NCBI GenBank assembly: GCA_028715605.1
Contig: JAQURM010000001.1
Coordinates: forward strand, 124,001 to 188,000
DNA: 64,000 nucleotides
Source: Desulfovibrionales bacterium
GTDB lineage: Bacteria; Desulfobacterota; QYQD01
Reading direction: 5' to 3'
Part shown: in pieces, positions 1 to 64,000 of the stretch
Layout: each line of letters starts with the position of its first letter
How positions within the stretch are numbered: the stretch's first letter is position 1
The notes under the pieces: generated by a model
What the model was told of the DNA's origin: nothing
The model's input: the letters and a program-made list of their open reading frames with translations, nothing else
Databases searched by the model: none
Translations under genes and position numbers: made by a program

Positions 1-34
1 CTCAAAGAAGATGTCAGGGCAAGCTAAAAAAGCT

Positions 35-646
35 CTAGCCTTTGCGCCAGGATTTTTCACTTCCGTTTAACATCCGCCGGATGTTGTCTTTGTGTTTTAG
101 CCAGATAAGCACGGCCATGACCGCAGCCAGCATTGTATATATCTTTGAATGGCTGAACAGCCAGGCCAGTAAAGGCATGGCCGCGGCCGCAGTAAGCGAC
201 CCCACCGATACATATCCGGAGATCCAGGCAGCAGTTATAAATACCGGAAAGGCCGAAAACGCAGCCCCCGGTATGAGGACAATAAAAACACCCAGAGCCG
301 TAGCCACTCCTTTGCCGCCTTTAAATTTCAGATAAATAGGGTAGAGGTGGCCAATAAAGACGGCCAAGGCGATAAGACTGACCCATAGCTCCATCTTTGC
401 CATCCCGCGAAGGCCGTAGAAAGCAAGCCCTAAAGGGATGACGGCCTTAGTTATGTCACAAAAGAGGGTTAAGATACCCCATTTTTTGCCTAATAGCCGG
501 CCAACGTTAGTGGCGCCGATATTGCCGCTGCCGGCCTTACGGATATCCATCAGCCCTGCCCTCTTACCGATAATCAGGCCAAAGGGAACAGAGCCGAGGG
601 CATAACCTAATAAGATTAGTAAGATTACAACCGGTGGTATCGACAT
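35..646 (-). CDS. plsY: PlsY, acyl-phosphate glycerol-3-phosphate acyltransferase
   Basis: Integral membrane enzyme that moves the acyl group from acyl-phosphate to glycerol-3-phosphate, the first acylation in phospholipid synthesis. The 203-residue product has the family length. The N-terminal membrane segment leads into LGSVPFGLIIGK, then the glycine-rich GSGNIGATNVGR motif, and later KFKGGKGVAT; these are the conserved cytoplasmic substrate loops of PlsY. About five hydrophobic segments are visible. The ATG follows a purine run (GAAAAAGAG). The mrp/J-domain pair lies immediately upstream on the same strand. gpsA, which makes its glycerol-3-phosphate substrate, is also in this window, some 45 kb away. 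Confidence 0.95.
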   Translation of the reverse strand: MSIPPVVILLILLGYALGSVPFGLIIGKRAGLMDIRKAGSGNIGATNVGRLLGKKWGILTLFCDITKAVIPLGLAFYGLRGMAKMELWVSLIALAVFIGHLYPIYLKFKGGKGVATALGVFIVLIPGAAFSAFPVFITAAWISGYVSVGSLTAAAAMPLLAWLFSHSKIYTMLAAVMAVLIWLKHKDNIRRMLNGSEKSWRKG

Positions 647-666
647 CTCTTTTTCAGGGTAAGGTG

Positions 667-990
667 CTAATCTTTCTGTCTCTTGCTGCTCCAGAGGGGA
701 TCCTGACCGAATCTATCCATCCACCAGTTCTCATCTGTAGCTTCTTCCTTTGGCTCAAGACAATATCGGTAGTTCTGGCAGTAAGCCAGGAGAACCTGGT
801 AGGCCTCATTTATAGCCTGCATCTTCTGGTTATGTTTTTCCAGGTCTTTCCCCCGGGCAGTATCCGGATGCCAGCGTTGACATTTTTTACGATAGGCCTT
901 CTTTATTTCCGTAAGGGTGGCGAAGGCTGGGAGACCAAGAACTTCCCGGGCATTAGTTATCTCTTTGACGGTTGGTTTTCTATCGTGCAT
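667..990 (-). CDS. Small J-domain (DnaJ-like) protein
   Basis: About 107 residues. The first two thirds form a J domain (REVLGLPAFATLTEIKKAYR, then the signature HPD in WHPDTARGKD, then NEAYQVLLAYC). J domains stimulate Hsp70/DnaK ATPase, so this is a likely co-chaperone. It lacks the Gly/Phe, zinc-finger and C-terminal domains of true DnaJ, so the client is unknown. The chosen ATG lies two bases after the mrp stop codon, which suggests translational coupling. A GTG at 1017 would give a form longer by nine residues that overlaps mrp. It lies between mrp and plsY on the same strand and may be co-transcribed with them. Confidence 0.8.
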   Translation of the reverse strand: MHDRKPTVKEITNAREVLGLPAFATLTEIKKAYRKKCQRWHPDTARGKDLEKHNQKMQAINEAYQVLLAYCQNYRYCLEPKEEATDENWWMDRFGQDPLWSSKRQKD

Positions 991-992
991 GG

Positions 993-1871
993 TTACATAC
1001 GTGCTGCCGCCGGGCACTTGGCCTCTTCAGCCAAAATCCTTTCGGCTATCTTCTCAAAGGCGTTTGCCGCCGCACTCTGACCTTCCGCAGCCTGGTTCAT
1101 GAATGGCTTGCCGTCGTCGCTGGCCACAACAATCTTTGGCTCCAATGGGATCCGACCAAGAAAGGAAACACTCATTTCGCGGGCCAGCCTCTCCCCTCCG
1201 CCGATTTTAAATAATGGTATCTCCTTTCCGCAATGCGGACAACTGAGACCGCTCATATTCTCGACAAGCCCCAGGATAGCCATATTAGTCTTGCGACAGA
1301 AACGGATAGATTTACGCACATCAGAAAGGGACACCTCCTGCGGCGTGGTTACGATGAGCGCCCTGGTATCCTTTATGGTTTGCGCAATGGTCAAGGGTTC
1401 GTCGCCGGTGCCGGGGGGGGCGTCTATTATTAAATAATCCAGTTCTCCCCATCGCACTTCGCCCAAAAAAGTCCTTATAGCCTTGTATTTCAGAGGGCCG
1501 CGCCATATCACGGCCGAATCTTTATCCGCCAACAGGTATTCTATGGACATGAATTTGAGGTTTTCAGAGAAGGAAACCGGCTCAACCGCACTCTTCCGGT
1601 CGGATGGAGACAGATCCCGCATCCCCAGAAGCAGCGCTATATCCGGGCCGTGCAGATCAATATCCAGCAGCCCGACCTTACGCCCCTTCCGTGACAAGGT
1701 GAGAGCTATATTGGTTGAAATCGTGCTCTTACCCACGCCGCCCTTGCCGCTCATCACCAGTATCTTGTTTTTAATCCTGGCCAGGGATTCCTGGATCATC
1801 ATGTCTTCAATGTCCCGAGCCGGGCTATGTCCGGAAGACGGGCAACTGGGACTATGGCTGTTTGCGCTCAT
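993..1871 (-). CDS. mrp: Mrp/NBP35-family P-loop ATPase (iron-sulfur cluster carrier)
   Basis: Cytosolic Mrp-type ATPase expected to bind and deliver Fe-S clusters. The deviant Walker A is VMSGKGGVGKST near residue 45 of the product, followed by DIDLHGPD (switch I), YLIIDAPPGTGDEP (Walker B) and the C-terminal pair CPHC in LSCPHCGKEI, which bridges the cluster at the dimer interface. A short Cys-containing N-terminal tail precedes the ATPase. An in-frame ATG at 1883 exists, but the GGAGG it contains is placed correctly as the ribosome site for the ATG at 1871, so that start is preferred (292 residues). The small J-domain gene follows two bases after its stop. Confidence 0.92.
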   Translation of the reverse strand: MSANSHSPSCPSSGHSPARDIEDMMIQESLARIKNKILVMSGKGGVGKSTISTNIALTLSRKGRKVGLLDIDLHGPDIALLLGMRDLSPSDRKSAVEPVSFSENLKFMSIEYLLADKDSAVIWRGPLKYKAIRTFLGEVRWGELDYLIIDAPPGTGDEPLTIAQTIKDTRALIVTTPQEVSLSDVRKSIRFCRKTNMAILGLVENMSGLSCPHCGKEIPLFKIGGGERLAREMSVSFLGRIPLEPKIVVASDDGKPFMNQAAEGQSAAANAFEKIAERILAEEAKCPAAARM

Positions 1872-2103
1872 TTGGGCCTCCATTTATCTATTACTGGGAA
1901 AACACTATTGTGTCAAAAAATAATGTATGCTTTGGATATTGTCAAATTTAATCTCGGACCTACCCTAAATAGGTATAGACCTACTTACCAGCTTAGGGAT
2001 AGTAATTTGAGAGATAAGGCTGCGGAACCCGAATAGTATTGTATTAGTGATTTTTTGCACGATGTTTTTTTATAACTATGCATTATCACAATACATTTTT
2101 GTC

Positions 2104-2133
2104 TTGCAAGTGACAAGGGATTCGTTCTATACT
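2104..2133 (+). promoter_or_regulatory. Candidate sigma-70-type promoter for the receiver-kinase gene
   Basis: TTGCAA at 2104-2109 and TATACT at 2128-2133 are 18 bases apart. A start site about seven bases after the -10 box would fall almost on the ATG at 2141, and no Shine-Dalgarno sequence precedes that ATG. If used, this promoter would make a nearly leaderless mRNA. It rests on motif similarity only. Confidence 0.35.
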
Positions 2134-2140
2134 TTCGCCG

Positions 2141-3631
2141 ATGACCCAAAAGCAGACCGCATCCTTTCACAAAACCCTGGTGCAGGATAAGCCAAGGATT
2201 TTGATAGTTGATGACGACGGATCTCTGTGCAAATGCGTAGAAGAGGCTCTAACCGGAAATGGACTTTCTTGCACATCAGTACAAGACCCTATAAAAGCAT
2301 TAAAAACAATACACAGCGACCAACATGAAATTGCCATTTTGGACATCAACATGCCCAAAATGGACGGCATATCCCTGGCCAAAGAAATCAAAAAAACGCG
2401 TCCCCACGTCGGCATAATAATCATTACTGGATATGGAAGCCTTCATAATGCTGTGGAGGCAATAAAAGCCGGGGTTTACGACTTTATCCAAAAGCCGTTT
2501 AAGATAGATGAGCTATTGTTGAGCGTAAAACGTCTGGGGAAACTCCTGGAGCTGGAACGCGAAGTCGCTTCCAAGACAGAAGACCTGAAAAAATCGGAAA
2601 AACGCTACCGGACATTGATTGAAAATACAGCCGACGGCGTAGCCCTGATACAGAAAGACAAAATAGTCTTTCACAACAAGGCGTTAAGGAAGATACTCGG
2701 TTATGACCAGAGAACATTAAACAAGGGCAAACTGCAGGACTTGATATATGTGGATGACCGGGAAACGGCTGACCGATACATGAAGGACATCCTCGGCGGA
2801 TCCGACCATGGGCCGACCCAGTATCGGCTGAAAAAGAAGGATGGTTCGGTCTGCTGGGCCTCGGTAAACACCACCATTATTGAGTATCAGGGACAACCGA
2901 CGCCCCTTTCCTCTTTCCGCGATATTACACCCTCAGTAGAAATGGACAACATGAGAAAGGATATGGAGCGCATGCTCAGGCATGATATGCGTTCCCAATT
3001 GATCGGCATTCTGGGATTTATAAACAGGCTGATTAATCACACGCCGTTAACAGAACCCCAGCTAGAGTATTGCCGGAACATCCAGCGGTGCGGTGTGCAA
3101 CTGGAAAACATGATCGAAACCTACCTCGATATCTCGCGCCTGGAACAGGGTTTCTTTGTACTCAAAAAAGACCGCCTCAATCTTCTGGATGTAGTGAAAC
3201 AATCCCGCGATGCCCTGCGAGAACTGGCAGACAGGAAAAATATTAATATAGCCATAATATTCAATCACAAGATGTACTCCATAGAAGATAGCCTTTCCTT
3301 CTTCGGTGACAGAATCTACCTGCAAAATGCCTTCAATAACCTCCTTAAAAACGCCATAGAGGCATCCCCGCCGGATATGGGCGTTAAGATCAAGGTCCAG
3401 GAAAAAGAAACCCATATTAAAGTCAGCATCAGCAACTGGGGCATCGTCTCCGAAGAGATACGCGCCAGGTTCTTTGAAAAATACGCCTCATTCGGGAAAA
3501 AAGACGGCCTTGGCCTGGGCACATACATGGCCCGCCTGGTCGTCCAGGGCCATGGCGGCAATATAAACCTTCAGTCTTCCAAAGAGGATGGGACTACAGT
3601 AGTAATGGAGTTGCCCCATACCGGTCCTTAG
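2141..3631 (+). CDS. Receiver-PAS-histidine kinase hybrid signalling protein
   Basis: A 496-residue cytoplasmic protein with no membrane segment. Residues about 18-135 form a receiver domain (ILIVDDDGSL, phospho-acceptor Asp in AILDINMPKMDG, conserved Thr in IIITGYGS, Lys in FIQKPFK). A short coiled coil follows, then a PAS domain (about 155-265, starting KRYRTLIENTADG). The HisKA helix has the H-box MLRHDMRSQL, and the HATPase domain has an N-box (NNLLKNAIEASP) and GLGLGTYMARLVV. Domain order implies that phosphorylation of the receiver by another kinase tunes its own output. No partner regulator is adjacent. The signal is unknown. Confidence 0.9.
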   Translation: MTQKQTASFHKTLVQDKPRILIVDDDGSLCKCVEEALTGNGLSCTSVQDPIKALKTIHSDQHEIAILDINMPKMDGISLAKEIKKTRPHVGIIIITGYGSLHNAVEAIKAGVYDFIQKPFKIDELLLSVKRLGKLLELEREVASKTEDLKKSEKRYRTLIENTADGVALIQKDKIVFHNKALRKILGYDQRTLNKGKLQDLIYVDDRETADRYMKDILGGSDHGPTQYRLKKKDGSVCWASVNTTIIEYQGQPTPLSSFRDITPSVEMDNMRKDMERMLRHDMRSQLIGILGFINRLINHTPLTEPQLEYCRNIQRCGVQLENMIETYLDISRLEQGFFVLKKDRLNLLDVVKQSRDALRELADRKNINIAIIFNHKMYSIEDSLSFFGDRIYLQNAFNNLLKNAIEASPPDMGVKIKVQEKETHIKVSISNWGIVSEEIRARFFEKYASFGKKDGLGLGTYMARLVVQGHGGNINLQSSKEDGTTVVMELPHTGP

Positions 3632-3800
3632 CCGTTTATATATCCTTCTCCCAGTGTGGCGTTGCTTCCTCGATAACCTAATCATCCTGTCCCGGCTTAA
3701 TCATGTCCCAAATCAGGGTCGGGGGACGGACGGGAATCCACTTCGGCAAAGATATCGAATTTTCCAATTTGTATGGCAGTCGGCATAATAACCTCTTTTC

Positions 3801-3880
3801 AACCACGGAATACACGGACAAAACGAAAAAAGCTCTCACTTTTTTCCACATTTCCGTGCCTTCCGTGTGTTTCGTGGTTT
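3801..3880. repeat. Palindromic intergenic repeat, copy A
   Basis: AACCACGGAATACACGGA at the left edge pairs with TCCGTGTGTTTCGTGGTT at the right edge as near-perfect inverted arms around an A/T-rich centre. A related, more diverged element lies at 4918-5022. The last codons of the RhuM gene fall within this repeat. Elements of this shape are common non-coding palindromes in environmental proteobacterial genomes. Confidence 0.7.
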
Positions 3881-4897
3881 GCTCTTTTCCAGCTTTTTCA
3901 CTTCCTTCACTGCTTCGATGAAGTGCCGTTCCACCGGGGATGGCTCTTCCAGCATCTGCATTCGGTACCTTTCATATTCGATCCGCGCTTTTTCGATGGC
4001 TGCCTCGTGGCTGACTTTCCCCGCATGTTTGAGGATATCCCGTTCGCTGACTTTCAGAAACTCATCCAGTTTGGCAATCCAGTTCTTCATGTACATGGGC
4101 TTACGGCTCAACGCCTGAAGTTCGGCAAAGTCGAGGTAAATGGTTACGATCCGATTGAGGGTATCCAACTCCTCTATGGTCAGGTAATTTTTGGCGATCT
4201 CGCTGTCAGCCTGTCTGGGCTTGGCTCCCGTCCATAAGGTCAGGCCCATATTCGGTTTGGCGGCGTCCGCGCGGGCGGCGATGATCTCGGCGGCAGTGTG
4301 GCCGTGGGCGGCCCAGTGCATCTTGTTTTGCACCACTTGGAAAAACTTTCTAGACATGTCTGTATTGGAGTCGTAGTCGATGCTGGTGGCGTAGATGTCG
4401 AGCACCTTGCGCCAGAAAACCTTTTCAGAGGAGCGGATGTCCCGGATGCGGGCGAGCAGTTCATCGAAGTAGTTGCCGCCGCCTGCCTGCTTGAGCCGGT
4501 CGTCGTCCAGGGTGAAACCTTTGATTATATATTCCCGCAGGCGTTGTGTCGCCCACTGCCGGAAGCGGGTGGCCACGTGGCTTTTGATCCGGTATCCCAC
4601 GGAAATGATCGCGTCCAGGTTGTAGAATCTCCGGGTCCGTTGGACTTGCCGGGGCCCTTCAGTTTGAACCTGTAAGAAATCCTTACAAGTTGCCTTCTCG
4701 GCTAACTCCCCTTCCTGATAGATGTTCTTCAAGTGCAACGTGATATTTTGCGGGGTGGTCTGGAATAGCTGCGCCATGTCCGCCTGGGTCAGCCAAACCG
4801 TCTCGTTCTCAAGACGGACCTGGATGCGAGTGCGGCCATCCTCAGTATGGTAGAAGAGGATCTCCGAACGGGGCGATCTTTCCGGCAGGTTGATCAT
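3836..4897 (-). CDS. rhuM: RhuM-family protein (virulence RhuM / KilA-N-like)
   Basis: A 353-residue member of the RhuM family, widespread on islands, prophages and next to restriction or toxin loci; its biochemical role is not established. Recognisable stretches are VWLTQADMAQLFQTTPQNI (helix-turn-helix-like), RFYNLDAIISVGYRIKS and FRQWATQRLREYIIKG near the N terminus. The C-terminal half (KNYLTIEELDTLNRIVTIYL and RDILKHAGKVSHEAA) is also typical of the family. The last dozen residues are encoded by the palindromic repeat at 3801-3880, so the original C terminus was probably altered when the repeat arrived. The next gene upstream on this strand is the lipoprotein at 5171-5575, beyond a second repeat. 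Confidence 0.88.
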   Translation of the reverse strand: MINLPERSPRSEILFYHTEDGRTRIQVRLENETVWLTQADMAQLFQTTPQNITLHLKNIYQEGELAEKATCKDFLQVQTEGPRQVQRTRRFYNLDAIISVGYRIKSHVATRFRQWATQRLREYIIKGFTLDDDRLKQAGGGNYFDELLARIRDIRSSEKVFWRKVLDIYATSIDYDSNTDMSRKFFQVVQNKMHWAAHGHTAAEIIAARADAAKPNMGLTLWTGAKPRQADSEIAKNYLTIEELDTLNRIVTIYLDFAELQALSRKPMYMKNWIAKLDEFLKVSERDILKHAGKVSHEAAIEKARIEYERYRMQMLEEPSPVERHFIEAVKEVKKLEKSKPRNTRKARKCGKK

Positions 4898-4917
4898 AAA
4901 ATTCCCTCCATATTTTC

Positions 4918-5022
4918 AACCACAAAGTACCAGCCTGCGTGCAACGCACAGGCAAACACAAAACACTCGAAAACAGCTTTCATTTTTTCCCTTTCGTGTC
5001 GTTCGTGTTTCTGGTTTGATTT
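4918..5022. repeat. Palindromic intergenic repeat, copy B (diverged)
   Basis: Begins CAACCACAAAGTACCAG and ends CGTTCGTGTTTCTGGTTT, giving imperfect inverted arms related to the repeat at 3801-3880. It lies just upstream of the RhuM start, so the gene is bracketed by the two copies. No coding sequence is seen here. Confidence 0.5.
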
Positions 5023-5075
5023 CCCCGAGCTGTGCGCGCCGTAGATGAGTGATTGAATAAGCTTATTAAAATCTT

Positions 5076-5142
5076 AAGGACGTTAACGTTCAAGGTAAGG
5101 AGCTGGGTGGAAGCGGGCGAAGCCCGTTTGCGGAACGTCCTT
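5076..5142. repeat. Nested inverted repeat (possible terminator or attC-like element)
   Basis: AAGGACGTT at 5076-5084 and AACGTCCTT at 5134-5142 form a perfect nine-base stem. Inside it CGGGC-GAA-GCCCG (5114-5126) makes a second hairpin. TAACGTTCAAG and CCCGTTAGG at the flanks resemble integron attC boxes, but only loosely. It lies directly downstream of the lipoprotein gene on its strand, so a transcription-ending role is equally possible. Confidence 0.4.
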
Positions 5143-5170
5143 CTCGACCGGCCCGTTAGGGAAACTTTGG

Positions 5171-5575
5171 CTACTGTCTTACTGTGGATCCCAAGCCCGA
5201 CAGGACTGCCTTCGCGTCATATGTGCGGGGAACATCCGCAGGCCGTGAGCCCTTGAACATCTTGACTACCGCCGTTCGCGTAGTAAAGCCCTTCCCGTAT
5301 GTCGGGTGCCATTCCGTGTCTGTGTCGCGTTCAGTGAGCATAAACCAGTCGTAGCCCCTCTGGATGGTGAGTTCCGCCGCTCGGAGGAGTAAGAAGTTTT
5401 CGATAGTGCCGATGTCCGTGTATGCATTTCCCTCGAAACCCACTCGGTAGGTCGAGTCATCGATGGGCGTGTCGAAGTACCCGCCGGTAAATCCCTTCGG
5501 CTGGTAGGTGGAAGCACAGCCAACTAATAGTGTGGCGAGAAGCGTGGCAGAAAAAGTTTTGCGCAATAAATTCAT
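5171..5575 (-). CDS. Small outer-membrane-type lipoprotein, CC0125/CC1285-like
   Basis: A 134-residue protein with a lipoprotein signal: MNLLRKTFSATLLATLLVGC, where LVGC is a lipobox and Cys20 would be lipidated after SPase II cleavage. The mature part contains YRVGFEGNAYTDIGTIENF and LLLRAAELTIQRGYDWF, which resemble the CC0125/CC1285 lipoprotein family, of unknown function. The residue after Cys is Ala, consistent with outer-membrane sorting. The start has an AGGGAG-type ribosome site. The family assignment is from memory of the motif and is moderately certain; the lipoprotein nature is clear. Confidence 0.75.
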   Translation of the reverse strand: MNLLRKTFSATLLATLLVGCASTYQPKGFTGGYFDTPIDDSTYRVGFEGNAYTDIGTIENFLLLRAAELTIQRGYDWFMLTERDTDTEWHPTYGKGFTTRTAVVKMFKGSRPADVPRTYDAKAVLSGLGSTVRQ

Positions 5576-5750
5576 ACAATCTCCCTAACTTATATATTAA
5601 GTAGACGCTACTTTTTTCGTCTGCACTGAATACGAGAGGTATCGTATAGAAATCTGCCAAAAAACGCAACAGGATAACATTGCAATGAAACATTGGGCAG
5701 ATAAGGCCTGTGACGTACCGAAAAAGTCCGTCCTATTCCACGGAGTCCGG

Positions 5751-6707
5751 TCAAATGACCGTGTTATATTTTTCTTCTAAGACATCCCAATCAGTGACAG
5801 GATGACCATTAACTTTCCATGCTTTTTCCAAGGCGTCCAGGTTGCCAACCATAAAATTTATTCTTCCATCGTGATCAAAAGTTAAATTTATAGCCTGTCT
5901 TTCAGATGAGTTACGAGTATATGTAGCCTTGTTGCCATTTGAAAAGTGAACATTGAAACCAAATGCACCATCTTCTTTTGAAGACAGTATTTCAAGCACT
6001 TCATACTGAGGCCATTTGTGAAATCGCCTTAAGTTACCAAAAGCTTTAAGCCAGTCTTTATGTCTTATCATAAAACAACCAAAAAACTGCAGACATGAAT
6101 ATATTTTTTCTCCTAATTTATCAAAAGCTATCTCTTGCGATAAACCACCTTCTGTCCAATGAAAATGATTGTCCGTAATAACATAATCAGAGTGGAAGAA
6201 AGCATTCCTAACACGCTCATCAAAAAACGAATCAATCACTTCTATCAACTTTTTTTCTTCAATTGAAGATGCTAATTTTTTAATTTCTGTAATTTTCCTT
6301 GTAACACTTGGGGGAATATATTCATAAATTTTATTCTTTTTCGGTCGGTTAAGATAATCGAATGGTCCAATTACGTAGTTTTGACCAGCAATACATCTCA
6401 TTAAATTGGCCAGCATGACATGAGGAGCTGTCATTTCAATCGCATGGCAATACATTAATAATCCAATACGTAGAGACGATTTATCGCTCCTTTCGGAACT
6501 AGCCTTTTGAGATAACCAGTTATAATCCTCAAATGCTTTTTTCGATTCCTCGAAGGGGTCCACGTTTCTATATGACATTCCTCCCACACGCAGCAAGGTA
6601 CACAATGTACCAAACGGATCAGAACTAAATGCCCGCTTGAATAATGAATCAAGGCATTCCAAAATGTTTTTTTGTATTTCTGTATTTATCCTTTGTCGTA
6701 TTTTCAA
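5751..6707 (-). CDS. Hypothetical protein with a HEPN-like Rx4H motif
   Basis: A 318-residue protein not assigned to a family by reading. It is mostly helical in appearance, AT-rich, and has no signal or membrane segment. Near the middle VRNAFFHSDY gives Arg167-Asn168-x3-His172, which fits the R-N-x3-H form of the HEPN RNase active site; a helical region (about 75-165) precedes it, as in HEPN proteins. The C-terminal third (FGFNVHFSNGNKATYTRNSS) looks beta-rich and separate. HEPN proteins often act as RNases in toxin and phage-defence systems, but one motif is thin evidence. It shares strand with the lipoprotein and RhuM genes in a region of foreign-looking composition. Confidence 0.7.
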   Translation of the reverse strand: MKIRQRINTEIQKNILECLDSLFKRAFSSDPFGTLCTLLRVGGMSYRNVDPFEESKKAFEDYNWLSQKASSERSDKSSLRIGLLMYCHAIEMTAPHVMLANLMRCIAGQNYVIGPFDYLNRPKKNKIYEYIPPSVTRKITEIKKLASSIEEKKLIEVIDSFFDERVRNAFFHSDYVITDNHFHWTEGGLSQEIAFDKLGEKIYSCLQFFGCFMIRHKDWLKAFGNLRRFHKWPQYEVLEILSSKEDGAFGFNVHFSNGNKATYTRNSSERQAINLTFDHDGRINFMVGNLDALEKAWKVNGHPVTDWDVLEEKYNTVI

Positions 6708-6740
6708 CTTCAGCCATTATGTTGTCAAGTTTTTAACACC

Positions 6741-6760
6741 TAACGAGTCTGTAGAAAAAG
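6741..6760. repeat. Single arm of a small inverted-repeat element
   Basis: TAACGAGTCTGTAGAAAAAG is identical over 20 bases to 26631-26650, where it is the left arm of a complete element with a matching right arm. Here only one arm is recognisable, so this is a solo or decayed copy. The rest of 6708-6880 holds no gene that I can see. Confidence 0.6.
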
Positions 6761-6885
6761 GTCAAAATTAAAGGATTCTAATGCGCCGGCGGCTGATGCT
6801 GCCGTTATACAAATGAATCAGATTATATATTGTTTACAACAATCTACAAGCATATCAACAGATACTCATGCTATTTAACACGATA

Positions 6886-6914
6886 TTGACATAACCAGTA
6901 TTTTTGCATAAATT
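6886..6914 (+). promoter_or_regulatory. Promoter for the small membrane-peptide gene
   Basis: A perfect TTGACA (6886-6891) and TAAATT (6909-6914) are separated by exactly 17 bases. The expected start near 6921 leaves a short leader with a strong AAGGAGGTG ribosome site at 6937-6945. The combination supports expression of the ORF at 6952. Confidence 0.6.
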
Positions 6915-6951
6915 GTTTTTATTCAAGCAGAGCACGAAGGAGGTGGGGGCT

Positions 6952-7023
6952 ATGACCAAGATTGTTTCTTGGCTAATGAAACTCAGCCTACCGCTTCCGA
7001 TTGTTCTCCTGCTTTGCAGGTAG
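6952..7023 (+). CDS. 23-residue hydrophobic peptide (candidate small membrane protein or type I toxin)
   Basis: The reading frame encodes MTKIVSWLMKLSLPLPIVLL followed by LCR. It has a strong ribosome site seven bases upstream and a good promoter, so it is unlikely to be a chance frame. After a short charged start it is a single hydrophobic segment long enough to insert in the membrane. Shortly downstream, GTAAGGA and TCCTTAC (7031-7052) form a seven-base stem. Size and composition recall Ibs-like type I toxins or small stress peptides, but no antisense RNA promoter was identified and no sequence family is recognised. The remainder of the gap to 7299 holds only a degenerate palindromic repeat around 7200-7260. 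Confidence 0.5.
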   Translation: MTKIVSWLMKLSLPLPIVLLLCR

Positions 7024-7299
7024 TGAAGGTGTAAGGAGGGCTAAATCCTTACATGGCATGTCAGCCAAAGCGGTTCCTTCGTCACTTATTCCAATACTGT
7101 TTGTAATCATTAGCGATAACACACAGCGATAATTCCGTGAATGCCCAAATACCCGGATACTATCATCCCCCCTACTGCGGATAAACTTCAGCAGGAATCC
7201 AGCAAGAGACTGGATGCCAGATCAAGCCTGTCCTCAACTTGATTGGGGATCCGGCATGACATTTTCATGTACTTACCTGCCGGAGTAATAAAATCATCT

Positions 7300-8439
7300 C
7301 TACCCCAAGATACGCCAATTCAACTCATACCCACCGTCTTTTATAGGGCTCAAGAGAGCTTTTTCGCGCAATCTCTTCAAATCCCGCCGTGCAGTTCTTT
7401 CATTTACGTTTCTGTACAAGATATTAAGTTGCGGACTCTTAAACAGGTCCCCAAGGGTAAAAGGCTTGAGATAATCCAACAAAATCAGCAACAAATCATG
7501 TTGTCGTTGGGTTATATGCCTTGCTTCCCTAAGGTACATATAATAGTCCCGCAATGTAAATTTGCGGATAAAAAATGTAATCCGGCCTTTAATTTCATTT
7601 AGCGAATCTATAACTCCCTTCAGAATAAATTCTAAAAAGGGGGTTACATCGTGTTCTTTGTCCTTTATAGCATTAGAAAACGCCCAAAAATAGTCATCTA
7701 TATTTCGATAATAAAAATTTGAAAGCATTATAGGAACATATTTGATGCCCCCTAGCCGCAATAATAAGGCTTCCACAAGCCTGGCGGTTCTTCCATTTCC
7801 ATCGCCAAAAGGATGAATGAGGGCTAGATGATAATGTGCCAGCGCAGCACGGATTGCAGGGTCCTGGTCTAATATCTCTTTGCTGTTGATCCACGTTATA
7901 TATTCCTTCATGAGGGTCTTTATATCCGCCAGACATTTCGGAGGAACATAAACCCCACCATGTTCCATATTCCCGACCTTGACCGGATGACCTCGATATT
8001 TTCCAGGCATATTGTACTTATATTCAACATCATGGGTAATCAGGGCGTGAATTTTCTGTATCATGGTTTCGCTAAGTTCAGGCACGGAGTCAGTGGCCCG
8101 CTGGCTGGCAATAAAATCATAAGCCGCTTTAAGGTTGCGTATCTCCCTTTCAGCCCGCACCACTTGCTCCTCCTTATCAGACCCAGAAATAATCTGGCCT
8201 ACCCTGTCTTCTGATAAAGGATTGCCTTCCAGCGCCGCTGTGCCAAAAATAGATTTGCGGATAATCTCTTCCTCAAGCCTTGTCGATAACTCAGGCAATA
8301 TAGGTAGATCGGTGACCGTATTGTAAAGTATCCTTGCCTCAATAAGGTGGCTCGTTAGCTTCTCGCTGGAAAATTTCCGGCTAAATACAAATTTTCCAGA
8401 CTTAAAAGTCATTACCTTTTTTATTAAGTTATTGTCCAC
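7300..8439 (-). CDS. Fic-domain protein (predicted AMPylase)
   Basis: A 379-residue Fic-family protein. The catalytic loop HPFGDGNGRTAR is a complete match to the HxFx(D/E)GNGRxxR signature, so nucleotidyl (usually AMP) transfer to protein hydroxyls is expected. Upstream, FGTAALEGNPLSEDRV contains the S/T-x3-E-G-N-like inhibitory element seen in Fic proteins that restrain themselves through an N-terminal alpha helix. The C-terminal part ends in a winged-helix-like region (ITQRQHDLLLILLDYLKP), typical of the Fic/DUF4172-type regulators. The start codon is a GTG; an ATG nine codons later is possible. It stands alone between accessory DNA and nfo. Confidence 0.92.
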   Translation of the reverse strand: MDNNLIKKVMTFKSGKFVFSRKFSSEKLTSHLIEARILYNTVTDLPILPELSTRLEEEIIRKSIFGTAALEGNPLSEDRVGQIISGSDKEEQVVRAEREIRNLKAAYDFIASQRATDSVPELSETMIQKIHALITHDVEYKYNMPGKYRGHPVKVGNMEHGGVYVPPKCLADIKTLMKEYITWINSKEILDQDPAIRAALAHYHLALIHPFGDGNGRTARLVEALLLRLGGIKYVPIMLSNFYYRNIDDYFWAFSNAIKDKEHDVTPFLEFILKGVIDSLNEIKGRITFFIRKFTLRDYYMYLREARHITQRQHDLLLILLDYLKPFTLGDLFKSPQLNILYRNVNERTARRDLKRLREKALLSPIKDGGYELNWRILG

Positions 8440-8564
8440 GATTTTGTCACAAATAATTTATTAAGTTACAGCAAGTTATATAATATATAACTATATTTTT
8501 GTCAAAATATTTGTCAACAAAATTGTCCTCATCTGACTAAACGGCGCCCCCACATCCACGGGGA

Positions 8565-9431
8565 TTATCCGGTCTCCGGATAGAGATCGGATACCAGCTT
8601 CAAAATTGTCGCCAGATTGCGGCGGTCATCCATATCTGATTTTTTCGGGGTCTCAAGTATCCAGGGAAGACCATCAAAAAGGGAGTGCTTAAGAAGAGTA
8701 GCAAAACCTCCCAATCCAATATGTCCTTCACCGATATGCTCATGCCGATCCAGGTGAGAACCAAGCGCCCCCTTACAATCGTTCAGATGTATCACTTTTA
8801 AGCGCTCCAGGCCGATCTCTCTTGCTATCTCATCTTGCAGATGATCCAGCGCCGCCTTTGTGCGCAGTTCGTATCCGCCGGCAAAGGCGTGACAGGTATC
8901 CAGACAAAAACCCAGTCTTGGCGGGTTACCGGCATCACGGACAAGTTGTCCTATGTGCCCTATTTGCCCCCCTATCAGCGCCCCGTGGCCCGCGGTGTTT
9001 TCCAGAAGCAGCGCCACTCCGCTATCTTCTGCCGCCGTAAGTATCCTGTCCAAGGCGGAACTTACCCTGGCCATGCCTTTTTGCAGAGAATGCCCCCGCG
9101 CACTCCCGATATGAGTTACTACATATTCTATCCCCAGAGCATCTGCCCGCCGCATATCCTCCACCAATGCCCCTACCGACTTCTCAAACAGCGCCTTGTC
9201 AAAAGAGGCCAGGTTGACCAGGTAAGGCGTATGAATGACCGCGGGCCTGATGTCCACGCGCTCCCGTTTAGCCCGAAACAGCCCTGCGATCTCCGGTGAA
9301 AGGGCCGGGACATGCCAGGTCCTTGGATTCCGGGCAAATATCTGCATAGCGGTGCAACCTAAATCCATAGCCCGGTCAACCGCCTGATCCAGTGACCCGG
9401 CGATAGACACGTGGACACCTAAACGCATCAT
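8565..9431 (-). CDS. nfo: Deoxyribonuclease IV (endonuclease IV, AP endonuclease)
   Basis: A 288-residue TIM-barrel AP endonuclease that nicks DNA 5' of abasic sites during base-excision repair. Zinc-binding elements are visible in order: LGVHVSIAGSLDQAV, PAVIHTPYLVNLAS, YVVTHIGSARG, LLLENTAGHG, GFCLDTCHAFAGGY, VIHLNDCKGALGSHLDRHEHIG and GLPWILETPK. Length and motif spacing match the family. A GGAAGGA ribosome site precedes the tandem ATG pair. No operon partner is evident. Confidence 0.96.
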   Translation of the reverse strand: MMRLGVHVSIAGSLDQAVDRAMDLGCTAMQIFARNPRTWHVPALSPEIAGLFRAKRERVDIRPAVIHTPYLVNLASFDKALFEKSVGALVEDMRRADALGIEYVVTHIGSARGHSLQKGMARVSSALDRILTAAEDSGVALLLENTAGHGALIGGQIGHIGQLVRDAGNPPRLGFCLDTCHAFAGGYELRTKAALDHLQDEIAREIGLERLKVIHLNDCKGALGSHLDRHEHIGEGHIGLGGFATLLKHSLFDGLPWILETPKKSDMDDRRNLATILKLVSDLYPETG

Positions 9432-9499
9432 AGGTTAACATCCTTCCGTTAGCGGGATACCAGCCGAGGCCATCTTTTACATTTCTTTTGGGAACCCCT

Positions 9500-9650
9500 A
9501 TGGTTCTGAGCGAAACTTGCTGGAGCAGTCCGCCTTAGGCGGATCGAGGGCAAGCAGGAAGGGGAAGGCCAGCCCTTTAGAGGCTGGAAGGGGCAAGCAT
9601 TCCCCGCCTGCGAGTCCCGAAAGGGTCGCTGCGCAAGCCGTGAAGCGAAG
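9500..9650. repeat. Dispersed repeat, copy 1 (inverted relative to 63225-63374)
   Basis: This stretch matches the reverse complement of 63225-63374 across about 150 bases. Shared blocks include CTGAGCGAAA, GCTGGAGCAG, GCAGGAAGGGGAA and ATTCCCCGCCTGCGA. The copies have diverged by small substitutions and one short insertion. It fills most of the 343-base gap between nfo and the next gene; no credible gene lies here. Confidence 0.65.
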
Positions 9651-9774
9651 AAACTAAGGGTTTTTAAAAACGCAAAAAACTCCCGTAGTAATTGCAATTG
9701 ACACCCATTCAATCAAATGATATTTGACATTAAAAACCAAGCCCAAATGGACTGTAGCCCGGAAAGGAATCTGA

Positions 9775-11403
9775 ATGAACAAAAACCTTCCCCCGACCTG
9801 CGTCGCGCCTACAGGTGAGTTTATTTACGGCATCCACAAGCCAAAATACACGGCCCCTAATCTACGGCAAAATGATTATATCATAAACTTGGGCCATGGC
9901 CCTGACCATACCAAGATCGATAACGCAGACAATTTCCCGGCGGATAATGTGCATGTTGCCGCCTCTGCCTGGGTCTTCGAGATCCCCAATGCCTTTCCCT
10001 TTATGGGCGCCACGTTCGTACTCAAGACCTACGCGGACGGCGCGGCGGGGCACGCTAACCCCTTCGAACGCAAAGACGAGAGTAGCCCTGCCCGTTCTTT
10101 AGAGAAATATGAACCCGCCGATGACCAGTCCCTTGAAAATCTGCCGCGCTCTTTGCTTCTTGCCCTGGCGAAAACGTCCAGCGATCCGCAAGTCCTGGCC
10201 AAACTGGCCAATCTCTCCTGTCGCTTTGAGTTTGACCCAAAAACTGACCTGCCTATGGGCATCAGTTACGTAAGGACGAAAAGGGGCGATCTGCGCCCGG
10301 CCATCTTGGATGAGCAGCTTTTTGATCTTGTATCCAATAATCCCTTCCTACCGGATACGTACAAACAGCGTATGGTCTTAATTCCCGGTGTGCAGGGGAA
10401 AAGCCCCATTGTCGGCGAATATATAGGGGCCGGTACGCATATCTGGGAATATCTCCGGGAAAACAGCTACATCCCCTGGGGCCATTATGCCGCCAATATG
10501 GCGCACGATTCTATCCGCTACAAAATCAAGTCCCTCACAGAGAAAGACATAACCGGCCTCCGTCATCTTTATTGCCAAAGGATATATGTCCAATTGGCTA
10601 CTGAATTAGGCCTTGTCGTGCCTGCTAAAAGGCGATCCTTGACCATAAATGAATTAGAAGAACTACGACTGTGCCTGCTTGATAAAATAGGACAGCTAAA
10701 TAAACGTGGCGGCAACTTACCGTTCAATGCCACCATCTGGGGCCAAAACTTTGGTTTTGACCTCTCCCCTTCCGGCTACCGCCTCAATGCCTCACACCAG
10801 CAGATACACCAGCAGTTTGCCCTGGTGCCCCCTTGCTTACCGGCATTCAAGGGCGGAGAAAATGAAACCAGTCAGTGCACGCTAAGCACCTATACCCAGG
10901 GAGATCTGGTGGCCCGGTTCTGTAAGGAGTATAAAGAAAAGACCGGACGGGATTTCTTTGAGACCTATCTCCAGGCCATTCAAAACAATAAGAGGATGGA
11001 TGGCCGGGCCGACAAAGAAAACGATCTGATCTTCTATCAAGATGAAAACGTCCTGGCCTTTGTGCCTAAGGCCCAACGCTCCCAGGGAGAAGTCCAGATC
11101 ATGCCCATGGGAAGATACGGAAATATCCTCGAGACAGATACCCCGGTGCGCAACTCCCTCGACCGCGCCATCCTGATCACCATGAAGGTATTAGAGAATC
11201 TGGGGGCAGAGATGATTACGGCCTACGAGATATCCAGGAGATTCGACCATCCGGACAAAGGCCAGCGCCTCATCTACTGCCTTCTTCCCAAGCATCCCCA
11301 GTCTCCGGGCGGCCTTAGCGAGGGTATGCAGCGGTGGATTATCGGCCATTATCCTGAAGATTTTGCCCGGGCCTGCCGGGATGAGGTAAAAAAGATTGTT
11401 TAG
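9775..11403 (+). CDS. Uncharacterised 542-residue protein, possible HIT/GalT-like
   Basis: I do not recognise a named family. The protein is long, soluble and without a signal peptide. NASHQQIHQQFALVPP carries His-x3-His-x-Gln, reminiscent of the nucleotidyl-transfer loop of the GalT branch of the HIT superfamily, and ETDTPVRNSLDRAILITMKV precedes a C-terminal helical region. The N-terminal part (PNLRQNDYIINLGHGPDHTK, AFPFMGATFVLKTYADG) is rich in turns. It is convergent with the neighbouring PEP carboxykinase gene, only 33 bases away at its end. Spacing of the His residues differs from true HxHxH/HxHxQ motifs, so the fold suggestion is weak; the coding status is strong because of length and codon pattern. 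Confidence 0.75.
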   Translation: MNKNLPPTCVAPTGEFIYGIHKPKYTAPNLRQNDYIINLGHGPDHTKIDNADNFPADNVHVAASAWVFEIPNAFPFMGATFVLKTYADGAAGHANPFERKDESSPARSLEKYEPADDQSLENLPRSLLLALAKTSSDPQVLAKLANLSCRFEFDPKTDLPMGISYVRTKRGDLRPAILDEQLFDLVSNNPFLPDTYKQRMVLIPGVQGKSPIVGEYIGAGTHIWEYLRENSYIPWGHYAANMAHDSIRYKIKSLTEKDITGLRHLYCQRIYVQLATELGLVVPAKRRSLTINELEELRLCLLDKIGQLNKRGGNLPFNATIWGQNFGFDLSPSGYRLNASHQQIHQQFALVPPCLPAFKGGENETSQCTLSTYTQGDLVARFCKEYKEKTGRDFFETYLQAIQNNKRMDGRADKENDLIFYQDENVLAFVPKAQRSQGEVQIMPMGRYGNILETDTPVRNSLDRAILITMKVLENLGAEMITAYEISRRFDHPDKGQRLIYCLLPKHPQSPGGLSEGMQRWIIGHYPEDFARACRDEVKKIV

Positions 11404-11436
11404 TTTTCATCCGGAAAGTCCTTTTTAAAATCCGGG

Positions 11437-13089
11437 TTACTCGACTTCCGCCCGTTCTATCTTTGGAAGTTCCGTATATCTGTAGGGCAAGGATTCTCTT
11501 ATGTTCTCAGGGATGCTGCCATACTTTCCTTCAAATTCTTCCAGGTATTCCTCACGCCCTTTTAAAAAATGCCTGAGCTTCTTCTCGAGCAGGGCCTTAT
11601 CCTCAAATAGCCTGTAGGCATTCATCTGATCCAGATTGGCACGGTCGCACTTTATCGGGAAATAATACCCCAGATAGTCCGGTTCAAAACTGAAACGCAG
11701 TTGCATACGCAATAGGTCATTATAAGCGGCCAGGGATTGCCGCAGTGTCACCTTTTGCTCGTGGGGGCCAATGGTCCCGGTATTGGCCAGATAACATTTA
11801 ATGCGGTTTCGCTTGATAATATCATTAAAAATCATGGCGTGTTCGAGCCGGTTACCCGCTATAAACGGATCCAGGAAACACACCCGCTTAAACTTTCCCG
11901 CCTGCTCCGGATCCCCACCGGTGCTCTCTATCGATTCCCCATAAATAAATTGCATGGCGGCCTGCTCCGGTGTCAGCTTACAAATAGTGTTCACCAGTGG
12001 ATTCCGTGTCAGGATAATTATATAATCGATTTTGTCGGCCCTTAGAGTTTTACTGGCTATCTCCAGGTTCTCACGGGTGACAATCGCCCGTCCATTACCC
12101 GTCTTGGAAATATCTTTGAAGTCAGGCATATACGGATACTTGCTGATGGCCACATTTTCCAGAAAGGCATCTCGTGATTGCGCCGCCCGCAATATCTCCG
12201 GCTGGCTTTCATCCAGCCCCTCGGTCTTGACATAGAGCCCGCCCACCTCAAAGGCGGCGTAACTGGCATCAAAGCCCATTGTGCCCCCGTCATCACCGAT
12301 CATCTCGGAACGTTCTCTGGGCAGTTTTCCGAACTTCCGGCATAGCGTAGTGGTCTTGCCGGTGGCCGTGAGACCGGAAACGGCGGTAACCACCTCTTGT
12401 AATTCCGGGCGCTCGGTCTCCAAATCATATATCCATAAAAAGTCCCGCCTGGCTCCGGTATGCAGGAAAATCCCGGTCTTGTCGATCGCCTTGACCCGCC
12501 AGTTTTCAAACTGAAAAATTCCTTTTTTACCTTCGCCCAGATAAATGGTATTGCGACATATTTTGACCTGGTCACCCCTTTTTTCACCCATCATGAGGCG
12601 GACCGTGATATCCTTTTCTGCCAGTTTCTTCGATTTGTTGGATTCAAAGGCCTCGTCCGTAAAGTATATAATGGTATAGGTCGGCTCTTCCACCACCCGG
12701 GCCGGGGGATAATCCAAAAGCAATTTAAGACCATAAGCAAGCTGGGCATATTGTTCCGGCACTATAAAACGGGCGGTGACACCTTCACGGCCATCGCCAA
12801 CAATGGTATCAAGAGAAATAACCCTATCCTTATTCAATACCTCTACGGCCTTGCGGGCCAGGGCCTCTTCTTCCTCGCCAAACTGGTGATCGACACTGTT
12901 CCGGGTATGGGGAGCGGATCTGGACATCGGTTCAGAATCTGCGGCTACCGATCCGATCTGTGTCTGTATGACCCCCTCCTGCCGTAAGGCCAGTTGCTTT
13001 AGTTCTTCTAAAGAGCGCCCCTCTATCAGACGCCCCTCCGCCTTGGCCTTTTGGTATATTTGCCCCGCTGCTAATTTGAAAGAGTTCAT
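11437..13089 (-). CDS. pckA: Phosphoenolpyruvate carboxykinase (ATP), divergent form
   Basis: Interconverts oxaloacetate plus ATP with phosphoenolpyruvate plus CO2, linking the TCA acids to gluconeogenesis. The kinase-1 motif is SGLTATGKTTTLCRK, the metal-binding motif is IGDDGGTMGFD and the following KTEGLDESQPEIL matches the ATP-type family, although the usual IGDDEH reads IGDDGG. DPFIAGNRLEHAMIFND and RNPLVNTICKLTPEQAAMQF (substrate and adenine loops) also fit. At 550 residues it is slightly longer than the enterobacterial enzyme, with an extra N-terminal helical region. The ATG has a GGAG site. It is convergent with the unknown gene at 9775. Confidence 0.88.
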   Translation of the reverse strand: MNSFKLAAGQIYQKAKAEGRLIEGRSLEELKQLALRQEGVIQTQIGSVAADSEPMSRSAPHTRNSVDHQFGEEEEALARKAVEVLNKDRVISLDTIVGDGREGVTARFIVPEQYAQLAYGLKLLLDYPPARVVEEPTYTIIYFTDEAFESNKSKKLAEKDITVRLMMGEKRGDQVKICRNTIYLGEGKKGIFQFENWRVKAIDKTGIFLHTGARRDFLWIYDLETERPELQEVVTAVSGLTATGKTTTLCRKFGKLPRERSEMIGDDGGTMGFDASYAAFEVGGLYVKTEGLDESQPEILRAAQSRDAFLENVAISKYPYMPDFKDISKTGNGRAIVTRENLEIASKTLRADKIDYIIILTRNPLVNTICKLTPEQAAMQFIYGESIESTGGDPEQAGKFKRVCFLDPFIAGNRLEHAMIFNDIIKRNRIKCYLANTGTIGPHEQKVTLRQSLAAYNDLLRMQLRFSFEPDYLGYYFPIKCDRANLDQMNAYRLFEDKALLEKKLRHFLKGREEYLEEFEGKYGSIPENIRESLPYRYTELPKIERAEVE

Positions 13090-13326
13090 CTTTATTCTCC
13101 ATTTCTGACTAGCCGTATTGTCAATACTTCGCCATCTAACGTTTTTTCCTGTTTTTCATATTAAGCTACACGACCTAATAACTCAACACCATAATTACAT
13201 AAGGATAATGCAGACAAAAGCGCCGACGACGACCGCATAACTATTGAGGGCAAAAAACCGTCTGGATTTTTCTATTGACAAGATACCTAAAATTTAGCAT
13301 TAAACCACTGTCGGGTTTTTTACATT

Positions 13327-13403
13327 GGCGGCGTAGCTCAGTTGGTCAGAGCACGCGGCTCATATCCGCGGAGTCCGGGGTTCAAATCCCTGCGCCGCCA
13401 CCA
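13327..13403 (+). tRNA. tRNA-Met (anticodon CAT)
   Basis: Acceptor stem GGCGGCG pairs with CGCCGCC, the D arm is GCTC...GAGC, the anticodon stem CGCGG/CCGCG encloses CTCATAT with anticodon CAT, and the T arm is CGGGG-TTCAAAT-CCCTG. CCA is encoded. The non-mismatched first acceptor pair indicates an elongator-type tRNA rather than initiator; tRNA-Ile with a modified CAT anticodon cannot be fully excluded. Confidence 0.95.
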
Positions 13404-13637
13404 ATGTCCGTTATTTTCATACCTGCGCATCTACATACCTTTCCCTGGTAACCCATATCCTTTCGCTGCCTGATGGACAGCCTGTGTCAAAAACCACACT
13501 TTCTTCGTGGCCATTTATCATAGAAATAAACCACTTGCAGCCCAAAAGATAGGCTTATACGCAAAAATAGGCCGAAACTAGCCGATCAAATTATGGTATG
13601 TTATTTGCATTATCTAGAGGCTAAGGAGGTAAAGACT

Positions 13638-13796
13638 ATGATAACTTATATATGTGAACACTGGAAACAGGTTGCAAGTTTATCTGCCTTTGTACTGTTG
13701 TTCTATTTTTCGGTATGCGGTGTTCTCCACCTGCAGGCTGAAACGGACATGAAGTACAAAAGATGCTTTGTCTCAGAGCGTTACACCCTGAATTAA
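13638..13796 (+). CDS. 52-residue single-pass membrane or secreted peptide
   Basis: The ATG at 13638 follows an ideal CTAAGGAGGT ribosome site at 13621-13630, so this start is preferred over an in-frame ATG at 13593. The product begins MITYICEHWKQVASLSAFVL and continues through a hydrophobic stretch to a short polar tail with two charged clusters (ETDMKYKRCF). A signal peptide ending near LQAET or a membrane anchor are both possible. I do not recognise a family, and the flanking stretches (13404-13637, 13797-13915) hold nothing else that I can call. Confidence 0.5.
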   Translation: MITYICEHWKQVASLSAFVLLFYFSVCGVLHLQAETDMKYKRCFVSERYTLN

Positions 13797-13915
13797 TACT
13801 TATTATTCAAGGGCCTCTACTTCCTGACATTGCTTAGACGATGGTTCCCTGCCCGTATTCTTCCATATTAAACCCCACACTGTAATAAAGGGCTATATGT
13901 CGCAACGCTATATCT

Positions 13916-15124
13916 TCATAAGGCATTATCTTTATCCACAGCTTCCAGAAGCATATCAAAAAAATCCGGCAGGGCGGAAACAACCCGGCTCCAGTTGGGA
14001 ATCAGAGGGATACCCAGCGGGTCCTCCAAGGTCTGTTCACCCGCTATCTTGATACTATCCGCAAATGCTTCCACGGCTACTGCCTCTTCATGGCGGTCAA
14101 ACGATAGGGAATTTATAATGGCATCGTCATGGTAGCGTTTAATGGCATCCTGGGCCTGTCGCACATAGGTAGTGCGAAGAGATTTGAAAAAGCCCTCGGA
14201 AAATACCACCCCTTCACCGGCCAGGGTCCGAAAAAGATTCTTGGCAATATCCGTCGTCATCTTCATCAAGCCTTTAGAGACGTCTTCGGCGGAAAGCTCC
14301 TGATGCTTATGCTCGTAATTATCGGCCAGATCCGCCTGGCAGATGCCGGCGAGTGTACAGTTCCGGTAAACCTCGGCTAACACTCCTACTTCCAGCCCCC
14401 AGTCGCTGGGGATGCGGTTCCGCCAGGCCAGGTCAGCAACCATGGCAAACTCACCGGACAGAGGATAGCGGAAGCTATCTAAATAGCCCAAAAAGGGTGT
14501 ATGCCCCAGCATCTGCATAAGGCTTCGTATAAGTGGGGTAACAAAGAGGCGGGTCACCCGTCCGTGCAGCCGGTCTGTCACCCGACTATAATAGCCCTTG
14601 CAGAATTCATAGTTGAGCCTGGTGCTGGCGATAGGGAAACAGAGACGGGCCAGTATCTCTGTATCATAGGTCAGGATGTCGCAGTCATGCAGGGCAATAA
14701 CCTGAGACTTCCGGGAGGCCAGCACATAGCCGTAGGCCATCCAGGCGGAAAGCCCCTTGCCTTTATCAAACCGGCTGAATTCCTGTTCTATGGCCTTATA
14801 AAGTGGCTCCAGACGCGGGCCGTCATTCCAGATAATTACCTTCTCCTGGGGAAGCCGGGAGAAAAACTCCCTGGCATATCTGAACTGTTCCGCATCTGTT
14901 CGTCCCATAGTAATCACGATCTGCCTGAGATAGGGAACCGCCCTCAAAACCTCTACAATTTTGGGCAGGGCCTCTCCCTCCAACTCCGAAAACAGGGCCG
15001 GCAGTACCAAGGCAATCGGCCGGATCTTTGTATAACGCATTAATTCCCGCTCTAACGCTGCCTTGTTTTCGCGATTCAGTCGATGCAGTGTGGTAATAAC
15101 CCCGTTTTGAAAAAAATCACTCAT
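13916..15124 (-). CDS. gpgS: Glucosyl-3-phosphoglycerate synthase-type glycosyltransferase
   Basis: A 402-residue GT-A glycosyltransferase. Expected reaction: transfer of glucose from NDP-glucose to 3-phosphoglycerate, giving glucosyl-3-phosphoglycerate, precursor of the compatible solute glucosylglycerate. Seen motifs are LPALFSELEGEALPKIVEVL near the N terminus, KGKGLSAWMAYGY, the DxD-type metal site in ALHDCDILTYD and PLSGEFAMVADLAW with IPSDWGLEVGVLAEVY. A strong AAGGAGGT site precedes the ATG. The HAD-family phosphatase that would finish the pathway is two genes upstream in the same operon, which strongly supports this substrate; a mannosyl transfer remains possible. Confidence 0.82.
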   Translation of the reverse strand: MSDFFQNGVITTLHRLNRENKAALERELMRYTKIRPIALVLPALFSELEGEALPKIVEVLRAVPYLRQIVITMGRTDAEQFRYAREFFSRLPQEKVIIWNDGPRLEPLYKAIEQEFSRFDKGKGLSAWMAYGYVLASRKSQVIALHDCDILTYDTEILARLCFPIASTRLNYEFCKGYYSRVTDRLHGRVTRLFVTPLIRSLMQMLGHTPFLGYLDSFRYPLSGEFAMVADLAWRNRIPSDWGLEVGVLAEVYRNCTLAGICQADLADNYEHKHQELSAEDVSKGLMKMTTDIAKNLFRTLAGEGVVFSEGFFKSLRTTYVRQAQDAIKRYHDDAIINSLSFDRHEEAVAVEAFADSIKIAGEQTLEDPLGIPLIPNWSRVVSALPDFFDMLLEAVDKDNAL

Positions 15125-15177
15125 GAGACGATACCTCCTTAGCCTCTTCTTCCTGTCCTACAAACGCCCAGCCCCGG

Positions 15178-16224
15178 TTAAGCATCAGCGCCGGTGTCTA
15201 TTCTCCTGAATATCTCAATAACGGATACAAAAGTGGCCAGCACCAGCGGCCCCATGATAAACCCTATTAAGCCGAACAGTTTTATCCCGCCCAGGACGCT
15301 GAAAAAAAGGGGAAGAAAGGGCATCTTTGTCCTTTTACCGATGATAAGGGGTTTTAATATATTATCGACCAGACTGATTCCGAAGGCCCCGATAAGGGCC
15401 AGGGCTATCCCTTTCCATATCAGGCCTTCAATAAATAGATAAACGGCGGCCGGAGCCCATATAGCAAAAGGACCAACCAAAGGAACGAAGGAGGCAATAG
15501 CCATAGCCAACCCCCACATAACCGGAGAGGATATACCGAGTGCGGCAAAGGCAATGCCGCCCATAGTTCCCTGGACTATGGCTACAATTACGCCTCCATA
15601 CATGGTGGATATCAGAATATCCTCTATTTGTTTGACCAGCCCGTTTTTCTGTTCCTCAGAAAAAGGAATATAATCACGGAGCTTTTCAAGAAAGCCCGGT
15701 CCGTCCCTCAAGAGGAAAAATATGGAGATGGCCATCAGGATAAAGTCCAGGGTGATAGTTATGAGGCCGCCGGCTCCCCTGGTGATTCCGCCCACCAACT
15801 CTTTACCCAGTCGCGAGATATTATCCATGATGGCCTTGTTTATTTCATTCTCAGGGATGTTAAACAAGGACGCCAGCTTATCTATCACCACCCTTATCAT
15901 CGGATGTCCGGTTATGTCTTTTATGGCCTCGATCTTTCCGCTTTCCGCATACTCGGTCAGGGCCCCCAGTTCCTTTACCAGCAAGAAAAACAGGTATGAG
16001 AAGGGGCCGATAATTATTAACAGGATGACAACGAGGATGATGAGAGATGTAATGGACTTCGATTTTATATATCTGAGGATAAAGGCATAGGCCGGGTAAA
16101 ACAAAACGGAAAATACAACCGCCCAGGCTATGGGGAAAAGAAATGGCTCCAGTATCCGATAACTCAGGAAACCCAGGAGCAATACAAAAAACACCAGGGT
16201 CAAAAAATAGAACCTGTTACCCAT
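15178..16224 (-). CDS. AI-2E family (PerM/TqsA-like) membrane transporter
   Basis: A 348-residue polytopic membrane protein with about eight hydrophobic segments arranged in the typical pattern of the AI-2E/UPF0118 family: an N-terminal pair, a soluble region rich in charged residues (about 85-140), then GGAGGLITITLDFILMAISI-like and SLVDNILKPLIIGKRTKMPF segments, the latter being the conserved family signature. Members move autoinducer-2 or Na+ or export small molecules. Its place inside the glucosylglycerate operon, 13 bases from the phosphatase gene and 53 bases from the synthase, suggests a role in solute or ion homeostasis here; that is inference. Confidence 0.88.
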   Translation of the reverse strand: MGNRFYFLTLVFFVLLLGFLSYRILEPFLFPIAWAVVFSVLFYPAYAFILRYIKSKSITSLIILVVILLIIIGPFSYLFFLLVKELGALTEYAESGKIEAIKDITGHPMIRVVIDKLASLFNIPENEINKAIMDNISRLGKELVGGITRGAGGLITITLDFILMAISIFFLLRDGPGFLEKLRDYIPFSEEQKNGLVKQIEDILISTMYGGVIVAIVQGTMGGIAFAALGISSPVMWGLAMAIASFVPLVGPFAIWAPAAVYLFIEGLIWKGIALALIGAFGISLVDNILKPLIIGKRTKMPFLPLFFSVLGGIKLFGLIGFIMGPLVLATFVSVIEIFRRIDTGADA

Positions 16225-16237
16225 TTCTCGTCGCCTC

Positions 16238-17140
16238 TTAGCGGTTTGTTTGACGTAACCCTTGCCCTTCTCTTACCAGATCCAGAACGGCACGGTTCCA
16301 TCCCCTTGGCCCCACGTCCGGCGCGTAAATAACCTTCTTTTCCGTTGACCACGGGGCATATTGCCCGTCCTTTTTCCTGACCAGGACCGGAATCTCCACA
16401 TTTTCCAGCATCGGGAAATCGTTGGGGCTATCCCCGAGGCCAACGCTGACCAGCGCCCGGCCTGCTGTTTCATATAACTTCTTTAGTATTTGTACGGCCT
16501 TGCCTTTATCATTGTCGCCTATCAGATGATAAAACCGCCCTCCCCTCGTAATCTTAAGTCCTCGTTTTCCCGCCGCTCGTTCTAAATCCGCAAGCCTGGC
16601 CTCCTCCTCTAAAACGCCCTCCGGCGCATCTTCGAAAACAAACGGCTCGGAATAGTCGCGCCGCTGCGCCAAGGCGGCCATATCTCTACCCAGCCCGGTA
16701 AGTTCAACCACCTGATCCACAGACATCTCAGAAAATCCGGAAAGCTTAAGGCCTGTTTCCGCCTTGATGGCGGCAAAAAGATCTCCAATTCTGCTATACT
16801 GCGTTCCTAATTCTATAATCTTATAATCTCCATATTCAACAAAGGCCATATCCCCGGTATCCAGGATTCCCTTCGGGATAAAGATGGCCGCGCCATTTTC
16901 CACAATAAAGGGGTCTTCCAACCCCAGTTCTTTCCTGTAATACTCGATCTCCGCTCTTGTCTTGCTGGAGCAAAGGATAAGGGGGATTCTCTGATGCCTT
17001 ATATAATCCAGGGCCTCAAGGGCATCCCGGTAATCATAAGTATCGTGGTCGAGAAGCGTCCCGTCAAGATCGGTAAAGATAATATACCGGCGTCTATCAG
17101 GTGTAGGGTTGCACTCCTGTATCGGGGATGACGTGGACAT
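16238..17140 (-). CDS. gpgP: HAD-IIB phosphatase, glucosyl/mannosyl-3-phosphoglycerate phosphatase
   Basis: A 300-residue HAD-superfamily enzyme of the mannosyl-3-phosphoglycerate phosphatase family. Motif I is FTDLDGTLLDHDTYDY, motif II is PLILCSSKTRAEIEYY, FIVENGAAIFIPKG is the family-specific segment, and motifs III/IV are NDKGKAVQILKK and GLGDSPNDFPML. Such enzymes remove the phosphate from the product of GpgS or MpgS. In this operon the partner is the glucosyl-type synthase, so glucosylglycerate is the likely product. Spacing to the AI-2E transporter gene is 13 bases and to the upstream SH3 gene 6 bases, indicating a single transcript. Confidence 0.9.
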   Translation of the reverse strand: MSTSSPIQECNPTPDRRRYIIFTDLDGTLLDHDTYDYRDALEALDYIRHQRIPLILCSSKTRAEIEYYRKELGLEDPFIVENGAAIFIPKGILDTGDMAFVEYGDYKIIELGTQYSRIGDLFAAIKAETGLKLSGFSEMSVDQVVELTGLGRDMAALAQRRDYSEPFVFEDAPEGVLEEEARLADLERAAGKRGLKITRGGRFYHLIGDNDKGKAVQILKKLYETAGRALVSVGLGDSPNDFPMLENVEIPVLVRKKDGQYAPWSTEKKVIYAPDVGPRGWNRAVLDLVREGQGLRQTNR

Positions 17141-17146
17141 GCTCGC

Positions 17147-17596
17147 CTAATCACCCCAGAGCAATTTTCCATGTATCCAGCCGGTAAGGCCGTTATCATG
17201 TCTGACCTTGACCCAACCTCCCTTCTTCTTCAGCAATCTGAAAACCACCCCGTGCTCGGCCTGCCCCTTTACTTTATATCTGATCCCCGGGCCGGACCGG
17301 ACGTTGATATTATCGCCCTTCTTGGAAACGATAACCGTGCGTGTCTTTGAGAGAAGGGAGCGATATACCCACCCTATATCGCTTTCAAAGTCAACCACCC
17401 TGGCCCATTTCCCCTTTTCCCTGAGCACCTTGAGCGGATAGCCGGAAAACACCTCATAAAGAACGGAATATCTGGTCCCCGGGCCGGACCTTATACGGGC
17501 ATTGTCTGATTTGATGCTGACCATTTTCGCCCAGGAAGCAGCCGTAAACGAAAAGAATATCGCGATTACCATCAGCATCAAAATATTACGTCTCAT
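17147..17596 (-). CDS. Secreted tandem SH3-domain protein
   Basis: Begins MRRNILMLMVIAIFFSFTAA, a clear signal peptide with a likely cleavage after ASWA, so the mature protein is periplasmic. Two bacterial SH3 repeats follow: each has the N(A/V)RSGPG(T/I)RY-type signature (NARIRSGPGTRYSVL and NINVRSGPGIRYKV) and a W...GW ending. SH3b domains bind peptidoglycan or peptides. The ATG at 17596 is chosen because GGGAGG precedes it by eight bases; an earlier in-frame start at 17662 has no such site. It is the first gene of the apparent operon SH3-gpgP-AI2E-gpgS, although its link to osmolyte synthesis is unclear. Confidence 0.85.
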   Translation of the reverse strand: MRRNILMLMVIAIFFSFTAASWAKMVSIKSDNARIRSGPGTRYSVLYEVFSGYPLKVLREKGKWARVVDFESDIGWVYRSLLSKTRTVIVSKKGDNINVRSGPGIRYKVKGQAEHGVVFRLLKKKGGWVKVRHDNGLTGWIHGKLLWGD

Positions 17597-17670
17597 CAAT
17601 TTATCCTCCCGTGGATTTTTGATTTTGATCGATGAACCGCAGCCGAAACTCATAGGTAACATAAATGGCC

Positions 17671-17748
17671 ATTAGTTATCAGTCACTGGCTAGGCGTGGA
17701 AAGATTTCACTTTTACCAATGACAAATGACCACTGACTAATGACGTTT
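17671..17748. repeat. Dispersed repeat rich in TGACAAATGAC, copy 1
   Basis: ATCAGTCACTGGCTAGGCGTGGAAA followed by TGACAAATGACCACTGACTAATGACGTT, here given in parts, resembles 61741-61838 in the same order. The edges form an imperfect palindrome (CAGTCACTGG against CCACTGACTA). It lies in the 336-base gap between divergent genes; no coding sequence is seen in the gap. Confidence 0.5.
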
Positions 17749-17932
17749 GGCTGGCGACCTTCTATATCATAACCTAACGAAATGGCAGGGCCACGTCAAC
17801 CCCTTTAACTGAAAATTGCCTTCAGTGAGTTGACATTCAGTGTGAAGCCGTGCTATAGAACCCTAACCCTGATTCCTTGAGAATCCATTCCATCAATTCT
17901 GTTACAAGATAACATTTAAGGTCCGACTTTCT

Positions 17933-19216
17933 GTGAAGTCTCTTAGTATGATAAAAAAGGGTGCTGCGGCAGCCGTCCTGTGCCTGTGGGTTACGGTGTT
18001 AGGCGCCCTGTTTGTATCACTCAACTACCTGAAAACAGAGGTCCTTCCTTCCGGGGAGCACGATTCTCCGGAATGCGCCATAGTCTCTAAAATTATATCG
18101 GGCGCTTTGAGGGGAACGGAAACGTTTTACGACTCTCTGAGGAGACACCGTGTACCGGCTGAGGCAATAAAAACCGTTATAGGTTCCTTGTCCGAGTTGA
18201 TCGACTTCCGAAGGTGCAAACCCGGCGTACAGTATGAAATTGAACTTTCCCCGGCCGGCGATGTAGTCCGGTGCCGGTACAGCGTCAGCCCCGTGGAAGT
18301 CTATACCCTGAAAAAGGAAAAGGATAATTACAGTGTCTATGCGGAAGATGTTGAGATCGAAAGACACATTGTGAAACTTTCCGGTGAAATAACATCTTCT
18401 CTATTTGAGTCATTTGGGGAGTCAGGTGAAGATGACCGCCTGATCCTGGCCTTTGCAGAGATATTCGCCTCTGACATCGATTTTAACACTGAACCGCAGC
18501 CCGGAGACCGCTTCTCCATGATCTTTGAAAAATATTTCAAGGGCGATCAACTGGTCGGCTATGGACATATACTGGCAGCGCGATACGAAACAGCGTCAGA
18601 CACTTACGAGGCTTATTATCATGCACGCCCCGGTGAAAAGGGCGCCTACTATGACACGCAGGGCAAATCCCTCGGCAAGCATTTCCTGCGCTCTCCGGTG
18701 CCGTTCAGCCGCCTGACATCAGGTTTCAGCCGAAGCAGAAGACATCCTGTCCTGGGGATAAACAGACCGCACCTGGGAATAGACTTGGCCGCCCCTACCG
18801 GGACGCCGGTTCTGGCGGCAGCAGACGGTGTGGTTGTCTTTAGCGGACGGCGCGGCGGATACGGAAACCAGGTCGTTCTTAACCATCCCGGTGGGTACGA
18901 GACCTATTACGGTCACCTGTCCCGTTTTGCCCGAGGAATAAAAGCCGGGGCAAGCGTAAAACAAAGAGAGACCATAGGCTTTGTTGGGGCTACCGGATTA
19001 GCGACCGGCCCCCATCTCGATTACCGGATAAAGGCAAAGGGCGCCTTCCGCAATCCATTTTCTTTGCGTTTCAGGCCAAAGATGGTTTTAAGGGAACGAT
19101 CGCTTGGCCGCTTTTTGGCCAGGAAAGAAGAACTGTCGGACATAATAGGTATGGCCGCCCCTCGCTATGAGAAAAGTCTCGGTAGCTGCAAGGCCAGCCA
19201 GGTCTCTCTCATTTAA
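17933..19216 (+). CDS. M23-family (LytM-type) peptidoglycan endopeptidase
   Basis: A 427-residue envelope protein with an N-terminal membrane anchor or uncleaved signal (KKGAAAAVLCLWVTVLGALF). A central region (about 90-240) resembles the OapA/LysM-like and M23-associated beta domain (FNTEPQPGDRFSMIFEKYF). The M23 peptidase domain has HPVLGINRPHLGIDLAAP (His and Asp metal ligands), PVLAAADGVVVFSGRRGGYG and GYETYYGHLSRF. The last motif reads GPHLDYRI where most members have HLHxE/HLHYE, so the usual second His of HxH is Asp. This HLDYR form recurs in related proteins and may reduce activity or serve as an activator-type variant. Start is a GTG, with an ATG at 17948 as alternative. Confidence 0.88.
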   Translation: MKSLSMIKKGAAAAVLCLWVTVLGALFVSLNYLKTEVLPSGEHDSPECAIVSKIISGALRGTETFYDSLRRHRVPAEAIKTVIGSLSELIDFRRCKPGVQYEIELSPAGDVVRCRYSVSPVEVYTLKKEKDNYSVYAEDVEIERHIVKLSGEITSSLFESFGESGEDDRLILAFAEIFASDIDFNTEPQPGDRFSMIFEKYFKGDQLVGYGHILAARYETASDTYEAYYHARPGEKGAYYDTQGKSLGKHFLRSPVPFSRLTSGFSRSRRHPVLGINRPHLGIDLAAPTGTPVLAAADGVVVFSGRRGGYGNQVVLNHPGGYETYYGHLSRFARGIKAGASVKQRETIGFVGATGLATGPHLDYRIKAKGAFRNPFSLRFRPKMVLRERSLGRFLARKEELSDIIGMAAPRYEKSLGSCKASQVSLI

Positions 19217-19301
19217 CGACAGGGTAATGAAGTTGTGCTGAAACCAAGCCCGTCTTTGGGTATCCTTTCTCCTCTACTGAGGATTTTCTTCCAAGTCAAA
19301 T

Positions 19302-19472
19302 GATGAATTCGTAAAAAAGCCTTTTCACCGCTGAGTACGCAGAGCCCGCAGAGAAAAACTTTAAACCGTTCGGCTGGCTCACGGTCATGAACCGGGTCGA
19401 ATGACTGTTCAATATGTTATCTCGGCGTTCTCGGCGACCCCTGCGGTAATTTTGACTTTTTACGAGGTCATC
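19302..19472. repeat. MITE-like element with about 33-base imperfect inverted ends
   Basis: The left end GATGAATTCGTAAAAAAGCC and the reverse complement of the right end GATGACCTCGTAAAAAGTCA align well and continue through ACCGC(T/A)GAG-like sequence. The centre shows further decayed palindromic matches (CTCGGCG against CGCAGAG). No transposase frame is present, so this is a non-autonomous or structural element. It occupies part of the 643-base gap between the M23 gene and the HD-NACHT gene. Confidence 0.55.
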
Positions 19473-19563
19473 AAATAACTGACGCAAAAAGAGGCGCTTT
19501 CGTTTGCATATCCGGGGCAGGGCCACGTCAAAGTCAACCCCAGCGAATACCTAAAATCCCCCT

Positions 19564-19618
19564 AAATCCCCCTTTACCAAAGGGGGATTTCTCAATTCCT
19601 CCCTTTGGAAAAGGGAGG
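19564..19618. repeat. Two consecutive strong hairpins (intergenic palindromes)
   Basis: AAATCCCCCTTT-ACC-AAAGGGGGATTT (19564-19590) is a perfect 12-base stem. It is followed by CCTCCCTTT-GGAA-AAGGGAGG (19598-19618). This is a common dispersed palindrome type in environmental bacteria; a role in ending transcription from the M23 gene is possible but the long distance makes it uncertain. Confidence 0.6.
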
Positions 19619-19710
19619 TCAGGAGGGATTTTTAACATAGAGAAATCATTCCACTAAATCAGCACGATAATGTTTACTTTGACGTTCCCGTGTATCCGGG
19701 GTCAAATCTC

Positions 19711-19741
19711 TTGACGGTCAAGATTATCTTTGTGGTATAAT
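19711..19741 (+). promoter_or_regulatory. Candidate promoter of the HD-NACHT-FGE gene
   Basis: TTGACG (19711-19716) and a consensus TATAAT (19736-19741) lie upstream of the DGR target gene. The 19-base spacer is longer than ideal. The start would give a leader of about 110 bases before the ATG at 19860. Confidence 0.45.
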
Positions 19742-19830
19742 TGCGCGACTGTGGGACCTTCCTCACCCATTTGTCTATAGCAAATTTTTTTACCGGCTCC
19801 CCTATCATCATCCGTTGATAACAGCCCCAT

Positions 19831-19846
19831 GCTCAGGAGTCTGAGC
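19831..19846 (+). promoter_or_regulatory. Leader hairpin abutting the ribosome site of the HD-NACHT-FGE gene
   Basis: GCTCAG-GAGT-CTGAGC is a perfect six-base stem with a four-base loop. It ends immediately before the AGGGAGG ribosome site (19847-19853) of the ATG at 19860. A stem at this place could limit ribosome access, but no ligand or protein site is recognised. Confidence 0.4.
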
Positions 19847-19859
19847 AGGGAGGTCTTGG

Positions 19860-22511
19860 ATGAACCTTCATGACATGCTCAAAGGGAAAAGCGTTGCAGA
19901 CGGGAAGATAGATCTGCATAAGCACATCTCCGAGGTAAAGGACCACGCGGCAAGATGGCTTGAAGGGATCCCCAAGAATGCTATAGATCATTCCCGAAGA
20001 CTGGAAGATTACTTAAATCGCTTGATCCCGGACGAGTTTAAGAAACGGCTCAAGCCTGCTGAGATATTCATCCTCCTGTATGCTGTCTATCTCCACGACA
20101 TCGGCTACCGGAACAAAGATGGCACCATAGAATCCCGAGACCATCCCCTGCGGAGCAAGCAGTACATACTAGAGAACCCAGACAAATACCTTTTTGACCG
20201 ATTTCCCTGCATGAATCCGGGAGAGCCGCCCTTGGCAGCTCAGGCAGTAGCGGAGGTCTGCTATGGCCATGCATCTGAATCACTGTGCCGTCTTGAGGAT
20301 ATCCAATATGACTTTGGAGATGCCTGTCTGTGCCAGGAACCCATAAATCTCCGGCGGATTGCGGCGCTTCTCAGACTTGCCGATGAAATGGACCAAGCTT
20401 ATGTACGCCTGGGACCTTCTTTCTTTAGAAAACATATCTCCTTGGTTGACATCGGTCAGGGTATTGTAAGATGGTATTGGCAAGGTGACGAAGGCGTTGG
20501 GAAAGTCCTTCATGAACAGGCAGACAAGATTAACGAAGTCCTTGAACCGGTGAACAGATGGCTCTCTGAATGGGAACTTCCAAAAACGACCGTTGTTTTA
20601 GACCCACGGGTGAAGAAGCCACCGCCACCGCCTCCACCTCCAGGGCCTGAAGACTACGAGAAATTCATCCCTAAACACTATATTCCTCCAAGATGCCAGG
20701 ATGAAGAGGGAAAAGATAAAGGACTTCTTCACAGCTATGTGCAGGACTGGCTGAACAACCTCGGCCGTAAGGTCCTAGTCGTGCTTGGTGACTTCGGGAT
20801 TGGAAAGACGTCTTTCTGTTACAAATTTGCCTCTGATCTCACTGGCTCCCGTGCCCCGGTCTTGATCGAACTCCGGACGATGCGCGAGAAAAAGAATCTC
20901 CACTGGCAAGAACTGATCAAGCGGGAGATAGACGACCGGAGGCCCTCGTCTGAAGATATTCTATTGATCCTGGACGGATTTGACGAAGTCTCCCTGAGAT
21001 TTGATAAGGAACAGGTCCTCAGAGAAATCGAGAGTCTCTCGAAGAGTACGAGAGACTTCGCCAAGGTGATTTTCACCAGCCGGACCCAGTTCTTCCGGGA
21101 CGTGCAGGAAGAACGGGAGATGTTATTTCGTGAGCCGGGCAGACCTTCCAGGGGCCCCGTACCCCTACCTTACCCGGAGAGATTTGAGAGGATATATATC
21201 TCTCCCTTCAGCGATGTAGATATCAAGGCCTACTTGGAACTTGAACTCGGTAAAAAGGGGGCCTCGCACTTCTGGAGCAACGTTATAGAGAAGGTTTTTG
21301 ATCTGAAGGACCTGGCCAAGCGTCCTATTCTCCTGGAACTCATAGCCAGGCACTCTGAAGATATCAGGCAGATAAAGGGCGCAGTTACCGCCGGCAAGGT
21401 CTATGGAGCCGTTACCGAGGCCTGGAGAAGGCGGGAGGGAGAGCGTGCGCCGGAAAACATCATGCTTTTCATGGAGGAGCTGGCCTACCGGATGTTTACC
21501 AGGCAAGAAAAACAGCTCCATTTCAGGACTCTAAGGGAAGCTATCGACTCATACTTTGACGATAGTACTAAGAGAAAGCTCAAGTTGTCTCTCGACAACC
21601 TGGATTACCAGATACGCACATCTGCGTTTCTCAAACGCAATGACGCCGAGGGTTACTACGCCTTTGCCCACCGCTCTTTTGTTGAATATTTTGTGGCCAG
21701 GAAGCTATCGAGGGAGATACCGGAAAACAAGGCCCAGGAGATAGAGATCACCGATGAGATAGCCCTTTTTGTCTCGGAACTCATAGACCCTTCGGTCTAC
21801 GAAAGGGTTGAATCACCGCAAGGCGCTGAGGTTCCCGAGGACATGGTCTACATCCCGCCCGGGCAGTTTATCATGGGCCAAGGAGATAACATCCGGATAA
21901 GGAGCCTGGAGAAGGGATTTCTTATAGATAAGCATCCCGTAACTAACGCCCAATTCTGCGCCTTCCTCAACGAGCGCGGCAATCAGAGTGAAGGCGGCGT
22001 GGAGTGGATTAACCTGGCAGGGGGTTATGAGAAGGAGAGATGCCGGGTAAAGAAGGACGGCGATCGCTTTGAAGTGGAGCCTGGCTATGAAGAGTATCCA
22101 GTTATCTACGTGACCTGGTACGGGGCGAGGGCCTATGCAAAGTGGGCTGGAAAGAGATTACCGGCAGAGGAAGAATGGGAGAAGGCGGCCAGGGGAATAG
22201 ATGGGCGCGCTTACCCGTGGGGAGACGAGTTTGATAAGGAAAAATGCAACACAGCGGAGTCAGGTATCTTGGAAACGACACCGGTTGGCAAATATCCGGA
22301 CGGCGCAAGCCCTTATGGTTGCCTGGATATGGCTGGAAATGTCTGGGAATGGACTGATAGCTGGTACGATGAAGAAAATGACTTAAAGGTGCTGCGGGGC
22401 GGTTCGTGGCTCATCAATTGGGGCGATGCCCGGTGCGCTTATCGCGACGGGGCCTCCCAGTGTATGGGGACGGCATCATCGGGTTTCGTTGCGCCAGGAC
22501 CTTATAAATAA
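19860..22511 (+). CDS. HD (HD-CE)-NACHT-FGE protein, DGR target 1
   Basis: An 883-residue protein in three modules. Residues about 20-230 form an HD hydrolase-like domain: DHSRRLEDYL, LHDIGYRNKDG, CYGHASES and LRLADEMDQAY supply His, His-Asp, His and Asp, as in the HD-CE group found in conflict systems. A run of eight prolines (about 254) links to a NACHT NTPase: Walker A GDFGIGKTS at 310-318, Walker B LLILDGFDEV at about 368-377, then IFTSRTQFFRD. Residues 662-883 are an FGE-sulfatase (C-type-lectin-like) domain with GNVWEWTDSWYDE. Its last 40 codons are the variable repeat VR1. A one-base deletion there shifts the final frame: the end reads SSGFVAPGPYK instead of the expected [10 protein letters not shown]. 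Likely cytoplasmic NTP-driven sensor/effector; the ligand is unknown. Confidence 0.92.
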   Translation: MNLHDMLKGKSVADGKIDLHKHISEVKDHAARWLEGIPKNAIDHSRRLEDYLNRLIPDEFKKRLKPAEIFILLYAVYLHDIGYRNKDGTIESRDHPLRSKQYILENPDKYLFDRFPCMNPGEPPLAAQAVAEVCYGHASESLCRLEDIQYDFGDACLCQEPINLRRIAALLRLADEMDQAYVRLGPSFFRKHISLVDIGQGIVRWYWQGDEGVGKVLHEQADKINEVLEPVNRWLSEWELPKTTVVLDPRVKKPPPPPPPPGPEDYEKFIPKHYIPPRCQDEEGKDKGLLHSYVQDWLNNLGRKVLVVLGDFGIGKTSFCYKFASDLTGSRAPVLIELRTMREKKNLHWQELIKREIDDRRPSSEDILLILDGFDEVSLRFDKEQVLREIESLSKSTRDFAKVIFTSRTQFFRDVQEEREMLFREPGRPSRGPVPLPYPERFERIYISPFSDVDIKAYLELELGKKGASHFWSNVIEKVFDLKDLAKRPILLELIARHSEDIRQIKGAVTAGKVYGAVTEAWRRREGERAPENIMLFMEELAYRMFTRQEKQLHFRTLREAIDSYFDDSTKRKLKLSLDNLDYQIRTSAFLKRNDAEGYYAFAHRSFVEYFVARKLSREIPENKAQEIEITDEIALFVSELIDPSVYERVESPQGAEVPEDMVYIPPGQFIMGQGDNIRIRSLEKGFLIDKHPVTNAQFCAFLNERGNQSEGGVEWINLAGGYEKERCRVKKDGDRFEVEPGYEEYPVIYVTWYGARAYAKWAGKRLPAEEEWEKAARGIDGRAYPWGDEFDKEKCNTAESGILETTPVGKYPDGASPYGCLDMAGNVWEWTDSWYDEENDLKVLRGGSWLINWGDARCAYRDGASQCMGTASSGFVAPGPYK
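22385..22500 (+). other. DGR variable repeat VR1
   Basis: Aligned by eye with the template repeat at 23964-24080. The first 25 and last 30 or so bases are identical. In between I count 20 substitutions and one single-base deletion, and every one is at a template adenine; there are no changes at C, G or T. This is the signature of adenine-specific mutagenic retrohoming. The deletion (near 22455, template AACCCA against TCCCA here) puts the downstream part out of frame. Confidence 0.93.
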
Positions 22512-22540
22512 CCCTTTGCCCTTTTTCTCTTTTACCCTTT

Positions 22541-22555
22541 ACCGCCGGAGGCGGT
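22541..22555 (+). promoter_or_regulatory. Post-VR hairpin of DGR target 1
   Basis: ACCGCC-GGA-GGCGGT forms a perfect six-base GC-rich stem, 40 bases after VR1. The same sequence stands at the matching place after VR2 (26458-26472) and is absent after the template. In known DGRs a hairpin just downstream of the variable repeat helps target recognition; this is the obvious candidate here. Confidence 0.6.
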
Positions 22556-22570
22556 CGATATTTTTTAGCC

Positions 22571-22921
22571 ATGCCGCAGGAAGTTGACGCCATAACCAAG
22601 CTCTATGACTTCATCCTCTGGATGATTCCCAAGCTTGAAAAATATCCCAGGAGCCAGAAGTTTCTCCTGGCGGATAGGATAGAGAACCTGATGCTCGACA
22701 CCCTCGAACTCCTAATCGATGCGGCATACTCCAAGAAGAAAGGGGAATTACTACGGTCAGCGAACTTGGAGCTTGAGAAGCTGAGGTATCTGGTGCGGCT
22801 GTCTAAAGACCTCAAGCTCCTCAACGTCAAAGAATATGAGTTTTCCTCCCGCTCCATTAATGAGATAGGGACTTCCATCGGCGGCTGGCTGAAATACACA
22901 CGACGTGAAAACCTACAATAG
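22571..22921 (+). CDS. avd: Avd-type DGR accessory protein
   Basis: A 116-residue helical protein matching the accessory variability determinant family: a four-helix bundle that forms a pentameric, positively charged barrel and binds the reverse transcriptase and template RNA. Family features seen are TKLYDFILWMIPKLEKYPRS, FLLADRIENLMLDTLELLID and LEKLRYLVRLSKDLKLL, with many Lys/Arg. It starts 15 bases after the post-VR hairpin and overlaps the reverse transcriptase start by 17 bases, so both are likely translated from one mRNA. No good ribosome site precedes the ATG. A truncated copy with two stop codons follows VR2 at 26489. Confidence 0.92.
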   Translation: MPQEVDAITKLYDFILWMIPKLEKYPRSQKFLLADRIENLMLDTLELLIDAAYSKKKGELLRSANLELEKLRYLVRLSKDLKLLNVKEYEFSSRSINEIGTSIGGWLKYTRRENLQ

Positions 22922-23999
22922 CCTGTTCGACAGAGTCGTTTCCTTTGAGAATCTCCTGCTTGCGGCGCAAAAGGCCCAGAAGGGGAAACGCTTCAAAGAG
23001 TCCACCGCCCTTTTCAATCTCGAACTGGAAAAAGAACTCGTCCGGCTTCAGAAAGAACTGGCGGAGATGACATACAGGCACAGTCCGTACCACGATTTCA
23101 TCGTACACGATCCAAAACAGCGGGTTATCAGCGCTGCGCCTTACCGCGACCGGGTCGTGCATCATGCGCTCTGCAACGTCATAGAACCGCTGTTCGATAA
23201 GGCGTTCATTTTCGACTCTTACGCTTGCAGGGTGGCAAAGGGTACTCATGCGGCTGTGGACAGATATACCGAGTTCGCGCGGAAGAACAAGTACGTCCTT
23301 AAGTGCGACATTCAGAAATACTTCCAGAGTGTTGATCACGACATACTGTTTGAAAAGATTTCGCGGAAGATAAGATGCGGAAAGACGCTGTGGCTGATAA
23401 GAGAAATAATCGGTTCGCGATCTGACAAAGGCCACATGTTTTATTTCCCGGGTGATGACCTTTTCACTCCCGGTGCCAGGCGAAAAGGTATCCCCATAGG
23501 GAACCTTACCAGTCAGTTTTTTGCCAATGTCTACCTCAATGACTTTGACCACTTTGTGAAGGAAGAGCTGAGATGTAAGTACTACATTCGCTATGTCGAT
23601 GATTTTGTGGTGTTCGAGAACGTGAAAGGGTTCCTCCATGAGGTCAGGGCGCGCATGGAGAGACATCTTGAATCATTGAGGCTAAGGCTCCACGAAAGAA
23701 AATGTCGAGTCTACCAGACCCGTGATGGGGTCAGTTTTCTTGGATACAGAATCTTTCCCACTCACAGGCTGTTGAAGAAAAATAATGTCCTAAGAACGAA
23801 GAGAAGGCTGAAGAGGCTGTCCGGCCAATACAGGGACGGGGATGTCACTCTTGAAAGGATAAATCAGAGCATACGAAGCTGGATAGGCCACGCAAGCCAT
23901 GCCGACACCTATCTGTTAAGGTCTCGGGTGTTGGGGGGCGTGGTTTTTCAGAGGGGTGAGGCCAAAGGTGCTGCGGGGCGGTTCGTGGAACAACAATAG
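22905..23999 (+). CDS. DGR reverse transcriptase
   Basis: A 364-residue retroelement RT that copies the template RNA with adenine-directed errors. RT motifs are in order: [20 protein letters not shown], the first catalytic Asp in [31 protein letters not shown] (I198-Q204; the IGxxxSQ form is diagnostic of the DGR clade) and the active site YVDD at 230-233, then a thumb region with [11 protein letters not shown]. The start is GTG inside avd. The stop codon lies inside the template repeat, so the last eleven or so residues ([11 protein letters not shown]) are read from TR sequence. Size fits DGR RTs. No maturase or endonuclease domain is present. Confidence 0.96.
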
Positions 24000-24080
24000 G
24001 AACAATGCCCGGTGCGCTAATCGCAACAGGAACAACCCAGAGAATAGGAACAACAACATCGGGTTTCGTTGCGCCAGGAC
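23964..24080 (+). other. DGR template repeat (TR)
   Basis: A 117-base repeat of VR1 at the 3' end of the RT gene. Its core is full of AAC, AAT and AGG codons (read in the VR frame it would give [18 protein letters not shown]), the arrangement that lets adenine mutagenesis change many residues while avoiding most stop codons. It is bordered by the invariant CTGCGGGGCGGTTCGTGG and the GC-rich end CGTTGCGCCAGGAC, the likely initiation-of-mutagenic-homology region. The same TR also matches VR2, with drift. Confidence 0.94.
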
Positions 24081-24105
24081 TTGTATAAATCTAATGATGC
24101 CGGAG

Positions 24106-24129
24106 CTCCGTCTTTCACGGAAGACGGAG
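24106..24129 (+). ncRNA. Hairpin in the DGR template-RNA spacer
   Basis: CTCCGTCTT-TCACGG-AAGACGGAG is a perfect nine-base stem starting 26 bases after TR. In studied DGRs the region downstream of TR is part of the structured RNA that primes reverse transcription, so this hairpin is a likely part of it. The remainder of the gap to 24355 shows no gene; some shorter pairings exist. Confidence 0.45.
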
Positions 24130-24355
24130 GGGTGTATCATATAAGTCCAGGCCTCGCTCCTGCGTTGGCTTGCCAAAAGCCAACCGAAACATCAACCCTC
24201 TCGGCCCGGGCTGGTAGCTTTCAAGCGAACGTTCGGGCGGAGAATTCAGAAATGACAGGCCGGGTCTATAAAATAGTGGCAAAGAGGCTTCACGTTTCAG
24301 GCGGCAGGCACGGCTGGGATAAGGAGAACACGACAAACTGACCCGAGGGGGCATC

Positions 24356-26425
24356 ATGGTTAAGCAACTCAACATCAGATCGGATATCTACTGCGAAAAG
24401 GATCTATTGGGATTTGACAAGTACGTCGACACTCTTAGCGGCATGATTGAAGACACGGACTTCAAGACGCCCTTCTGTATAGGTATATTCGGAAACTGGG
24501 GAAGCGGAAAGACGAGTTTCATGCACCTTCTTGAGAATAGGCTTAAGGAGGGCGAAGGCAGCCCCCGTGTCATCCCCGTATGGTTCAACCCTTGGAGATA
24601 TGAGAAAGAAGAACATTTGATCATTCCATTTTTAAAAACCATCCAACACGAGATAGAGAAATACATTAAAAGTCAAAAGGGAACGAAGACAAGGCTTGCC
24701 GAAGGTTTGAAACGTGCCGCCACAAAGGTGGGCGAGGTGTCGGCAGCCATTGCCTATGGCATAAAACCGGAGTGCAAGTTGGGCGGCTTTGGCATCGAAT
24801 TCGATATTGCCAAAATGGCGGACCGGGAAGAGGATCTCGCCAAAAGGAGACTGGAAAAAGCAAGAAAGATATCAGATAAGCTGTCGTCCATCTACTACGA
24901 TTCCTTGACCGAATTAAAGAGCGCCATTGATGAAAAGAGTTTTCGGTTGGCGGTTTTCGTCGATGATCTCGACCGGTGCCTTCCGGAAAAGGCGGTTGAA
25001 CTCTTTGAGGCGATGAAACTGTTTCTTGATATCGAGGGCTGTATTTTCATTGTAGGCGTGGCGAAAGATATCGTTAAAAAGGGAATTTCTTACCGGTACC
25101 GGTTCCTTGAATCTAAGGAGAAGGAACCCGGGGGCGCTGGCATATCATCGGAAGACTACCTGGACAAGATGATACAGCTTCCCCTTGAACTTCCACCGAT
25201 CGAGCCCGGAAGGAAGAGGATGTTCATTGAATCGTTAATAGGTGATGCCGGGGGTTTCAGGGAGCACGCGGATATCATCGAAATCGGCGTGGGAGATAAC
25301 CCGAGGTCCCTGAAGCGATTCATCAACCTCCTCGCATTTACGGTAAGGCTGGCGGAGACGGTTAAGGCGAGCATTCTTGAGGACAGAGTGGATCCGAAGG
25401 AGAGCGACGACCACAAGGAACTCCTCTGGAAATACTTCATCCCGCTTTTTTATACAAAATGGACGATCATCGCCTTTCGTTTCCCAAAGGTTCATTCGGA
25501 TATCAAAGGGAATCCGGAGAGATTGGTCGAGTTGCAGAAGGCGGCCAGAGGGGAGGCAGAGAAGGCTGCAGGTCTCGAAGAGAGCGGAGAAAAGAAGAAA
25601 CCTGTTGAAGCAATAGATGACCAGCTGAAGAGAGTCCTTTTAAAAGGGGAACCCTTCCCGGCGGATGCATGGCTGATGGCGAGATTTGTCCACCTTACGG
25701 AAGCAACGCGTGTTACCGCCAAAGAAGAGGCATCTGCCGGGTACAGCCAGAGGTTTGAACCGGGCGACATGGTTTGGATTCCGAAAGGCAGCTTTTTCTA
25801 TGGCGATGAAAAACTCGGAAAGAACATAGAGTATGAGTACGTTATTGACGTATTCCCTGTTACCAATAAGCAATACAAAGCATTTCTTGATGACGAGAAA
25901 GAACATGAAGTTCCATACATAGAAGAGGATTGGGCCCAAAAGTATAAATGGGACAAGGAAAAGAGGTCCTATCCTGAAGGAAAGGGTGATCACCCGGTAG
26001 TGCTCGTCAGCTATCAGGATGCGCTGGATTTTTGCAGGTGGCGGTCTCAAAAGGAGGGAAAGAACCATAGACTGCCCACTGAAGAGGAATGGGAGAAGGC
26101 CGCCAGGGGCATAGACGGGCGGGTCTATCCCTGGGGGAACGAATTTAATAAGGCGAAGTGCAATACCTATGAATCGGAAATTGGCGGGACCACACCCGTT
26201 GGCAAATATCCGGACAGCGCCAGTCCTTACGGTTGTCGTGATATGGCAGGCAATGTATGGGAATGGACTGATAGCTGGTACGATGAAGGGCAAGACGCGA
26301 AAGTGCTGCGGGGCGGTTCATGGACCCGCTATGGGGTCGACGCACGGTGTGCTCTCCGTGGCAGGTACTTCCCGGGCGACAGGGGCCTCGGCACCGGTTT
26401 CCGGTGCGCCAGGGATTTAGAATAA
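24356..26425 (+). CDS. KAP-family P-loop ATPase fused to FGE domain, DGR target 2
   Basis: A 689-residue protein. The N-terminal KAP NTPase has Walker A GNWGSGKTS at 46-54, the family motif VWFNPWRYEKEEHL and Walker B VFVDDLDRCLPEKAVELFEA near 200-215, then DNPRSLKRFINLLAFTVRLA. KAP ATPases are often membrane-associated and occur in defence and signalling. The family's usual transmembrane insert is not obvious here. Residues 472-689 form an FGE-sulfatase domain like that of target 1, ending in VR2 and GTGFRCARDLE, in frame. A GAGGGG ribosome site precedes the ATG. It lies 275 bases after TR and is followed by the same hairpin and an avd remnant, which suggests that its FGE end arose by duplication of target 1 and was joined to a different NTPase. 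Confidence 0.9.
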   Translation: MVKQLNIRSDIYCEKDLLGFDKYVDTLSGMIEDTDFKTPFCIGIFGNWGSGKTSFMHLLENRLKEGEGSPRVIPVWFNPWRYEKEEHLIIPFLKTIQHEIEKYIKSQKGTKTRLAEGLKRAATKVGEVSAAIAYGIKPECKLGGFGIEFDIAKMADREEDLAKRRLEKARKISDKLSSIYYDSLTELKSAIDEKSFRLAVFVDDLDRCLPEKAVELFEAMKLFLDIEGCIFIVGVAKDIVKKGISYRYRFLESKEKEPGGAGISSEDYLDKMIQLPLELPPIEPGRKRMFIESLIGDAGGFREHADIIEIGVGDNPRSLKRFINLLAFTVRLAETVKASILEDRVDPKESDDHKELLWKYFIPLFYTKWTIIAFRFPKVHSDIKGNPERLVELQKAARGEAEKAAGLEESGEKKKPVEAIDDQLKRVLLKGEPFPADAWLMARFVHLTEATRVTAKEEASAGYSQRFEPGDMVWIPKGSFFYGDEKLGKNIEYEYVIDVFPVTNKQYKAFLDDEKEHEVPYIEEDWAQKYKWDKEKRSYPEGKGDHPVVLVSYQDALDFCRWRSQKEGKNHRLPTEEEWEKAARGIDGRVYPWGNEFNKAKCNTYESEIGGTTPVGKYPDSASPYGCRDMAGNVWEWTDSWYDEGQDAKVLRGGSWTRYGVDARCALRGRYFPGDRGLGTGFRCARDLE
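26300..26415 (+). other. DGR variable repeat VR2 (drifted)
   Basis: Alignable without gaps to TR. About 24 template adenines are changed, and about 13 other positions also differ, nearly all at third codon positions. Adenine-directed change therefore built this sequence, after which silent drift accumulated. The frame is intact (SWTRYGVDARCALRGRYF at its core). Whether the present TR can still write to it is unknown. Confidence 0.85.
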
Positions 26426-26457
26426 TTACTCTTTGCACTTTAACCCTTTTACCCTTT

Positions 26458-26472
26458 ACCGCCGGAGGCGGT
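26458..26472 (+). promoter_or_regulatory. Post-VR hairpin of DGR target 2
   Basis: ACCGCC-GGA-GGCGGT, identical to 22541-22555 and at nearly the same distance from its variable repeat. The preceding TTTACCCTTT is also shared. Confidence 0.6.
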
Positions 26473-26488
26473 CGACAATTATTGAGTA

Positions 26489-26600
26489 GTGCCGTAACAA
26501 GTTGATGCCATAACCAAGGTCTATGACCTTATCCTCTGGATGATTCCCAAGCTTGAAAAGTACCCCAGAAGTCAGTAAGTTCTCCTGGCGGGCGGGATGC
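26489..26600 (+). pseudogene. Decayed avd copy
   Basis: Translated in the avd frame it reads QVDAITKVYDLILWMIPKLE and KYPRSQ, nearly the same as residues 3-29 of Avd, but with a stop at codon 3 and another after KYPRSQ, and the homology fades after about 112 bases. It stands in the same place relative to VR2 as avd does to VR1, so it is a relic of a duplication of the target-hairpin-avd segment. Confidence 0.88.
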
Positions 26601-26630
26601 GCTTAACCCAACTTCCACAGTTATGAGAGA

Positions 26631-26738
26631 TAACGAGTCTGTAGAAAAAGCCCGATTCCCACTATGTTCCGACTCGTAACCATTTGATTTTATTAATAGC
26701 AAATTTGCGAAAAGAGACTTTTCCTACAGACTCAACGT
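26631..26738. repeat. Small inverted-repeat element (MITE-like)
   Basis: TAACGAGTCTGTAGAAAAAG at the left and CTTTTCCTACAGACTCAACG at the right are inverted with two or three mismatches, enclosing about 65 bases with no gene. The left arm recurs exactly at 6741-6760. Confidence 0.6.
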
Positions 26739-26821
26739 TCGGCCTGAGTCGCTACGCCTCGGGAGCTGCTCTTTTGAACCCTGCTGTCTCGCCGGTCGAC
26801 TCCAACCTGCGTACAGCCTTG

Positions 26822-27331
26822 TTAACGCTTTTCTTGAAGCCAAGGTTGATAACGGAGCAACTCCACGAGCAGGGAGTACACCTTATCCCTATTTTGTCTT
26901 AATTGTTTTCGGTAAGCCAAATCCCTTGATTCTAGTTCGGCACGGGATTCCAGCGTGAGCGATCCATCTTCTTTTGTTATAGCTGTCCAGTGGGGGCACC
27001 TGGTCAGCATGCCGATTTGTCCTGCATAGAATCTGCCCATGTTCAGTTCCGCAACAAAACTGACTAGTTCGCTCGCATCATGACGTAGTGTATCCACGGA
27101 AGCGTCATCTTCGATAGAATCCAGGAACTGCATTCGGCAAAATAGTGGATGGAACTGGGAAGAAAGGATCGAGGGGTCCTTATATTGCCTAAAAAGTTGC
27201 AGCTTCTTGCTGTCCATCTTGCTTGTCGGGCTGTGTAAGTCGGTTAGGTGGCAGTTGGGGCAAAGTGGTAGCAGGTTCAGAATGTCATTGTTGTCGGGGT
27301 TCTCGTCTATATGATGGACTTGTGGACTACT
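26822..27331 (-). pseudogene. HNH endonuclease gene, 5' end removed by IS630 insertion
   Basis: An open frame continues without stop from the insertion-sequence edge at 27331 to the stop at 26822. It begins SSPQVHHIDENPDNNDILNL, then LPLCPNCHLTDLHS: the HH-N-H arrangement and the CPxCH pair of an HNH nuclease with its zinc-binding half. The C-terminal 131 residues (from KMDSKKLQLFRQYKDPSI) are helical. The N-terminal part is missing: on the other side of the insertion sequence the frame can be followed for only a few codons (FRGAP) before IS3-derived DNA. An internal ATG at 27217 would make a product without the HNH motif. A non-functional remnant is most likely. Confidence 0.8.
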
Positions 27332-28471
27332 AGTGTAGTGTCTCAGTAATATATTTACAATTTCTATTTATTGTGTTATAGTTGGTGTCATGTGGAAACC
27401 AACCGATGCTTTGCCGATGACAATGGAACAGAGAAGAACGCTTGAGGGGTGGATCCGAGCTGGAACGACGCCGCAGAGAATGGTTTTGCGATCCAAGATA
27501 TGTCTGCGTGCAGCCGACGGACGATCCAATAACGCCATTGCCAAAGAGTTGGGCACGTCTCGTCCAACGGTTCTGCTTTGGCGAGAGCGATTCCTCAAAC
27601 AGGGGGTTTTGGGATTGTCTGAAGATGCACCCCATGGTCCGAGCGCTCAATGTTTGGCCCCCCAGAAAGTTAAAGCGATTGTGGAGACGACTCTCCAGAC
27701 GGCTCCTCCCGGCGCGACTCACTGGAGTACCCGAATGATGGCCGAAAAAATGGGCGTGAGCCACTCCAGCGTCGCACGAATTTGGAATGCCCATGGGTTG
27801 CAGCCCCATCGAACCAAGGGGTTCAAGTTGTCCAAGGACAAACGATTTGTTGAAAAGCTGACGGACGTTGTCGGTGTCTATTTGAATCCTCCGGATAAGG
27901 CCCTCGTACTGTGTGTCGACGAAAAGTCGCGAATCCAAGCGCTGGACCGAACCCAACCCGGGTTGCCGATGAAAAAGGGACGATGTGGGACAATGACGCA
28001 CGATTATAAACGTAACGGGACCACCTGCCTTTTTGCAGCACTCAATGTCCTTGAAGGCACCGTTATTGGCACCTGTTATCCGCTTCATCGCAACGAGGAG
28101 TTTCTAAAGTTCTTGCGCAAGATTGATCGTGAAACTCCTCGGAAACTGGATCTCCACTTGATCCTGGACAATTATGGCACTCACAATCATCCTAATGTGA
28201 AAACATGGCTCCAACATCATCCGCGATTCCACTTGCATTTCACACCGACCAGTTCTTCTTGGCTGAACCTCATAGAACGATGGTTTGGTGAAATCACGCG
28301 CAAAAGGATCCGCCGAGGCGTCTTCAAGAGTGTTCCAGAGTTGGTTGCTGCTATCAAAGAGTTCATTCGATTAAACAATCAAAACCCCAAACCTTTTGTA
28401 TGGACCAAGAAAGTTGAAGAGATCCTGGAGAAGGTTAATCATTGTAAAGCCGTTATTGAGACACTACACTA
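27331..28471 (+). mobile_element. Intact IS630-family insertion sequence
   Basis: About 1.14 kb with perfect 15-base terminal inverted repeats: TAGTGTAGTGTCTCA at 27331-27345 and TGAGACACTACACTA at 28457-28471. The terminal TA at both ends is the duplicated target dinucleotide typical of IS630/Tc1-mariner. It has split the HNH gene. The single transposase frame is uninterrupted, so the element may be mobile. Confidence 0.93.
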
Positions 28472-28472
28472 G
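27390..28472 (+). CDS. IS630-family transposase
   Basis: A 360-residue DDE transposase. The N-terminal helix-turn-helix reads IAKELGTSRPTVLLWRERF and is followed by a second DNA-binding helix region (MMAEKMGVSHSSVARIW). The catalytic triad lies in LCVDEKSRIQALDR, LILDNYGTHNHP and SSSWLNLIERWFGEI, with D-D-E spacing typical for IS630. The last codons run through the right inverted repeat, and the stop codon TAG is made from the terminal TA of the element plus the first flanking G. The insertion site therefore decides how the protein ends. Confidence 0.95.
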   Translation: MWKPTDALPMTMEQRRTLEGWIRAGTTPQRMVLRSKICLRAADGRSNNAIAKELGTSRPTVLLWRERFLKQGVLGLSEDAPHGPSAQCLAPQKVKAIVETTLQTAPPGATHWSTRMMAEKMGVSHSSVARIWNAHGLQPHRTKGFKLSKDKRFVEKLTDVVGVYLNPPDKALVLCVDEKSRIQALDRTQPGLPMKKGRCGTMTHDYKRNGTTCLFAALNVLEGTVIGTCYPLHRNEEFLKFLRKIDRETPRKLDLHLILDNYGTHNHPNVKTWLQHHPRFHLHFTPTSSSWLNLIERWFGEITRKRIRRGVFKSVPELVAAIKEFIRLNNQNPKPFVWTKKVEEILEKVNHCKAVIETLH

Positions 28473-28520
28473 GTGCACCGCGGAACTTGTCAATGAAAAT
28501 GAGACACCTCCATAAAGAAT

Positions 28521-29033
28521 TTAGTGTCGCAATGGATCACTATTTTCTGACGCCGGTTTATTGATCCAGACCGCCTCGGGCAAGGCCATCGGTTTTGGCA
28601 TCTTCCCCTTGAATCGCTCCGGATGTTTTGCAAAAGCATCATTTAGAACTACTTGACGCTCCCTGATAATTTGTTCAGTCTGTCCGTAATGGACATTTTC
28701 CGGGGTGAGGAATCCGATCCCGGAATGGTAATGCCCGGTATTGTACCAACCGAAAAATCCCTGGCAGAAGGACCTGCTGTCCTCGGCATACCCGAAGCGC
28801 TCCGGGAACTCCGGCCGGTATTTCAGGGTCTTGAACTGGGCTTCCGAATAGGGGTTGTCATTGCTCACATAAGGCCGGGAAAGGCTTTTGGTAATCCCCA
28901 GATCAGCAAGCAGGAAAGCAACCGTTTTTGAGGTCATACTGGGTCCCCGATCAGAATGGATGCTCAGTTGACTTGATTGAATTCCCTGTTTCTCGCAGGA
29001 CTGTTCGATCAGTTTCTTTGCCAGAGATGACGA
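28521..29033 (-). pseudogene. IS3-family transposase remnant (integrase core, C-terminal part)
   Basis: The frame is open from 29033 to a stop at 28521. It contains KKLIEQSCEKQGIQSSQLSI, HSDRGPSMTSKTVAFLLADL, SRPYVSNDNPYSEAQFKTLK and YHSGIGFLTPENVHYGQ: the second Asp, the catalytic Glu and the end of an rve/DDE integrase core. The first half with the first Asp and the helix-turn-helix OrfA is missing, so it cannot be active. The stretch 28472-28520 (with GGAGGTGTCTCATTTTCATT on the minus strand) looks like the right end of the element. Confidence 0.85.
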
Positions 29034-29365
29034 TTACATTGGCACAGAGGGCGCGCCGGTCTGCGCTGCGTACCGAACCAGACCCGGCTTCCTGCTAATA
29101 ACGATGCCCATTCCGACATTTTTGGGGGCCAACCCGTTTCGAAATCTTCCCTACCTATACTGTTTCATCTTGGAATATCGATCAATTCCTGATATAAAAT
29201 CAAACATCACAACTATACTGAGCCGATAAATTTCCAAATAATGGCTAGCGGTTCAGTTCAACAGGACTTTTTACGGTCGGCTTAGCGCTGTAAGAACTCT
29301 TATTCGTTATGCGTTTCTAAAATGTCCTGACTAACCTAATTTGTAATAGATAACGAAAAATAATA
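29034..29365. other. Intergenic stretch between IS remnants and the nucleotide operon
   Basis: No gene is recognisable. The base composition becomes AT-rich from about 29160, which marks the edge of the following island. Around 29245-29310 there are weakly attC-like words (GTTCAACAGGAC and TTCGTTATGCG), but they do not pair convincingly. The promoter of the next operon should lie here; I see no strong consensus, and the ATG at 29366 has no clear ribosome site. Confidence 0.4.
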
Positions 29366-30202
29366 ATGCATATCATCCATTTATCGGATCTACATTTTTG
29401 TACGGGCATCCCTCTTGCTATGGATGAGGATAGAGTAATTTCCGCTATCAAGAAAGCTGTTTCTGATACCTCTATCGATTGTCTTTATTTATGTATCACA
29501 GGAGACATTGTCCTTAAGGGAGATGTTAGGGCTTACACACTAGCAGAGTTTTTTCTGAAAAAATTATGTTCCGAAATAAAAATTAAAAAGGAGCATATAA
29601 TAATTTGTCCTGGTAATCACGATTTTGTAGTCAGTAAACAGAGTTTTGACGATTACAATAAATTCGTTTTCAGTTTAACACGCAATGACGCACTCATGCT
29701 GTCAAAGCACTCAATTTCGCCTTATTTTATTAATGAGTTATGTTTCCTGGTTGTAAATAGTACCTATCATTTAGATCACACTTATGGCCTCATAGAACTT
29801 AATAGATTGCAAGAAGTTATGGAAGGAATTGACAGCTGCTGTGATAAAATATTATGTTTGCACCATCACTTGTTGCCGACTGATGACTTTTCGTGTTTAA
29901 AGAATGCTTATAGTCTTTTAAATCTTTGCACCTCTACCGATATCAAATTAATATTGCATGGTCACAGACATATGAACTTGCATTTAACGGTTGGAAATTC
30001 CTCGTTATTGATATCGGGGAGCGGTTCATTGTTTCAGACTTCTCGACAAAGTGGTTATACAAATCAGTTCCAAAGTCTAATTATCGACAGAAATAATAGT
30101 AAGATTTATCAAAAAATATTCAGATACTTAATTGATAGTCATGATAAGAAAAATGTAGATGATTTTTACGTTGAAAGGTACGAATATGGCATATTGCGAT
30201 AA
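29366..30202 (+). CDS. Calcineurin-like metallophosphoesterase
   Basis: A 278-residue phosphoesterase, first gene of the AT-rich operon. Metal-binding motifs are all present: LSDLHF (Asp8, His10), ITGDIVLKGD, CPGNHDF, LHHHLLP and LHGHRHMN. It could be a nuclease, a cyclic-nucleotide or a nucleotide phosphatase; the substrate cannot be read from the motifs. There is no signal peptide, so it is cytoplasmic. Its end overlaps the start of the kinase-like gene by 17 bases. Low GC relative to the flanking core genes suggests acquisition by transfer. Confidence 0.88.
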   Translation: MHIIHLSDLHFCTGIPLAMDEDRVISAIKKAVSDTSIDCLYLCITGDIVLKGDVRAYTLAEFFLKKLCSEIKIKKEHIIICPGNHDFVVSKQSFDDYNKFVFSLTRNDALMLSKHSISPYFINELCFLVVNSTYHLDHTYGLIELNRLQEVMEGIDSCCDKILCLHHHLLPTDDFSCLKNAYSLLNLCTSTDIKLILHGHRHMNLHLTVGNSSLLISGSGSLFQTSRQSGYTNQFQSLIIDRNNSKIYQKIFRYLIDSHDKKNVDDFYVERYEYGILR

Positions 30203-30839
30203 AGGTTTTTTTATTGTTTTCGAAGGTATTGATGGTTCTGGTTCTTCCACGCAAGCCAGATTACTATATGAATATTTACTTTCAAATTCATTAGTTGGTA
30301 AAAAAGCTGTTCTCACAGCTGAACCGACATTTGGGCCTGTAGGCCAAGTAATTAAATCTATTATGCAGGGAAGGCTGGTCACCTGCATGGATAACAAAAT
30401 GGATGATCGATTATTGGCTTATCTTTTTGCAGCTGATCGGCATGATCACTTATACAACGCTGTCAATGGGATTGCAAAACGGCTAAACGAACAATATGCT
30501 GTAATCTCTACCAGATACTATTTATCCTCTTTAGCTTATCATGTATCCGATAATGCTGATTATCGGTTTGTGTATTCATTGAATAAGAATTTTCCAAATC
30601 CAAACATAATCTTCTACTTAGAATGTCCAGTTGACGTTGCCATTGAGAGACTTAAAAAAAGAGATCATCTTGAAAAATATGAGAATAAAGAAAAGTTATC
30701 AATGGTTGAGCGTAACTATCAAGAGGCAATAAGCCATTACAAGGATGTATTGTATAAAATAGATGGGGCTAAATCCATCAAAGATATCCACAGCAAAATA
30801 GTACGCATAGTTCATAAGTTGCTAGAGGAAAAGAAATGA
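30186..30839 (+). CDS. Thymidylate-kinase-like P-loop protein
   Basis: A 217-residue TMK-fold protein. The P-loop is FEGIDGSGSSTQARLL (residues 12-27), where the invariant Walker A Lys is Ser20; a Thr or Ser here is seen in a subset of TMK-like proteins, so activity is not excluded. Later elements are TAEPTFGPVGQVIK, DRLLAYLFAADRHDH (DR motif region), VISTRYYLSSLAYH and the lid-like RLKKRDHLEKYENKE. The ATG at 30186 has GAAAGGT upstream and overlaps the phosphoesterase gene; a longer frame from 30159 lacks such a site. The stop overlaps the next ATG as ATGA. A role in phosphorylating a dNMP or modified nucleotide is inferred from context. Confidence 0.85.
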   Translation: MAYCDKGFFIVFEGIDGSGSSTQARLLYEYLLSNSLVGKKAVLTAEPTFGPVGQVIKSIMQGRLVTCMDNKMDDRLLAYLFAADRHDHLYNAVNGIAKRLNEQYAVISTRYYLSSLAYHVSDNADYRFVYSLNKNFPNPNIIFYLECPVDVAIERLKKRDHLEKYENKEKLSMVERNYQEAISHYKDVLYKIDGAKSIKDIHSKIVRIVHKLLEEKK

Positions 30840-31726
30840 ATATGCTCTCAGACTTTATAAAGAGCGCTGAAGAATCTTGTAGTAACGGTCGAGTTTTTAA
30901 CCTCATTCTTCAGGGGGAATTTCCTATTGCAGAAATTGATTCAACATTTGTTCGGGTCCACACTGAAAAAGCCGTTCAATGGCAGGCACGAGAACGACCT
31001 GAATCATTGATAATTAATCACGGTGAATATATACATAAATATGGCGATGCCATTGAGTATGTTATTGACGAACTAAAGCGAAAACCAGACTCAAACAGAG
31101 CTGTAATCAGTTTGATTAATTGTAAGGATATATTGCATAGCGGGGATCGTCCTATACCTTCATTTATGATTTTTCAGTTTAGTTTTAAATCTCATCAATG
31201 CATAGTATGCACAGCATATTTCAGGGCCTTAGAAGTCTCCAAATTTTTACCATCAAATATTGCCGAAATTTGCTTAATTCTAAGGGAAATAAAAGAGAAA
31301 ATTCCATCAATTGAGCAAGTAATGATAACAATTCATGCCTTTAGCGCATATTCAAATAAGGATTTTTATTGTCTAGAGGTATCAGAGATCGACTTAGATA
31401 AGAATAAAGGTGCTATTGCTATCGCTGTGGCTAAACAGGATTACGTTACTATCTCCAGCCTGCTTCAGTCCAAGCTTAGGGATGAGTCGTATGTAAATAC
31501 CAATGGCATTACAGAGCTGCAGAATGCTTTACGCCTATGTTCCGACAATTATGACAGGAGGATAATTAGTAATATAGGGGCTTGCCTCTTAAACATGAAG
31601 CGACTCCAGCGAATTAGAAGATCCTCCTCCCACTCACATGAAGTTTTAAGTCTGAATCAGAAGATACAAACCATTTTGAGCGATACCATAAAAATCTTGC
31701 ACGAGACAATAAGAGGACGATCATGA
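30836..31726 (+). CDS. Thymidylate-synthase-fold protein lacking the catalytic Cys
   Basis: A 296-residue protein. The middle aligns by eye with ThyA: IEYVIDELKRKPDSNRAVIS matches the conserved NxLxxxPxSRR region, RPIPSFMIFQFSF matches the PCHxxxQF active-site strand, AYFRALEVSKFLPSNI matches the QRSxDxxLGxPxNI segment (Arg130 kept) and IHAFSAYSNKD matches GDxHxYxNH. At the catalytic position PCH reads PSF, so the nucleophilic Cys is Ser109. Classical dUMP methylation is therefore unlikely. The C-terminal 100 residues form a helical extension not found in ThyA. It is coupled by ATGA overlaps to the genes on both sides. Possible roles are binding or altered chemistry on a pyrimidine nucleotide. 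Confidence 0.8.
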   Translation: MNMLSDFIKSAEESCSNGRVFNLILQGEFPIAEIDSTFVRVHTEKAVQWQARERPESLIINHGEYIHKYGDAIEYVIDELKRKPDSNRAVISLINCKDILHSGDRPIPSFMIFQFSFKSHQCIVCTAYFRALEVSKFLPSNIAEICLILREIKEKIPSIEQVMITIHAFSAYSNKDFYCLEVSEIDLDKNKGAIAIAVAKQDYVTISSLLQSKLRDESYVNTNGITELQNALRLCSDNYDRRIISNIGACLLNMKRLQRIRRSSSHSHEVLSLNQKIQTILSDTIKILHETIRGRS

Positions 31727-32061
31727 CATTAGCAGAGATCATGAAGCTTCAAAAACTATTTGATGAAAAACATAAAGGTGCCTTTTCGTGGCACCAAAAG
31801 ATCAATTCTGAAAATATTCATATATTAGAGTATCTGATTATTGGCCTTATTGGCGAGGTCGGAGAATTAGCTAATATTATAAAAAAAATACGGCGCGGAG
31901 ATTTAACTTATTCTGAGCATAAGGATGATATTGCTGAAGAGATTGTAGACGTATTTATTTACTTATTAAAGATGGCATACCAAAATGATATTGACATTGA
32001 ACAAGAATTTCTAAGAAAATTAGAAAAAAATAAAAGAAGATTTAAAATGTTTGAGCTGTGA
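31723..32061 (+). CDS. MazG-like NTP pyrophosphohydrolase
   Basis: A 112-residue all-alpha protein of the MazG/dUTPase-like superfamily. The Mg2+-binding motif ExxE...ExxD appears as GEVGELAN (Glu45, Glu48) and AEEIVDVFIYL (Glu73, Asp76). Such enzymes split (d)NTPs to monophosphate and pyrophosphate and cleanse or supply nucleotide pools. It overlaps the preceding gene by ATGA, and the radical SAM gene begins within or eight bases after its end. Confidence 0.92.
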   Translation: MTLAEIMKLQKLFDEKHKGAFSWHQKINSENIHILEYLIIGLIGEVGELANIIKKIRRGDLTYSEHKDDIAEEIVDVFIYLLKMAYQNDIDIEQEFLRKLEKNKRRFKMFEL

Positions 32062-32068
32062 CCTTGTA

Positions 32069-32983
32069 ATGATAAAAGAAATTTCTATTGATCTCACATA
32101 TAAGTGTCCATTTCGATGTATCCATTGTTCGAACGAGCCGTCTTGTTTGCACGAACAGTTGTCCTTTGAAAATTATAGCTTGATGCTTAAGTATTTCATA
32201 GAGCATCATAGCCTGAGAATCGTAGAATTCGGAGGCGGGGAGGCTTTCTGCCATCCTGATTTTATTAAAATGGCTAATTTAGTTCCTGAAGGGATAAAAA
32301 AAATTATATATACTTCCGGCTGCCTCGGACTTAAAGGCCATGATTTTTTAACCTTGCAAGATACTGCTCTTCTTAAGTCATTAGGTTTTGAACAAATTAG
32401 TATTTCTGTTTACAGTCATCTTTCCGCTATTCATAACCAAATAATGAAGTTAGATAACGCTTATAAAAGAGTCATGTTTTCTCTTGAGAATTTGCAAAAA
32501 GTGGGACTTAGAATTTGCATTCATATTGTTGTGACAAAATTAAATATTGATCACCTTGGAGAAACTGTAGCTTCTCTTTATAAACGCTTTAATATTTCTA
32601 ATTATCGCCTTTTGCGTTTTGTGCCACAAGGGATCGGGTATTTAAATCGAAAAAAACTCGAAGTCGATAATGGGCTTGTTGACCTAAAGAATTTTTCCAA
32701 GAATATGATGCAACAATTTAACGAGATAAATATTTCTTATGCTGGGTATCCTGCAATTATTAAATGCCGACCTCATAAAGAGATTAAAGATAAATGCTCG
32801 GCTGGTATTGAGTTTGTTCATATTCTTCCTAATTCAAAAATAATTCCTTGTCCTTCTTTTAAATGGCTGAAATCTGATTGTAGATATTCTCTATCATTGC
32901 TGGATATTAATAGGTTGGGGCTTTGGAGGGCAACTAAAAGAAATGACTGTTGGCAAAAGGAAGTTCGGTCATCTAACAGGTGA
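32069..32983 (+). CDS. Radical SAM enzyme, unknown substrate
   Basis: About 304 residues. The [4Fe-4S] motif CPFRCIHC (Cys13, Cys17, Cys20 from the chosen ATG) lies in DLTYKCPFRCIHCSNEPSC. Next come FGGGEAFCHPDF (the GGE SAM-binding motif), SISVYSH and, near the C terminus, scattered Cys residues (KCRPHKEIKDKCSAG, IPCPSF) that resemble a short SPASM/twitch cluster site. It lacks the CNYxCxFCF pattern of viperins. A TTG at 32051 overlapping mazG is an alternative start. Given the TS-like, kinase-like and MazG-like partners, a nucleotide or a small molecule attached to it is a likelier substrate than a peptide, but SPASM-type proteins usually act on peptides, so both remain open. Confidence 0.88.
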   Translation: MIKEISIDLTYKCPFRCIHCSNEPSCLHEQLSFENYSLMLKYFIEHHSLRIVEFGGGEAFCHPDFIKMANLVPEGIKKIIYTSGCLGLKGHDFLTLQDTALLKSLGFEQISISVYSHLSAIHNQIMKLDNAYKRVMFSLENLQKVGLRICIHIVVTKLNIDHLGETVASLYKRFNISNYRLLRFVPQGIGYLNRKKLEVDNGLVDLKNFSKNMMQQFNEINISYAGYPAIIKCRPHKEIKDKCSAGIEFVHILPNSKIIPCPSFKWLKSDCRYSLSLLDINRLGLWRATKRNDCWQKEVRSSNR

Positions 32984-32996
32984 AGGAGTAATTACA

Positions 32997-33422
32997 ATGA
33001 ATATACAAAAATTGATTGATAAAATTTGGAAAGACCCTTCTATGAGTGATGATGAAATCATATCAGCCATTCAGAAGCTCCCATCAAACCAATTAGCATT
33101 ATTGCATGGATTATATCAACATATTAAAAATGATACGGTCGACGCTTGGCTGTGTCGTGTGGATACACATCATGACTATACAATCAACAGCTTTACTAAA
33201 GCATCACTCGATGAGCGTAACTTTTTTAGAGATATTATCATTTGCTTCTATCTGTCTGAGTATAGATTGGATGGCCTTTTGTATTGGCCCGGTGAAATGA
33301 GGGATAGACAATTGAAAGATATGATAAGGAGTTATGGTCTAAACAAGGATGTTCTTCTTACAATTCATCAAAATTGGGTTTGTATTAAGAAAATGGTTGG
33401 TCGTGTAAAATCTTTTGTGTAA
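32997..33422 (+). CDS. Unknown 141-residue protein ending the nucleotide operon
   Basis: The ATG at 32997 has a GAAGGAG site that overlaps the stop of the radical SAM gene. The product is soluble and looks helical, beginning NIQKLIDKIWKDPSMSDDEI and containing HHDYTINSFTKASLDERNFF and YWPGEMRDRQLKDM. I recognise no domain. Same strand, spacing and AT-rich composition as the five genes before it, so it is probably part of the same system. Confidence 0.7.
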   Translation: MNIQKLIDKIWKDPSMSDDEIISAIQKLPSNQLALLHGLYQHIKNDTVDAWLCRVDTHHDYTINSFTKASLDERNFFRDIIICFYLSEYRLDGLLYWPGEMRDRQLKDMIRSYGLNKDVLLTIHQNWVCIKKMVGRVKSFV

Positions 33423-33431
33423 ATTCTGAAA

Positions 33432-33488
33432 TCCCGCGAAAGCGGGAATCCAGAGAAAAAAGACTGGATTCCGGGTCAAGCCCGGAAT
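33432..33488. terminator. Two hairpins between convergent operons
   Basis: TCCCGC-GAAA-GCGGGA (33432-33447) and ATTCCGGG-TCAAG-CCCGGAAT (33468-33488) are perfect stems. They lie just after the nucleotide operon, which converges on the trehalose gene at 33615. The sequence is also a common dispersed palindrome. The run AGAAAAAAG between the stems may serve as the U-tract for the minus-strand transcript, but this is a weak terminator by eye. Confidence 0.45.
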
Positions 33489-33614
33489 GACAATAATACA
33501 TGAAGATAGGACATTAATATTACAGGTATCAATAAATCCTTCGTATGTTGTAAGCAATGCTCAAGCTTGCTAACAATCTGAAATAAAAGCTAGAGATATT
33601 TGACTATCAGGGTG

Positions 33615-35858
33615 CTATAGATTAGCAAACCATGAGACTTTTGATAACCCTATAAGTTGTTCAAAGAACACCCTTACCTCTTCCTGCCTCTTTAAATAGT
33701 AATCTGCCTCCGGGTTTCCTCCAATGCAGATGGATACGCCTCGTCCCTTTATGGCCCTAAAGGCGTCCTCGTCCGTGGTGTCATCACCCACGTAGATCGG
33801 CATTTTTCCTTTCCCGACCTTTTCCATTATCCATAAGACTGCCTTTCCCTTGTTCCAGGCCGTCAGCGGTCTGATCTCGAAGACCTTTTTACCCGCGGTG
33901 ATCCTGAAGGTATCTTCATATCCCCTTACCGTCTCCCGGAAGGCATTTAAAAACGCCCCTATATCTTTGAGGCTGACCTTCCTGAAGTGGATGCTGGCCG
34001 TAATGCCTTTATCTTCAACCATGACGCCCCGGATCGGCATCAAATCTTCCCTCAATCTGCGCAAAAGCCCTTCCAGCCTGTCTCTGTCACCTGCCGATTG
34101 ACCGCAGACCGCCTGCCGCCTGCCGTTCCAGATCTCAGCGCCATGATTCCCCGCATAGATAATATCTTCTATCCCAACCCTTTCCTTTATATCCTCAAGG
34201 GCCCGTCCGCTTATTATGGCTATAGGCATCTGTTTCTTTAATCTGAGCAGGATATCGCGAATCTCGTCCGGGATGAACGCCTTATCCGGCGATTCAACAA
34301 TAGGACTCAGCGTACCATCATAGTCGAGAAACAAAAATGTATTCTTTACCGGTATCCTGTCGAGATTATCAAACAGATAACGGCCTGTCGCAGATTTCAT
34401 CCAACAGATATTGACAATCTCATGGAGAACATCGGCGATCCATTTATAAATATCATTTGCTCCTACCTGCTGCCTGAGAACGGCCATACGGCCGGCCTTT
34501 TCGGTGTGCGGCATCTTCAAGGCCTTGTATATCAAATCAGAAAAGCCCTCCACATCGTATGGATTTACCAGCAGGGCCCCTTCCAGCTCCTCGGCAGCGC
34601 CGGCCAGCTCACTCAAGATTAACACACCATGTCCATCGGCCTGGGAGGCTACATATTCCTTGGCCACCAGGTTCATGCCGTCATAAACAGAGCTTATTAT
34701 AGCTACGTCCGCCATCCGGTAATAGGCCACCAGTTCCTGGTGCTCCACCTTCCTGTCGATGTAAACTACAGGCTTCCAATCCGCCGTTGAGTGCTTCCCG
34801 TTTATCCTGGCGATAAGCTCCCCGACGGCCTTCTGGTAACTCAGGTATGGCTCCTTCGTCCGCGTCGGGACGGCGATCTGGATAAAGGTAAACCTTCCCC
34901 TGTACTTTGTATATCGTTCGAAGAACAGGTCAATAGCCTGAAGCCTCTTGATAAGGGCCTTGGTATATTCCAGCCGGTCCACACCGATACCGATGTAACC
35001 TTGATCAAGCCTATGTTTTTCTTTTATTCTTTTGATGGCGTTAACAGCCCGTCGGGACATGGCCATAGAGTGGAACTTCTGATAATCAATGCTTATGGGA
35101 AAGGCCTTTAGCCTTGTGGCATGTCCTTTATAAGTGACCACTGCATTCCGGTAATCCAGCCCGGCATCCAGGCATTCCTTCACGCAGTCCATAAAGTTCT
35201 TCGCAAAAAGAGGGATCTGGAAGCCGATAAGGTCATTGCCTAAAAGACCTTCCAGTATCTCCTTTGCCTGCGGACAAACTCTGAAGACGCCCCAGTCAGG
35301 CCAGGGGATATGCCAGAAATGTGCAATGGTCAGGTCAGGCTTGCAATTCCTCAGGAAACCGGGCAGAAGGCAGAGGTGATAGTCGTGTACCCAGACGACG
35401 GAATCGCCACCGCTTTCCTCAAGAACAGCCCGGGCAAAGATCCGGTTAGCCTTTTTATAATCTTCCCAGAATCTTTTCCTGAAATAGACCCTATCCAAGG
35501 TTATATGGCAGAGGGGCCAAAGTACCTGATTGGCGTACCCATGATAATAATTTTCAGTTATGCCTGAACTTAGCCAGACCCGCTTTAAGGTATATGAAGG
35601 GTTTCCGGGTGGGACGGGGATGCAACTCTTATTATCCACGACATCTTTATCCCTGCTTCCGCTTCCCCAGGCCACCCATATTCCCTTGGCGGCCCTTAAG
35701 ACGTCGTCCAGAGCGGAGGTAAGGCCGCCGGCCGGCCTGTCCACTTTAATCTGTGCCCCTACCTTCTTATGGATGTAAGGCTCCCGGTTAGAGACGACCA
35801 CCAGGTTCTTGCCGGAAAAATTCTCTTCGAGAAGCAATTGTAGCCTGTCTGAATTCAC
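33615..35858 (-). CDS. otsAB: Fused trehalose-6-phosphate synthase/phosphatase (OtsA-OtsB)
   Basis: A 747-residue bifunctional enzyme that makes trehalose from NDP-glucose and glucose-6-phosphate. Residues about 1-490 are a GT20 synthase: VVVSNREPYIHKK, RPAGGLTSALDDVL, VVWVHDYHLCLLPGFLR, GIGVDRLEYTKALIKRL and DGMNLVAKEYVASQ. Residues about 500-747 are a HAD phosphatase: FLFLDYDGTLSPIVESPDK, AIISGRALEDI, NHGAEIW and YVGDDTTDEDAF. Fusions of this order occur in plants, yeast and some bacteria. The gene opens a 10-kb run of osmoadaptation genes; MscS lies next upstream on the same strand. Confidence 0.95.
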   Translation of the reverse strand: MNSDRLQLLLEENFSGKNLVVVSNREPYIHKKVGAQIKVDRPAGGLTSALDDVLRAAKGIWVAWGSGSRDKDVVDNKSCIPVPPGNPSYTLKRVWLSSGITENYYHGYANQVLWPLCHITLDRVYFRKRFWEDYKKANRIFARAVLEESGGDSVVWVHDYHLCLLPGFLRNCKPDLTIAHFWHIPWPDWGVFRVCPQAKEILEGLLGNDLIGFQIPLFAKNFMDCVKECLDAGLDYRNAVVTYKGHATRLKAFPISIDYQKFHSMAMSRRAVNAIKRIKEKHRLDQGYIGIGVDRLEYTKALIKRLQAIDLFFERYTKYRGRFTFIQIAVPTRTKEPYLSYQKAVGELIARINGKHSTADWKPVVYIDRKVEHQELVAYYRMADVAIISSVYDGMNLVAKEYVASQADGHGVLILSELAGAAEELEGALLVNPYDVEGFSDLIYKALKMPHTEKAGRMAVLRQQVGANDIYKWIADVLHEIVNICWMKSATGRYLFDNLDRIPVKNTFLFLDYDGTLSPIVESPDKAFIPDEIRDILLRLKKQMPIAIISGRALEDIKERVGIEDIIYAGNHGAEIWNGRRQAVCGQSAGDRDRLEGLLRRLREDLMPIRGVMVEDKGITASIHFRKVSLKDIGAFLNAFRETVRGYEDTFRITAGKKVFEIRPLTAWNKGKAVLWIMEKVGKGKMPIYVGDDTTDEDAFRAIKGRGVSICIGGNPEADYYLKRQEEVRVFFEQLIGLSKVSWFANL

Positions 35859-36002
35859 AATCCTAAGATATCTCTCCCTTTATTCTCCAGTGCGTACCAA
35901 CCAGAAAGATAATTGCACTATCTGCCTGGTCTTAAACAAGTTCGTCCGGGGCAGAAAATCATCTATTCCTATTCCATCTGCTCTCCCGAAAACACGTCTT
36001 TT

Positions 36003-37040
36003 TTATTTATCCGGTCCTTTTTCTTCCTTAAGATAAACCGTCCGGTGCGGAAACGGAATCTCGATCCCCTCTTCTTTAAACCTCTTGAATATCCTCTTTC
36101 TAAGTTCGTGCTGGGCGAGATACTGGTCAACAAACTCTTGCACCTGGCATATCAGGGTAAAATCGAGTGAGCTGTCCCCAAATCCGGGGATGAATCTGAC
36201 AAAAGGCTCCGGGTCGGCCAGCAGACCGGGTATCTCGCCGACAGCCTTTTTTGCCTCTTCGATAAGGACGCTCTCCACCTTTTCGGGATCGGAGCTATAA
36301 CTTACGGAGACCGGGATCAGCAGAGACATCCTTTTCTCCGGCAGGTAATAGTTAGTCACTATGCTCTGGGACAGTTTGCTGTTTGGAATTACCACCATAT
36401 TGTTAGGCAACATCCTGATCCGGGTAGTCCTCCAGGTAATATCCTCGACATAGCCCTCCTGACCGTTCTCAAGCCTTACGAAATCTCCGATCCTTACGGA
36501 TTTCTCCAGGAGTATATGCACGCCGGCAAAGAGGTTGGAGAGGGTATCCTGCAAAGCCAGGGCCACGGCCAACCCGCCCACACCCAAGGCGGTGAGAAGA
36601 GGCGCTATTGATATACCGAGAGTGGTAAGTATTATCAAAAAACCTACGATCAAAATAGTACCCTTTAAGATACCATGGACGAGACCGGTGGTGGGTATGG
36701 GAATAGCCGACTTCTCAATATAATTTCTAAATGCCTGTCCGGCCAGGTTAGCGGCGGCTATGGTGGCCGAAAGGATTAAAATGACGTGAATGGCCTTGCT
36801 TATATAAGATACGTATTTGGCTGGAAGTTCGGATATACCAAAACCAAGGTATAGTCCGATGGCAATGCACCAATAAACAGATGGGGTCCGGAGAGAGTGT
36901 ACTATAAGGTCATCAATTTTGGTATGGCTCCTTTCCGCCCAGCGGTGAAGAACTCTAAAGGCCATGCTCCTTACAAAAAATAGGACTGTTACAGAAAAAA
37001 GGCTTACTAAAATCGGAATGGTCATGCCTTTAATTGTCAA
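36003..37040 (-). CDS. MscS-family small-conductance mechanosensitive channel
   Basis: About 345 residues. Four or so N-terminal membrane segments are followed by the conserved pore helix and beta domain: LLTALGVGGLAVALALQDTL, AGVHILLEKSVRIGDFVRLE, EGYVEDITWRTTRIRMLPNN and MVVIPNSKLSQSIVTNYYLP, then the alpha/beta vestibule ending in GIEIPFPHRTVYLKEE. It releases solutes on hypo-osmotic shock. The TTG at 37040 is preferred as start because GGAGGT lies six bases upstream; a GTG at 37061 contains that site, and an ATG at 37025 is also possible. It fits with neighbouring solute-synthesis genes. Confidence 0.93.
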   Translation of the reverse strand: MTIKGMTIPILVSLFSVTVLFFVRSMAFRVLHRWAERSHTKIDDLIVHSLRTPSVYWCIAIGLYLGFGISELPAKYVSYISKAIHVILILSATIAAANLAGQAFRNYIEKSAIPIPTTGLVHGILKGTILIVGFLIILTTLGISIAPLLTALGVGGLAVALALQDTLSNLFAGVHILLEKSVRIGDFVRLENGQEGYVEDITWRTTRIRMLPNNMVVIPNSKLSQSIVTNYYLPEKRMSLLIPVSVSYSSDPEKVESVLIEEAKKAVGEIPGLLADPEPFVRFIPGFGDSSLDFTLICQVQEFVDQYLAQHELRKRIFKRFKEEGIEIPFPHRTVYLKEEKGPDK

Positions 37041-37290
37041 ATTCGCACCTCCGGGACACACTTTTTAGGGAAAATCTGAGAGCTTAAAAGGACGTCTTGG
37101 TGATCCTGTTATAAGGTAACACAGGACCGGCCAAAGATACAAGCCCTACCCGGCTACTACTGCACCGCTTTTCTCTACACGATAAATTCTTTTGAGCCGC
37201 CTGCCCCGAGCCTATTCCTTTTCATGCTGTAGCTATTGACATTTGCAGCCTGGATTTCTATAACCAATATGAGATAATCTTAAATACACA

Positions 37291-39090
37291 TTGAATAACA
37301 CCAGGCTAAACTTGAAAATCGATAAAGCGCAATTCTTTGCCCTGGGCAAATGGTTTTTAAATTATGTCCTGATCGGTGTTATCGCCGGTTGCGGTGCTAT
37401 CATATTCTATTTCTTATGCCAGGTTGGGCTGCATTATTTTCTGGATTTCTTAGCTGGTTACCGCCCGCCCCATCCCGCTGGTGAAGCCCCTTTATTCAAG
37501 GAATTCTCGACTCCTTTCCGGCGGTGGGCGCTGTTGCTGGTGCCGGCCCTGGGTGGGCTTGTCAGCGGCTGGCTGGTTTATACTTTTGCCCCGGAGGCAG
37601 AAGGCCACGGCACCGACGCCGCCATTGAAGCGTATCACAAAAAGGGAGGGTTCATAAGATCCAGAGTCCCCGTTATTAAGACCCTGGCCTCTTTTATAAC
37701 TTTAGGTACGGGAGGCTCAGGAGGACGGGAGGGCCCCATTGCCCAGATTGGAGCCGGCTTTGGCTCATTTCTGGCTACCCGTTTGAAGCTATCGGACCGG
37801 GAGCGCCGGATCATGCTGGCCGCAGGTATGGCGGCCGGCGTAGGAAGCATATTCCGGGCGCCGTTGGCTGGTGCATTATTTGCGGCTGAGGTTTTATACA
37901 AGGAAGCCGAGTTTGAATCTGAAGTCCTTATCCCGGCCGGCATTTCTTCCGTGGTGGCCTATTGTGTCTTCTGCCTGGTTTTTGGCTGGGGGTCGCTCTT
38001 CACCACCCACGATTTTGTCTTTAATGATCCACGCCAGCTCTTTCCATATTCGGTTCTTGCCCTAATACTGGCCGGCGCCGCCTTTCTTTATGTCAAAATT
38101 TTCTACGGCGTCCATGATATTTTCAAAAAAATAAACCTCCCTAATTATATCAAACCGGCCATGGGCGGCTTTCTTACCGGGTGCATCGGATTCTTTTTAC
38201 CCCAGACACTGGCCTTCGGGTATGGCTTTATACAGATGACCTTGAACAATTTGGTGGCCATCCCCGTTTTAGTTGCGGTGGGACTGGGCAAGATATTGAC
38301 CACTTCCCTCTCTATCGGTTCCGGTGGAAGTGGAGGGGTCTTTGGTCCGGCCATGGTTATAGGAGCTTCTTTAGGTGCAGCCGTGGGGCAGGTTTTTCAT
38401 TACTTGATGCCCGATATAGTGCAGCAACCAGCGGCGTTTGCTATCGTGGGTATGGCTGGTTTCTTTTCCGCGGCCTCCAAGGCCCCGTTTTCTACCATCA
38501 TCATGGTAAGTGAGATGACCGGTTCTTATCATCTGCTTCTTCCGGCCCTCCTGGTCTGTACCCTGGCCTTTATCTTTTCGCGGAAATGGACCATTTATCA
38601 TAAACAGGTTTCTTCACGCATTGATTCACCCGCCCATGCCGGAGACTTCCTAACGGATCTTTTAGAAGGACTAACCGTCCGCAGTCTGGAAAACAAGATA
38701 AGAAACATAATTACCGTACAAGAAAATGTTAAGTTCAAAGATTTCTTATATACCTTCTCTCATGCGGAGCAACACTACTTTCCGGTAATAAACAGTCGGA
38801 ATAAGTTAACCGGCATCTTCTCCATTAATGATATCAGGCACCATCTCTTCGAGCATGACCTCGATGACCTGGTCATCATGAAAGACATCGCCTGGTCAGA
38901 AGTCATAACCACGCATCTCGCCGAAGATCTGCACACTGTCCTGAAAAAATTCACAGCCAAAAATATTGACATGCTGCCCGTGGTAAGGGAAGACAACCCC
39001 GGAGAACTAAGCGGCATGTTATCCCGCCGGGACGTAATCGAATTGTATAATCAGAAGGTCTCTGACCTGCAACGTCTGAAGGGGTCTTGA
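37291..39090 (+). CDS. ClC-family chloride channel/antiporter with CBS domains
   Basis: A 599-residue membrane protein. ClC ion-pathway motifs are present: GTGGSGGREGPIAQIGAGFG (with the gating Glu of GREGP), MAAGVGSIFRAPLAGALFAAE-like helix in parts, and GSGGSGGVFGPAMVIGA. The hydrophobic core ends near residue 430, and two CBS domains fill the C terminus (IRNIITVQENVKFKDFLYTF to ARRDVIEL-like end), possibly binding adenine nucleotides. The start codon appears to be TTG. Cl- movement at changing osmolarity or acid stress is expected; it stands between MscS and TreT genes. Confidence 0.94.
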   Translation: MNNTRLNLKIDKAQFFALGKWFLNYVLIGVIAGCGAIIFYFLCQVGLHYFLDFLAGYRPPHPAGEAPLFKEFSTPFRRWALLLVPALGGLVSGWLVYTFAPEAEGHGTDAAIEAYHKKGGFIRSRVPVIKTLASFITLGTGGSGGREGPIAQIGAGFGSFLATRLKLSDRERRIMLAAGMAAGVGSIFRAPLAGALFAAEVLYKEAEFESEVLIPAGISSVVAYCVFCLVFGWGSLFTTHDFVFNDPRQLFPYSVLALILAGAAFLYVKIFYGVHDIFKKINLPNYIKPAMGGFLTGCIGFFLPQTLAFGYGFIQMTLNNLVAIPVLVAVGLGKILTTSLSIGSGGSGGVFGPAMVIGASLGAAVGQVFHYLMPDIVQQPAAFAIVGMAGFFSAASKAPFSTIIMVSEMTGSYHLLLPALLVCTLAFIFSRKWTIYHKQVSSRIDSPAHAGDFLTDLLEGLTVRSLENKIRNIITVQENVKFKDFLYTFSHAEQHYFPVINSRNKLTGIFSINDIRHHLFEHDLDDLVIMKDIAWSEVITTHLAEDLHTVLKKFTAKNIDMLPVVREDNPGELSGMLSRRDVIELYNQKVSDLQRLKGS

Positions 39091-39105
39091 AAAGACACTC
39101 TCAGC

Positions 39106-40317
39106 TCACAGCTCCAAAACGTTCTTACCCTTGTTCTCTAACGCATACCAGACCGAAAGATAGTCTCTTATCTGCCTGGTTATAAGGAAATTAATCCGCA
39201 CATATTCCCTGCCTTTTTCACCCATCCGCGCCGCCATTTCCGGATTATTCAAAAACTGCCTTATCCTGAAGGCGGCGCCTTCCACAGAATGTACAAGAAA
39301 GCCGGTGACGCCGTGGACTATTTGCAGGGGGATACCGCCTACGGCCCCTCCTATGACCGGCTTTCCTTTCCACATGGCCTCGGAAACGGTAAGGCCAAAA
39401 CCTTCTCGCGTGGACTTTTGCAGAATAACATCCGCCATCCTCTGCAGGGCATTTATGTCCCTGTCGCTGAATGCCGGCAACAAGAGAATAAATATGTCTG
39501 GATCATCGGCCGCATATCCCCTTACCTCTTTTAAAACCTCCTCCCCTTCCGGATCGTCGGCTGCCGGGCTCCCTGCCAGAACAAGAATACAGTCATTATA
39601 TTTCTTGACGATCTTATAAGCCCTTATTACCCCTGTTGGATCCTTAAAACGGTCAAATCTTGAGACCTGTAAGATTATGGGCCTGTCTCTTGGTATCTGA
39701 AGTCTTTCCGAAACCTCGCTTGTTTCCTGTTCGGTAAGCTCCCGGTTCTTTTCGCTCAGGGGATCGATAGACGGAGCGATGATAAATTCGTCTATAGGTA
39801 TGGACCGGGCAAATCTGGCCACAGAAAAAATGGCGGCATCATATTTCTCCCAATAACGCCTCAGATAATCGCTCACTTTTTTCAAAGGGTTCGCGGCGTC
39901 GATGTGACATCTCCATATCCATTTCCCGGTTTTCCTGAACTCGATAAGGGGCGCCGGCTGGGGGTCGTGGATTAAAACCGCATCTGCATCCAGGTTGAGC
40001 TTCTCCGCATTTTTTTTGTTTACCTCATAATGGTATTCCCACATTTCCTTGCTGATATGGTCAAGATTCCCCTGAAGCGTGTTGTGGATTCTTTTGGTTA
40101 TATCAAAAAACCTGTCGTCTCCCTCAATGACTTCCCACCTTGCATCTATGTCCAGTCCCCGAAGCAGGGGGATCATTCTCTGGAGTATCTCGGCCACTCC
40201 ACCACCGGCCCGAGTAGAGTTTATGTGAAGAAAAGACCTGTTTCTTAATTTCTCGCCGAGCTTCTGTAGTAGTTGCAAGTCTCCTTTGGGCACAATGCCT
40301 GAGTAATCTGAGATCAT
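39106..40317 (-). CDS. treT: Trehalose synthase TreT (GT4, ADP/UDP-glucose + glucose)
   Basis: A 403-residue GT4 glycosyltransferase that reversibly joins NDP-glucose and glucose to trehalose in one step. TreT features: HINSTRAGGGVAEILQRMIP, the family stretch RWEVIEGDDRFFDITKRIHN, VLIHDPQPAPLIEF, IWRCHIDAANP, ILQVSRFDRFKDPTGVIRAY and the nucleotide-sugar motif KSTREGFGLTVSEAMWKGKP. It gives the cell a second trehalose route beside OtsA-OtsB. A DUF5752 gene lies three bases upstream on the same strand, as in other treT loci. Confidence 0.93.
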   Translation of the reverse strand: MISDYSGIVPKGDLQLLQKLGEKLRNRSFLHINSTRAGGGVAEILQRMIPLLRGLDIDARWEVIEGDDRFFDITKRIHNTLQGNLDHISKEMWEYHYEVNKKNAEKLNLDADAVLIHDPQPAPLIEFRKTGKWIWRCHIDAANPLKKVSDYLRRYWEKYDAAIFSVARFARSIPIDEFIIAPSIDPLSEKNRELTEQETSEVSERLQIPRDRPIILQVSRFDRFKDPTGVIRAYKIVKKYNDCILVLAGSPAADDPEGEEVLKEVRGYAADDPDIFILLLPAFSDRDINALQRMADVILQKSTREGFGLTVSEAMWKGKPVIGGAVGGIPLQIVHGVTGFLVHSVEGAAFRIRQFLNNPEMAARMGEKGREYVRINFLITRQIRDYLSVWYALENKGKNVLEL

Positions 40318-40320
40318 CGC

Positions 40321-41019
40321 CTACATAACCTCCATGTCGCGCCTGGCCTCTTTCTCAACCACTTCGGTTATATGTTTCCTGATCTCTTCTATGCTATGCA
40401 TAAAAGGGTCTATGGCCCTTATCTTTTCTGCCAGATCTTTCTTTTCCAGGGAGGTCTCTATCCACGCGGAAAAATCATCTATGCCGCTACCCAGACGCAT
40501 CCTTGCCTCGTAGAAATGATAATATATCGAACCAGCATCCACATACTTTATAGCCATTAAGAATTCGGCAAGGTTCTTTACCCTTATCCCGACCGGAAAT
40601 ATGAGGGTTCTGGTCTCATTAAAATGGAATTCATCTCCGGGCATAGCCTCCCTTGGCTCAGGAAAATCTATTAAATAATGATCGATTACTGCCGCCAGCG
40701 CACTGCGCAGATCCTCTATCCTCTTAAATTCGTATGGGTCCAGAACCGATAGATGCTCGGCCAGCGCCTCTTCTTCCAGACTTTCGCCGGCCCATTGGGC
40801 AAAATCGTTGGTATATTGATAGATATGACCCTTCAAGAAATATTGGTAGGTGTGATGAAATATGGCCTCATCACTGACATGAGCAATTATGTCTCTAAGT
40901 TCCCGGAGATTTTTTGCCTTTTCACCTGTGGATTTTAGTATGCTCGCACACTGTCTAAACTCAAAGGGTGGTATGGGTTTTTCCACCTGCTCTCCCAAAG
41001 ACACTTCGAGTGCTGTCAA
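40321..41019 (-). CDS. DUF5752-family protein linked to treT
   Basis: A 232-residue cytoplasmic protein. Two similar halves can be read: FEFRQCASILKSTGEKAKNL then IFHHTYQYFLKGHIYQYTND, and GIRVKNLAEFLMAIKYVDAG then SIYYHFYEARMRLGSGIDDF, each followed by a helical end with DPYEF/DPFMH. This is the DUF5752 pattern, of unknown function, regularly next to trehalose synthase genes. It ends three bases from the treT start, so the two are co-translated. Perhaps it regulates or assists TreT; that is only inferred from the linkage. Confidence 0.82.
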   Translation of the reverse strand: MTALEVSLGEQVEKPIPPFEFRQCASILKSTGEKAKNLRELRDIIAHVSDEAIFHHTYQYFLKGHIYQYTNDFAQWAGESLEEEALAEHLSVLDPYEFKRIEDLRSALAAVIDHYLIDFPEPREAMPGDEFHFNETRTLIFPVGIRVKNLAEFLMAIKYVDAGSIYYHFYEARMRLGSGIDDFSAWIETSLEKKDLAEKIRAIDPFMHSIEEIRKHITEVVEKEARRDMEVM

Positions 41020-41105
41020 AAATTAACCACCTTCCCTACACCTCAGTGCGTCTGAAACGTTCGTTTCTTTCCTATCTTCCTTATCGGTAAGAGCTGCCGC
41101 CGTCC

Positions 41106-42104
41106 TTACCTTTTTGTATAGAGTAACATAAGGTTAACAAGATAAACAAGCACTATCCCAACCGAGTCCCAGGCCAAAAACAGCCTTTTTCTGCCTGCCC
41201 GATAGGTCAGACCGATGATAGCAATAGCGGTCATCGCTATAGCAGAAAGGGCCGAGATCAGGTGATTCTGGTGCACAAAAGATAGAAGGGGGCCTTCTAC
41301 AAAAAATATGTCGTCTAAGGCCAGAATGGCTATATTAAAAAGATTGCTTCCAAAAAGATTTCCGATAGCCAAGTCTATAGCGTTCATCTTTACCGCAGAG
41401 ACAGAGACCACTACCTCCGGGAGCGACGTGGCCGCAGCAATGAAAATATTTCCTACAAAGGTCTGACCGAGGCCCGTAGTCTCAGCAATACCCTTGCCAA
41501 TACCGGGGAGACACGTACCTGCAATTATAACCAGGACAGCGTGAATAGAATACCCCAGGTAAGCAGTCCTCTTCTGGATCTCCCCATATTTCAATCCTAT
41601 AACCTTTTCTCTCGCAGCCAATCTCTGCTGCTTCTCATAAAAGAAGATAAGCCGCATAGCCACCAGGTAGATAAGAATAAACAGAATACTATAAAGACTG
41701 ATCCAGCCGACGGTTACGGCCATACTATTAAAGCAGGCACTGAGGGCCACCAAAGAAAGGAGAAGGATCCCGAAGCCTGCGGCCAAGGTCTGCCCTTGGT
41801 GGGCCCTCGAAGATAAGGGGATGCGCCCGACAACAGCATCCAGCGCTGCCAGTATCAGCATGTTAAGGGCGCAACTACCAAGAATGTCTCCGGCAGCGAT
41901 GTCTGGGGTATGGGTGTAGATTACGGAGCTCAGCCCGGTAGCCAGTTCAGGCAGCGAAGTCACCGAGGCCATCAGAACCACTCCTACCCAGGTCCTTCCC
42001 AGGCCTGACTTCTCGGCTATGATATCGCCATAAACGGAAAGTCTGGCGCCTGAATAAAGGATGGCCAGTGTAGCGATTACAAATTTAAGCCAGAGGATTG
42101 CCAT
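41106..42104 (-). CDS. Sodium/calcium exchanger family (CaCA) antiporter
   Basis: A 332-residue membrane protein with about ten hydrophobic segments in two inverted repeats. The alpha-repeat signatures are VLMASVTSLPELATGLSSVI with GDILGSCALNMLILAA, and IFIAAATSLPEVVVSVSAVK with GNLFGSNLFNIAILAL. These are the ion-binding TSxPE and G(N/S)xxGSNxxN motifs. It exchanges Ca2+ (or other cations) for Na+ or H+. It is encoded divergently from the glycerate kinase gene with a 113-base spacer. Confidence 0.93.
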   Translation of the reverse strand: MAILWLKFVIATLAILYSGARLSVYGDIIAEKSGLGRTWVGVVLMASVTSLPELATGLSSVIYTHTPDIAAGDILGSCALNMLILAALDAVVGRIPLSSRAHQGQTLAAGFGILLLSLVALSACFNSMAVTVGWISLYSILFILIYLVAMRLIFFYEKQQRLAAREKVIGLKYGEIQKRTAYLGYSIHAVLVIIAGTCLPGIGKGIAETTGLGQTFVGNIFIAAATSLPEVVVSVSAVKMNAIDLAIGNLFGSNLFNIAILALDDIFFVEGPLLSFVHQNHLISALSAIAMTAIAIIGLTYRAGRKRLFLAWDSVGIVLVYLVNLMLLYTKR

Positions 42105-42217
42105 TGTCCCCGGAGATTGTCTTTTCGTGTGGTCTTGAACCCGAACTAACTATTTGATATATCCGTGCCGTCATATTAATATAAAGCTTATCATACCTCT
42201 CCAAAACAGGCAATCTT

Positions 42218-43555
42218 ATGGACGACCTTCGCCTTACCGCCAGAAAAATCTTCCGGTCCGGTCTTTCGGCTGTAGATCCGTATAAGGACGTGCATAACCG
42301 TCTTGTGGTCAAAAACGATATGCTTATCCTCGGCGGTGAACTGCAAAAAGGCCGTGAGTATGACCTGAGGCGGTTCCGGCGGGTCTTTGTCCTTGGCGCC
42401 GGCAAGGCTTCTGTGCCCATGGCCGCCGCTTGTGAAGAAATACTGCAAAAAAGAATTAGTAAGGGCATCATTGTTACCAAGTATGGCCACTCCGGCCCCC
42501 TTAAGTACATAACGATTGTAGAAGCCGGACATCCCGTACCGGATAAGGCCGGGCTCCATGCAGCACAAGATATCTTAACGCTTCTCAATGGGTCTCAAAC
42601 CGATGACCTTATAATATTTCTTACCTCAGGAGGGTGCTCCGCTCTGCTGCCCTTGCCCGTACCTCCCATCACGTTATCTGAGAAAAAGAGACTGACCAAC
42701 CTCCTTCTCAAGTCGGGGGCCACCATTAAAGAGATAAACGCCGTACGCAAGCATATCTCCATGACCAAGGGAGGGGGTCTGGCCAAACAGGCCCACCCTT
42801 CCACGGTGATCAACCTGATACTCTCCGACGTCGTGGGAGACAACCTGGATGTTATCGGCTCGGGGCCTTTTGTCCCTGACTCTTCCACCTTCCAAGTGGC
42901 CTGGGATGTACTGGAAAAATATAACCTTAAGTCCAGGTTGCCCGAAAGTATTATCAAACATCTCCGGGCCGGGCTGGAAGGGAAGGTACAAGAGACGCCC
43001 AAACCCGGTCAACCCTGCTTTCGCAAGGTTTACAACCTTATTATTGGAAGTAATTTGGCAGCCTTGAAGGCCGCAGAGAACAAGGCCAAATCCCTGGGCC
43101 TTAAGACCCTGATCCTCTCGTCACAAATCCAGGGTGAGGCCGGAGAACTGGCCGGGTTTTATGCGGCCATAGCGAAAGAGATTCTCCAATCTGGATATCC
43201 ATCTTCAACGCCGATCTGTATTCTCGCCGGGGGAGAGCCAACCGTAACAGTCAAAGGCAAGGGGTTGGGAGGAAGAAATACGGAACTGGCCCTGTCTGTT
43301 GCTATTGAAATACAAGGGGTAAACGGAATATCTTTTCTAAGCGGCGGGACAGACGGAACAGACGGCCCCACGGATGCCGCCGGGGCCATAGTAAGCGGCA
43401 GTACTTATGGAAAGGCGCTTAAAAAAGGCCTAAAACCTGAAAGCTATCTTGCACACAACGATTCCTATAATTTTTTTAAAAAGACGGGGGGGCTGCTTAT
43501 AACCGGCCCCACCGGAACCAATGTTATGGACATCCATATTATGCTGATAGGATAG
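42218..43555 (+). CDS. gckA: Glycerate 2-kinase, MOFRL family
   Basis: A 445-residue enzyme that phosphorylates D-glycerate to 2-phosphoglycerate. The N-terminal DUF4147 domain has VFVLGAGKASVPMAAACEEI, VEAGHPVPDKAGLHAAQDIL and FLTSGGCSALLPLPVPPITL, then NAVRKHISMTKGGGLA and LSDVVGDNLDVIGSGPFVPD. The C-terminal MOFRL domain has LAGGEPTVTVKGKGLGGRNT and FLSGGTDGTDGPTDAAGAIV. It converges on the glucosylglycerate synthase-like gene with no spacer, so the kinase may recover glycerate from that solute or compete for it; this link is inference from position. Confidence 0.93.
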   Translation: MDDLRLTARKIFRSGLSAVDPYKDVHNRLVVKNDMLILGGELQKGREYDLRRFRRVFVLGAGKASVPMAAACEEILQKRISKGIIVTKYGHSGPLKYITIVEAGHPVPDKAGLHAAQDILTLLNGSQTDDLIIFLTSGGCSALLPLPVPPITLSEKKRLTNLLLKSGATIKEINAVRKHISMTKGGGLAKQAHPSTVINLILSDVVGDNLDVIGSGPFVPDSSTFQVAWDVLEKYNLKSRLPESIIKHLRAGLEGKVQETPKPGQPCFRKVYNLIIGSNLAALKAAENKAKSLGLKTLILSSQIQGEAGELAGFYAAIAKEILQSGYPSSTPICILAGGEPTVTVKGKGLGGRNTELALSVAIEIQGVNGISFLSGGTDGTDGPTDAAGAIVSGSTYGKALKKGLKPESYLAHNDSYNFFKKTGGLLITGPTGTNVMDIHIMLIG

Positions 43556-44821
43556 CTAAACCCTTTCACTCAGTTTTTCATATACCTTTCTTTTCTTGTC
43601 CCACATCTTGAGCAGATAATCCTTCTGTTCTTCAAAAGCCTCGGCATTTTTCTCCACCATATCTTCGGCCCTGGAAGAATCCATATCCCACGTTTCGCGG
43701 ACAAAGGAGGCGACTCGCGCATAATAGAGAGGGGTCATGAGATCCACCAGTTTGTTTCGGTTCATCGGCCAATAGTGGAAGGTGGCCGCCAATTCATATA
43801 GAATCCGCACCCAGGTCTCTACCGGTAAAGAGAAGTCCTTCGCACTCATCCTTGAGGCCTTTTTGAGATCACTGTAACTATCGGAATCTAATATGTCTTT
43901 CCAAAACGACTTGAATTGTTTAAAGCCAACCTGAAAATTATAAATGAGTCCGTCCAGATCGACCTTAATAGGCTCCGGTTCCGAACATTTCTCGGCGCCG
44001 AAGGTCTCCACCAGCGTACTTTTTTTTGTCTTTTTCCAATAAGATTCATTCTGTTCCATGAGATAAAAGATAGTCCACACCACCTGGCGGAACATAGGCC
44101 CCAGGTGTGCGGCCGGATCCTTGGCGTCGTGAACCTTGACCCCCAGGTTGGCCTGACAAATCTTAAAGCCCTGCACAACGGCCTGGGTCGTCATCCAGAT
44201 ATCTATACCAAAACGGGCGATCTCCGTATCCCATACCGGTTGATCAATATAGTAAGCGGCTACTTCCCGGGAAAAGGCAAAATCACCCCCTATGGGCTGA
44301 CGGATGCGCCTTCCATAAAGGGCCCGGGTCAGATTATAGACTATATTGTTGGTTATAGTGCCGTCGTACTTATGACGACAATAAACCGGTGTAACATATT
44401 GGTAACCTTTCTCCAAAACAGGAGAAAGCAGGTGCTGCACCCAGTCCGAGGTAATGCTCCTGATATCTGAATCCACCACGATACAGGCCTTGACGTCCAG
44501 CTTTACCGCCGCTTCAAATATGGAACGAAAGGCCGTGCCCTTCCCGCCCGGTCCCCGGTAGATGGACAGGAGTTTTTCCTGCCAGGGCTTAAGCTGAAAT
44601 TCTTTGACTATCTCCCGGGTGTCGTCGGTAGAGCCCCCGTCGGCTATCATTATTACATTCTTGTCTTCCTTGTAATACTTGTCCAGGCCGTGGGAAACCA
44701 TCTGGATTACATGGGCTATAGTCCGTTCGTTGTTATAGGCGGGAATACCCACCAGGATATCGGCCCGGCCGATTTCCTCCAGTCTCTTCAAGGTATATGG
44801 TCTTAATGCGGTGTAGTACAC
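43556..44821 (-). CDS. Glucosylglycerate synthase-like GT-A glycosyltransferase
   Basis: A 421-residue glycosyltransferase. Seen are ILVGIPAYNNERTIAHVIQM, MIADGGSTDDTREIVKEF, the metal-binding DxD in CIVVDSDIRSITSDW, then VTPVYCRHKYDGTITNNIV, RQPIGGDFAFSREVAAYYI and GIDIWMTTQAVVQGFKICQ. This pattern fits the family of glucosylglycerate synthases (Ggs), which couple NDP-glucose directly to D-glycerate. The glycerate kinase at the facing end supports glycerate as the acceptor. A related mannosyl or glucosyl transfer to another small acid cannot be ruled out. Confidence 0.82.
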   Translation of the reverse strand: MYYTALRPYTLKRLEEIGRADILVGIPAYNNERTIAHVIQMVSHGLDKYYKEDKNVIMIADGGSTDDTREIVKEFQLKPWQEKLLSIYRGPGGKGTAFRSIFEAAVKLDVKACIVVDSDIRSITSDWVQHLLSPVLEKGYQYVTPVYCRHKYDGTITNNIVYNLTRALYGRRIRQPIGGDFAFSREVAAYYIDQPVWDTEIARFGIDIWMTTQAVVQGFKICQANLGVKVHDAKDPAAHLGPMFRQVVWTIFYLMEQNESYWKKTKKSTLVETFGAEKCSEPEPIKVDLDGLIYNFQVGFKQFKSFWKDILDSDSYSDLKKASRMSAKDFSLPVETWVRILYELAATFHYWPMNRNKLVDLMTPLYYARVASFVRETWDMDSSRAEDMVEKNAEAFEEQKDYLLKMWDKKRKVYEKLSERV

Positions 44822-44931
44822 CCTGACCTCCGTTTATTTATAATGGGATATGGGTTGGGTTAGTGACGTGGAGCGGAAATATCTGATGGTGTAATTGATG
44901 GCGCGGCGGAAATCAAGAGACAAAAATAAAA

Positions 44932-45006
<75 letters not shown>

Positions 45007-45103
45007 TCACTCAGGAATTTTTATACCGCAAACCTCTTGCTTTGTCAACATCGTAACGAATCATTGACACAACCGGTAACAGATGTTAAAAATGTTGCCC
45101 GTT

Positions 45104-45191
45104 GGAGGGATGGCCGAGAGGCTTAAGGCGGCGGTCTTGAAAACCGCTTTCGCTCACGCGAACGTGGGTTCGAATCCTACTCCCTCCGCCA
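45104..45191 (+). tRNA. tRNA-Ser (anticodon TGA)
   Basis: Acceptor GGAGGGA/TCCCTCC, D arm beginning GGCCGAGAGGC, anticodon stem GCGGT/ACCGC around CTTGAAA (TGA), a long variable arm (TTCGCTCACGCGAA) and T arm TGGG-TTCGAAT-CCTA, with CCA encoded. The long extra arm identifies a class II tRNA. Confidence 0.96.
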
Positions 45192-45368
45192 AAAGACATT
45201 GGGACGCAGACACACGCAGATTAACCGGATCTAAAAACTGGGTTACAGCAAACTTTGTCCCTATCTCTTGGCGTATTGGAATGATTTCAGCCCAAGAAAA
45301 CTATTCTTGAGAGCTTTTTCTGCGTATATCTGCGAAAATTCGCGTCCTACAAAATTGGCCTTTGCTGC

Positions 45369-45461
45369 GGAGAGATGACCGAGTAGGCCGAAGGTGCTCG
45401 CCTGCTAAGCGAGTGTAGGGGGAAACCTCTACCGAGGGTTCGAATCCCTCTCTCTCCGCCA
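45369..45461 (+). tRNA. tRNA-Ser (anticodon GCT)
   Basis: Acceptor GGAGAGA/TCTCTCC, anticodon stem CTCGC/GCGAG around CTGCTAA (GCT), long variable arm (GTAGGGGGAAACCTCTAC), T arm GAGGG-TTCGAAT-CCCTC and encoded CCA. The 177 bases between the two tRNA-Ser genes hold nothing else that I can identify. Confidence 0.96.
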
Positions 45462-45475
45462 TTTCTTCACTCATC

Positions 45476-46507
45476 CTACTGGAAAAAGGATACCTCCCAC
45501 TCTTCTTTCAAATCTCTGGACATTAATTCCTTAACGGCGCCTAGCGGATCTTTATCCTCGTAGAGTACTTTATAAACCTGTTCCGTTATGGGCATTTCCA
45601 CCCGGCATTTTTGAGCCAGAAAATAGGCCGATCGGGTGGTCTTTACCCCTTCGGCCACCATCTTCATCCCATCCAGGATTTCTTTCAATTTCATTCCTTG
45701 CCCAAGCTTAAGACCTACCGTCCTATTTCTGCTTAGATCGCCTGTACAGGTCAGGACCAGATCACCTAGGCCGGCCAAGCCGGCAAAGGTAAGGGGCTTT
45801 GCCCCGAGTTTTAGCCCTAAGCGGCTTATCTCAGCCAATCCACGTGTAATCAGTGCTGCCCGGGTATTGGTCCCAAAACTAAGCCCATCACAGATACCGG
45901 CCGCAATAGCAATAACATTTTTGAGGGCGCCTCCTAATTCTACGCCCCTGACATCGGAGGAACGATAGACACGAAAATATGGTGTAGCAAAAAGTTCCTG
46001 CACCTGTTTAGCTACGTCTTCGCTTACCGCAGCAGCAGTCACTGCCGTAAGAACCTTTTGGCTTACTTCACGGGCAAAACTGGGACCGGAGAGGATGGCC
46101 AATCTGCTATGTTGGCCTTTTGGCAACAATTCCTCCAGCACTTCCGTCATGGTGAGAAGTGTTTCATTCTCGATTCCTTTGCTGACCGTGACCACGATAC
46201 TGGCAGGAGAAAGAAAAGGGATTAGCCGGCTTGCTACGGTGCGCAAGACATGCGACGGAACCGCCACCACTATAAACTCTTTGGACTCGACGGCTTCTTT
46301 CAGGGAAGATGTAATCCCAAGCCGGGCGTCCAGCTTTATGCCCGGCAGATAAGTCCTGTTTTCCCTGGTCTCCGCCATGTCTCTAGCCAGAGATTCTTCA
46401 TAGACCCACAAGGTCGCCTCATTACACCCTTTTTCAGCAAGAAGGTTGGCCAGGGTTGTACCCCAGCTCCCTCCTCCTATAACACCTATAGAACTACGTC
46501 TGGACAT
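45476..46507 (-). CDS. gpsA: Glycerol-3-phosphate dehydrogenase [NAD(P)+]
   Basis: A 343-residue cytosolic enzyme that reduces dihydroxyacetone phosphate to sn-glycerol-3-phosphate for phospholipid synthesis. NAD(P)-binding is shown by [69 protein letters not shown] (catalytic Lys) and [19 protein letters not shown] are further family motifs. Its start overlaps the end of gyrA by 14 bases, so it is the last gene of a dnaN-gyrB-gyrA-gpsA transcript. Confidence 0.96.
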
Positions 46508-48941
46508 CGGTCTCTTCTTCCCTCTCCGCCAGTCGGGCGATGCTCACGACCTTTTCCTCTGGCTCCATTTGGAAGAGCTTGACGCCCTGCGTGTTGCGTC
46601 CATGTGTGGGAACGCCGCTTACCTTAATCCGAATAATCTTTCCGCTACTAGCCAGAAGCAGCACTTCTTCGTCTTTAATAACCTGTAACGCCCCCACTAC
46701 CGGCCCATTGCGCTCACTTGTCTTGATCGTAATAACGCCCTTCCCTCCGCGGCCTTGTGGGCGATAATCTTCCAGGTTGGTCCTCTTTCCATATCCGTTT
46801 TCCGTAACAGTAAGAACGGTTGAGCCTTCCCCCACGACCTCCATACCGACCACCTCGTCACCTTCTCCTAACGATATGCCCTTCACACCCATCGCCACGC
46901 GTCCAACCTCCCGGATGTCATCCTCATTAAAGCGAATAGATAGTCCGTGACGGGTTACCAAAAAGATGTCCTTCTTCCCATCTGTAAGCGCTACGCTTAC
47001 CAGTTCATCTCCTTCGCGTATATTTACCGCATTAATACCCCCGGCGCGCGGATTGGAATAGGCCATCAAGTCCGTCTTTTTCACCAGTCCTTTCTTCGTG
47101 GACATAACTAGATACCGGTCTGGTTCAAAAGTACGCACAGGTAATATGGTCTTTATCGTCTCTTCTGCCTGCAAATTCAGCAGATTCACTATGGCTTTCC
47201 CTCTGGCCAGCCGCCCCGCTTGAGGAATCTGATAGACCTTAAGCCAGTGGAGCCGGCCAAGGTTTGTGAAGAAAAGAAAATAATCATGTGTGGATGCAAT
47301 GTAAAGATTCTCCACAAAATCTTCTTCCCGCGTTTCTGCCCCGGTTATACCTTTCCCACCCCGGCGCTGGCTCCGGTAGAGGTTGACCGAATTGCGTTTA
47401 ATGTAGCCGCGATGTGAGACTGTAACCACCACATCCTCTTCAGCAATAAGGTCTTCTACATTGATCTCTCCCGCGTCTTCTACAATCTCGGTGCGGCGCT
47501 CATCACCATAGGCAGCCCTTACGGCCTGCAACTCCTCTTTTATGATGTTACGAACCAGCTCATCGCTCGCCAGTATCGCCTTATAACGCTCTATGTCCGC
47601 CAAGGTCGCCCTATAATCCTCTAATATCTTCTCTCTTTCCAGACCGGTCAGCCTTTGCAAACGCATATCCAGGATGGCCTGGGCCTGTACTTCAGACAGA
47701 TGGAGGGTGGCGACCAATCTCGCCTTGGCCTCTTTGGGTGTGGCCGAGGACTTGATTAAATCGACGACCAAATCCAGATTGTCGAGGGCGATCTTCAATC
47801 CCTCAAGGAGGTGCGCCTTTTCCTCTGCCTTTTTCAGGTCAAATCGCGTCCTCCTGATAATGACCTCTTGCCGGTGCTCCAAAAAATGGCCCAGGAGGTC
47901 CTTTAAGGTCAAAACCTCCGGCCTGTTGTTTACGATGGCCAGCATATTGATCCCAAAGGAGGATTCCATGGGGGTCTGCGTATAAAGTTGATTCAAAACA
48001 ACATCCGCCACCTCATCCTTCTTCAGTTCGACAACGATCCTCATGCCTTCCCGGTCTGATTCGTCCCTTACCGCCTGAATACCCTCTATCTTTTTATCTC
48101 TGACCAGTTCCGCGATCCGCTCGATTAACCGGGCCTTGTTCACCTGAAAAGGAAGTTCATTTATTACAATACTCACCCGCCCGGTGATTCTGGCCTTCTC
48201 AATAGCGGCCCGGGCACGCATCTTTATACTGGCCCGCCCCGTCCGGTAAGCCTCTCTTATACCGGACCGTCCACAGATAAAACCACCGGTTGGAAAATCC
48301 GGGCCCTGGATACAGGACAGAAGTTCATCTGTAGTAACATCCGGTTTATCTATGTGAAGAAGGAGCCCGTCCACGACCTCTGTCAAGTTGTGCGGTGGTA
48401 TATTTGTGGCCATGCCCACGGCTATTCCGGCGGAACCGTTTAGGAGCAGGTTTGGCAACCGGGAAGGAAGAACATCTGGTTCCATCAGGGAGTCATCGTA
48501 ATTTGGGGAAAAATTGACGGTGTCTTTTTCAATATCAACAAGAAGTTCCTGGGTGATCTTTGCCATACGAACTTCTGTATATCGCATAGCCGCAGGAGAG
48601 TCCCCGTCAATCGATCCAAAATTCCCCTGCCCGTCCACCAGGGGGTATCTCATATTGAAATCCTGCGCCATGCGAACGAGCGTGTCATATACAGCGACAT
48701 CTCCATGCGGATGATACTTACCGATGACGTCACCGACTATACGCGCCGATTTCTTATACGGTTTATTCCATTCGTTCTTTAAATCGTGCATGGCGTATAA
48801 AATACGCCTGTGCACCGGCTTAAGCCCGTCGCGCACATCCGGCAAGGCTCGGCCGATGATTACGCTCATGGCATAATCAAGGTATGATTTTTTTATCTCT
48901 TTTTCGATGCTGACCTGGCCAATACTTTCCGTGGAATACAT
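46494..48941 (-). CDS. gyrA: DNA gyrase subunit A
   Basis: An 815-residue type IIA topoisomerase subunit that cuts and rejoins DNA and wraps it to add negative supercoils. The N-terminal winged helix has [20 protein letters not shown]; the catalytic Tyr is Tyr121 in [10 protein letters not shown]. The C-terminal beta-pinwheel holds the GyrA box as QRRGGKG, which marks gyrase rather than topoisomerase IV. In the quinolone region [17 protein letters not shown], the position of E. coli Ser83 is Val82, while Asp86 (E. coli Asp87) is kept. gpsA follows with overlap and gyrB precedes by 118 bases. Confidence 0.97.
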
Positions 48942-49059
48942 AATAACCCCTATTACTAATCAACAGTCTGCAGTTGACAGCCGATAATCAACTGACCGCC
49001 CTCTGTATTCGCTCTTAGGACTGCTGACACTTGTATTCTGTCTTCTGAATTCTTTATTT

Positions 49060-51474
<2,415 letters not shown>

Positions 51475-51489
51475 TTATATAATCCTCTT

Positions 51490-52605
51490 TTACACGCGCA
51501 TGGGCATAATAATACCCAAGAAACCCTCTTCTTCAGTGCCTTTTATAAGACATGGGTTGGTCTCGTTTTCAAATTCTATAGCTATCTTATTGCTCTCCAG
51601 AGCCCCAATGGCTTCTATTAAATAGTTAATATTAAAATTTATACTAAATACATCGTCTTCATACTCTATTTCAAGCTCCTCTCTGGCATCTCCTATATCT
51701 GGATTTACTGATAAAACCTCCATTTTCCCTTTACTAAAATTAAAGCTGACTGCCTTATATTTATCCGTGGACAATATAGCTGTTCTGCGCAGAACATCCA
51801 AAAAAAACTGCCTTTCTATAAATATTTTTTTATTACCCTCCGCAGGTATGATTGTACGGTAATCCGGAAATTCTCCATCAATAAGCCGTGTCACTATCTT
51901 TGTTTTATTTGCTTCAACAACGCAGATATCTTCTTTGAATCCTAATAGAATCTTTTCTGCATCTTCGCACAATTTTAGTATCTCCCGGGCGCCTTTCCTT
52001 GGTAAAATTACCCCGGAATCAATTTCCAGGATGTTTATACCGGGAACATCTTTTTCCATAAGAGATAATCTATGTCCATCAGAGGATACCATCCTCAATA
52101 TCTCTTTATCTTCTATTACTGTCTTCTCTATAAAAATACCTGCCAAATTGGTTCTGTTGTCATCAAAAGAGACGGAAAAGATTGTCTTGTTTATTAAATC
52201 CTTTATTGTCTTTGCGGGGATTTCAATTGTCTTTGCATCCTCATGAAATGATACCAAAGGAAATTGTTCTGCCGGTAAGCCTACTAACGTATAAATAATT
52301 TTACCCGAACTTACATTTATCCTGCCGGATTCTTTTTCCTTTATAGTTATATGAGGGCCTGGGATTTCTCGGACCATTTCATATAGTTTTCTGGCCGGGA
52401 CGGTTATTTTTCCTTTTTTTATAATCTCAGCATTATGTTCTGTCCTCATTCCCACTTCAAGATCAGTCGCTATTATATTTAAACGAGCGTCTAATGCATC
52501 AAGTAAGACATTTGATATAATAGGCATGGTACTTTTCTTTTCAACTACGGTTTGTATTTTATTCAAACCATCCAGTAGCTCATTTCTGTTAATTTTTAGT
52601 TCCAT
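51490..52605 (-). CDS. dnaN: DNA polymerase III beta subunit (sliding clamp)
   Basis: A 371-residue clamp that encircles DNA and tethers the replicative polymerase. The three DnaN domains are recognisable from MELKINRNELLDGLNKIQTV, PIISNVLLDA, FSVSFDDNRTNLAGIFIEK, DGHRLSLMEKDVPG, LPRKGAREILKL, LIDGEFPDYRTIIP and the end KGTEEEGFLGIIMPMRV. It heads the dnaN-gyrB-gyrA-gpsA group. dnaA, the usual upstream partner, is not present; instead an AT-rich gap follows. Confidence 0.97.
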   Translation of the reverse strand: MELKINRNELLDGLNKIQTVVEKKSTMPIISNVLLDALDARLNIIATDLEVGMRTEHNAEIIKKGKITVPARKLYEMVREIPGPHITIKEKESGRINVSSGKIIYTLVGLPAEQFPLVSFHEDAKTIEIPAKTIKDLINKTIFSVSFDDNRTNLAGIFIEKTVIEDKEILRMVSSDGHRLSLMEKDVPGINILEIDSGVILPRKGAREILKLCEDAEKILLGFKEDICVVEANKTKIVTRLIDGEFPDYRTIIPAEGNKKIFIERQFFLDVLRRTAILSTDKYKAVSFNFSKGKMEVLSVNPDIGDAREELEIEYEDDVFSINFNINYLIEAIGALESNKIAIEFENETNPCLIKGTEEEGFLGIIMPMRV

Positions 52606-53242
52606 TTTTTATTCCTTATTATTTATATAGATTATTAAAAGATACTTCTTAATAATATATCTGATAAAAAATAGTTGAAAAATAACGTAAGGATTTGTAA
52701 AAATTAACTATTCACTTTTTTATAAAATGCAGAATTACATATTATTTGTTATTTTTTTATAATCTATAATGCACAGGACATAATTATTAACAAATTTCTA
52801 ACATAAATTTAAAGAGTATTAAAGACGCATTAGACTCAGAAAAAGATATAAAGAGCACTTGCAGTATAATTTAGAATAAGAAAAACTTCAATCTAAAGGA
52901 TAATATTATAACATTATGTTTTTATTTTATTTTTTAATATTAAAGAATGAGCTACTGATAAATTCTTATATCATATAGATAGAGAAGAAGGTATAGAAGA
53001 AAAAATAAATAAAAACGAACGCCTGATACCGGGATTCACTTATTTTTTAAAGGAAAATGTTGAAAAATTAAATGGATGTAGGGTAAGAGTAGGCCCGGTC
53101 TTTATAGACGCGTTACCTTTTTTTCTTTCCGATTCGAAGATTGGATTTAATAAGAAGTTTAGGGTATGATTATACTTTACTTTATCAGAAAAAATGGTAG
53201 GTTTTTGTATTTATACATTTAAGTATTGGCGGAGGATTGGGA
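52606..53242. other. AT-rich 637-base gap upstream of dnaN (possible origin-proximal region)
   Basis: Between the divergent dnaN and dksA-like genes lies a very AT-rich stretch. I looked for DnaA boxes (TTATNCACA and its complement) and found only poor matches such as CTATTCACT near 52710. The promoters for both genes must lie here. Position next to dnaN-gyrB-gyrA is compatible with a nearby replication origin, but the sequence does not show one. Confidence 0.4.
52951..53169 (+). pseudogene. 72-codon open frame without a start, possible gene remnant
   Basis: A stop-to-stop frame contains NERLIPGFTYFLKENVEKLN and RVRVGPVFIDALPFF, which look protein-like and more GC-rich than the surroundings. 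It has no ATG, GTG or TTG in a credible place, and a TGA stands immediately before it. It may be the tail of a decayed gene. I do not recognise the family. Confidence 0.3.
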
Positions 53243-53605
53243 ATGAAAAAGGAAAAATTAGAATATTTCAGGGTATTGCTAAACAAAAAAATAGAGGAAA
53301 TTCTAAGTGGGGCGGAAAAAACCCTTTCTGATATGACAGACTTAAGTGATAATTTCCCTGACCCGGCCGATCGCGCCACACTTGAATCAGATCGTAATTT
53401 TGAGCTGCGTATTCGGGACAGGGAAAGGAAGCTTTTACAGAAGATACGAAGCGCATTAGAGCGGATAGATGACGGTACATTTGGTATTTGCGAGAGTTGC
53501 GGGGAAGATATTTCGGAAAAAAGATTAGAGGCTCGCCCGGTTACTACCTTATGTTTAGATTGTAAAAGGAAACAAGAAGCCACAGAAAAGATGCGCGGTA
53601 CATAA
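53243..53605 (+). CDS. DksA/TraR-family zinc-finger protein
   Basis: About 120 residues. A coiled-coil N-terminal half carries DPADRATLESD at the tip, matching the DxxDxA motif that reaches into the RNA polymerase secondary channel. A C4 zinc finger follows: CESCGEDISEKRLEARP with the second pair CLDC. DksA proteins change transcription at start sites with ppGpp. The ATG at 53243 has GGAGG eight bases upstream; an in-frame TTG at 53237 lies too near that site. The GH57 gene starts six bases after its stop. Confidence 0.92.
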   Translation: MKKEKLEYFRVLLNKKIEEILSGAEKTLSDMTDLSDNFPDPADRATLESDRNFELRIRDRERKLLQKIRSALERIDDGTFGICESCGEDISEKRLEARPVTTLCLDCKRKQEATEKMRGT

Positions 53606-53611
53606 TAGGCA

Positions 53612-55813
53612 ATGAAACAGCCGCCGCTATATATCTCCTTTCTATGGCACATGCACCAACCAAACTATAAAGACCCGCTTCGGGGCCGGTACTCTATGCC
53701 CTGGGTTCGTTTGCATGGTATAAAGGCTTACCATGACATGCCATCCCTACTTTCTAATTTTTCATCGATAAAACAAACCTTTAATCTCGTACCGTCCCTT
53801 TTGGTACAGTTACAGGATTATGCCTCAGGCCAGGCCAAGGATGATTTTTTGGATATAAGCGCCAAACCGGCCGGGGAGCTTACTAGCGAGGATAGGGAAT
53901 TCATCCTTAGTAATTTTTTTAATTGTAACTGGGAGACGATGATCAAACCATACCCGCGCTTCTGGCAGCTATTACTCAAACGCGGAATGGTAATTGATGA
54001 ATCCCGGGTTAGAGAAAGTGTGGCACGTTTCAATACACAGGACTTCCTCGATCTTCAAATATGGTTTAATCTTACCTGGTTTGGCTATACCAGCCGGAAA
54101 AAGCCGGATATTTATGGATTGTTCCGAAAAGGGCAGTTTTTTTCAGAGACAGATAAGGGTATAGTCCTGGATACGCAGCAAGAAGTAATTAAAGAAGTCA
54201 TTCCTCTGTATGCAGGGTTGGCTGAAAAGGGACAGATAGAAATTACCACCAGCCCCTTCTATCATCCAATCTTGCCACTTTTGATCGATTCTGATTTCGC
54301 CGGACGGCCTATTCCAGAGGTAAGTCTCCCCCAACGTTTTCAATACCCTGAAGATGCCCTTTGGCATCTCGCAGAAGCTATGAGCCTCCACGAAAAGATT
54401 TTTGGGCAGAGACCTCGTGGACTATGGCCCTCGGAAGGCTCGGTTTGCCCGGAACTCATTCCAATTATGAGTGAACTGGGCATCAAATGGGCAGCGACAG
54501 ACGAAGGCATTCTTTTTCATTCCCTGGCACGCCAATACATATCTTCGACCGGTAATTATAACCGTGACACCCTTTTTTATCCATACGCTGTTGAGCATGA
54601 GGGGGCAAAGGTAAATATGGTTTTTAGGGATCATGGCCTATCAGACCTCTTTGGATTTGTCTATTATCGCAACCAGCCCCGCCAGGCAGCGGAAGATTTC
54701 TTTTCCCATCTTCACAATATAAGGAATAATTGGCAGTCAGGTAAGAAACCGCTTCTGTTAAACATTATTTTAGATGGAGAAAACCCCTGGGAGCATTACA
54801 GCGATGGAGGGGAGACCTTTCTTACAGAAATTTATAAGAGATTTTCAGACAGCTCTGATTTTAAAACCACCACTGTTTCTGACTACCTGGAAGAATTTCC
54901 ACCAACAGAATCTATAGCCCATCTTTATACCGGCTCCTGGATAAACCACAATTTTGACATCTGGATTGGTGGAGTAGAGGAGAATGAGGGCTGGGATATC
55001 CTGGGAAAGACGAGATCCTTTTTAGCCAGGAATCTTGAAGAGAGAAGGGATTTGTCTGATGAGGCCGTCTCTAAGGCCTGGGAAAGCCTTCATGCCGCGG
55101 AGGGCAGTGACTGGTTTTGGTGGTACGGAGAACATTTCTCCTGCGCTTATTCTTTTGAGTTTGACCGCCTTTTCCGGGAATATCTATCCCAGGTATATCG
55201 GGCCATGGGAGAAGAAGTACCTGAAAGACTGAAGTCTCCTATAAAAAGGCTCAAAAAAGTGATTCCACCTATAGAGCCAAAGGGATTTATATACCCTGTC
55301 CTTGACGGACGCCTGACGCAGTTTTATGAGTGGAGCGGAGCAGGTTATTTTGAAACCAAAACAACGGGCGGGGCCATGTATCAGGGAAGGGAAAAAATAA
55401 CAGCCATATATTATGGTTTTAATGTGGACAACCTCTGTTTCCGGCTTGAGACAGACGAAGCGGATTTTTCCGGATGGTCTCAGGACCAGGAGATTTATCT
55501 CTACCTTTTGAACAGCCGTCCTTACTTCCTTACTGTCTTCCCGGCAGCTAAAGGAGACGGTTTTTATTACCGATTATATAAGGGCAGGCCAGACGACCAT
55601 GTTCTGGTTGATGAGTTCAACTCTATTGGTATTTATAAGTTTGTTGAATTGGCGGTGTCTTTTAAATATCTTGGTTTCAATGTGGGCGAGGAGATCCGTC
55701 TTGTGGTGGAGGTAAGAGATAAGGGGTTGGTAAAGGAAAGGTATCCATCTGTAGGCTATCTTGCCATTATTGTGCCAGATGAAAACTTTGAGCAGATTCA
55801 TTGGCAGGTATAA
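53612..55813 (+). CDS. GH57-family alpha-glucan hydrolase or glucanotransferase
   Basis: A 733-residue protein. The N-terminal GH57 barrel opens with SFLWHMHQPNYKDPLRGRYS (the HxHQP motif) and WVRLHGIKAYHDMP. The likely nucleophile Glu lies in GLWPSEGSVCPELIPIM and the acid/base Asp region in NIILDGENPWEHYSDGGETF. About 250 C-terminal residues form a beta-rich domain of the DUF1925/1926-like kind (WSGAGYFETKTTGGAMYQG). No signal peptide, so it acts inside the cell, probably on glycogen or maltodextrin. It is close to galT, suggesting alpha-glucan and nucleotide-sugar turnover. Confidence 0.9.
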   Translation: MKQPPLYISFLWHMHQPNYKDPLRGRYSMPWVRLHGIKAYHDMPSLLSNFSSIKQTFNLVPSLLVQLQDYASGQAKDDFLDISAKPAGELTSEDREFILSNFFNCNWETMIKPYPRFWQLLLKRGMVIDESRVRESVARFNTQDFLDLQIWFNLTWFGYTSRKKPDIYGLFRKGQFFSETDKGIVLDTQQEVIKEVIPLYAGLAEKGQIEITTSPFYHPILPLLIDSDFAGRPIPEVSLPQRFQYPEDALWHLAEAMSLHEKIFGQRPRGLWPSEGSVCPELIPIMSELGIKWAATDEGILFHSLARQYISSTGNYNRDTLFYPYAVEHEGAKVNMVFRDHGLSDLFGFVYYRNQPRQAAEDFFSHLHNIRNNWQSGKKPLLLNIILDGENPWEHYSDGGETFLTEIYKRFSDSSDFKTTTVSDYLEEFPPTESIAHLYTGSWINHNFDIWIGGVEENEGWDILGKTRSFLARNLEERRDLSDEAVSKAWESLHAAEGSDWFWWYGEHFSCAYSFEFDRLFREYLSQVYRAMGEEVPERLKSPIKRLKKVIPPIEPKGFIYPVLDGRLTQFYEWSGAGYFETKTTGGAMYQGREKITAIYYGFNVDNLCFRLETDEADFSGWSQDQEIYLYLLNSRPYFLTVFPAAKGDGFYYRLYKGRPDDHVLVDEFNSIGIYKFVELAVSFKYLGFNVGEEIRLVVEVRDKGLVKERYPSVGYLAIIVPDENFEQIHWQV

Positions 55814-55888
55814 TCTTCTCTTTGGTATCTTAAACGGCAAAATCCAAGAGACGCCGGCTGTACAAGGTTAAGTTAGGAGGAGCTAGTA

Positions 55889-56887
55889 ATGCCTGAATTG
55901 CGTAAAGATCCCATTGTTGGGCGATGGGTTATTATTTCTAAGGAGCGGGGCAAAAGACCGTCTGATTTCATTGTCGAAAAGGAGATCGCGAAAGGCGGGT
56001 TTTGTCCACTTTGCCCCGGTCACGAAAACACCACACCCAAAGAGGTTTTGGTTTATGGGCGTAATCATGGCGAGCCAAACACACCGGGCTGGACACTGCG
56101 AGTGGTTCCCAATAAATACCCGGCGCTTATGATTGAAGGGGACCTGGACAAAGAGGGTGAAGGTGTCTATGACAAGATGAACGGTATCGGCGCCCATGAA
56201 GTGATAGTAGAAACTCCTAATCATGATGAGACCCTGGCAGAGCTATCCCCCGAAAGGTTAGTAGAAGTCCTGCGGTCTTACCGTGATCGGATAATTGATT
56301 TAAAAAAGGACATGCGCTTTCGTTATATTATGATATTTAAGAATTATGGGCGTGCAGCGGGGGCGTCCCTAGAACATTCACACTCCCAGCTTATTGCCCT
56401 TCCGGTTGTCCCGGAATTGGTATGTGAAGAGCTGCAGGGGGCAAAGACTTATTATAATTACAAGGAGCGCTGCGTTTTCTGCGATATAATACGTCAGGAG
56501 CTGACCCGAGGGAGCAGATTGGTATGCGAAAACGAAGACTTCTTAGCCATTACTCCGTTTGCCCCCCGCGCGCCTTTTGAGATGTGGATATTACCAAAAA
56601 GGCATAGCTCCTCGTATGTGGACGTGACCGATGACGAGTTTAGCCGGTTGGCACAGATTTTTTCAGAGACATTTCGACGCCTTAACGGCGCAATCCCCCG
56701 GGTTCCGTACAACTATGTCTTACACACTACTCCTCTTAAGGAAGGCGCACTGGATTACTATCATTGGCACTTTGAGATAATGCCTAAATTAACCATGATC
56801 GCAGGTTTTGAATGGGGAACAGGCTTCTATATAAATCCTACCCCGCCCGAAGATGCGGCCAAATTCCTGCGTGAATTGACGCTCTAG
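55889..56887 (+). CDS. galT: Galactose-1-phosphate (hexose-1-phosphate) uridylyltransferase
   Basis: A 332-residue GalT. Zinc site CPLC in FCPLCPGHENTTPKEVL, then RVVPNKYPAL, GAHEVIVETPNHDETLAELS, and the catalytic HxHxQ in ASLEHSHSQLIALPVVP, where the middle His forms the uridylyl intermediate. The C-terminal half repeats the HIT fold (RCVFCDIIRQEL, HWHFEIMPKL). Bacteria without a galactose pathway use such enzymes to exchange hexose-1-phosphates with UDP-glucose, ADP-glucose included. An AGGAGGAG site precedes the ATG, 75 bases after the GH57 gene. Confidence 0.94.
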   Translation: MPELRKDPIVGRWVIISKERGKRPSDFIVEKEIAKGGFCPLCPGHENTTPKEVLVYGRNHGEPNTPGWTLRVVPNKYPALMIEGDLDKEGEGVYDKMNGIGAHEVIVETPNHDETLAELSPERLVEVLRSYRDRIIDLKKDMRFRYIMIFKNYGRAAGASLEHSHSQLIALPVVPELVCEELQGAKTYYNYKERCVFCDIIRQELTRGSRLVCENEDFLAITPFAPRAPFEMWILPKRHSSSYVDVTDDEFSRLAQIFSETFRRLNGAIPRVPYNYVLHTTPLKEGALDYYHWHFEIMPKLTMIAGFEWGTGFYINPTPPEDAAKFLRELTL

Positions 56888-56928
56888 AATGATCCAGATC
56901 CCTTAAGGAAGGTTGAGAACAATAAGAG

Positions 56929-58296
56929 ATGAGCCCTAACCACAGCCTGTTTAAAAAAACAAAAAAGGAAAGGACAGTGGAGACGCTGGCCCGCGAAAAC
57001 GAAAGCATGGTACGGGAGATCTCCACACTTTATAAGATAAGCGGTCACCTGATGACCACCGTTTCGGTAGATGAAATAGGAAAAACCGTTATCAGTGCTA
57101 TAACCGGTGAAGAGGGCCTGGGCTTTGATCGAGCGGTAATCTGTCTGATGGATGAACAGGAGGCGGAGTTAAAAGAGGTATGGCGTGGGGAAAAAGGCGA
57201 GGAATCGTCGGCACGAGATATCATAATACCATTAAACAAGGATGGCGGGGCGCTGGCTCAAGCCGTGCAGGAAAAAACCCCTATAACTATTAATGCCGGT
57301 TCAGATCCTGTGCTTAGCAAGATATGGTTTGAGGGCTCGGACTGTGCTGACTGCGCGGTGGTTCCCATTATAGCCAAGGACAAGGTAATGGGCGTCATAG
57401 TGGTCGATAATTCCTGTAATAATCGCGCCACAACTAAAGAGAATGTCCGTGTTATAAGCATGTTGGCCAATCGTACCGGCCTCGCCCTGGATAATGCCAG
57501 GCTCTACACCCTTCTTGATAGGACCAACAAAGAATTAGTGGAGGCCAGGGGATTGCTGGCAGAGGCGGAAAAGTTGGCCGCCATGGGGGAGATGGCCTCT
57601 ACCCTGGCGCACGAGATCAGGAACCCCCTGGTATCCATAGGTGGTCTGGCACGGCGGGCGATTAAAGTAGTAAATGGAGATAGTGGTGGAAGGCGCTACC
57701 TCGAGGTAATTGTAGATGAGGTGGGGAGGCTGGAAAAGACCTTAAATGAATTATTGGATTACGCCCAGGAACCGGAAGAGGCTTATGCAAAAAAAGACCT
57801 GAACCATGTTGTCAAGGAATGTCTGGAACTGATGCGTCGTGAATTTGAAGAAGGGTCTATAATTGTAAAAAAAGACCTGAAGTCTATTCCACCGATATGG
57901 TGCGATGGGCGACAAATCAAGCACACCTTATTTAATATCCTGCTAAACGCCCGTCAGGCGATGCCCGGGGGCGGGGCCATTTGGGTAAGCAGTTCCGTGG
58001 AAGAAGACGATGCAGGGAGGTTTGTCACGTGCACCATAAAAGATACCGGTGGGGGCATACCGGAGGCCATTCTTCACAATATATTCAACCCCTTCTTTAC
58101 CACAAAAAAGGGGGGATCCGGGCTGGGCTTGGCTATTTCTTACCGGATAGTTTCTCATCATGGCGGCAAAATAGAGGTTGAGAACGAGCCGGGTCAAGGG
58201 GTGGCTTTTTCCGTAAAACTGCCGATGAATCCTGAGCCTAGAGGGCATAATGTGTATAAACCAAAAAATAAGGTAAAAAAACAAAAGAGCGAATAA
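56929..58296 (+). CDS. GAF-domain sensor histidine kinase
   Basis: A 455-residue soluble kinase. A coiled coil (ETLARENESMVREISTLY) leads to a GAF domain (about 40-200) with RAVICLMDEQEAEL and CADCAVVPIIAKDKVMGVIV. The HisKA H-box is STLAHEIRNPLVSIGGLARR, and the ATPase has FNILLNARQAMPGGGAIW, DTGGGIPEAI, NPFFTTKKGGSGLGLAISY. Two adjacent Cys in the GAF part (CADC) could bind a cofactor, but no redox role is shown. The receiver gene follows after 13 bases, so these two form a two-component pair. Confidence 0.93.
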   Translation: MSPNHSLFKKTKKERTVETLARENESMVREISTLYKISGHLMTTVSVDEIGKTVISAITGEEGLGFDRAVICLMDEQEAELKEVWRGEKGEESSARDIIIPLNKDGGALAQAVQEKTPITINAGSDPVLSKIWFEGSDCADCAVVPIIAKDKVMGVIVVDNSCNNRATTKENVRVISMLANRTGLALDNARLYTLLDRTNKELVEARGLLAEAEKLAAMGEMASTLAHEIRNPLVSIGGLARRAIKVVNGDSGGRRYLEVIVDEVGRLEKTLNELLDYAQEPEEAYAKKDLNHVVKECLELMRREFEEGSIIVKKDLKSIPPIWCDGRQIKHTLFNILLNARQAMPGGGAIWVSSSVEEDDAGRFVTCTIKDTGGGIPEAILHNIFNPFFTTKKGGSGLGLAISYRIVSHHGGKIEVENEPGQGVAFSVKLPMNPEPRGHNVYKPKNKVKKQKSE

Positions 58297-58309
58297 TGGA
58301 GGGCTGGCC

Positions 58310-58669
58310 GTGGAAGAGCATAAGAGAATCCTCGTGGTAGATGATGAAGAAAGCATCCATCTGCTCTATCGGGAAGAGCTGGAAGAAGAGGGCTATCAAG
58401 TTTTTTCAGCGATGAATGGGGAAGAGGCCCTCGAAATATTCGGATCTAATCCCATAGATCTTGTGATTCTGGATATAAACATGCCGGGAATGGATGGCAT
58501 AGAGGTGTTAAGGCAGCTCAAGGCCCAAAAGCCTTCTCTGCCGGTCATTCTAAGCACAGCATATAGCGAATATAAACACGACTTGGGGTCATGGGCGTCT
58601 GATGATTATATCGTCAAGTCGTCAAGCCTGGATGAGCTGAAAACGTCTATTAGAAAACGACTGGAATAG
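58310..58669 (+). CDS. Single-domain response regulator
   Basis: A 119-residue receiver domain without output domain. ILVVDDEESIHLLYREELEE has the acidic pair, the phospho-acceptor Asp is in LVILDINMPGMDGIEVLRQL, LSTAYSEYKHDL supplies the Thr/Ser, and YIVKSSSLDEL the Lys. The start is GTG with a GGAGGG site. It is the likely target of the adjacent kinase; output is presumably by protein contact or phosphotransfer. Confidence 0.93.
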   Translation: MEEHKRILVVDDEESIHLLYREELEEEGYQVFSAMNGEEALEIFGSNPIDLVILDINMPGMDGIEVLRQLKAQKPSLPVILSTAYSEYKHDLGSWASDDYIVKSSSLDELKTSIRKRLE

Positions 58670-58735
58670 GCGTATAGAGAACAATTATGGTCAACGTGGA
58701 GACGGACGATGTGGCAATCTAGGAGGTATTTTTAC

Positions 58736-58810
58736 TGGAGCCGGCAGGGGGACTTGAACCCTCGACCTGCTGATTACGAATCAGCTGCTCTACCACTGAG
58801 CTATGCCGGC
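58736..58810 (-). tRNA. tRNA-Thr (anticodon CGT)
   Basis: Read on the minus strand: acceptor GCCGGCA/TGCCGGC, D arm GCTC...GAGC, anticodon stem CTGAT/ATCAG around TCGTA (CGT), T arm CGAGGG-TTCAAGT-CCC, discriminator T and encoded CCA. Confidence 0.93.
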
Positions 58811-58912
58811 CCGGACAGTGATAGCAAACGGATATAACACGAATTCAAAGGCTTGTCAATTTGTGCCCACCCTTCCCTTGTACCGTTCGAAACAGTCCTT
58901 TTCGCGCTTTCT

Positions 58913-59926
58913 TCACATGCCCACCCCATGAACCGCCGCATGGCACTTTGGGCACTTGGCATCAATTACATTATACTGCAGGATAGTGAACCCAAGGCGC
59001 TCGATTAATAGGGCGCCGCATTTATGACAGTAAGTGTTCTCCCCTCCCTGCCCCGGGATATTACCGGAATAGACATAATAGAGACCGGCCTTCAGGCCGA
59101 TCTCCCGGGCCTTGAGCACGGTTTGCCCCGGTGTGGAGGGGACACTGGTTAACCTGTACATGGGATGGAACCGGCTGACGTGCCAGGGGGTTTCCGGCCC
59201 TAACTCTGTCCGGATAAAGGCGGCAATCTCCTGTAATTCTTTTTCAGAATCATTGAGTGTGGGGATGATAAGGGTCGTAACCTCCACCCAGATGCCCAGT
59301 TTTTTCATCAGGTTAAGGGTTTCCAGGACCGGCATTAGTTTAGCCCCGCAGGTCTCCTTATAAAATTTCTCGCTATAAGCCTTGAGGTCGATGTTCGCTG
59401 CGTGGAGGTAGGGCTGAATGGTTTTGATAGCTTCTTGGCTCATGTAGCCATTGGAGACAAAGACATTTTTTATCCCCCGGTCATTGGCCAGTCGCGCTGA
59501 ATCATAGGCGTATTCAAAGAAGATAGTGGGTTCGGTATAAGTATAAGAAATAGATTGGCACTTCAGCTTCTCAGCGGCGGCTACTACTTCCTCCGGAGGA
59601 AAAGGCTCGCCCGCGATCCTTTTTTCGTCTTTGGGCATCTGTGAAATCTCATAGTTCTGGCAAAAGAGGCAGTGAAAATTGCATCCCACCGTGGCTATGG
59701 AGTAGGATTTTGAACCGGGATGGAAGTGAAAAAGGGGCTTTTTTTCTATAGGGTCTATATGGCGGGCAATGACCTGCCCGTAAACCAGGGAATACAACAT
59801 CCCTTCTCTATTTTCCCGCACGCCGCAAATACCGTGCTTGCCGGGCATAATAAGGCAGTGGTGGTTACAGAGGTTGCACCGTACCTTCTGTTCCTCTTCC
59901 TTTATATAAAGCATGGCCTCTTTCAT
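58913..59926 (-). CDS. amrS: AmmeMemoRadiSam-system radical SAM protein
   Basis: A 337-residue radical SAM enzyme. An N-terminal Cys cluster ([19 protein letters not shown]) precedes the radical SAM motif [31 protein letters not shown] follows, and a C-terminal zinc-ribbon-like pair of CxxC motifs ([21 protein letters not shown]). This is the AmrS arrangement, a conserved protein of uncertain reaction that usually works with AMMECR1 and Memo-like proteins. They are not adjacent here. The ATG overlaps the ilvD stop as ATGA, so translation is coupled. Confidence 0.93.
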
Positions 59927-61590
59927 GGCTTCTCCTTAAAGACGGCCCCGGTACTGCCGGAGGTCACCCACTGGGCGTACCGATAGGCATAGCCCTCCTT
60001 GATCTTTGGCTCCAGAGGTTTCCAGCCCTTCTTGCGTCTGGCCAGTTCCTTCTCATTGACTTTCAGGGTTATCGTCTTTCCAGGAATGTCGATACCGATG
60101 CGATCACCCTCCTGGACAAGGGCGATGGCCCCACCCTCCGCAGCTTCCGGAGAGACATGGCCGATAGCCGCCCCCTGCGTGCCGCCACTGAAGCGTCCGT
60201 CCGTAATCAGGGCCACATCTTTCCCCAGGCCCATCCCCACGATAGCCGAGGTCGGGGTTAGCATCTCGCGCATACCCGGGCCGCCCTTGGGCCCTTCGTA
60301 CCGGATGACGACAACGTCACCCTTTTTTATCTTCCCCCCTAAGATGGTGGAGACTGCCTGTTCCTCCGAATCGAATACCCGGGCCGGCCCTTCGTGCCTT
60401 AACATTTCCGGGGCGACGGCCGACTGTTTCACCACCCCCCCATCCGGCGCCAGGTTGCCATAGAGTATGGCGATGCCTCCCTCAGCATGGTATGGGTCTT
60501 TGACCGGCCGTATTACGGTCTTGTCAAGAATGTTTTTACCTTTAAGATTATCCGCGAGCTTTTTGCCGGTCGCGGTCATAACCGTAGTGTCTATTAATCC
60601 GACCCCCGCCAATTCGGAGAGGATGGCCGGGATGCCGCCGGCCGCGTCGAGGTCCTGGAGATGATGGTGCCCGGCCGGGCTGAGACTACAGAGGTGCGGG
60701 GTTTTCCGGCTGATTTCATTAAATAGAGAAAGGGGAAGATTTATCCGGGCTTCATGGGCGATGGCCGGCACATGAAGAACGGTGTTGGTTGAACACCCCA
60801 AGGCCATATCCACGGCAATGGCATTCTTAAAGGCAGAGAGTGTGGCAATATCCCGCGGCCGCAGGTTCTTTTTCAGCAGCTCCATGACCTTAATGCCGGC
60901 TGCCTTGGCCAGGCGCTGACGGGCGGCTGAGACGGCCGGGATAGTGCCGTTGCCGGGCAGGCCCAGGCCCAAGGCCTCTGTCAGGCAGTTCATGGAGTTG
61001 GCCGTGAACATACCGGCACAAGAACCACAGCCCGGACAGGCCGCATCCTCAAGGGCCTGAAGCATTTTTGCCGGCATCTTGCCGGCCCTGACCTTACCGA
61101 CGCCTTCAAATACCGTGATCAGGTCTATCTCCTTTCCCCGGAAGGAGCCCGCCAGCATAGGGCCGCCGCTGACCATTATGGCCGGTATATTAAGGCGCAA
61201 CATGGCCATTAACATGCCCGGGATGACCTTGTCGCAGTTAGGGATCAACACTAATCCATCAAAGGGGTGGGCCCGGGCCATGACCTCAACCGAATCGGCT
61301 ATAAGTTCCCGGCTGGCCAGGGAGTACTTCATCCCTTCGTGGTTCATGGCAATTCCATCACAGACGCCGATGGTGGAAAACTCGATGGGCGTTCCTCCGG
61401 CCATGCGCACACCGGCCTTAACCGCGGCCGCGATCTGATTGAGATGGACATGGCCGGGGATTATTTCATTATAGGAATTGGCTATGCCGATGAGGGGCCG
61501 CCTGATCTCCTCGTCGGTGTAACCCATGGCCTTAAAAAGGGCGCGGTGTGGTGATTTCTCCAGCCCTTTTTTCATAGCATCACTTCGCAT
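59923..61590 (-). CDS. ilvD: Dihydroxy-acid dehydratase
   Basis: A 555-residue Fe-S dehydratase making 2-oxo acids from 2,3-dihydroxy acids in valine, leucine and isoleucine synthesis. Cluster Cys residues are seen in [13 protein letters not shown] and [20 protein letters not shown], with [17 protein letters not shown] and the C-terminal [20 protein letters not shown]. No leader attenuator or T-box is visible upstream. amrS follows with an overlap of four bases. Confidence 0.97.
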
Positions 61591-61740
61591 ATAAGCCTCC
61601 TCGTAGATTCAAATAATGACCACATCATAAGGAAAAAGGGCACGATTGACAAGGGTAAAGAGGGATAATTTTTATATCATCTTCTTTATTTAATTATGTT
61701 AACATATCTAAGCGCACCTGGGCAGAATTTATAGGCAGCC

Positions 61741-61838
61741 TCACTGGTCATCAGTCATTGGTTAACCGTGGAAAATTTTTAACTATTGGTTTCTCTTAGC
61801 AGTGACAAATGACTATTGACAATTGACAAATGACGTTC
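61741..61838. repeat. Dispersed repeat rich in TGACAAATGAC, copy 2
   Basis: Related in order and sequence to 17671-17748: TCAGTCATTGGTTA, CGTGGAAA, then AGTGACAAATGAC and TGACAAATGACGTT. It lies in the 300-base gap between divergent ilvD and the alcohol dehydrogenase gene, which has no other gene. Confidence 0.5.
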
Positions 61839-61890
61839 ACTATAAAATAAGCAGGACATTCTGAAAACCATACCACACGGAGATCGGCAT

Positions 61891-63021
61891 TTGAAGGTTA
61901 CATTTAACGAACTCACTCTTCCAGTGCCTACCCGGGTGCTTTATGGGCGAAATCTTATCGATAAGCTGGTAAAGTTCCTCCCTGCCACAGTCAGAAAAGT
62001 AACCATCGTTATTGGAAAAGGAAGCGTAAAAAGAAGTGGTTTACTTGACCGTGTATTGACCTTACTCCGAAAACACGGCCTGGAAACGACTGTATTTGAA
62101 GGCGTGGAAGAAAATCCGTCCTGGGCTACCTGCCTGCGGGGCAGGGACTTCCTCTTAAGGCAGGGAATAGAGTTAATCATCGCCTTGGGCGGCGGCTCTG
62201 TCCTGGATACAGCCAAGGCCATGGCCCTGGCCGTTACAAACACGGGATCGCTGGCCGGGATGATAGAGCGAAGGGATTATTTACGGGAACCCCTTCCCAC
62301 TATGGCCATCCCGACCACGGCGGGGACCGGGAGCGAGGTGACGCAGTATTGCATCATCACGGATGAGAATACCCATGACAAGTTAAACCTGCATACCCCG
62401 CACTCCTTTCCCAAGACCGCTATTCTCGATCCTATTTGTACGATATCCATGCCGGAGGCTCTAGCCATAGGGACCGGGATGGATGCCCTGAGCCATGCCG
62501 TAGAAGGCTATCTCTCCCGGAGGGCGGGCAGCGAATCCGACCGGTTGGCCTTGGAGAGCATAGAAATGATCGGAAAGTTCCTGGAGGCAAGCATAAGAGA
62601 GCCCCATAATCTGGAACTGCGCGAAAACATGCTCCTGGCCGCTGCTAAAGCCGGCACGGTCATCTCCCGGACCGGTACTATACTGCTGCACGCCCTGGGC
62701 TACCGCCTTACACTCGACCACGGCGTGCACCACGGCCTGGCCAATGCGGTTCTTCTTTATCCTTTCCTGCTGGTCACGCAAAGGTATCAGCCTCAAAAAG
62801 TGCAAGGAATCCTGGACGCGCTTCTCGGAACCCACTCCACGCTGGAGGCCCTCAAGGGTTACCTGATGCGGCTCGGCATTAAACCGGACATCGGCCGCTT
62901 CGGTGTTAAGTCCGGGGATTTCGAGGCCATAGCCCGCTATGTCCTGGCTAAAAAGAACCTTCCGGATACCCCTTTTTCTGTAACCTCAAGGGATATTTTT
63001 GAAATACTCACCCTGGCGTAA
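61891..63021 (+). CDS. Iron-containing (group III) alcohol dehydrogenase
   Basis: A 376-residue oxidoreductase. The NAD-binding half has LIIALGGGSVLDTAKAMALA and PTTAGTGSEVTQYCII; the metal site uses Asp and His residues in MDALSHAVEGYLSRR, LLHALGYRLTLDHGVHHGLA and NAVLLYPFLLV. Substrate (ethanol, butanol, lactaldehyde or 1,3-propanediol) cannot be told from sequence. The start codon is TTG, preceded by ACGGAGA. It is a single gene. Confidence 0.92.
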   Translation: MKVTFNELTLPVPTRVLYGRNLIDKLVKFLPATVRKVTIVIGKGSVKRSGLLDRVLTLLRKHGLETTVFEGVEENPSWATCLRGRDFLLRQGIELIIALGGGSVLDTAKAMALAVTNTGSLAGMIERRDYLREPLPTMAIPTTAGTGSEVTQYCIITDENTHDKLNLHTPHSFPKTAILDPICTISMPEALAIGTGMDALSHAVEGYLSRRAGSESDRLALESIEMIGKFLEASIREPHNLELRENMLLAAAKAGTVISRTGTILLHALGYRLTLDHGVHHGLANAVLLYPFLLVTQRYQPQKVQGILDALLGTHSTLEALKGYLMRLGIKPDIGRFGVKSGDFEAIARYVLAKKNLPDTPFSVTSRDIFEILTLA

Positions 63022-63224
63022 CCATTCACCGTTATCAGTTCACCGTTGTCCGTGAAAAGCACGAAAAACGTCTTCTTCGGTGAACGGCAAACGGTCAACG
63101 GTGAGCAGTTGCACTCTGGCTATGAACTAAAAATGCCCCTTGGTCGTCAAAGAAATCAGACACTTTTTAGCATTTGTCTGGACTTTCCCCAGAAATGTTA
63201 TTTCTGAAATGGAATCCTTCGTTC
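63022..63224. other. Intergenic stretch with a degenerate palindrome
   Basis: Between the dehydrogenase and the dispersed repeat. TTCACCGTTATCAGTTCACCG near 63028 and CGGTGAACGG with CAACGGTGAGC near 63080-63110 form an imperfect stem, given here in parts. It may end transcription of the dehydrogenase gene. No gene is seen. Confidence 0.4.
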
Positions 63225-63374
63225 CTTCGCTTCATGGCTTCTGCAGTGATCCGCCTCCGGCGGATTCGCAGGCGGGGAATACTTACCCCTTCCCGCCTCT
63301 GAAGGGCGGGCTTTCCCCTTCCTGCTCACCCTCGCTGGGTTCCCCCCTGCTCCAGCAAATTTCGCTCAGGAACA
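63225..63374. repeat. Dispersed repeat, copy 2 (inverted relative to 9500-9650)
   Basis: Contains TTCGCTTCATGGCTT, CGCAGGCGGGGAAT, CCCCTTCCTGCTCACC and CTGCTCCAGCAAATTTCGCTC, matching in reverse the copy at 9500-9650. Roughly three quarters of positions agree by eye. The remaining gap to 63544 has no gene that I can support. Confidence 0.65.
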
Positions 63375-63544
63375 AAGGATTCCATAAAAAATGGGGGGAG
63401 CCCGGTTAGCATTTTTAGGTTTACTTTTCACCGCACAGCCTTATAATGAGAGCCTTTCTGCAAGGCTTGACCAGTTCAGCGAACAGCCGGACGGGTGAGC
63501 ATTTGCTGATAGTTCATGGCGTATAGCTGATAAGGACTTAGTTT

Positions 63545-64000
63545 ATGAACGAATTCTATGCCATATTCCTGGGCGTCATCCAGGGATTGACCGAGTTCCT
63601 GCCCATCTCCAGCTCCGGACACCTGGCCCTGCTGGAGCATTTTTTTGGCCTAAAGGAGGCCGGTCTCGGCTTTGACATAATGCTCCACATGGGCACACTC
63701 CTGGCCATCCTTGTCTATTTCCGTGAAGACTGGTGGGCCATGGCCACGTCCATCTGGCCCGGGCAAAAAGATGACTTTGCAAAAAATAATCACCGTCTTC
63801 TTATCTATCTGGCCATAGCCACTATACCGGGAGGCGTCTTTGGCTATCTTCTGGAAAAAAAGGCGGAGACCGTCTTTCGGGAACCTTCGTTGATCGCTGC
63901 TACCCTGGCGGCAGCCGGGATACTCCTTATCCTTGCCGAGCTTTTTTCCGGCCGCCACAGGGAATTTGATGATATATCCCTCAAGGACGCCGTACTTATC
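63545..64000 (+). CDS. uppP: Undecaprenyl-diphosphatase UppP/BacA, cut by window end
   Basis: The frame opens at 63545 and runs off the end, giving 152 residues of a protein that normally has about 260-280. The start MNEFYAIFLGVIQGLTEF continues into LPISSSGHLALLEHF; E/Q-GLTEFLPISSSGHL is the family signature with the catalytic Glu and Ser. GFDIMLHMGTLLAILVYF follows. This membrane enzyme recycles undecaprenyl diphosphate for cell-wall synthesis. Confidence 0.95.
   Translation, partial: MNEFYAIFLGVIQGLTEFLPISSSGHLALLEHFFGLKEAGLGFDIMLHMGTLLAILVYFREDWWAMATSIWPGQKDDFAKNNHRLLIYLAIATIPGGVFGYLLEKKAETVFREPSLIAATLAAAGILLILAELFSGRHREFDDISLKDAVLI

Follow-up and report, generated by a model that had tools for sequence, protein, structure and literature searches.

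Does one template serve two different signalling ATPases? The question is raised by a candidate diversity-generating retroelement (DGR) of a Desulfovibrionales bacterium (assembly GCA_028715605.1), found in a stretch of 64,000 nucleotides of contig JAQURM010000001.1 (positions 124,001 to 188,000, forward strand) that is called the window here. The original prediction read the locus as a single template repeat (TR) facing an HD-CE-NACHT protein and a KAP protein, each ending in a variable FGE sensor.

Organization of the locus

The predicted order of target 1, hairpin, avd, reverse transcriptase (RT), TR, target 2, hairpin and avd relic holds, as do the coordinates of the parts (Table 1). Pfam profiles identify HD-CE (E = 7e-21), NACHT (E = 1e-8) and FGE-sulfatase (E = 8e-48) domains in target 1 and KAP_NTPase (E = 5e-40) and FGE-sulfatase (E = 1e-48) domains in target 2. 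The avd product is recognized as NF033474/bAvd with 114.6 bits against a cut-off of 80. The IGNLTSQ and YVDD motifs of the RT lie at residues 198 and 230, and the tree places this RT in the group of DGR RTs that have TR/VR pairs at their loci.

Table 1. Features of the DGR locus in window coordinates
Feature	Position	Strand	Description	Basis
Target 1, HD-CE + NACHT + FGE/C-type-lectin sensor	19860..22511	+	883 aa as read	Pfam; sister-species orthologue L137:4098-6725
Target 1, HD-CE domain	~19983-20507
Target 1, NACHT domain	~20772-21113
Target 1, FGE/C-type-lectin sensor	~21837-22469
VR1	22385..22500	+	Predicted current homing target	Comparison with TR
Hairpin 3' of target 1	22541..22555	+	ACCGCC-GGA-GGCGGT, CTTTTACCCTTT tract before it
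avd accessory gene	22571..22921	+	116 aa	NF033474 E = 2e-33; PF22296 E = 6e-21
DGR-type RT	22905..23999	+	364 aa; 3' end overlaps TR	IGNLTSQ and YVDD intact
TR	23964..24080	+	117 nt, 37 adenines
Target 2, KAP NTPase + FGE/C-type-lectin sensor	24356..26425	+	689 aa	Pfam
Target 2, KAP NTPase domain	~24413-25351
Target 2, FGE/C-type-lectin sensor	~25763-26413
VR2	26299..26415	+	Variable repeat, apparently orphaned	Comparisons with TR and sister species
Hairpin 3' of target 2	26458..26472	+	ACCGCC-GGA-GGCGGT with CTTTTACCCTTT tract
avd 5' relic	26478..26598	+	82% identical to avd, broken by stop codons

The FGE domain of target 2 was modelled with a pLDDT of 86. The model matches formylglycine-generating-enzyme structures and superimposes on TvpA (2y3c), the solved DGR variable protein of Treponema denticola, with a TM score of 0.74. 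By analogy, the FGE face is predicted to bind antigen. Pfam and the fold model together give two targets, each an NTPase with a C-terminal C-type-lectin (CLec) domain and one variable repeat (VR).

Template, VR1 and the end of target 1

VR1 was compared with TR. VR1 departs from TR by 20 substitutions among the 37 template adenines and by one 1-nt deletion, likewise at a template adenine, whereas the remaining 80 positions are unchanged (p = 9e-13). The 20 variable codons of TR give a capacity of about 10^19.5 protein variants. An RT with YVDD and IGxxxSQ motifs, an adenine-confined TR/VR1 pair and Avd are all found, and by these sequence tests the locus is a genuine DGR; the original prediction was right in this and in giving it two NTPase-FGE targets. 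The RT is predicted to be active.

The 1-nt deletion of VR1 relative to TR, located in a G run (a stretch reading GGGG), had escaped the original prediction together with its consequence for target 1. The deletion shifts the frame of the last ~19 residues, and the protein ends in ...SSGFVAPGPYK, not in the ...IGFRCARTL of its kin; the orthologue in the sister species is in frame with the C-terminus GFRCVREL. The deletion may have arisen by erroneous retrohoming, or the consensus of the metagenome assembly may be wrong at a mixed homopolymeric site; the target 1 allele of this assembly may be dead or the product of such a consensus error.

Relatives in the RT clade

The RT tree joins the window RT (WIN) and L032-L037 in a clade with support of 100/96. 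The other members come from Ca. Desantisbacteria (L032), Nitrospirota (L033), Verrucomicrobiota (L034), Aminicenantes (L035), the cultured Dethiosulfatarculus sandiegensis (L036) and a bacterium (L037). One NACHT-FGE and one KAP-FGE target are present in each of L032, L033, L035 and L036. L037 has two NACHT-FGE targets, and L034 has KAP-FGE alone among the targets on its contig, with a truncated avd after it. At its N-terminus the NACHT protein is not constant, with HD-CE, TCAD9, DUF4062, metallophosphatase and methyltransferase versions.

Relatives with two VRs have 0 non-adenine differences from their own TR in the VR core of both targets. Near the 3' end, both VRs of L032, L033 and L039 have a G where TR has a T, as expected if the homing ends of TR and VR are distinct. 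One template facing two different ATPases, as had been predicted for the window, is therefore seen in L032, L033, L035 and L036, with a perfect match of the VR cores outside adenines. The KAP gene of L032 has an N-terminal frameshift, so the KAP partner may be decaying outside the genus of the window too.

Two origins were considered and rejected. DGRs of the same phylum (G034, G369, G221 and G125), as sources of the pair, have other FGE proteins or unrelated proteins as targets. Against a viral origin, the RTs of viral relatives are more distant (≤46% identity).

The 3' hairpin and pyrimidine tract

The 3' ends of both targets carry an identical 6-bp GC hairpin with the 3-nt loop GGA. In BPP-1, homing needs a hairpin downstream of VR to be efficient (Guo et al. 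2011, PMC3240598). A CTTTTAC-type pyrimidine tract lies 3' of the VRs in 6/7 clade loci, near-identical after both targets of a locus, and is followed by a GC hairpin in 4/7. The hairpin was rejected as a universal mark; it is absent from L033, L035 and L036, while the tract persists. The CTTTTAC tract recurs in the spacers 3' of VR of L032-L037, L039, L047, L063 and L139, also in those that lack the hairpin, and may be a cis element.

VR2 and the present template

VR2 differs from TR at 26/37 adenines and at 14/80 other positions, leaving 66/80 non-adenine positions common to both. Differences are thus not confined to adenines, and the idea that a single TR of the locus serves both targets is not supported for the present genome. 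The non-adenine mismatches are mostly at codon position 3 (12/14, hypergeometric p = 0.001). They are spread along the length of VR2 and include the 3' homing end, where the last 25 nt hold four (positions 95, 99, 102 and 105, 0-based) in addition to the last base (116).

The 97.5%-complete genome has no copy of the repeat besides TR, VR1 and VR2, and a second template for VR2 was found neither there nor in four congeners or the loci searched. Retrohoming rewrites non-adenine letters to those of the template. A VR2 with non-adenine differences from TR has therefore gone long without overwriting by the present TR. As far as sequence can tell, VR2 is orphaned from this template, and matching is now limited to target 1. 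The use of one template for two different ATPases is real and recurrent in the clade and has probably broken down in the window.

Comparison with the sister species

The class-wide search gave five genomes, all of this genus, from a thinly sampled class. One congener (G002, locus L137) has an intact target 1 of 875 aa adjoining KAP-FGE at the same site, and its avd, RT and TR are reduced to a ~62-nt avd relic between the targets. The KAP gene of G002 also has ~500 bp of inserted IS-like sequence that includes fragments resembling transposases (L137:2935-3437).

Outside the VR, the KAP gene is 90.8% identical between the window and G002. Inside VR2, 22/37 template-adenine positions differ versus 8/80 others (p = 4e-8). 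The adenine-site divergence of 59% compares with a neutral third-position rate of 16% in the same gene (p = 3e-9). The dN/dS ratio relative to the sister species is 1.8 inside VR2 and 0.13-0.21 in the rest of KAP-FGE, which indicates that the KAP protein is still under purifying selection outside VR2. Excess variation at template adenines across strains, which the original prediction implied, is found for the KAP VR in this one sister species. The adenine-site excess in an otherwise conserved gene argues that VR2 was hypermutated at template adenines in the genus, and past adenine diversification of the KAP target is supported. The difference between the species could have been sorted from an already diverse ancestral population, with a mutagenic template as the writer either way.

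A rival reading ascribes the variability of VR2 between species to plain positive selection on surface loops, or to looser constraint there, and not to DGR activity. In its favor, nearly all template adenines occupy the first or second position of the variable codons. It is nevertheless very improbable, because divergence at template adenines is far above the neutral rate and the non-adenine sites of the same VR2 diverge at 10%. The FGE cassettes are mosaic: the first cassette of the window (FGE1) is 83.5% identical to FGE2 of the sister species and 69% to its FGE1, and sequence exchange between the cassettes of the two targets has evidently occurred. Such exchange could explain some of the VR2 difference, against which stands the 90% identity of the two species at the non-adenine sites of VR2.

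Ten non-adenine letters common to the VR2 of both species (TR positions 21, 42, 45, 57, 60, 78, 81, 95, 99 and 102, 0-based) differ from the present TR; being shared by the sister species, they are old. They bear on whether the present template still serves both targets, needing a match only at the 3' end and hairpin, with VR2 merely not lately rewritten. The hairpin and tract of VR2 are intact, the shared non-adenine positions are many, and in relatives both targets are served by one TR. Continued service is nonetheless improbable, given the age of these letters, the 14 differences that reach into the 3' end and last base, and the complete VR-core agreement of both targets in the two-target relatives.

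An orphaned VR2 leaves two candidates for its earlier writer. The VR2 letters at positions 42, 57 and 81 are the usual letters of related TRs in the clade, which suggests an older state of the template. The avd relic behind VR2 is also compatible with a second cassette that has disappeared. As a sub-case of the preferred reading, VR2 would have been written by a second complete DGR cassette with its own avd, RT and TR, deleted since. This is possible, though less likely than not. The relic directly follows the VR2 hairpin, the ten shared letters depart from the present TR, and the relic with its spacer resembles the copy after VR1 in the sister species (82.9%). However, copying can also take in just the 3' end of a target and the beginning of avd, with RT and TR left out, a truncated avd also follows KAP-FGE in L034, and the agreement of positions 42, 57 and 81 with most other clade TRs means that the window TR itself may have drifted.

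Genomic surroundings

The DGR lies in a variable island with an M23 peptidase gene on one side and a trehalose-synthesis gene on the other. The entire stretch from 19290 to 33593 of the window is missing from congener G001, whose flanks are present and match at ~90%. G001 lacks the system and has elsewhere (C26, ~4000-6900) a 1481-aa open frame with three FGE-like stretches, a possible multi-VR target. Directly downstream of the DGR is a complete IS630-like element (27330-28472) with a DDE_3 transposase and 32-nt terminal inverted repeats, followed by the remains of an integrase-core (rve_3) transposase (28521-28937). A calcineurin-like phosphoesterase and then a thymidylate kinase and a thymidylate-synthase-like gene occupy 29366-31723 of the same island.

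Discussion

The locus is likely a cellular DGR that has two NTPase sensors as targets, one of them now beyond the reach of the template: the KAP sensor was diversified earlier and has since been orphaned. The RT and Avd would make a cDNA of the TR RNA in which adenine positions receive random bases. This cDNA would take the place of VR1 in the FGE domain, of C-type-lectin fold, of the HD-CE/NACHT protein, and the 3' identity of TR and VR together with the hairpin downstream would guide it there. The adjoining KAP-FGE gene would have been diversified likewise earlier in the genus, either by an ancestral version of the present template or by a second cassette, since lost, that left the avd relic. 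Overwriting of VR2 would then have ceased, with the protein kept by purifying selection. The products would be two intracellular recognition receptors. Each would bind a variable ligand, probably of phage origin, through its FGE face and activate an effector, of HD type or a partner protein, through its NACHT or KAP ATPase. We infer the RT activity, the ligand, the ATPase signalling and the antiphage role; the two sensor genes probably belong to a defence system.

In Kaur et al. 2021 (PMC8195603), DGRs are linked with STAND-FGS and KAP-FGS proteins, and individual organisms have several NTPase types. Doré et al. 2024 (PMC10907252) describe clade 5D DGRs, commonly with two STAND targets and some with KAP, as putative antigen sensors. 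The novelty first claimed for one template with two signalling ATPases is weak, being largely anticipated by these two studies. The systems of Kaur et al. also resemble the window in their NTPase-FGS fusions, KAP in place of STAND, and a DGR RT with a four-helix accessory protein. The description deals with architectures, and a shared template, a cross-species adenine test and orphaning are not found in its accessible part. Clade 5D loci share with the window two single-VR targets, each an NTPase with a C-terminal CLec/FGE VR, some with KAP, a likeness of target architecture; our own RT tree gives the clade of WIN and L032-L037 only. Clade 5D loci likewise have a central NACHT/nSTAND1 NTPase, and disruption and loss of DGR parts occur there too. 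The window differs in the HD-CE effector on one target, the pairing of NACHT with KAP and the orphaned KAP VR. NACHT, KAP and FGE were not found in the main text of Roux et al. 2021.

The DGR of the Bordetella phage BPP-1 and TvpA have in common with the window an RT, Avd, an adenine-biased TR/VR pair, a 3' hairpin (PMC3240598) and a variable FGE/CLec fold. The proteins diversified there are a tail protein of the phage and a surface lipoprotein, whereas the targets in the window are intracellular NTPases, and the hairpin loop is GGA (3 nt) in the window but GRNA (4 nt) in the BPP-1-type system. Target 2 shares a KAP P-loop domain with the antiphage ATPases QatA (E = 3e-40) and PifA (profile match). 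Identity with QatA was rejected, as the score is 139 bits against a cut-off of 600 and an FGE sensor is fused instead; no Qat partner genes (QatBCD) were seen beside target 2, where the neighbors are Avd/RT and the IS element. What is added here is the HD-CE version, the recurrent NACHT and KAP pairing on one template, and cross-species evidence for a KAP sensor that was diversified and then orphaned.

A more speculative and rather unlikely extension is that NACHT-FGE and KAP-FGE form a fixed functional couple, with one template supplying both sensor faces in a DGR clade that has spread horizontally. They could be a paired receptor, in which one protein is the sensor and the other its co-receptor, or in which a single ligand repertoire feeds two effector outputs. 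In this genus the couple would be undergoing stepwise retirement, with KAP frozen at a useful specificity.

The question at stake is whether the DGRs of cells generate an immune repertoire of an anticipatory kind. A recurrent NACHT and KAP pair on one template across several phyla is a defined test system for it, and one locus with a template-matched and an orphaned VR is a natural comparison. The window and G002 as a pair indicate how receptors can be frozen after loss of the template or RT.

Follow-up and report, generated by a model that had tools for sequence, protein, structure and literature searches.

Many phages remodel thymidylate metabolism, and enzymes of the thymidylate synthase (TS), thymidylate kinase (TMK) and MazG families form the pool-level part of the phage pathways to hypermodified thymine; taken together, the three resemble phage hydroxymethyl-dU (hmdU) pathways. 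MazG and TS family members also often sanitise or supply nucleotide pools. Among bacterial defence systems, those validated from DefensePredictor include TS, dNMP kinase, 5-hmdU kinase and metallophosphatase domains; the metallophosphatase residues of DS-8 and DS-9 are required for phage defence, and in DS-8 this metallophosphoesterase (MPE) family is fused to NACHT (PMC13092281). For DndF, a kinase domain has been suggested to sense modified nucleotides that derive from phages (PMC10853773).

Here we analyse a six-gene operon in a 64,000-nucleotide stretch of a Desulfovibrionales contig (the window), which is probably a nucleotide-centred defence cassette. Its MPE is a relative of the DS-9/DS-8 metallophosphatase with metal-binding residues intact in 8/8 cassettes, and in Clostridia cassettes it is joined to a second domain as in DS-8, namely a TS-like domain in place of NACHT. 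In contrast to DS-9 and DS-8, the cassette has no NACHT or HAD partner and possesses a TS-like protein, MazG and a modifier enzyme. The best named models for the MPE are DS9_1 (5.6e-27; 94.7 against a cut-off of 420) and DS8 (6.9e-19; 67.1 against a cut-off of 790), both far below the family cut-offs, so that by score the protein is a member of neither family. The cassette also resembles the DefensePredictor TS, dNMP kinase and 5-hmdU kinase systems in placing nucleotide enzymes in a defence setting. The DS-named TS models gave no matches to the cassette TS; the E. coli version of the cassette may overlap a DefensePredictor system, the comparison being with the text description of those systems. 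The original prediction knew of no described system with this exact composition, and PADLOC, NCBIfam, PHROGs and literature searches for the gene combination among searchable papers likewise yielded none. The combination is apparently new to description, and its probable kind is that of nucleotide-centred defence.

A six-gene operon within a variable island

Six open reading frames, all on the plus strand, occupy positions 29366-33422 of the window (Table 1), and re-reading of the ORF calls and junctions bore out the overlapping and abutting arrangement first proposed for them. The MPE and TMK genes overlap by 17 bases (30186-30202, from the TMK ATG at 30186 to the MPE stop at 30200-30202), and ATGA at 30836 and at 31723 forms the TMK/TS-like and TS-like/MazG junctions. 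The radical SAM gene starts with an ATG at 32069, 7 bases past the MazG stop (an alternative TTG at 32051 would overlap MazG), and the last gene starts with an ATG at 32997 whose AAGGAG Shine-Dalgarno site touches the radical SAM stop at 32983. Pfam matches agree with the families originally named for the first five proteins (metallophosphoesterase, thymidylate kinase, thymidylate synthase, MazG and radical SAM), the synthase match being weak and limited to the core. The last protein has no match in Pfam, PADLOC, NCBIfam or PHROGs and no similarity to the small unrelated protein that ends a Clostridia cassette (L126) after its radical SAM gene; its single-sequence model (pLDDT 58) was discarded as too poor. 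A promoter scan gave a result at chance level.

Table 1. Features of the operon and its island, in window positions
Feature	Position	Strand	Basis or remark
Variable island with operon, IS debris and diversity-generating retroelement system	19290..33592		synteny with G001
bAvd	22571-22921		retroelement part
Reverse transcriptase	22905-23999		retroelement part
DDE_3 transposase	27390-28472	+	PF13358 1.1e-22
rve_3 integrase-core fragment	28521-28937	-	PF13683 2.4e-11
Metallophosphoesterase (MPE, calcineurin-like), related to anti-phage DS-9A/DS-8	29366..30202	+	PF00149 6e-13
Thymidylate-kinase (TMK)-family protein, Walker-A Lys->Ser, DRx Asp->Thr	30186..30839	+	PF02223 7e-42
TS-like protein, predicted thymidylate synthase fold without catalytic Cys (Ser109)	30836..31726	+	PF00303 7.5e-07, core only
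MazG-like nucleotide pyrophosphohydrolase, catalytic acids intact	31723..32061	+	PF03819 4.5e-08
Radical SAM enzyme	32069..32983	+	PF04055 1.8e-12
Small protein, 141 aa, no family match	32997..33422	+	ORF

The congener G001 (L103) aligns with the window as far as position 19289 and then from 33593 onwards; 2.3 kb of different sequence separates the two parts in G001, and G003 and G004 carry still other genes next to the same trehalose-phosphate synthase flank gene. Because these genomes differ there, the 14 kb between the two points constitute a variable island. The operon has a GC content of 0.345-0.37 and its surroundings of about 0.49; together with the transposase genes on the left and the variable island itself, this agrees with the earlier suggestion of an AT-rich, transferred segment bordered by IS debris. 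Mobile DNA is also found at the related loci described below, as integrases in L003 and L008 and as conjugative plasmids in E. coli.

The island further encodes an HD-CE/NACHT/FGE protein, bAvd, a reverse transcriptase and a KAP/FGE protein, and includes a diversity-generating retroelement (19860-26425) attached to conflict-type NTPases. The template repeat lies near 23964, and the HD-CE/NACHT/FGE protein has the variable repeat at its end, near 22385; the two repeats differ at 12 of 70 bases, every one of them at a template A. The second FGE protein, which has a KAP NTPase (24356-26425), carries a repeat near 26303 with 15 A and 6 non-A differences. Positions 26499-26568 share about 91% identity with the region of the bAvd gene at 22581 and apparently represent a remnant of a second retroelement copy. 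A palindromic repeat-like sequence (CCCGCGAAAGCGGG ... TCCGGGTCAAGCCCGGA) at 33432-33495 lies just 3' of the operon, in the right margin of the island.

Recurrence of the cassette and exchange of its last enzyme

The window TS-like protein served as bait for related loci, in the gene-neighbourhood search that had been suggested as a check. Seven more loci from several phyla contain the MPE/(TMK)/TS-like/MazG set, which makes a chance assembly unlikely; the refuting outcomes named with the original prediction, a set confined to this contig or genes that mostly occur separately, thus did not come about. These loci come from Campylobacterota, Clostridia and E. coli, from an IMG/VR element and from a different family within the window's phylum, and the gene order is the same with the one exception of L126, where TMK follows MazG. 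A Peptostreptococcaceae MAG (L002, a 4.5-kb contig and possibly misbinned), Aliarcobacter (L003), the IMG/VR element (L008) and G028 of the window's phylum (L091) encode MPE, TMK, TS-like protein and MazG followed by a thymidylate synthase that is catalytic and about 450 aa long. A 5'-nucleotidase (PF06189; PADLOC candidate PDC-S08, 1.2e-133) is encoded directly upstream of the MPE in L091 (12725-13654).

Copies on E. coli plasmids and chromosomes (L004, L005, L107, L108) are probably decaying, since they have no TMK, are flanked by insertion sequences and carry a shorter synthase (311 aa) that is frameshifted in one of them. The frameshifted synthase is that of pEC2-4 (L005 10177-11111); in the others, among them E. 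coli G3/10 (L107 18177-19264), the short synthase ends next to an IS3-family element, and an IS630 element lies upstream of the E. coli cassette copies.

Two Clostridia genomes, G1341 (L125) and G1393 (L126), have the same radical SAM form as the window. In both, a single fused protein combines the MPE and TS-like domains; MazG comes next, then in L126 alone TMK, and after these the radical SAM enzyme. A helicase gene downstream in L125 looks restriction-like by eye only. A distant cousin of the cassette in G208 of the window's phylum (L092 8284-12466) consists of an HD::TS-like fusion that overlaps the radical SAM gene and is adjoined on the opposite strand by a TMK-domain protein with an extra C-terminal domain; its TS-like part was detected by profile and missed by pairwise BLAST. 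The TS-like domain is joined to a phosphohydrolase twice, as MPE::TS-like in the two Clostridia and as HD::TS-like in G208.

Several candidates were set aside. Weak TS-like matches in Campylobacterota and Clostridia (E 1e-3 to 1e-5) were taken as ordinary thymidylate synthases, which is how the two that were read, L127 and L128, turned out, and phage TS matches to the TS-like query covered the common core only. A viral radical SAM locus (L132) was read as phage cargo without a cassette, and the radical SAM protein as sole bait against plasmids and viral contigs found nothing. A faecal phage record (MT838439.1; L133 1-4191) was rejected as a cassette; it encodes a long MPE/NTPase protein like DS-8, in which the MPE domain is followed by a NACHT-like NTPase region, as read from the sequence, in an arrangement resembling DS-8 architecture.

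The TS-like family is present in 3/395 genomes of the window's phylum, with 1 clear match in the 104 genomes of the Aliarcobacter family and 3 strong matches in the 391 genomes of the class Clostridia. The cassette is rare and mobile, and its gene combination is kept across distant bacteria. This bears on whether the genes could be a metabolic or sanitation operon, such as one for dUTP/dTTP house-cleaning, or mobile-element cargo outside defence. MazG and TS family membership fits such an account, but the very patchy distribution, the variable site and the complete Cys-bearing TS encoded elsewhere in the window genome all argue against it, and we hold it to be the least probable of the readings considered.

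The gene content also bears on DNA base modification, by which a mobile element would mark itself or carry hypermodified DNA. The cassettes share a TS-type enzyme, a TMK-type kinase and MazG with the phage hydroxymethyl-dU and hypermodified-thymidine pathways, and the catalytic TS is nearest to phage TS families. They differ from these pathways in their Cys-less TS-like core, in an altered kinase and in a radical SAM form that has no catalytic TS. The cassettes read encode no DNA-level modification enzyme, and none of them has a polymerase, a DNA kinase, a transferase or a partner for restriction. Since the cassette is accompanied by neither a polymerase nor a gene for modification at the DNA level, the hypermodification pathway that the original prediction had brought up found no support, and this role is very improbable.

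The core set ends in one of two interchangeable enzymes. Five loci have the synthase form, with a catalytic, phage-type thymidylate synthase, and the window and the two Clostridia loci have the radical SAM form, in which the radical SAM gene sits in the slot held by the synthase in the sister cassettes. In a tree of concatenated MPE, TS-like protein and MazG, the synthase-form loci are separated from the window and the two Clostridia fusions with an ultrafast bootstrap of 100, and single-gene trees give the same split (MazG 90, TS-like 97, TMK 91, MPE 76). The core-gene trees therefore agree on the division into synthase and radical SAM forms, and since the change of last enzyme falls on a single deep split, it is no local accident of the window contig. 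We regard this exchange as the most surprising part of the cassette.

Active sites of the core and modifier proteins

Residues of MPE and MazG were compared over eight cassettes. The MPE metal ligands (D8, H10, D47, N84, H85, H166, H167, H198, H200, H202) and MazG E45, E48, E72, E73 and D76 are invariant in all eight, and the active sites of MPE, MazG, synthase and radical SAM enzyme are intact. The catalytic synthase is closest to phage TS families (phrog_5131 2.3e-61) and retains its Cys. Asn or Asp at one position sets substrate specificity in TS-type enzymes; because Asn stands here at the Asp position of the CMP hydroxymethylase MilA, the enzyme is expected to act on dUMP.

The four radical SAM proteins (window, L125, L126 and L092) have CxxxCxxC and, towards the C-terminus, three more invariant Cys in common. 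Among structures they lie nearest to PqqE, MoaA and SkfB (6e-20 to 6e-18), viperin PDB structures matching at 1e-6 to 1e-5. The window protein scores 28.7 bits against the viperin model NF038283 (cut-off 180), and other radical SAM families score higher, so that a viperin (pVip) identity was rejected on score.

In the TMK, the Walker-A Lys and the DRx Asp are replaced by Ser/Thr in the window and by Thr/Thr in L002, L003, L091 and L008, both residues being lost in 5/7 loci that have a TMK. They are retained in L126, in L092, in five phage TMKs and in the aligned PDB TMKs, and the E. coli copies and L125 have no TMK gene. Phosphorylation may matter in some members, since the kinase motif is intact in L126 and L092.

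An operon with both a radical SAM enzyme and a TMK-family kinase recalls pVip with VakA and makes an antiviral nucleotide logic plausible. The cassette would then be a factory working like viperin and its kinase: the radical SAM enzyme or TS would make a modified pyrimidine nucleotide, the kinase would activate it and the product would poison phage replication, with MazG and MPE serving housekeeping or self-protection. Weak matches of the radical SAM proteins to pVip and of the TMK to the viperin-associated kinase VakA, as well as the intact kinase motif of L126 and the likeness of TS, TMK and MazG to phage hmdU pathways, are in keeping with this. However, the radical SAM enzyme is no viperin by score and lies nearer to PqqE and MoaA, the Walker-A Lys and DRx Asp are gone in the window and four other loci, the kinase is absent from E. 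coli and L125, and MPE, TS-like protein and MazG are additions to the pVip/VakA pair. The kinase loss counts against a factory of purely viperin-like type without deciding the matter, and we consider such a factory rather unlikely.

The TS-like core aligns by profile match with residues 110-186 of E. coli TS and retains equivalents of R127, R166 and N177. The position of E. coli TS Cys146 is occupied by Ser in 8/8 cassettes and by Ala in L092. Only generic TS models match this family in PADLOC, NCBIfam and PHROGs. Its AF2 model, of moderate quality (pLDDT 67), gives TS-type PDB matches with TM-scores near 0.3, the best of them to a dCMP hydroxylase that depends on flavin and is listed with FAD; given this fold match, the TS-like protein may be a genuine enzyme with other chemistry.

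With the catalytic Cys lost from one and two catalytic residues from the other, neither the TS-like protein nor the window TMK appears to be an ordinary metabolic enzyme. The original prediction that the families all touch nucleotides, except perhaps the last two, stands as regards a nucleotide-centred set and passes over these losses. Because the hydrolases and the modifier are intact while the TS-like protein and the kinase are altered, the residue pattern, as we infer from the alignments, speaks for hydrolysis and sensing of nucleotides rather than for their simple activation.

The alteration of both thymidylate-enzyme copies would also suit a system in which they are pure sensors: TS, the radical SAM enzyme or the phage itself would make a signal nucleotide, and the sensors would switch on an MPE effector whose target is other than dNMP. 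The related MPE is fused to NACHT in DS-8 and to a NACHT-like region in L133, and the TS-like domain takes the regulator's place here; the proposed sensor role of a DndF kinase domain is in line with this (PMC10853773). Against this, every complete cassette has an intact modifier and MazG, which suggest substrate processing beyond sensing, and a purely signalling role seems unlikely, more so than the factory.

Predicted role and its meaning

Our preferred reading, held tentatively and with somewhat less than even confidence, is that the operon is a nucleotide-processing cassette which moves horizontally and most likely acts against phages; it is predicted to deplete or poison a nucleotide pool with MPE as terminal phosphohydrolase. 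Phage infection would disturb pyrimidine deoxynucleotides, MazG would convert dNTPs to dNMPs, and the radical SAM enzyme (TS in the sister cassettes) would alter a pyrimidine dNMP. The Cys-less TS-like protein and the TMK-fold protein may bind ligands of the dUMP/dTMP type and thereby serve MPE as a module for sensing or handover; MPE would act as the terminal phosphohydrolase, and the thymidylate/dNTP pool needed for phage replication would be depleted or poisoned.

This reading is consistent with the recurrence of the set in distant bacteria and the agreement of the trees (bootstrap 100), with the fusions of the TS-like domain to phosphohydrolases (MPE in Clostridia, HD in G208), and with the invariance of the MPE and MazG residues alongside the loss of the TS-like Cys and of the TMK residues or the whole TMK. 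It also suits the closeness of the MPE to DS-9A/DS-8, the extra 5'-nucleotidase ahead of the cassette in G028, and the mobile, defence-type setting of variable island, integrases and IS elements. Points against it are the intact kinase motif in L126 and L092, the nearness of the radical SAM enzyme to PqqE, MoaA and SkfB, which gives no pointer to a dNMP substrate, and the fold match to dCMP hydroxylase, by which the TS-like protein might catalyse other chemistry. A more specific version, which would make this a new class of immune cassette and in which the catalytically altered TS and TMK copies watch the thymidylate pool and gate the phosphohydrolase while the interchangeable TS and radical SAM enzymes yield the same or an equivalent unusual nucleotide, is possible but on the doubtful side.

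A cassette that combines a TS lacking its Cys and an altered TMK with MazG and a phosphoesterase would directly answer the remodelling of thymidylate metabolism by phages. By swapping TS and radical SAM enzyme one for one in a single slot, nature has run an unusual experiment: either equivalent nucleotides can arise by two unrelated chemistries, or different modifiers serve against different phages. Either outcome, if true, would tie radical SAM chemistry to antiviral nucleotides beyond the viperins.
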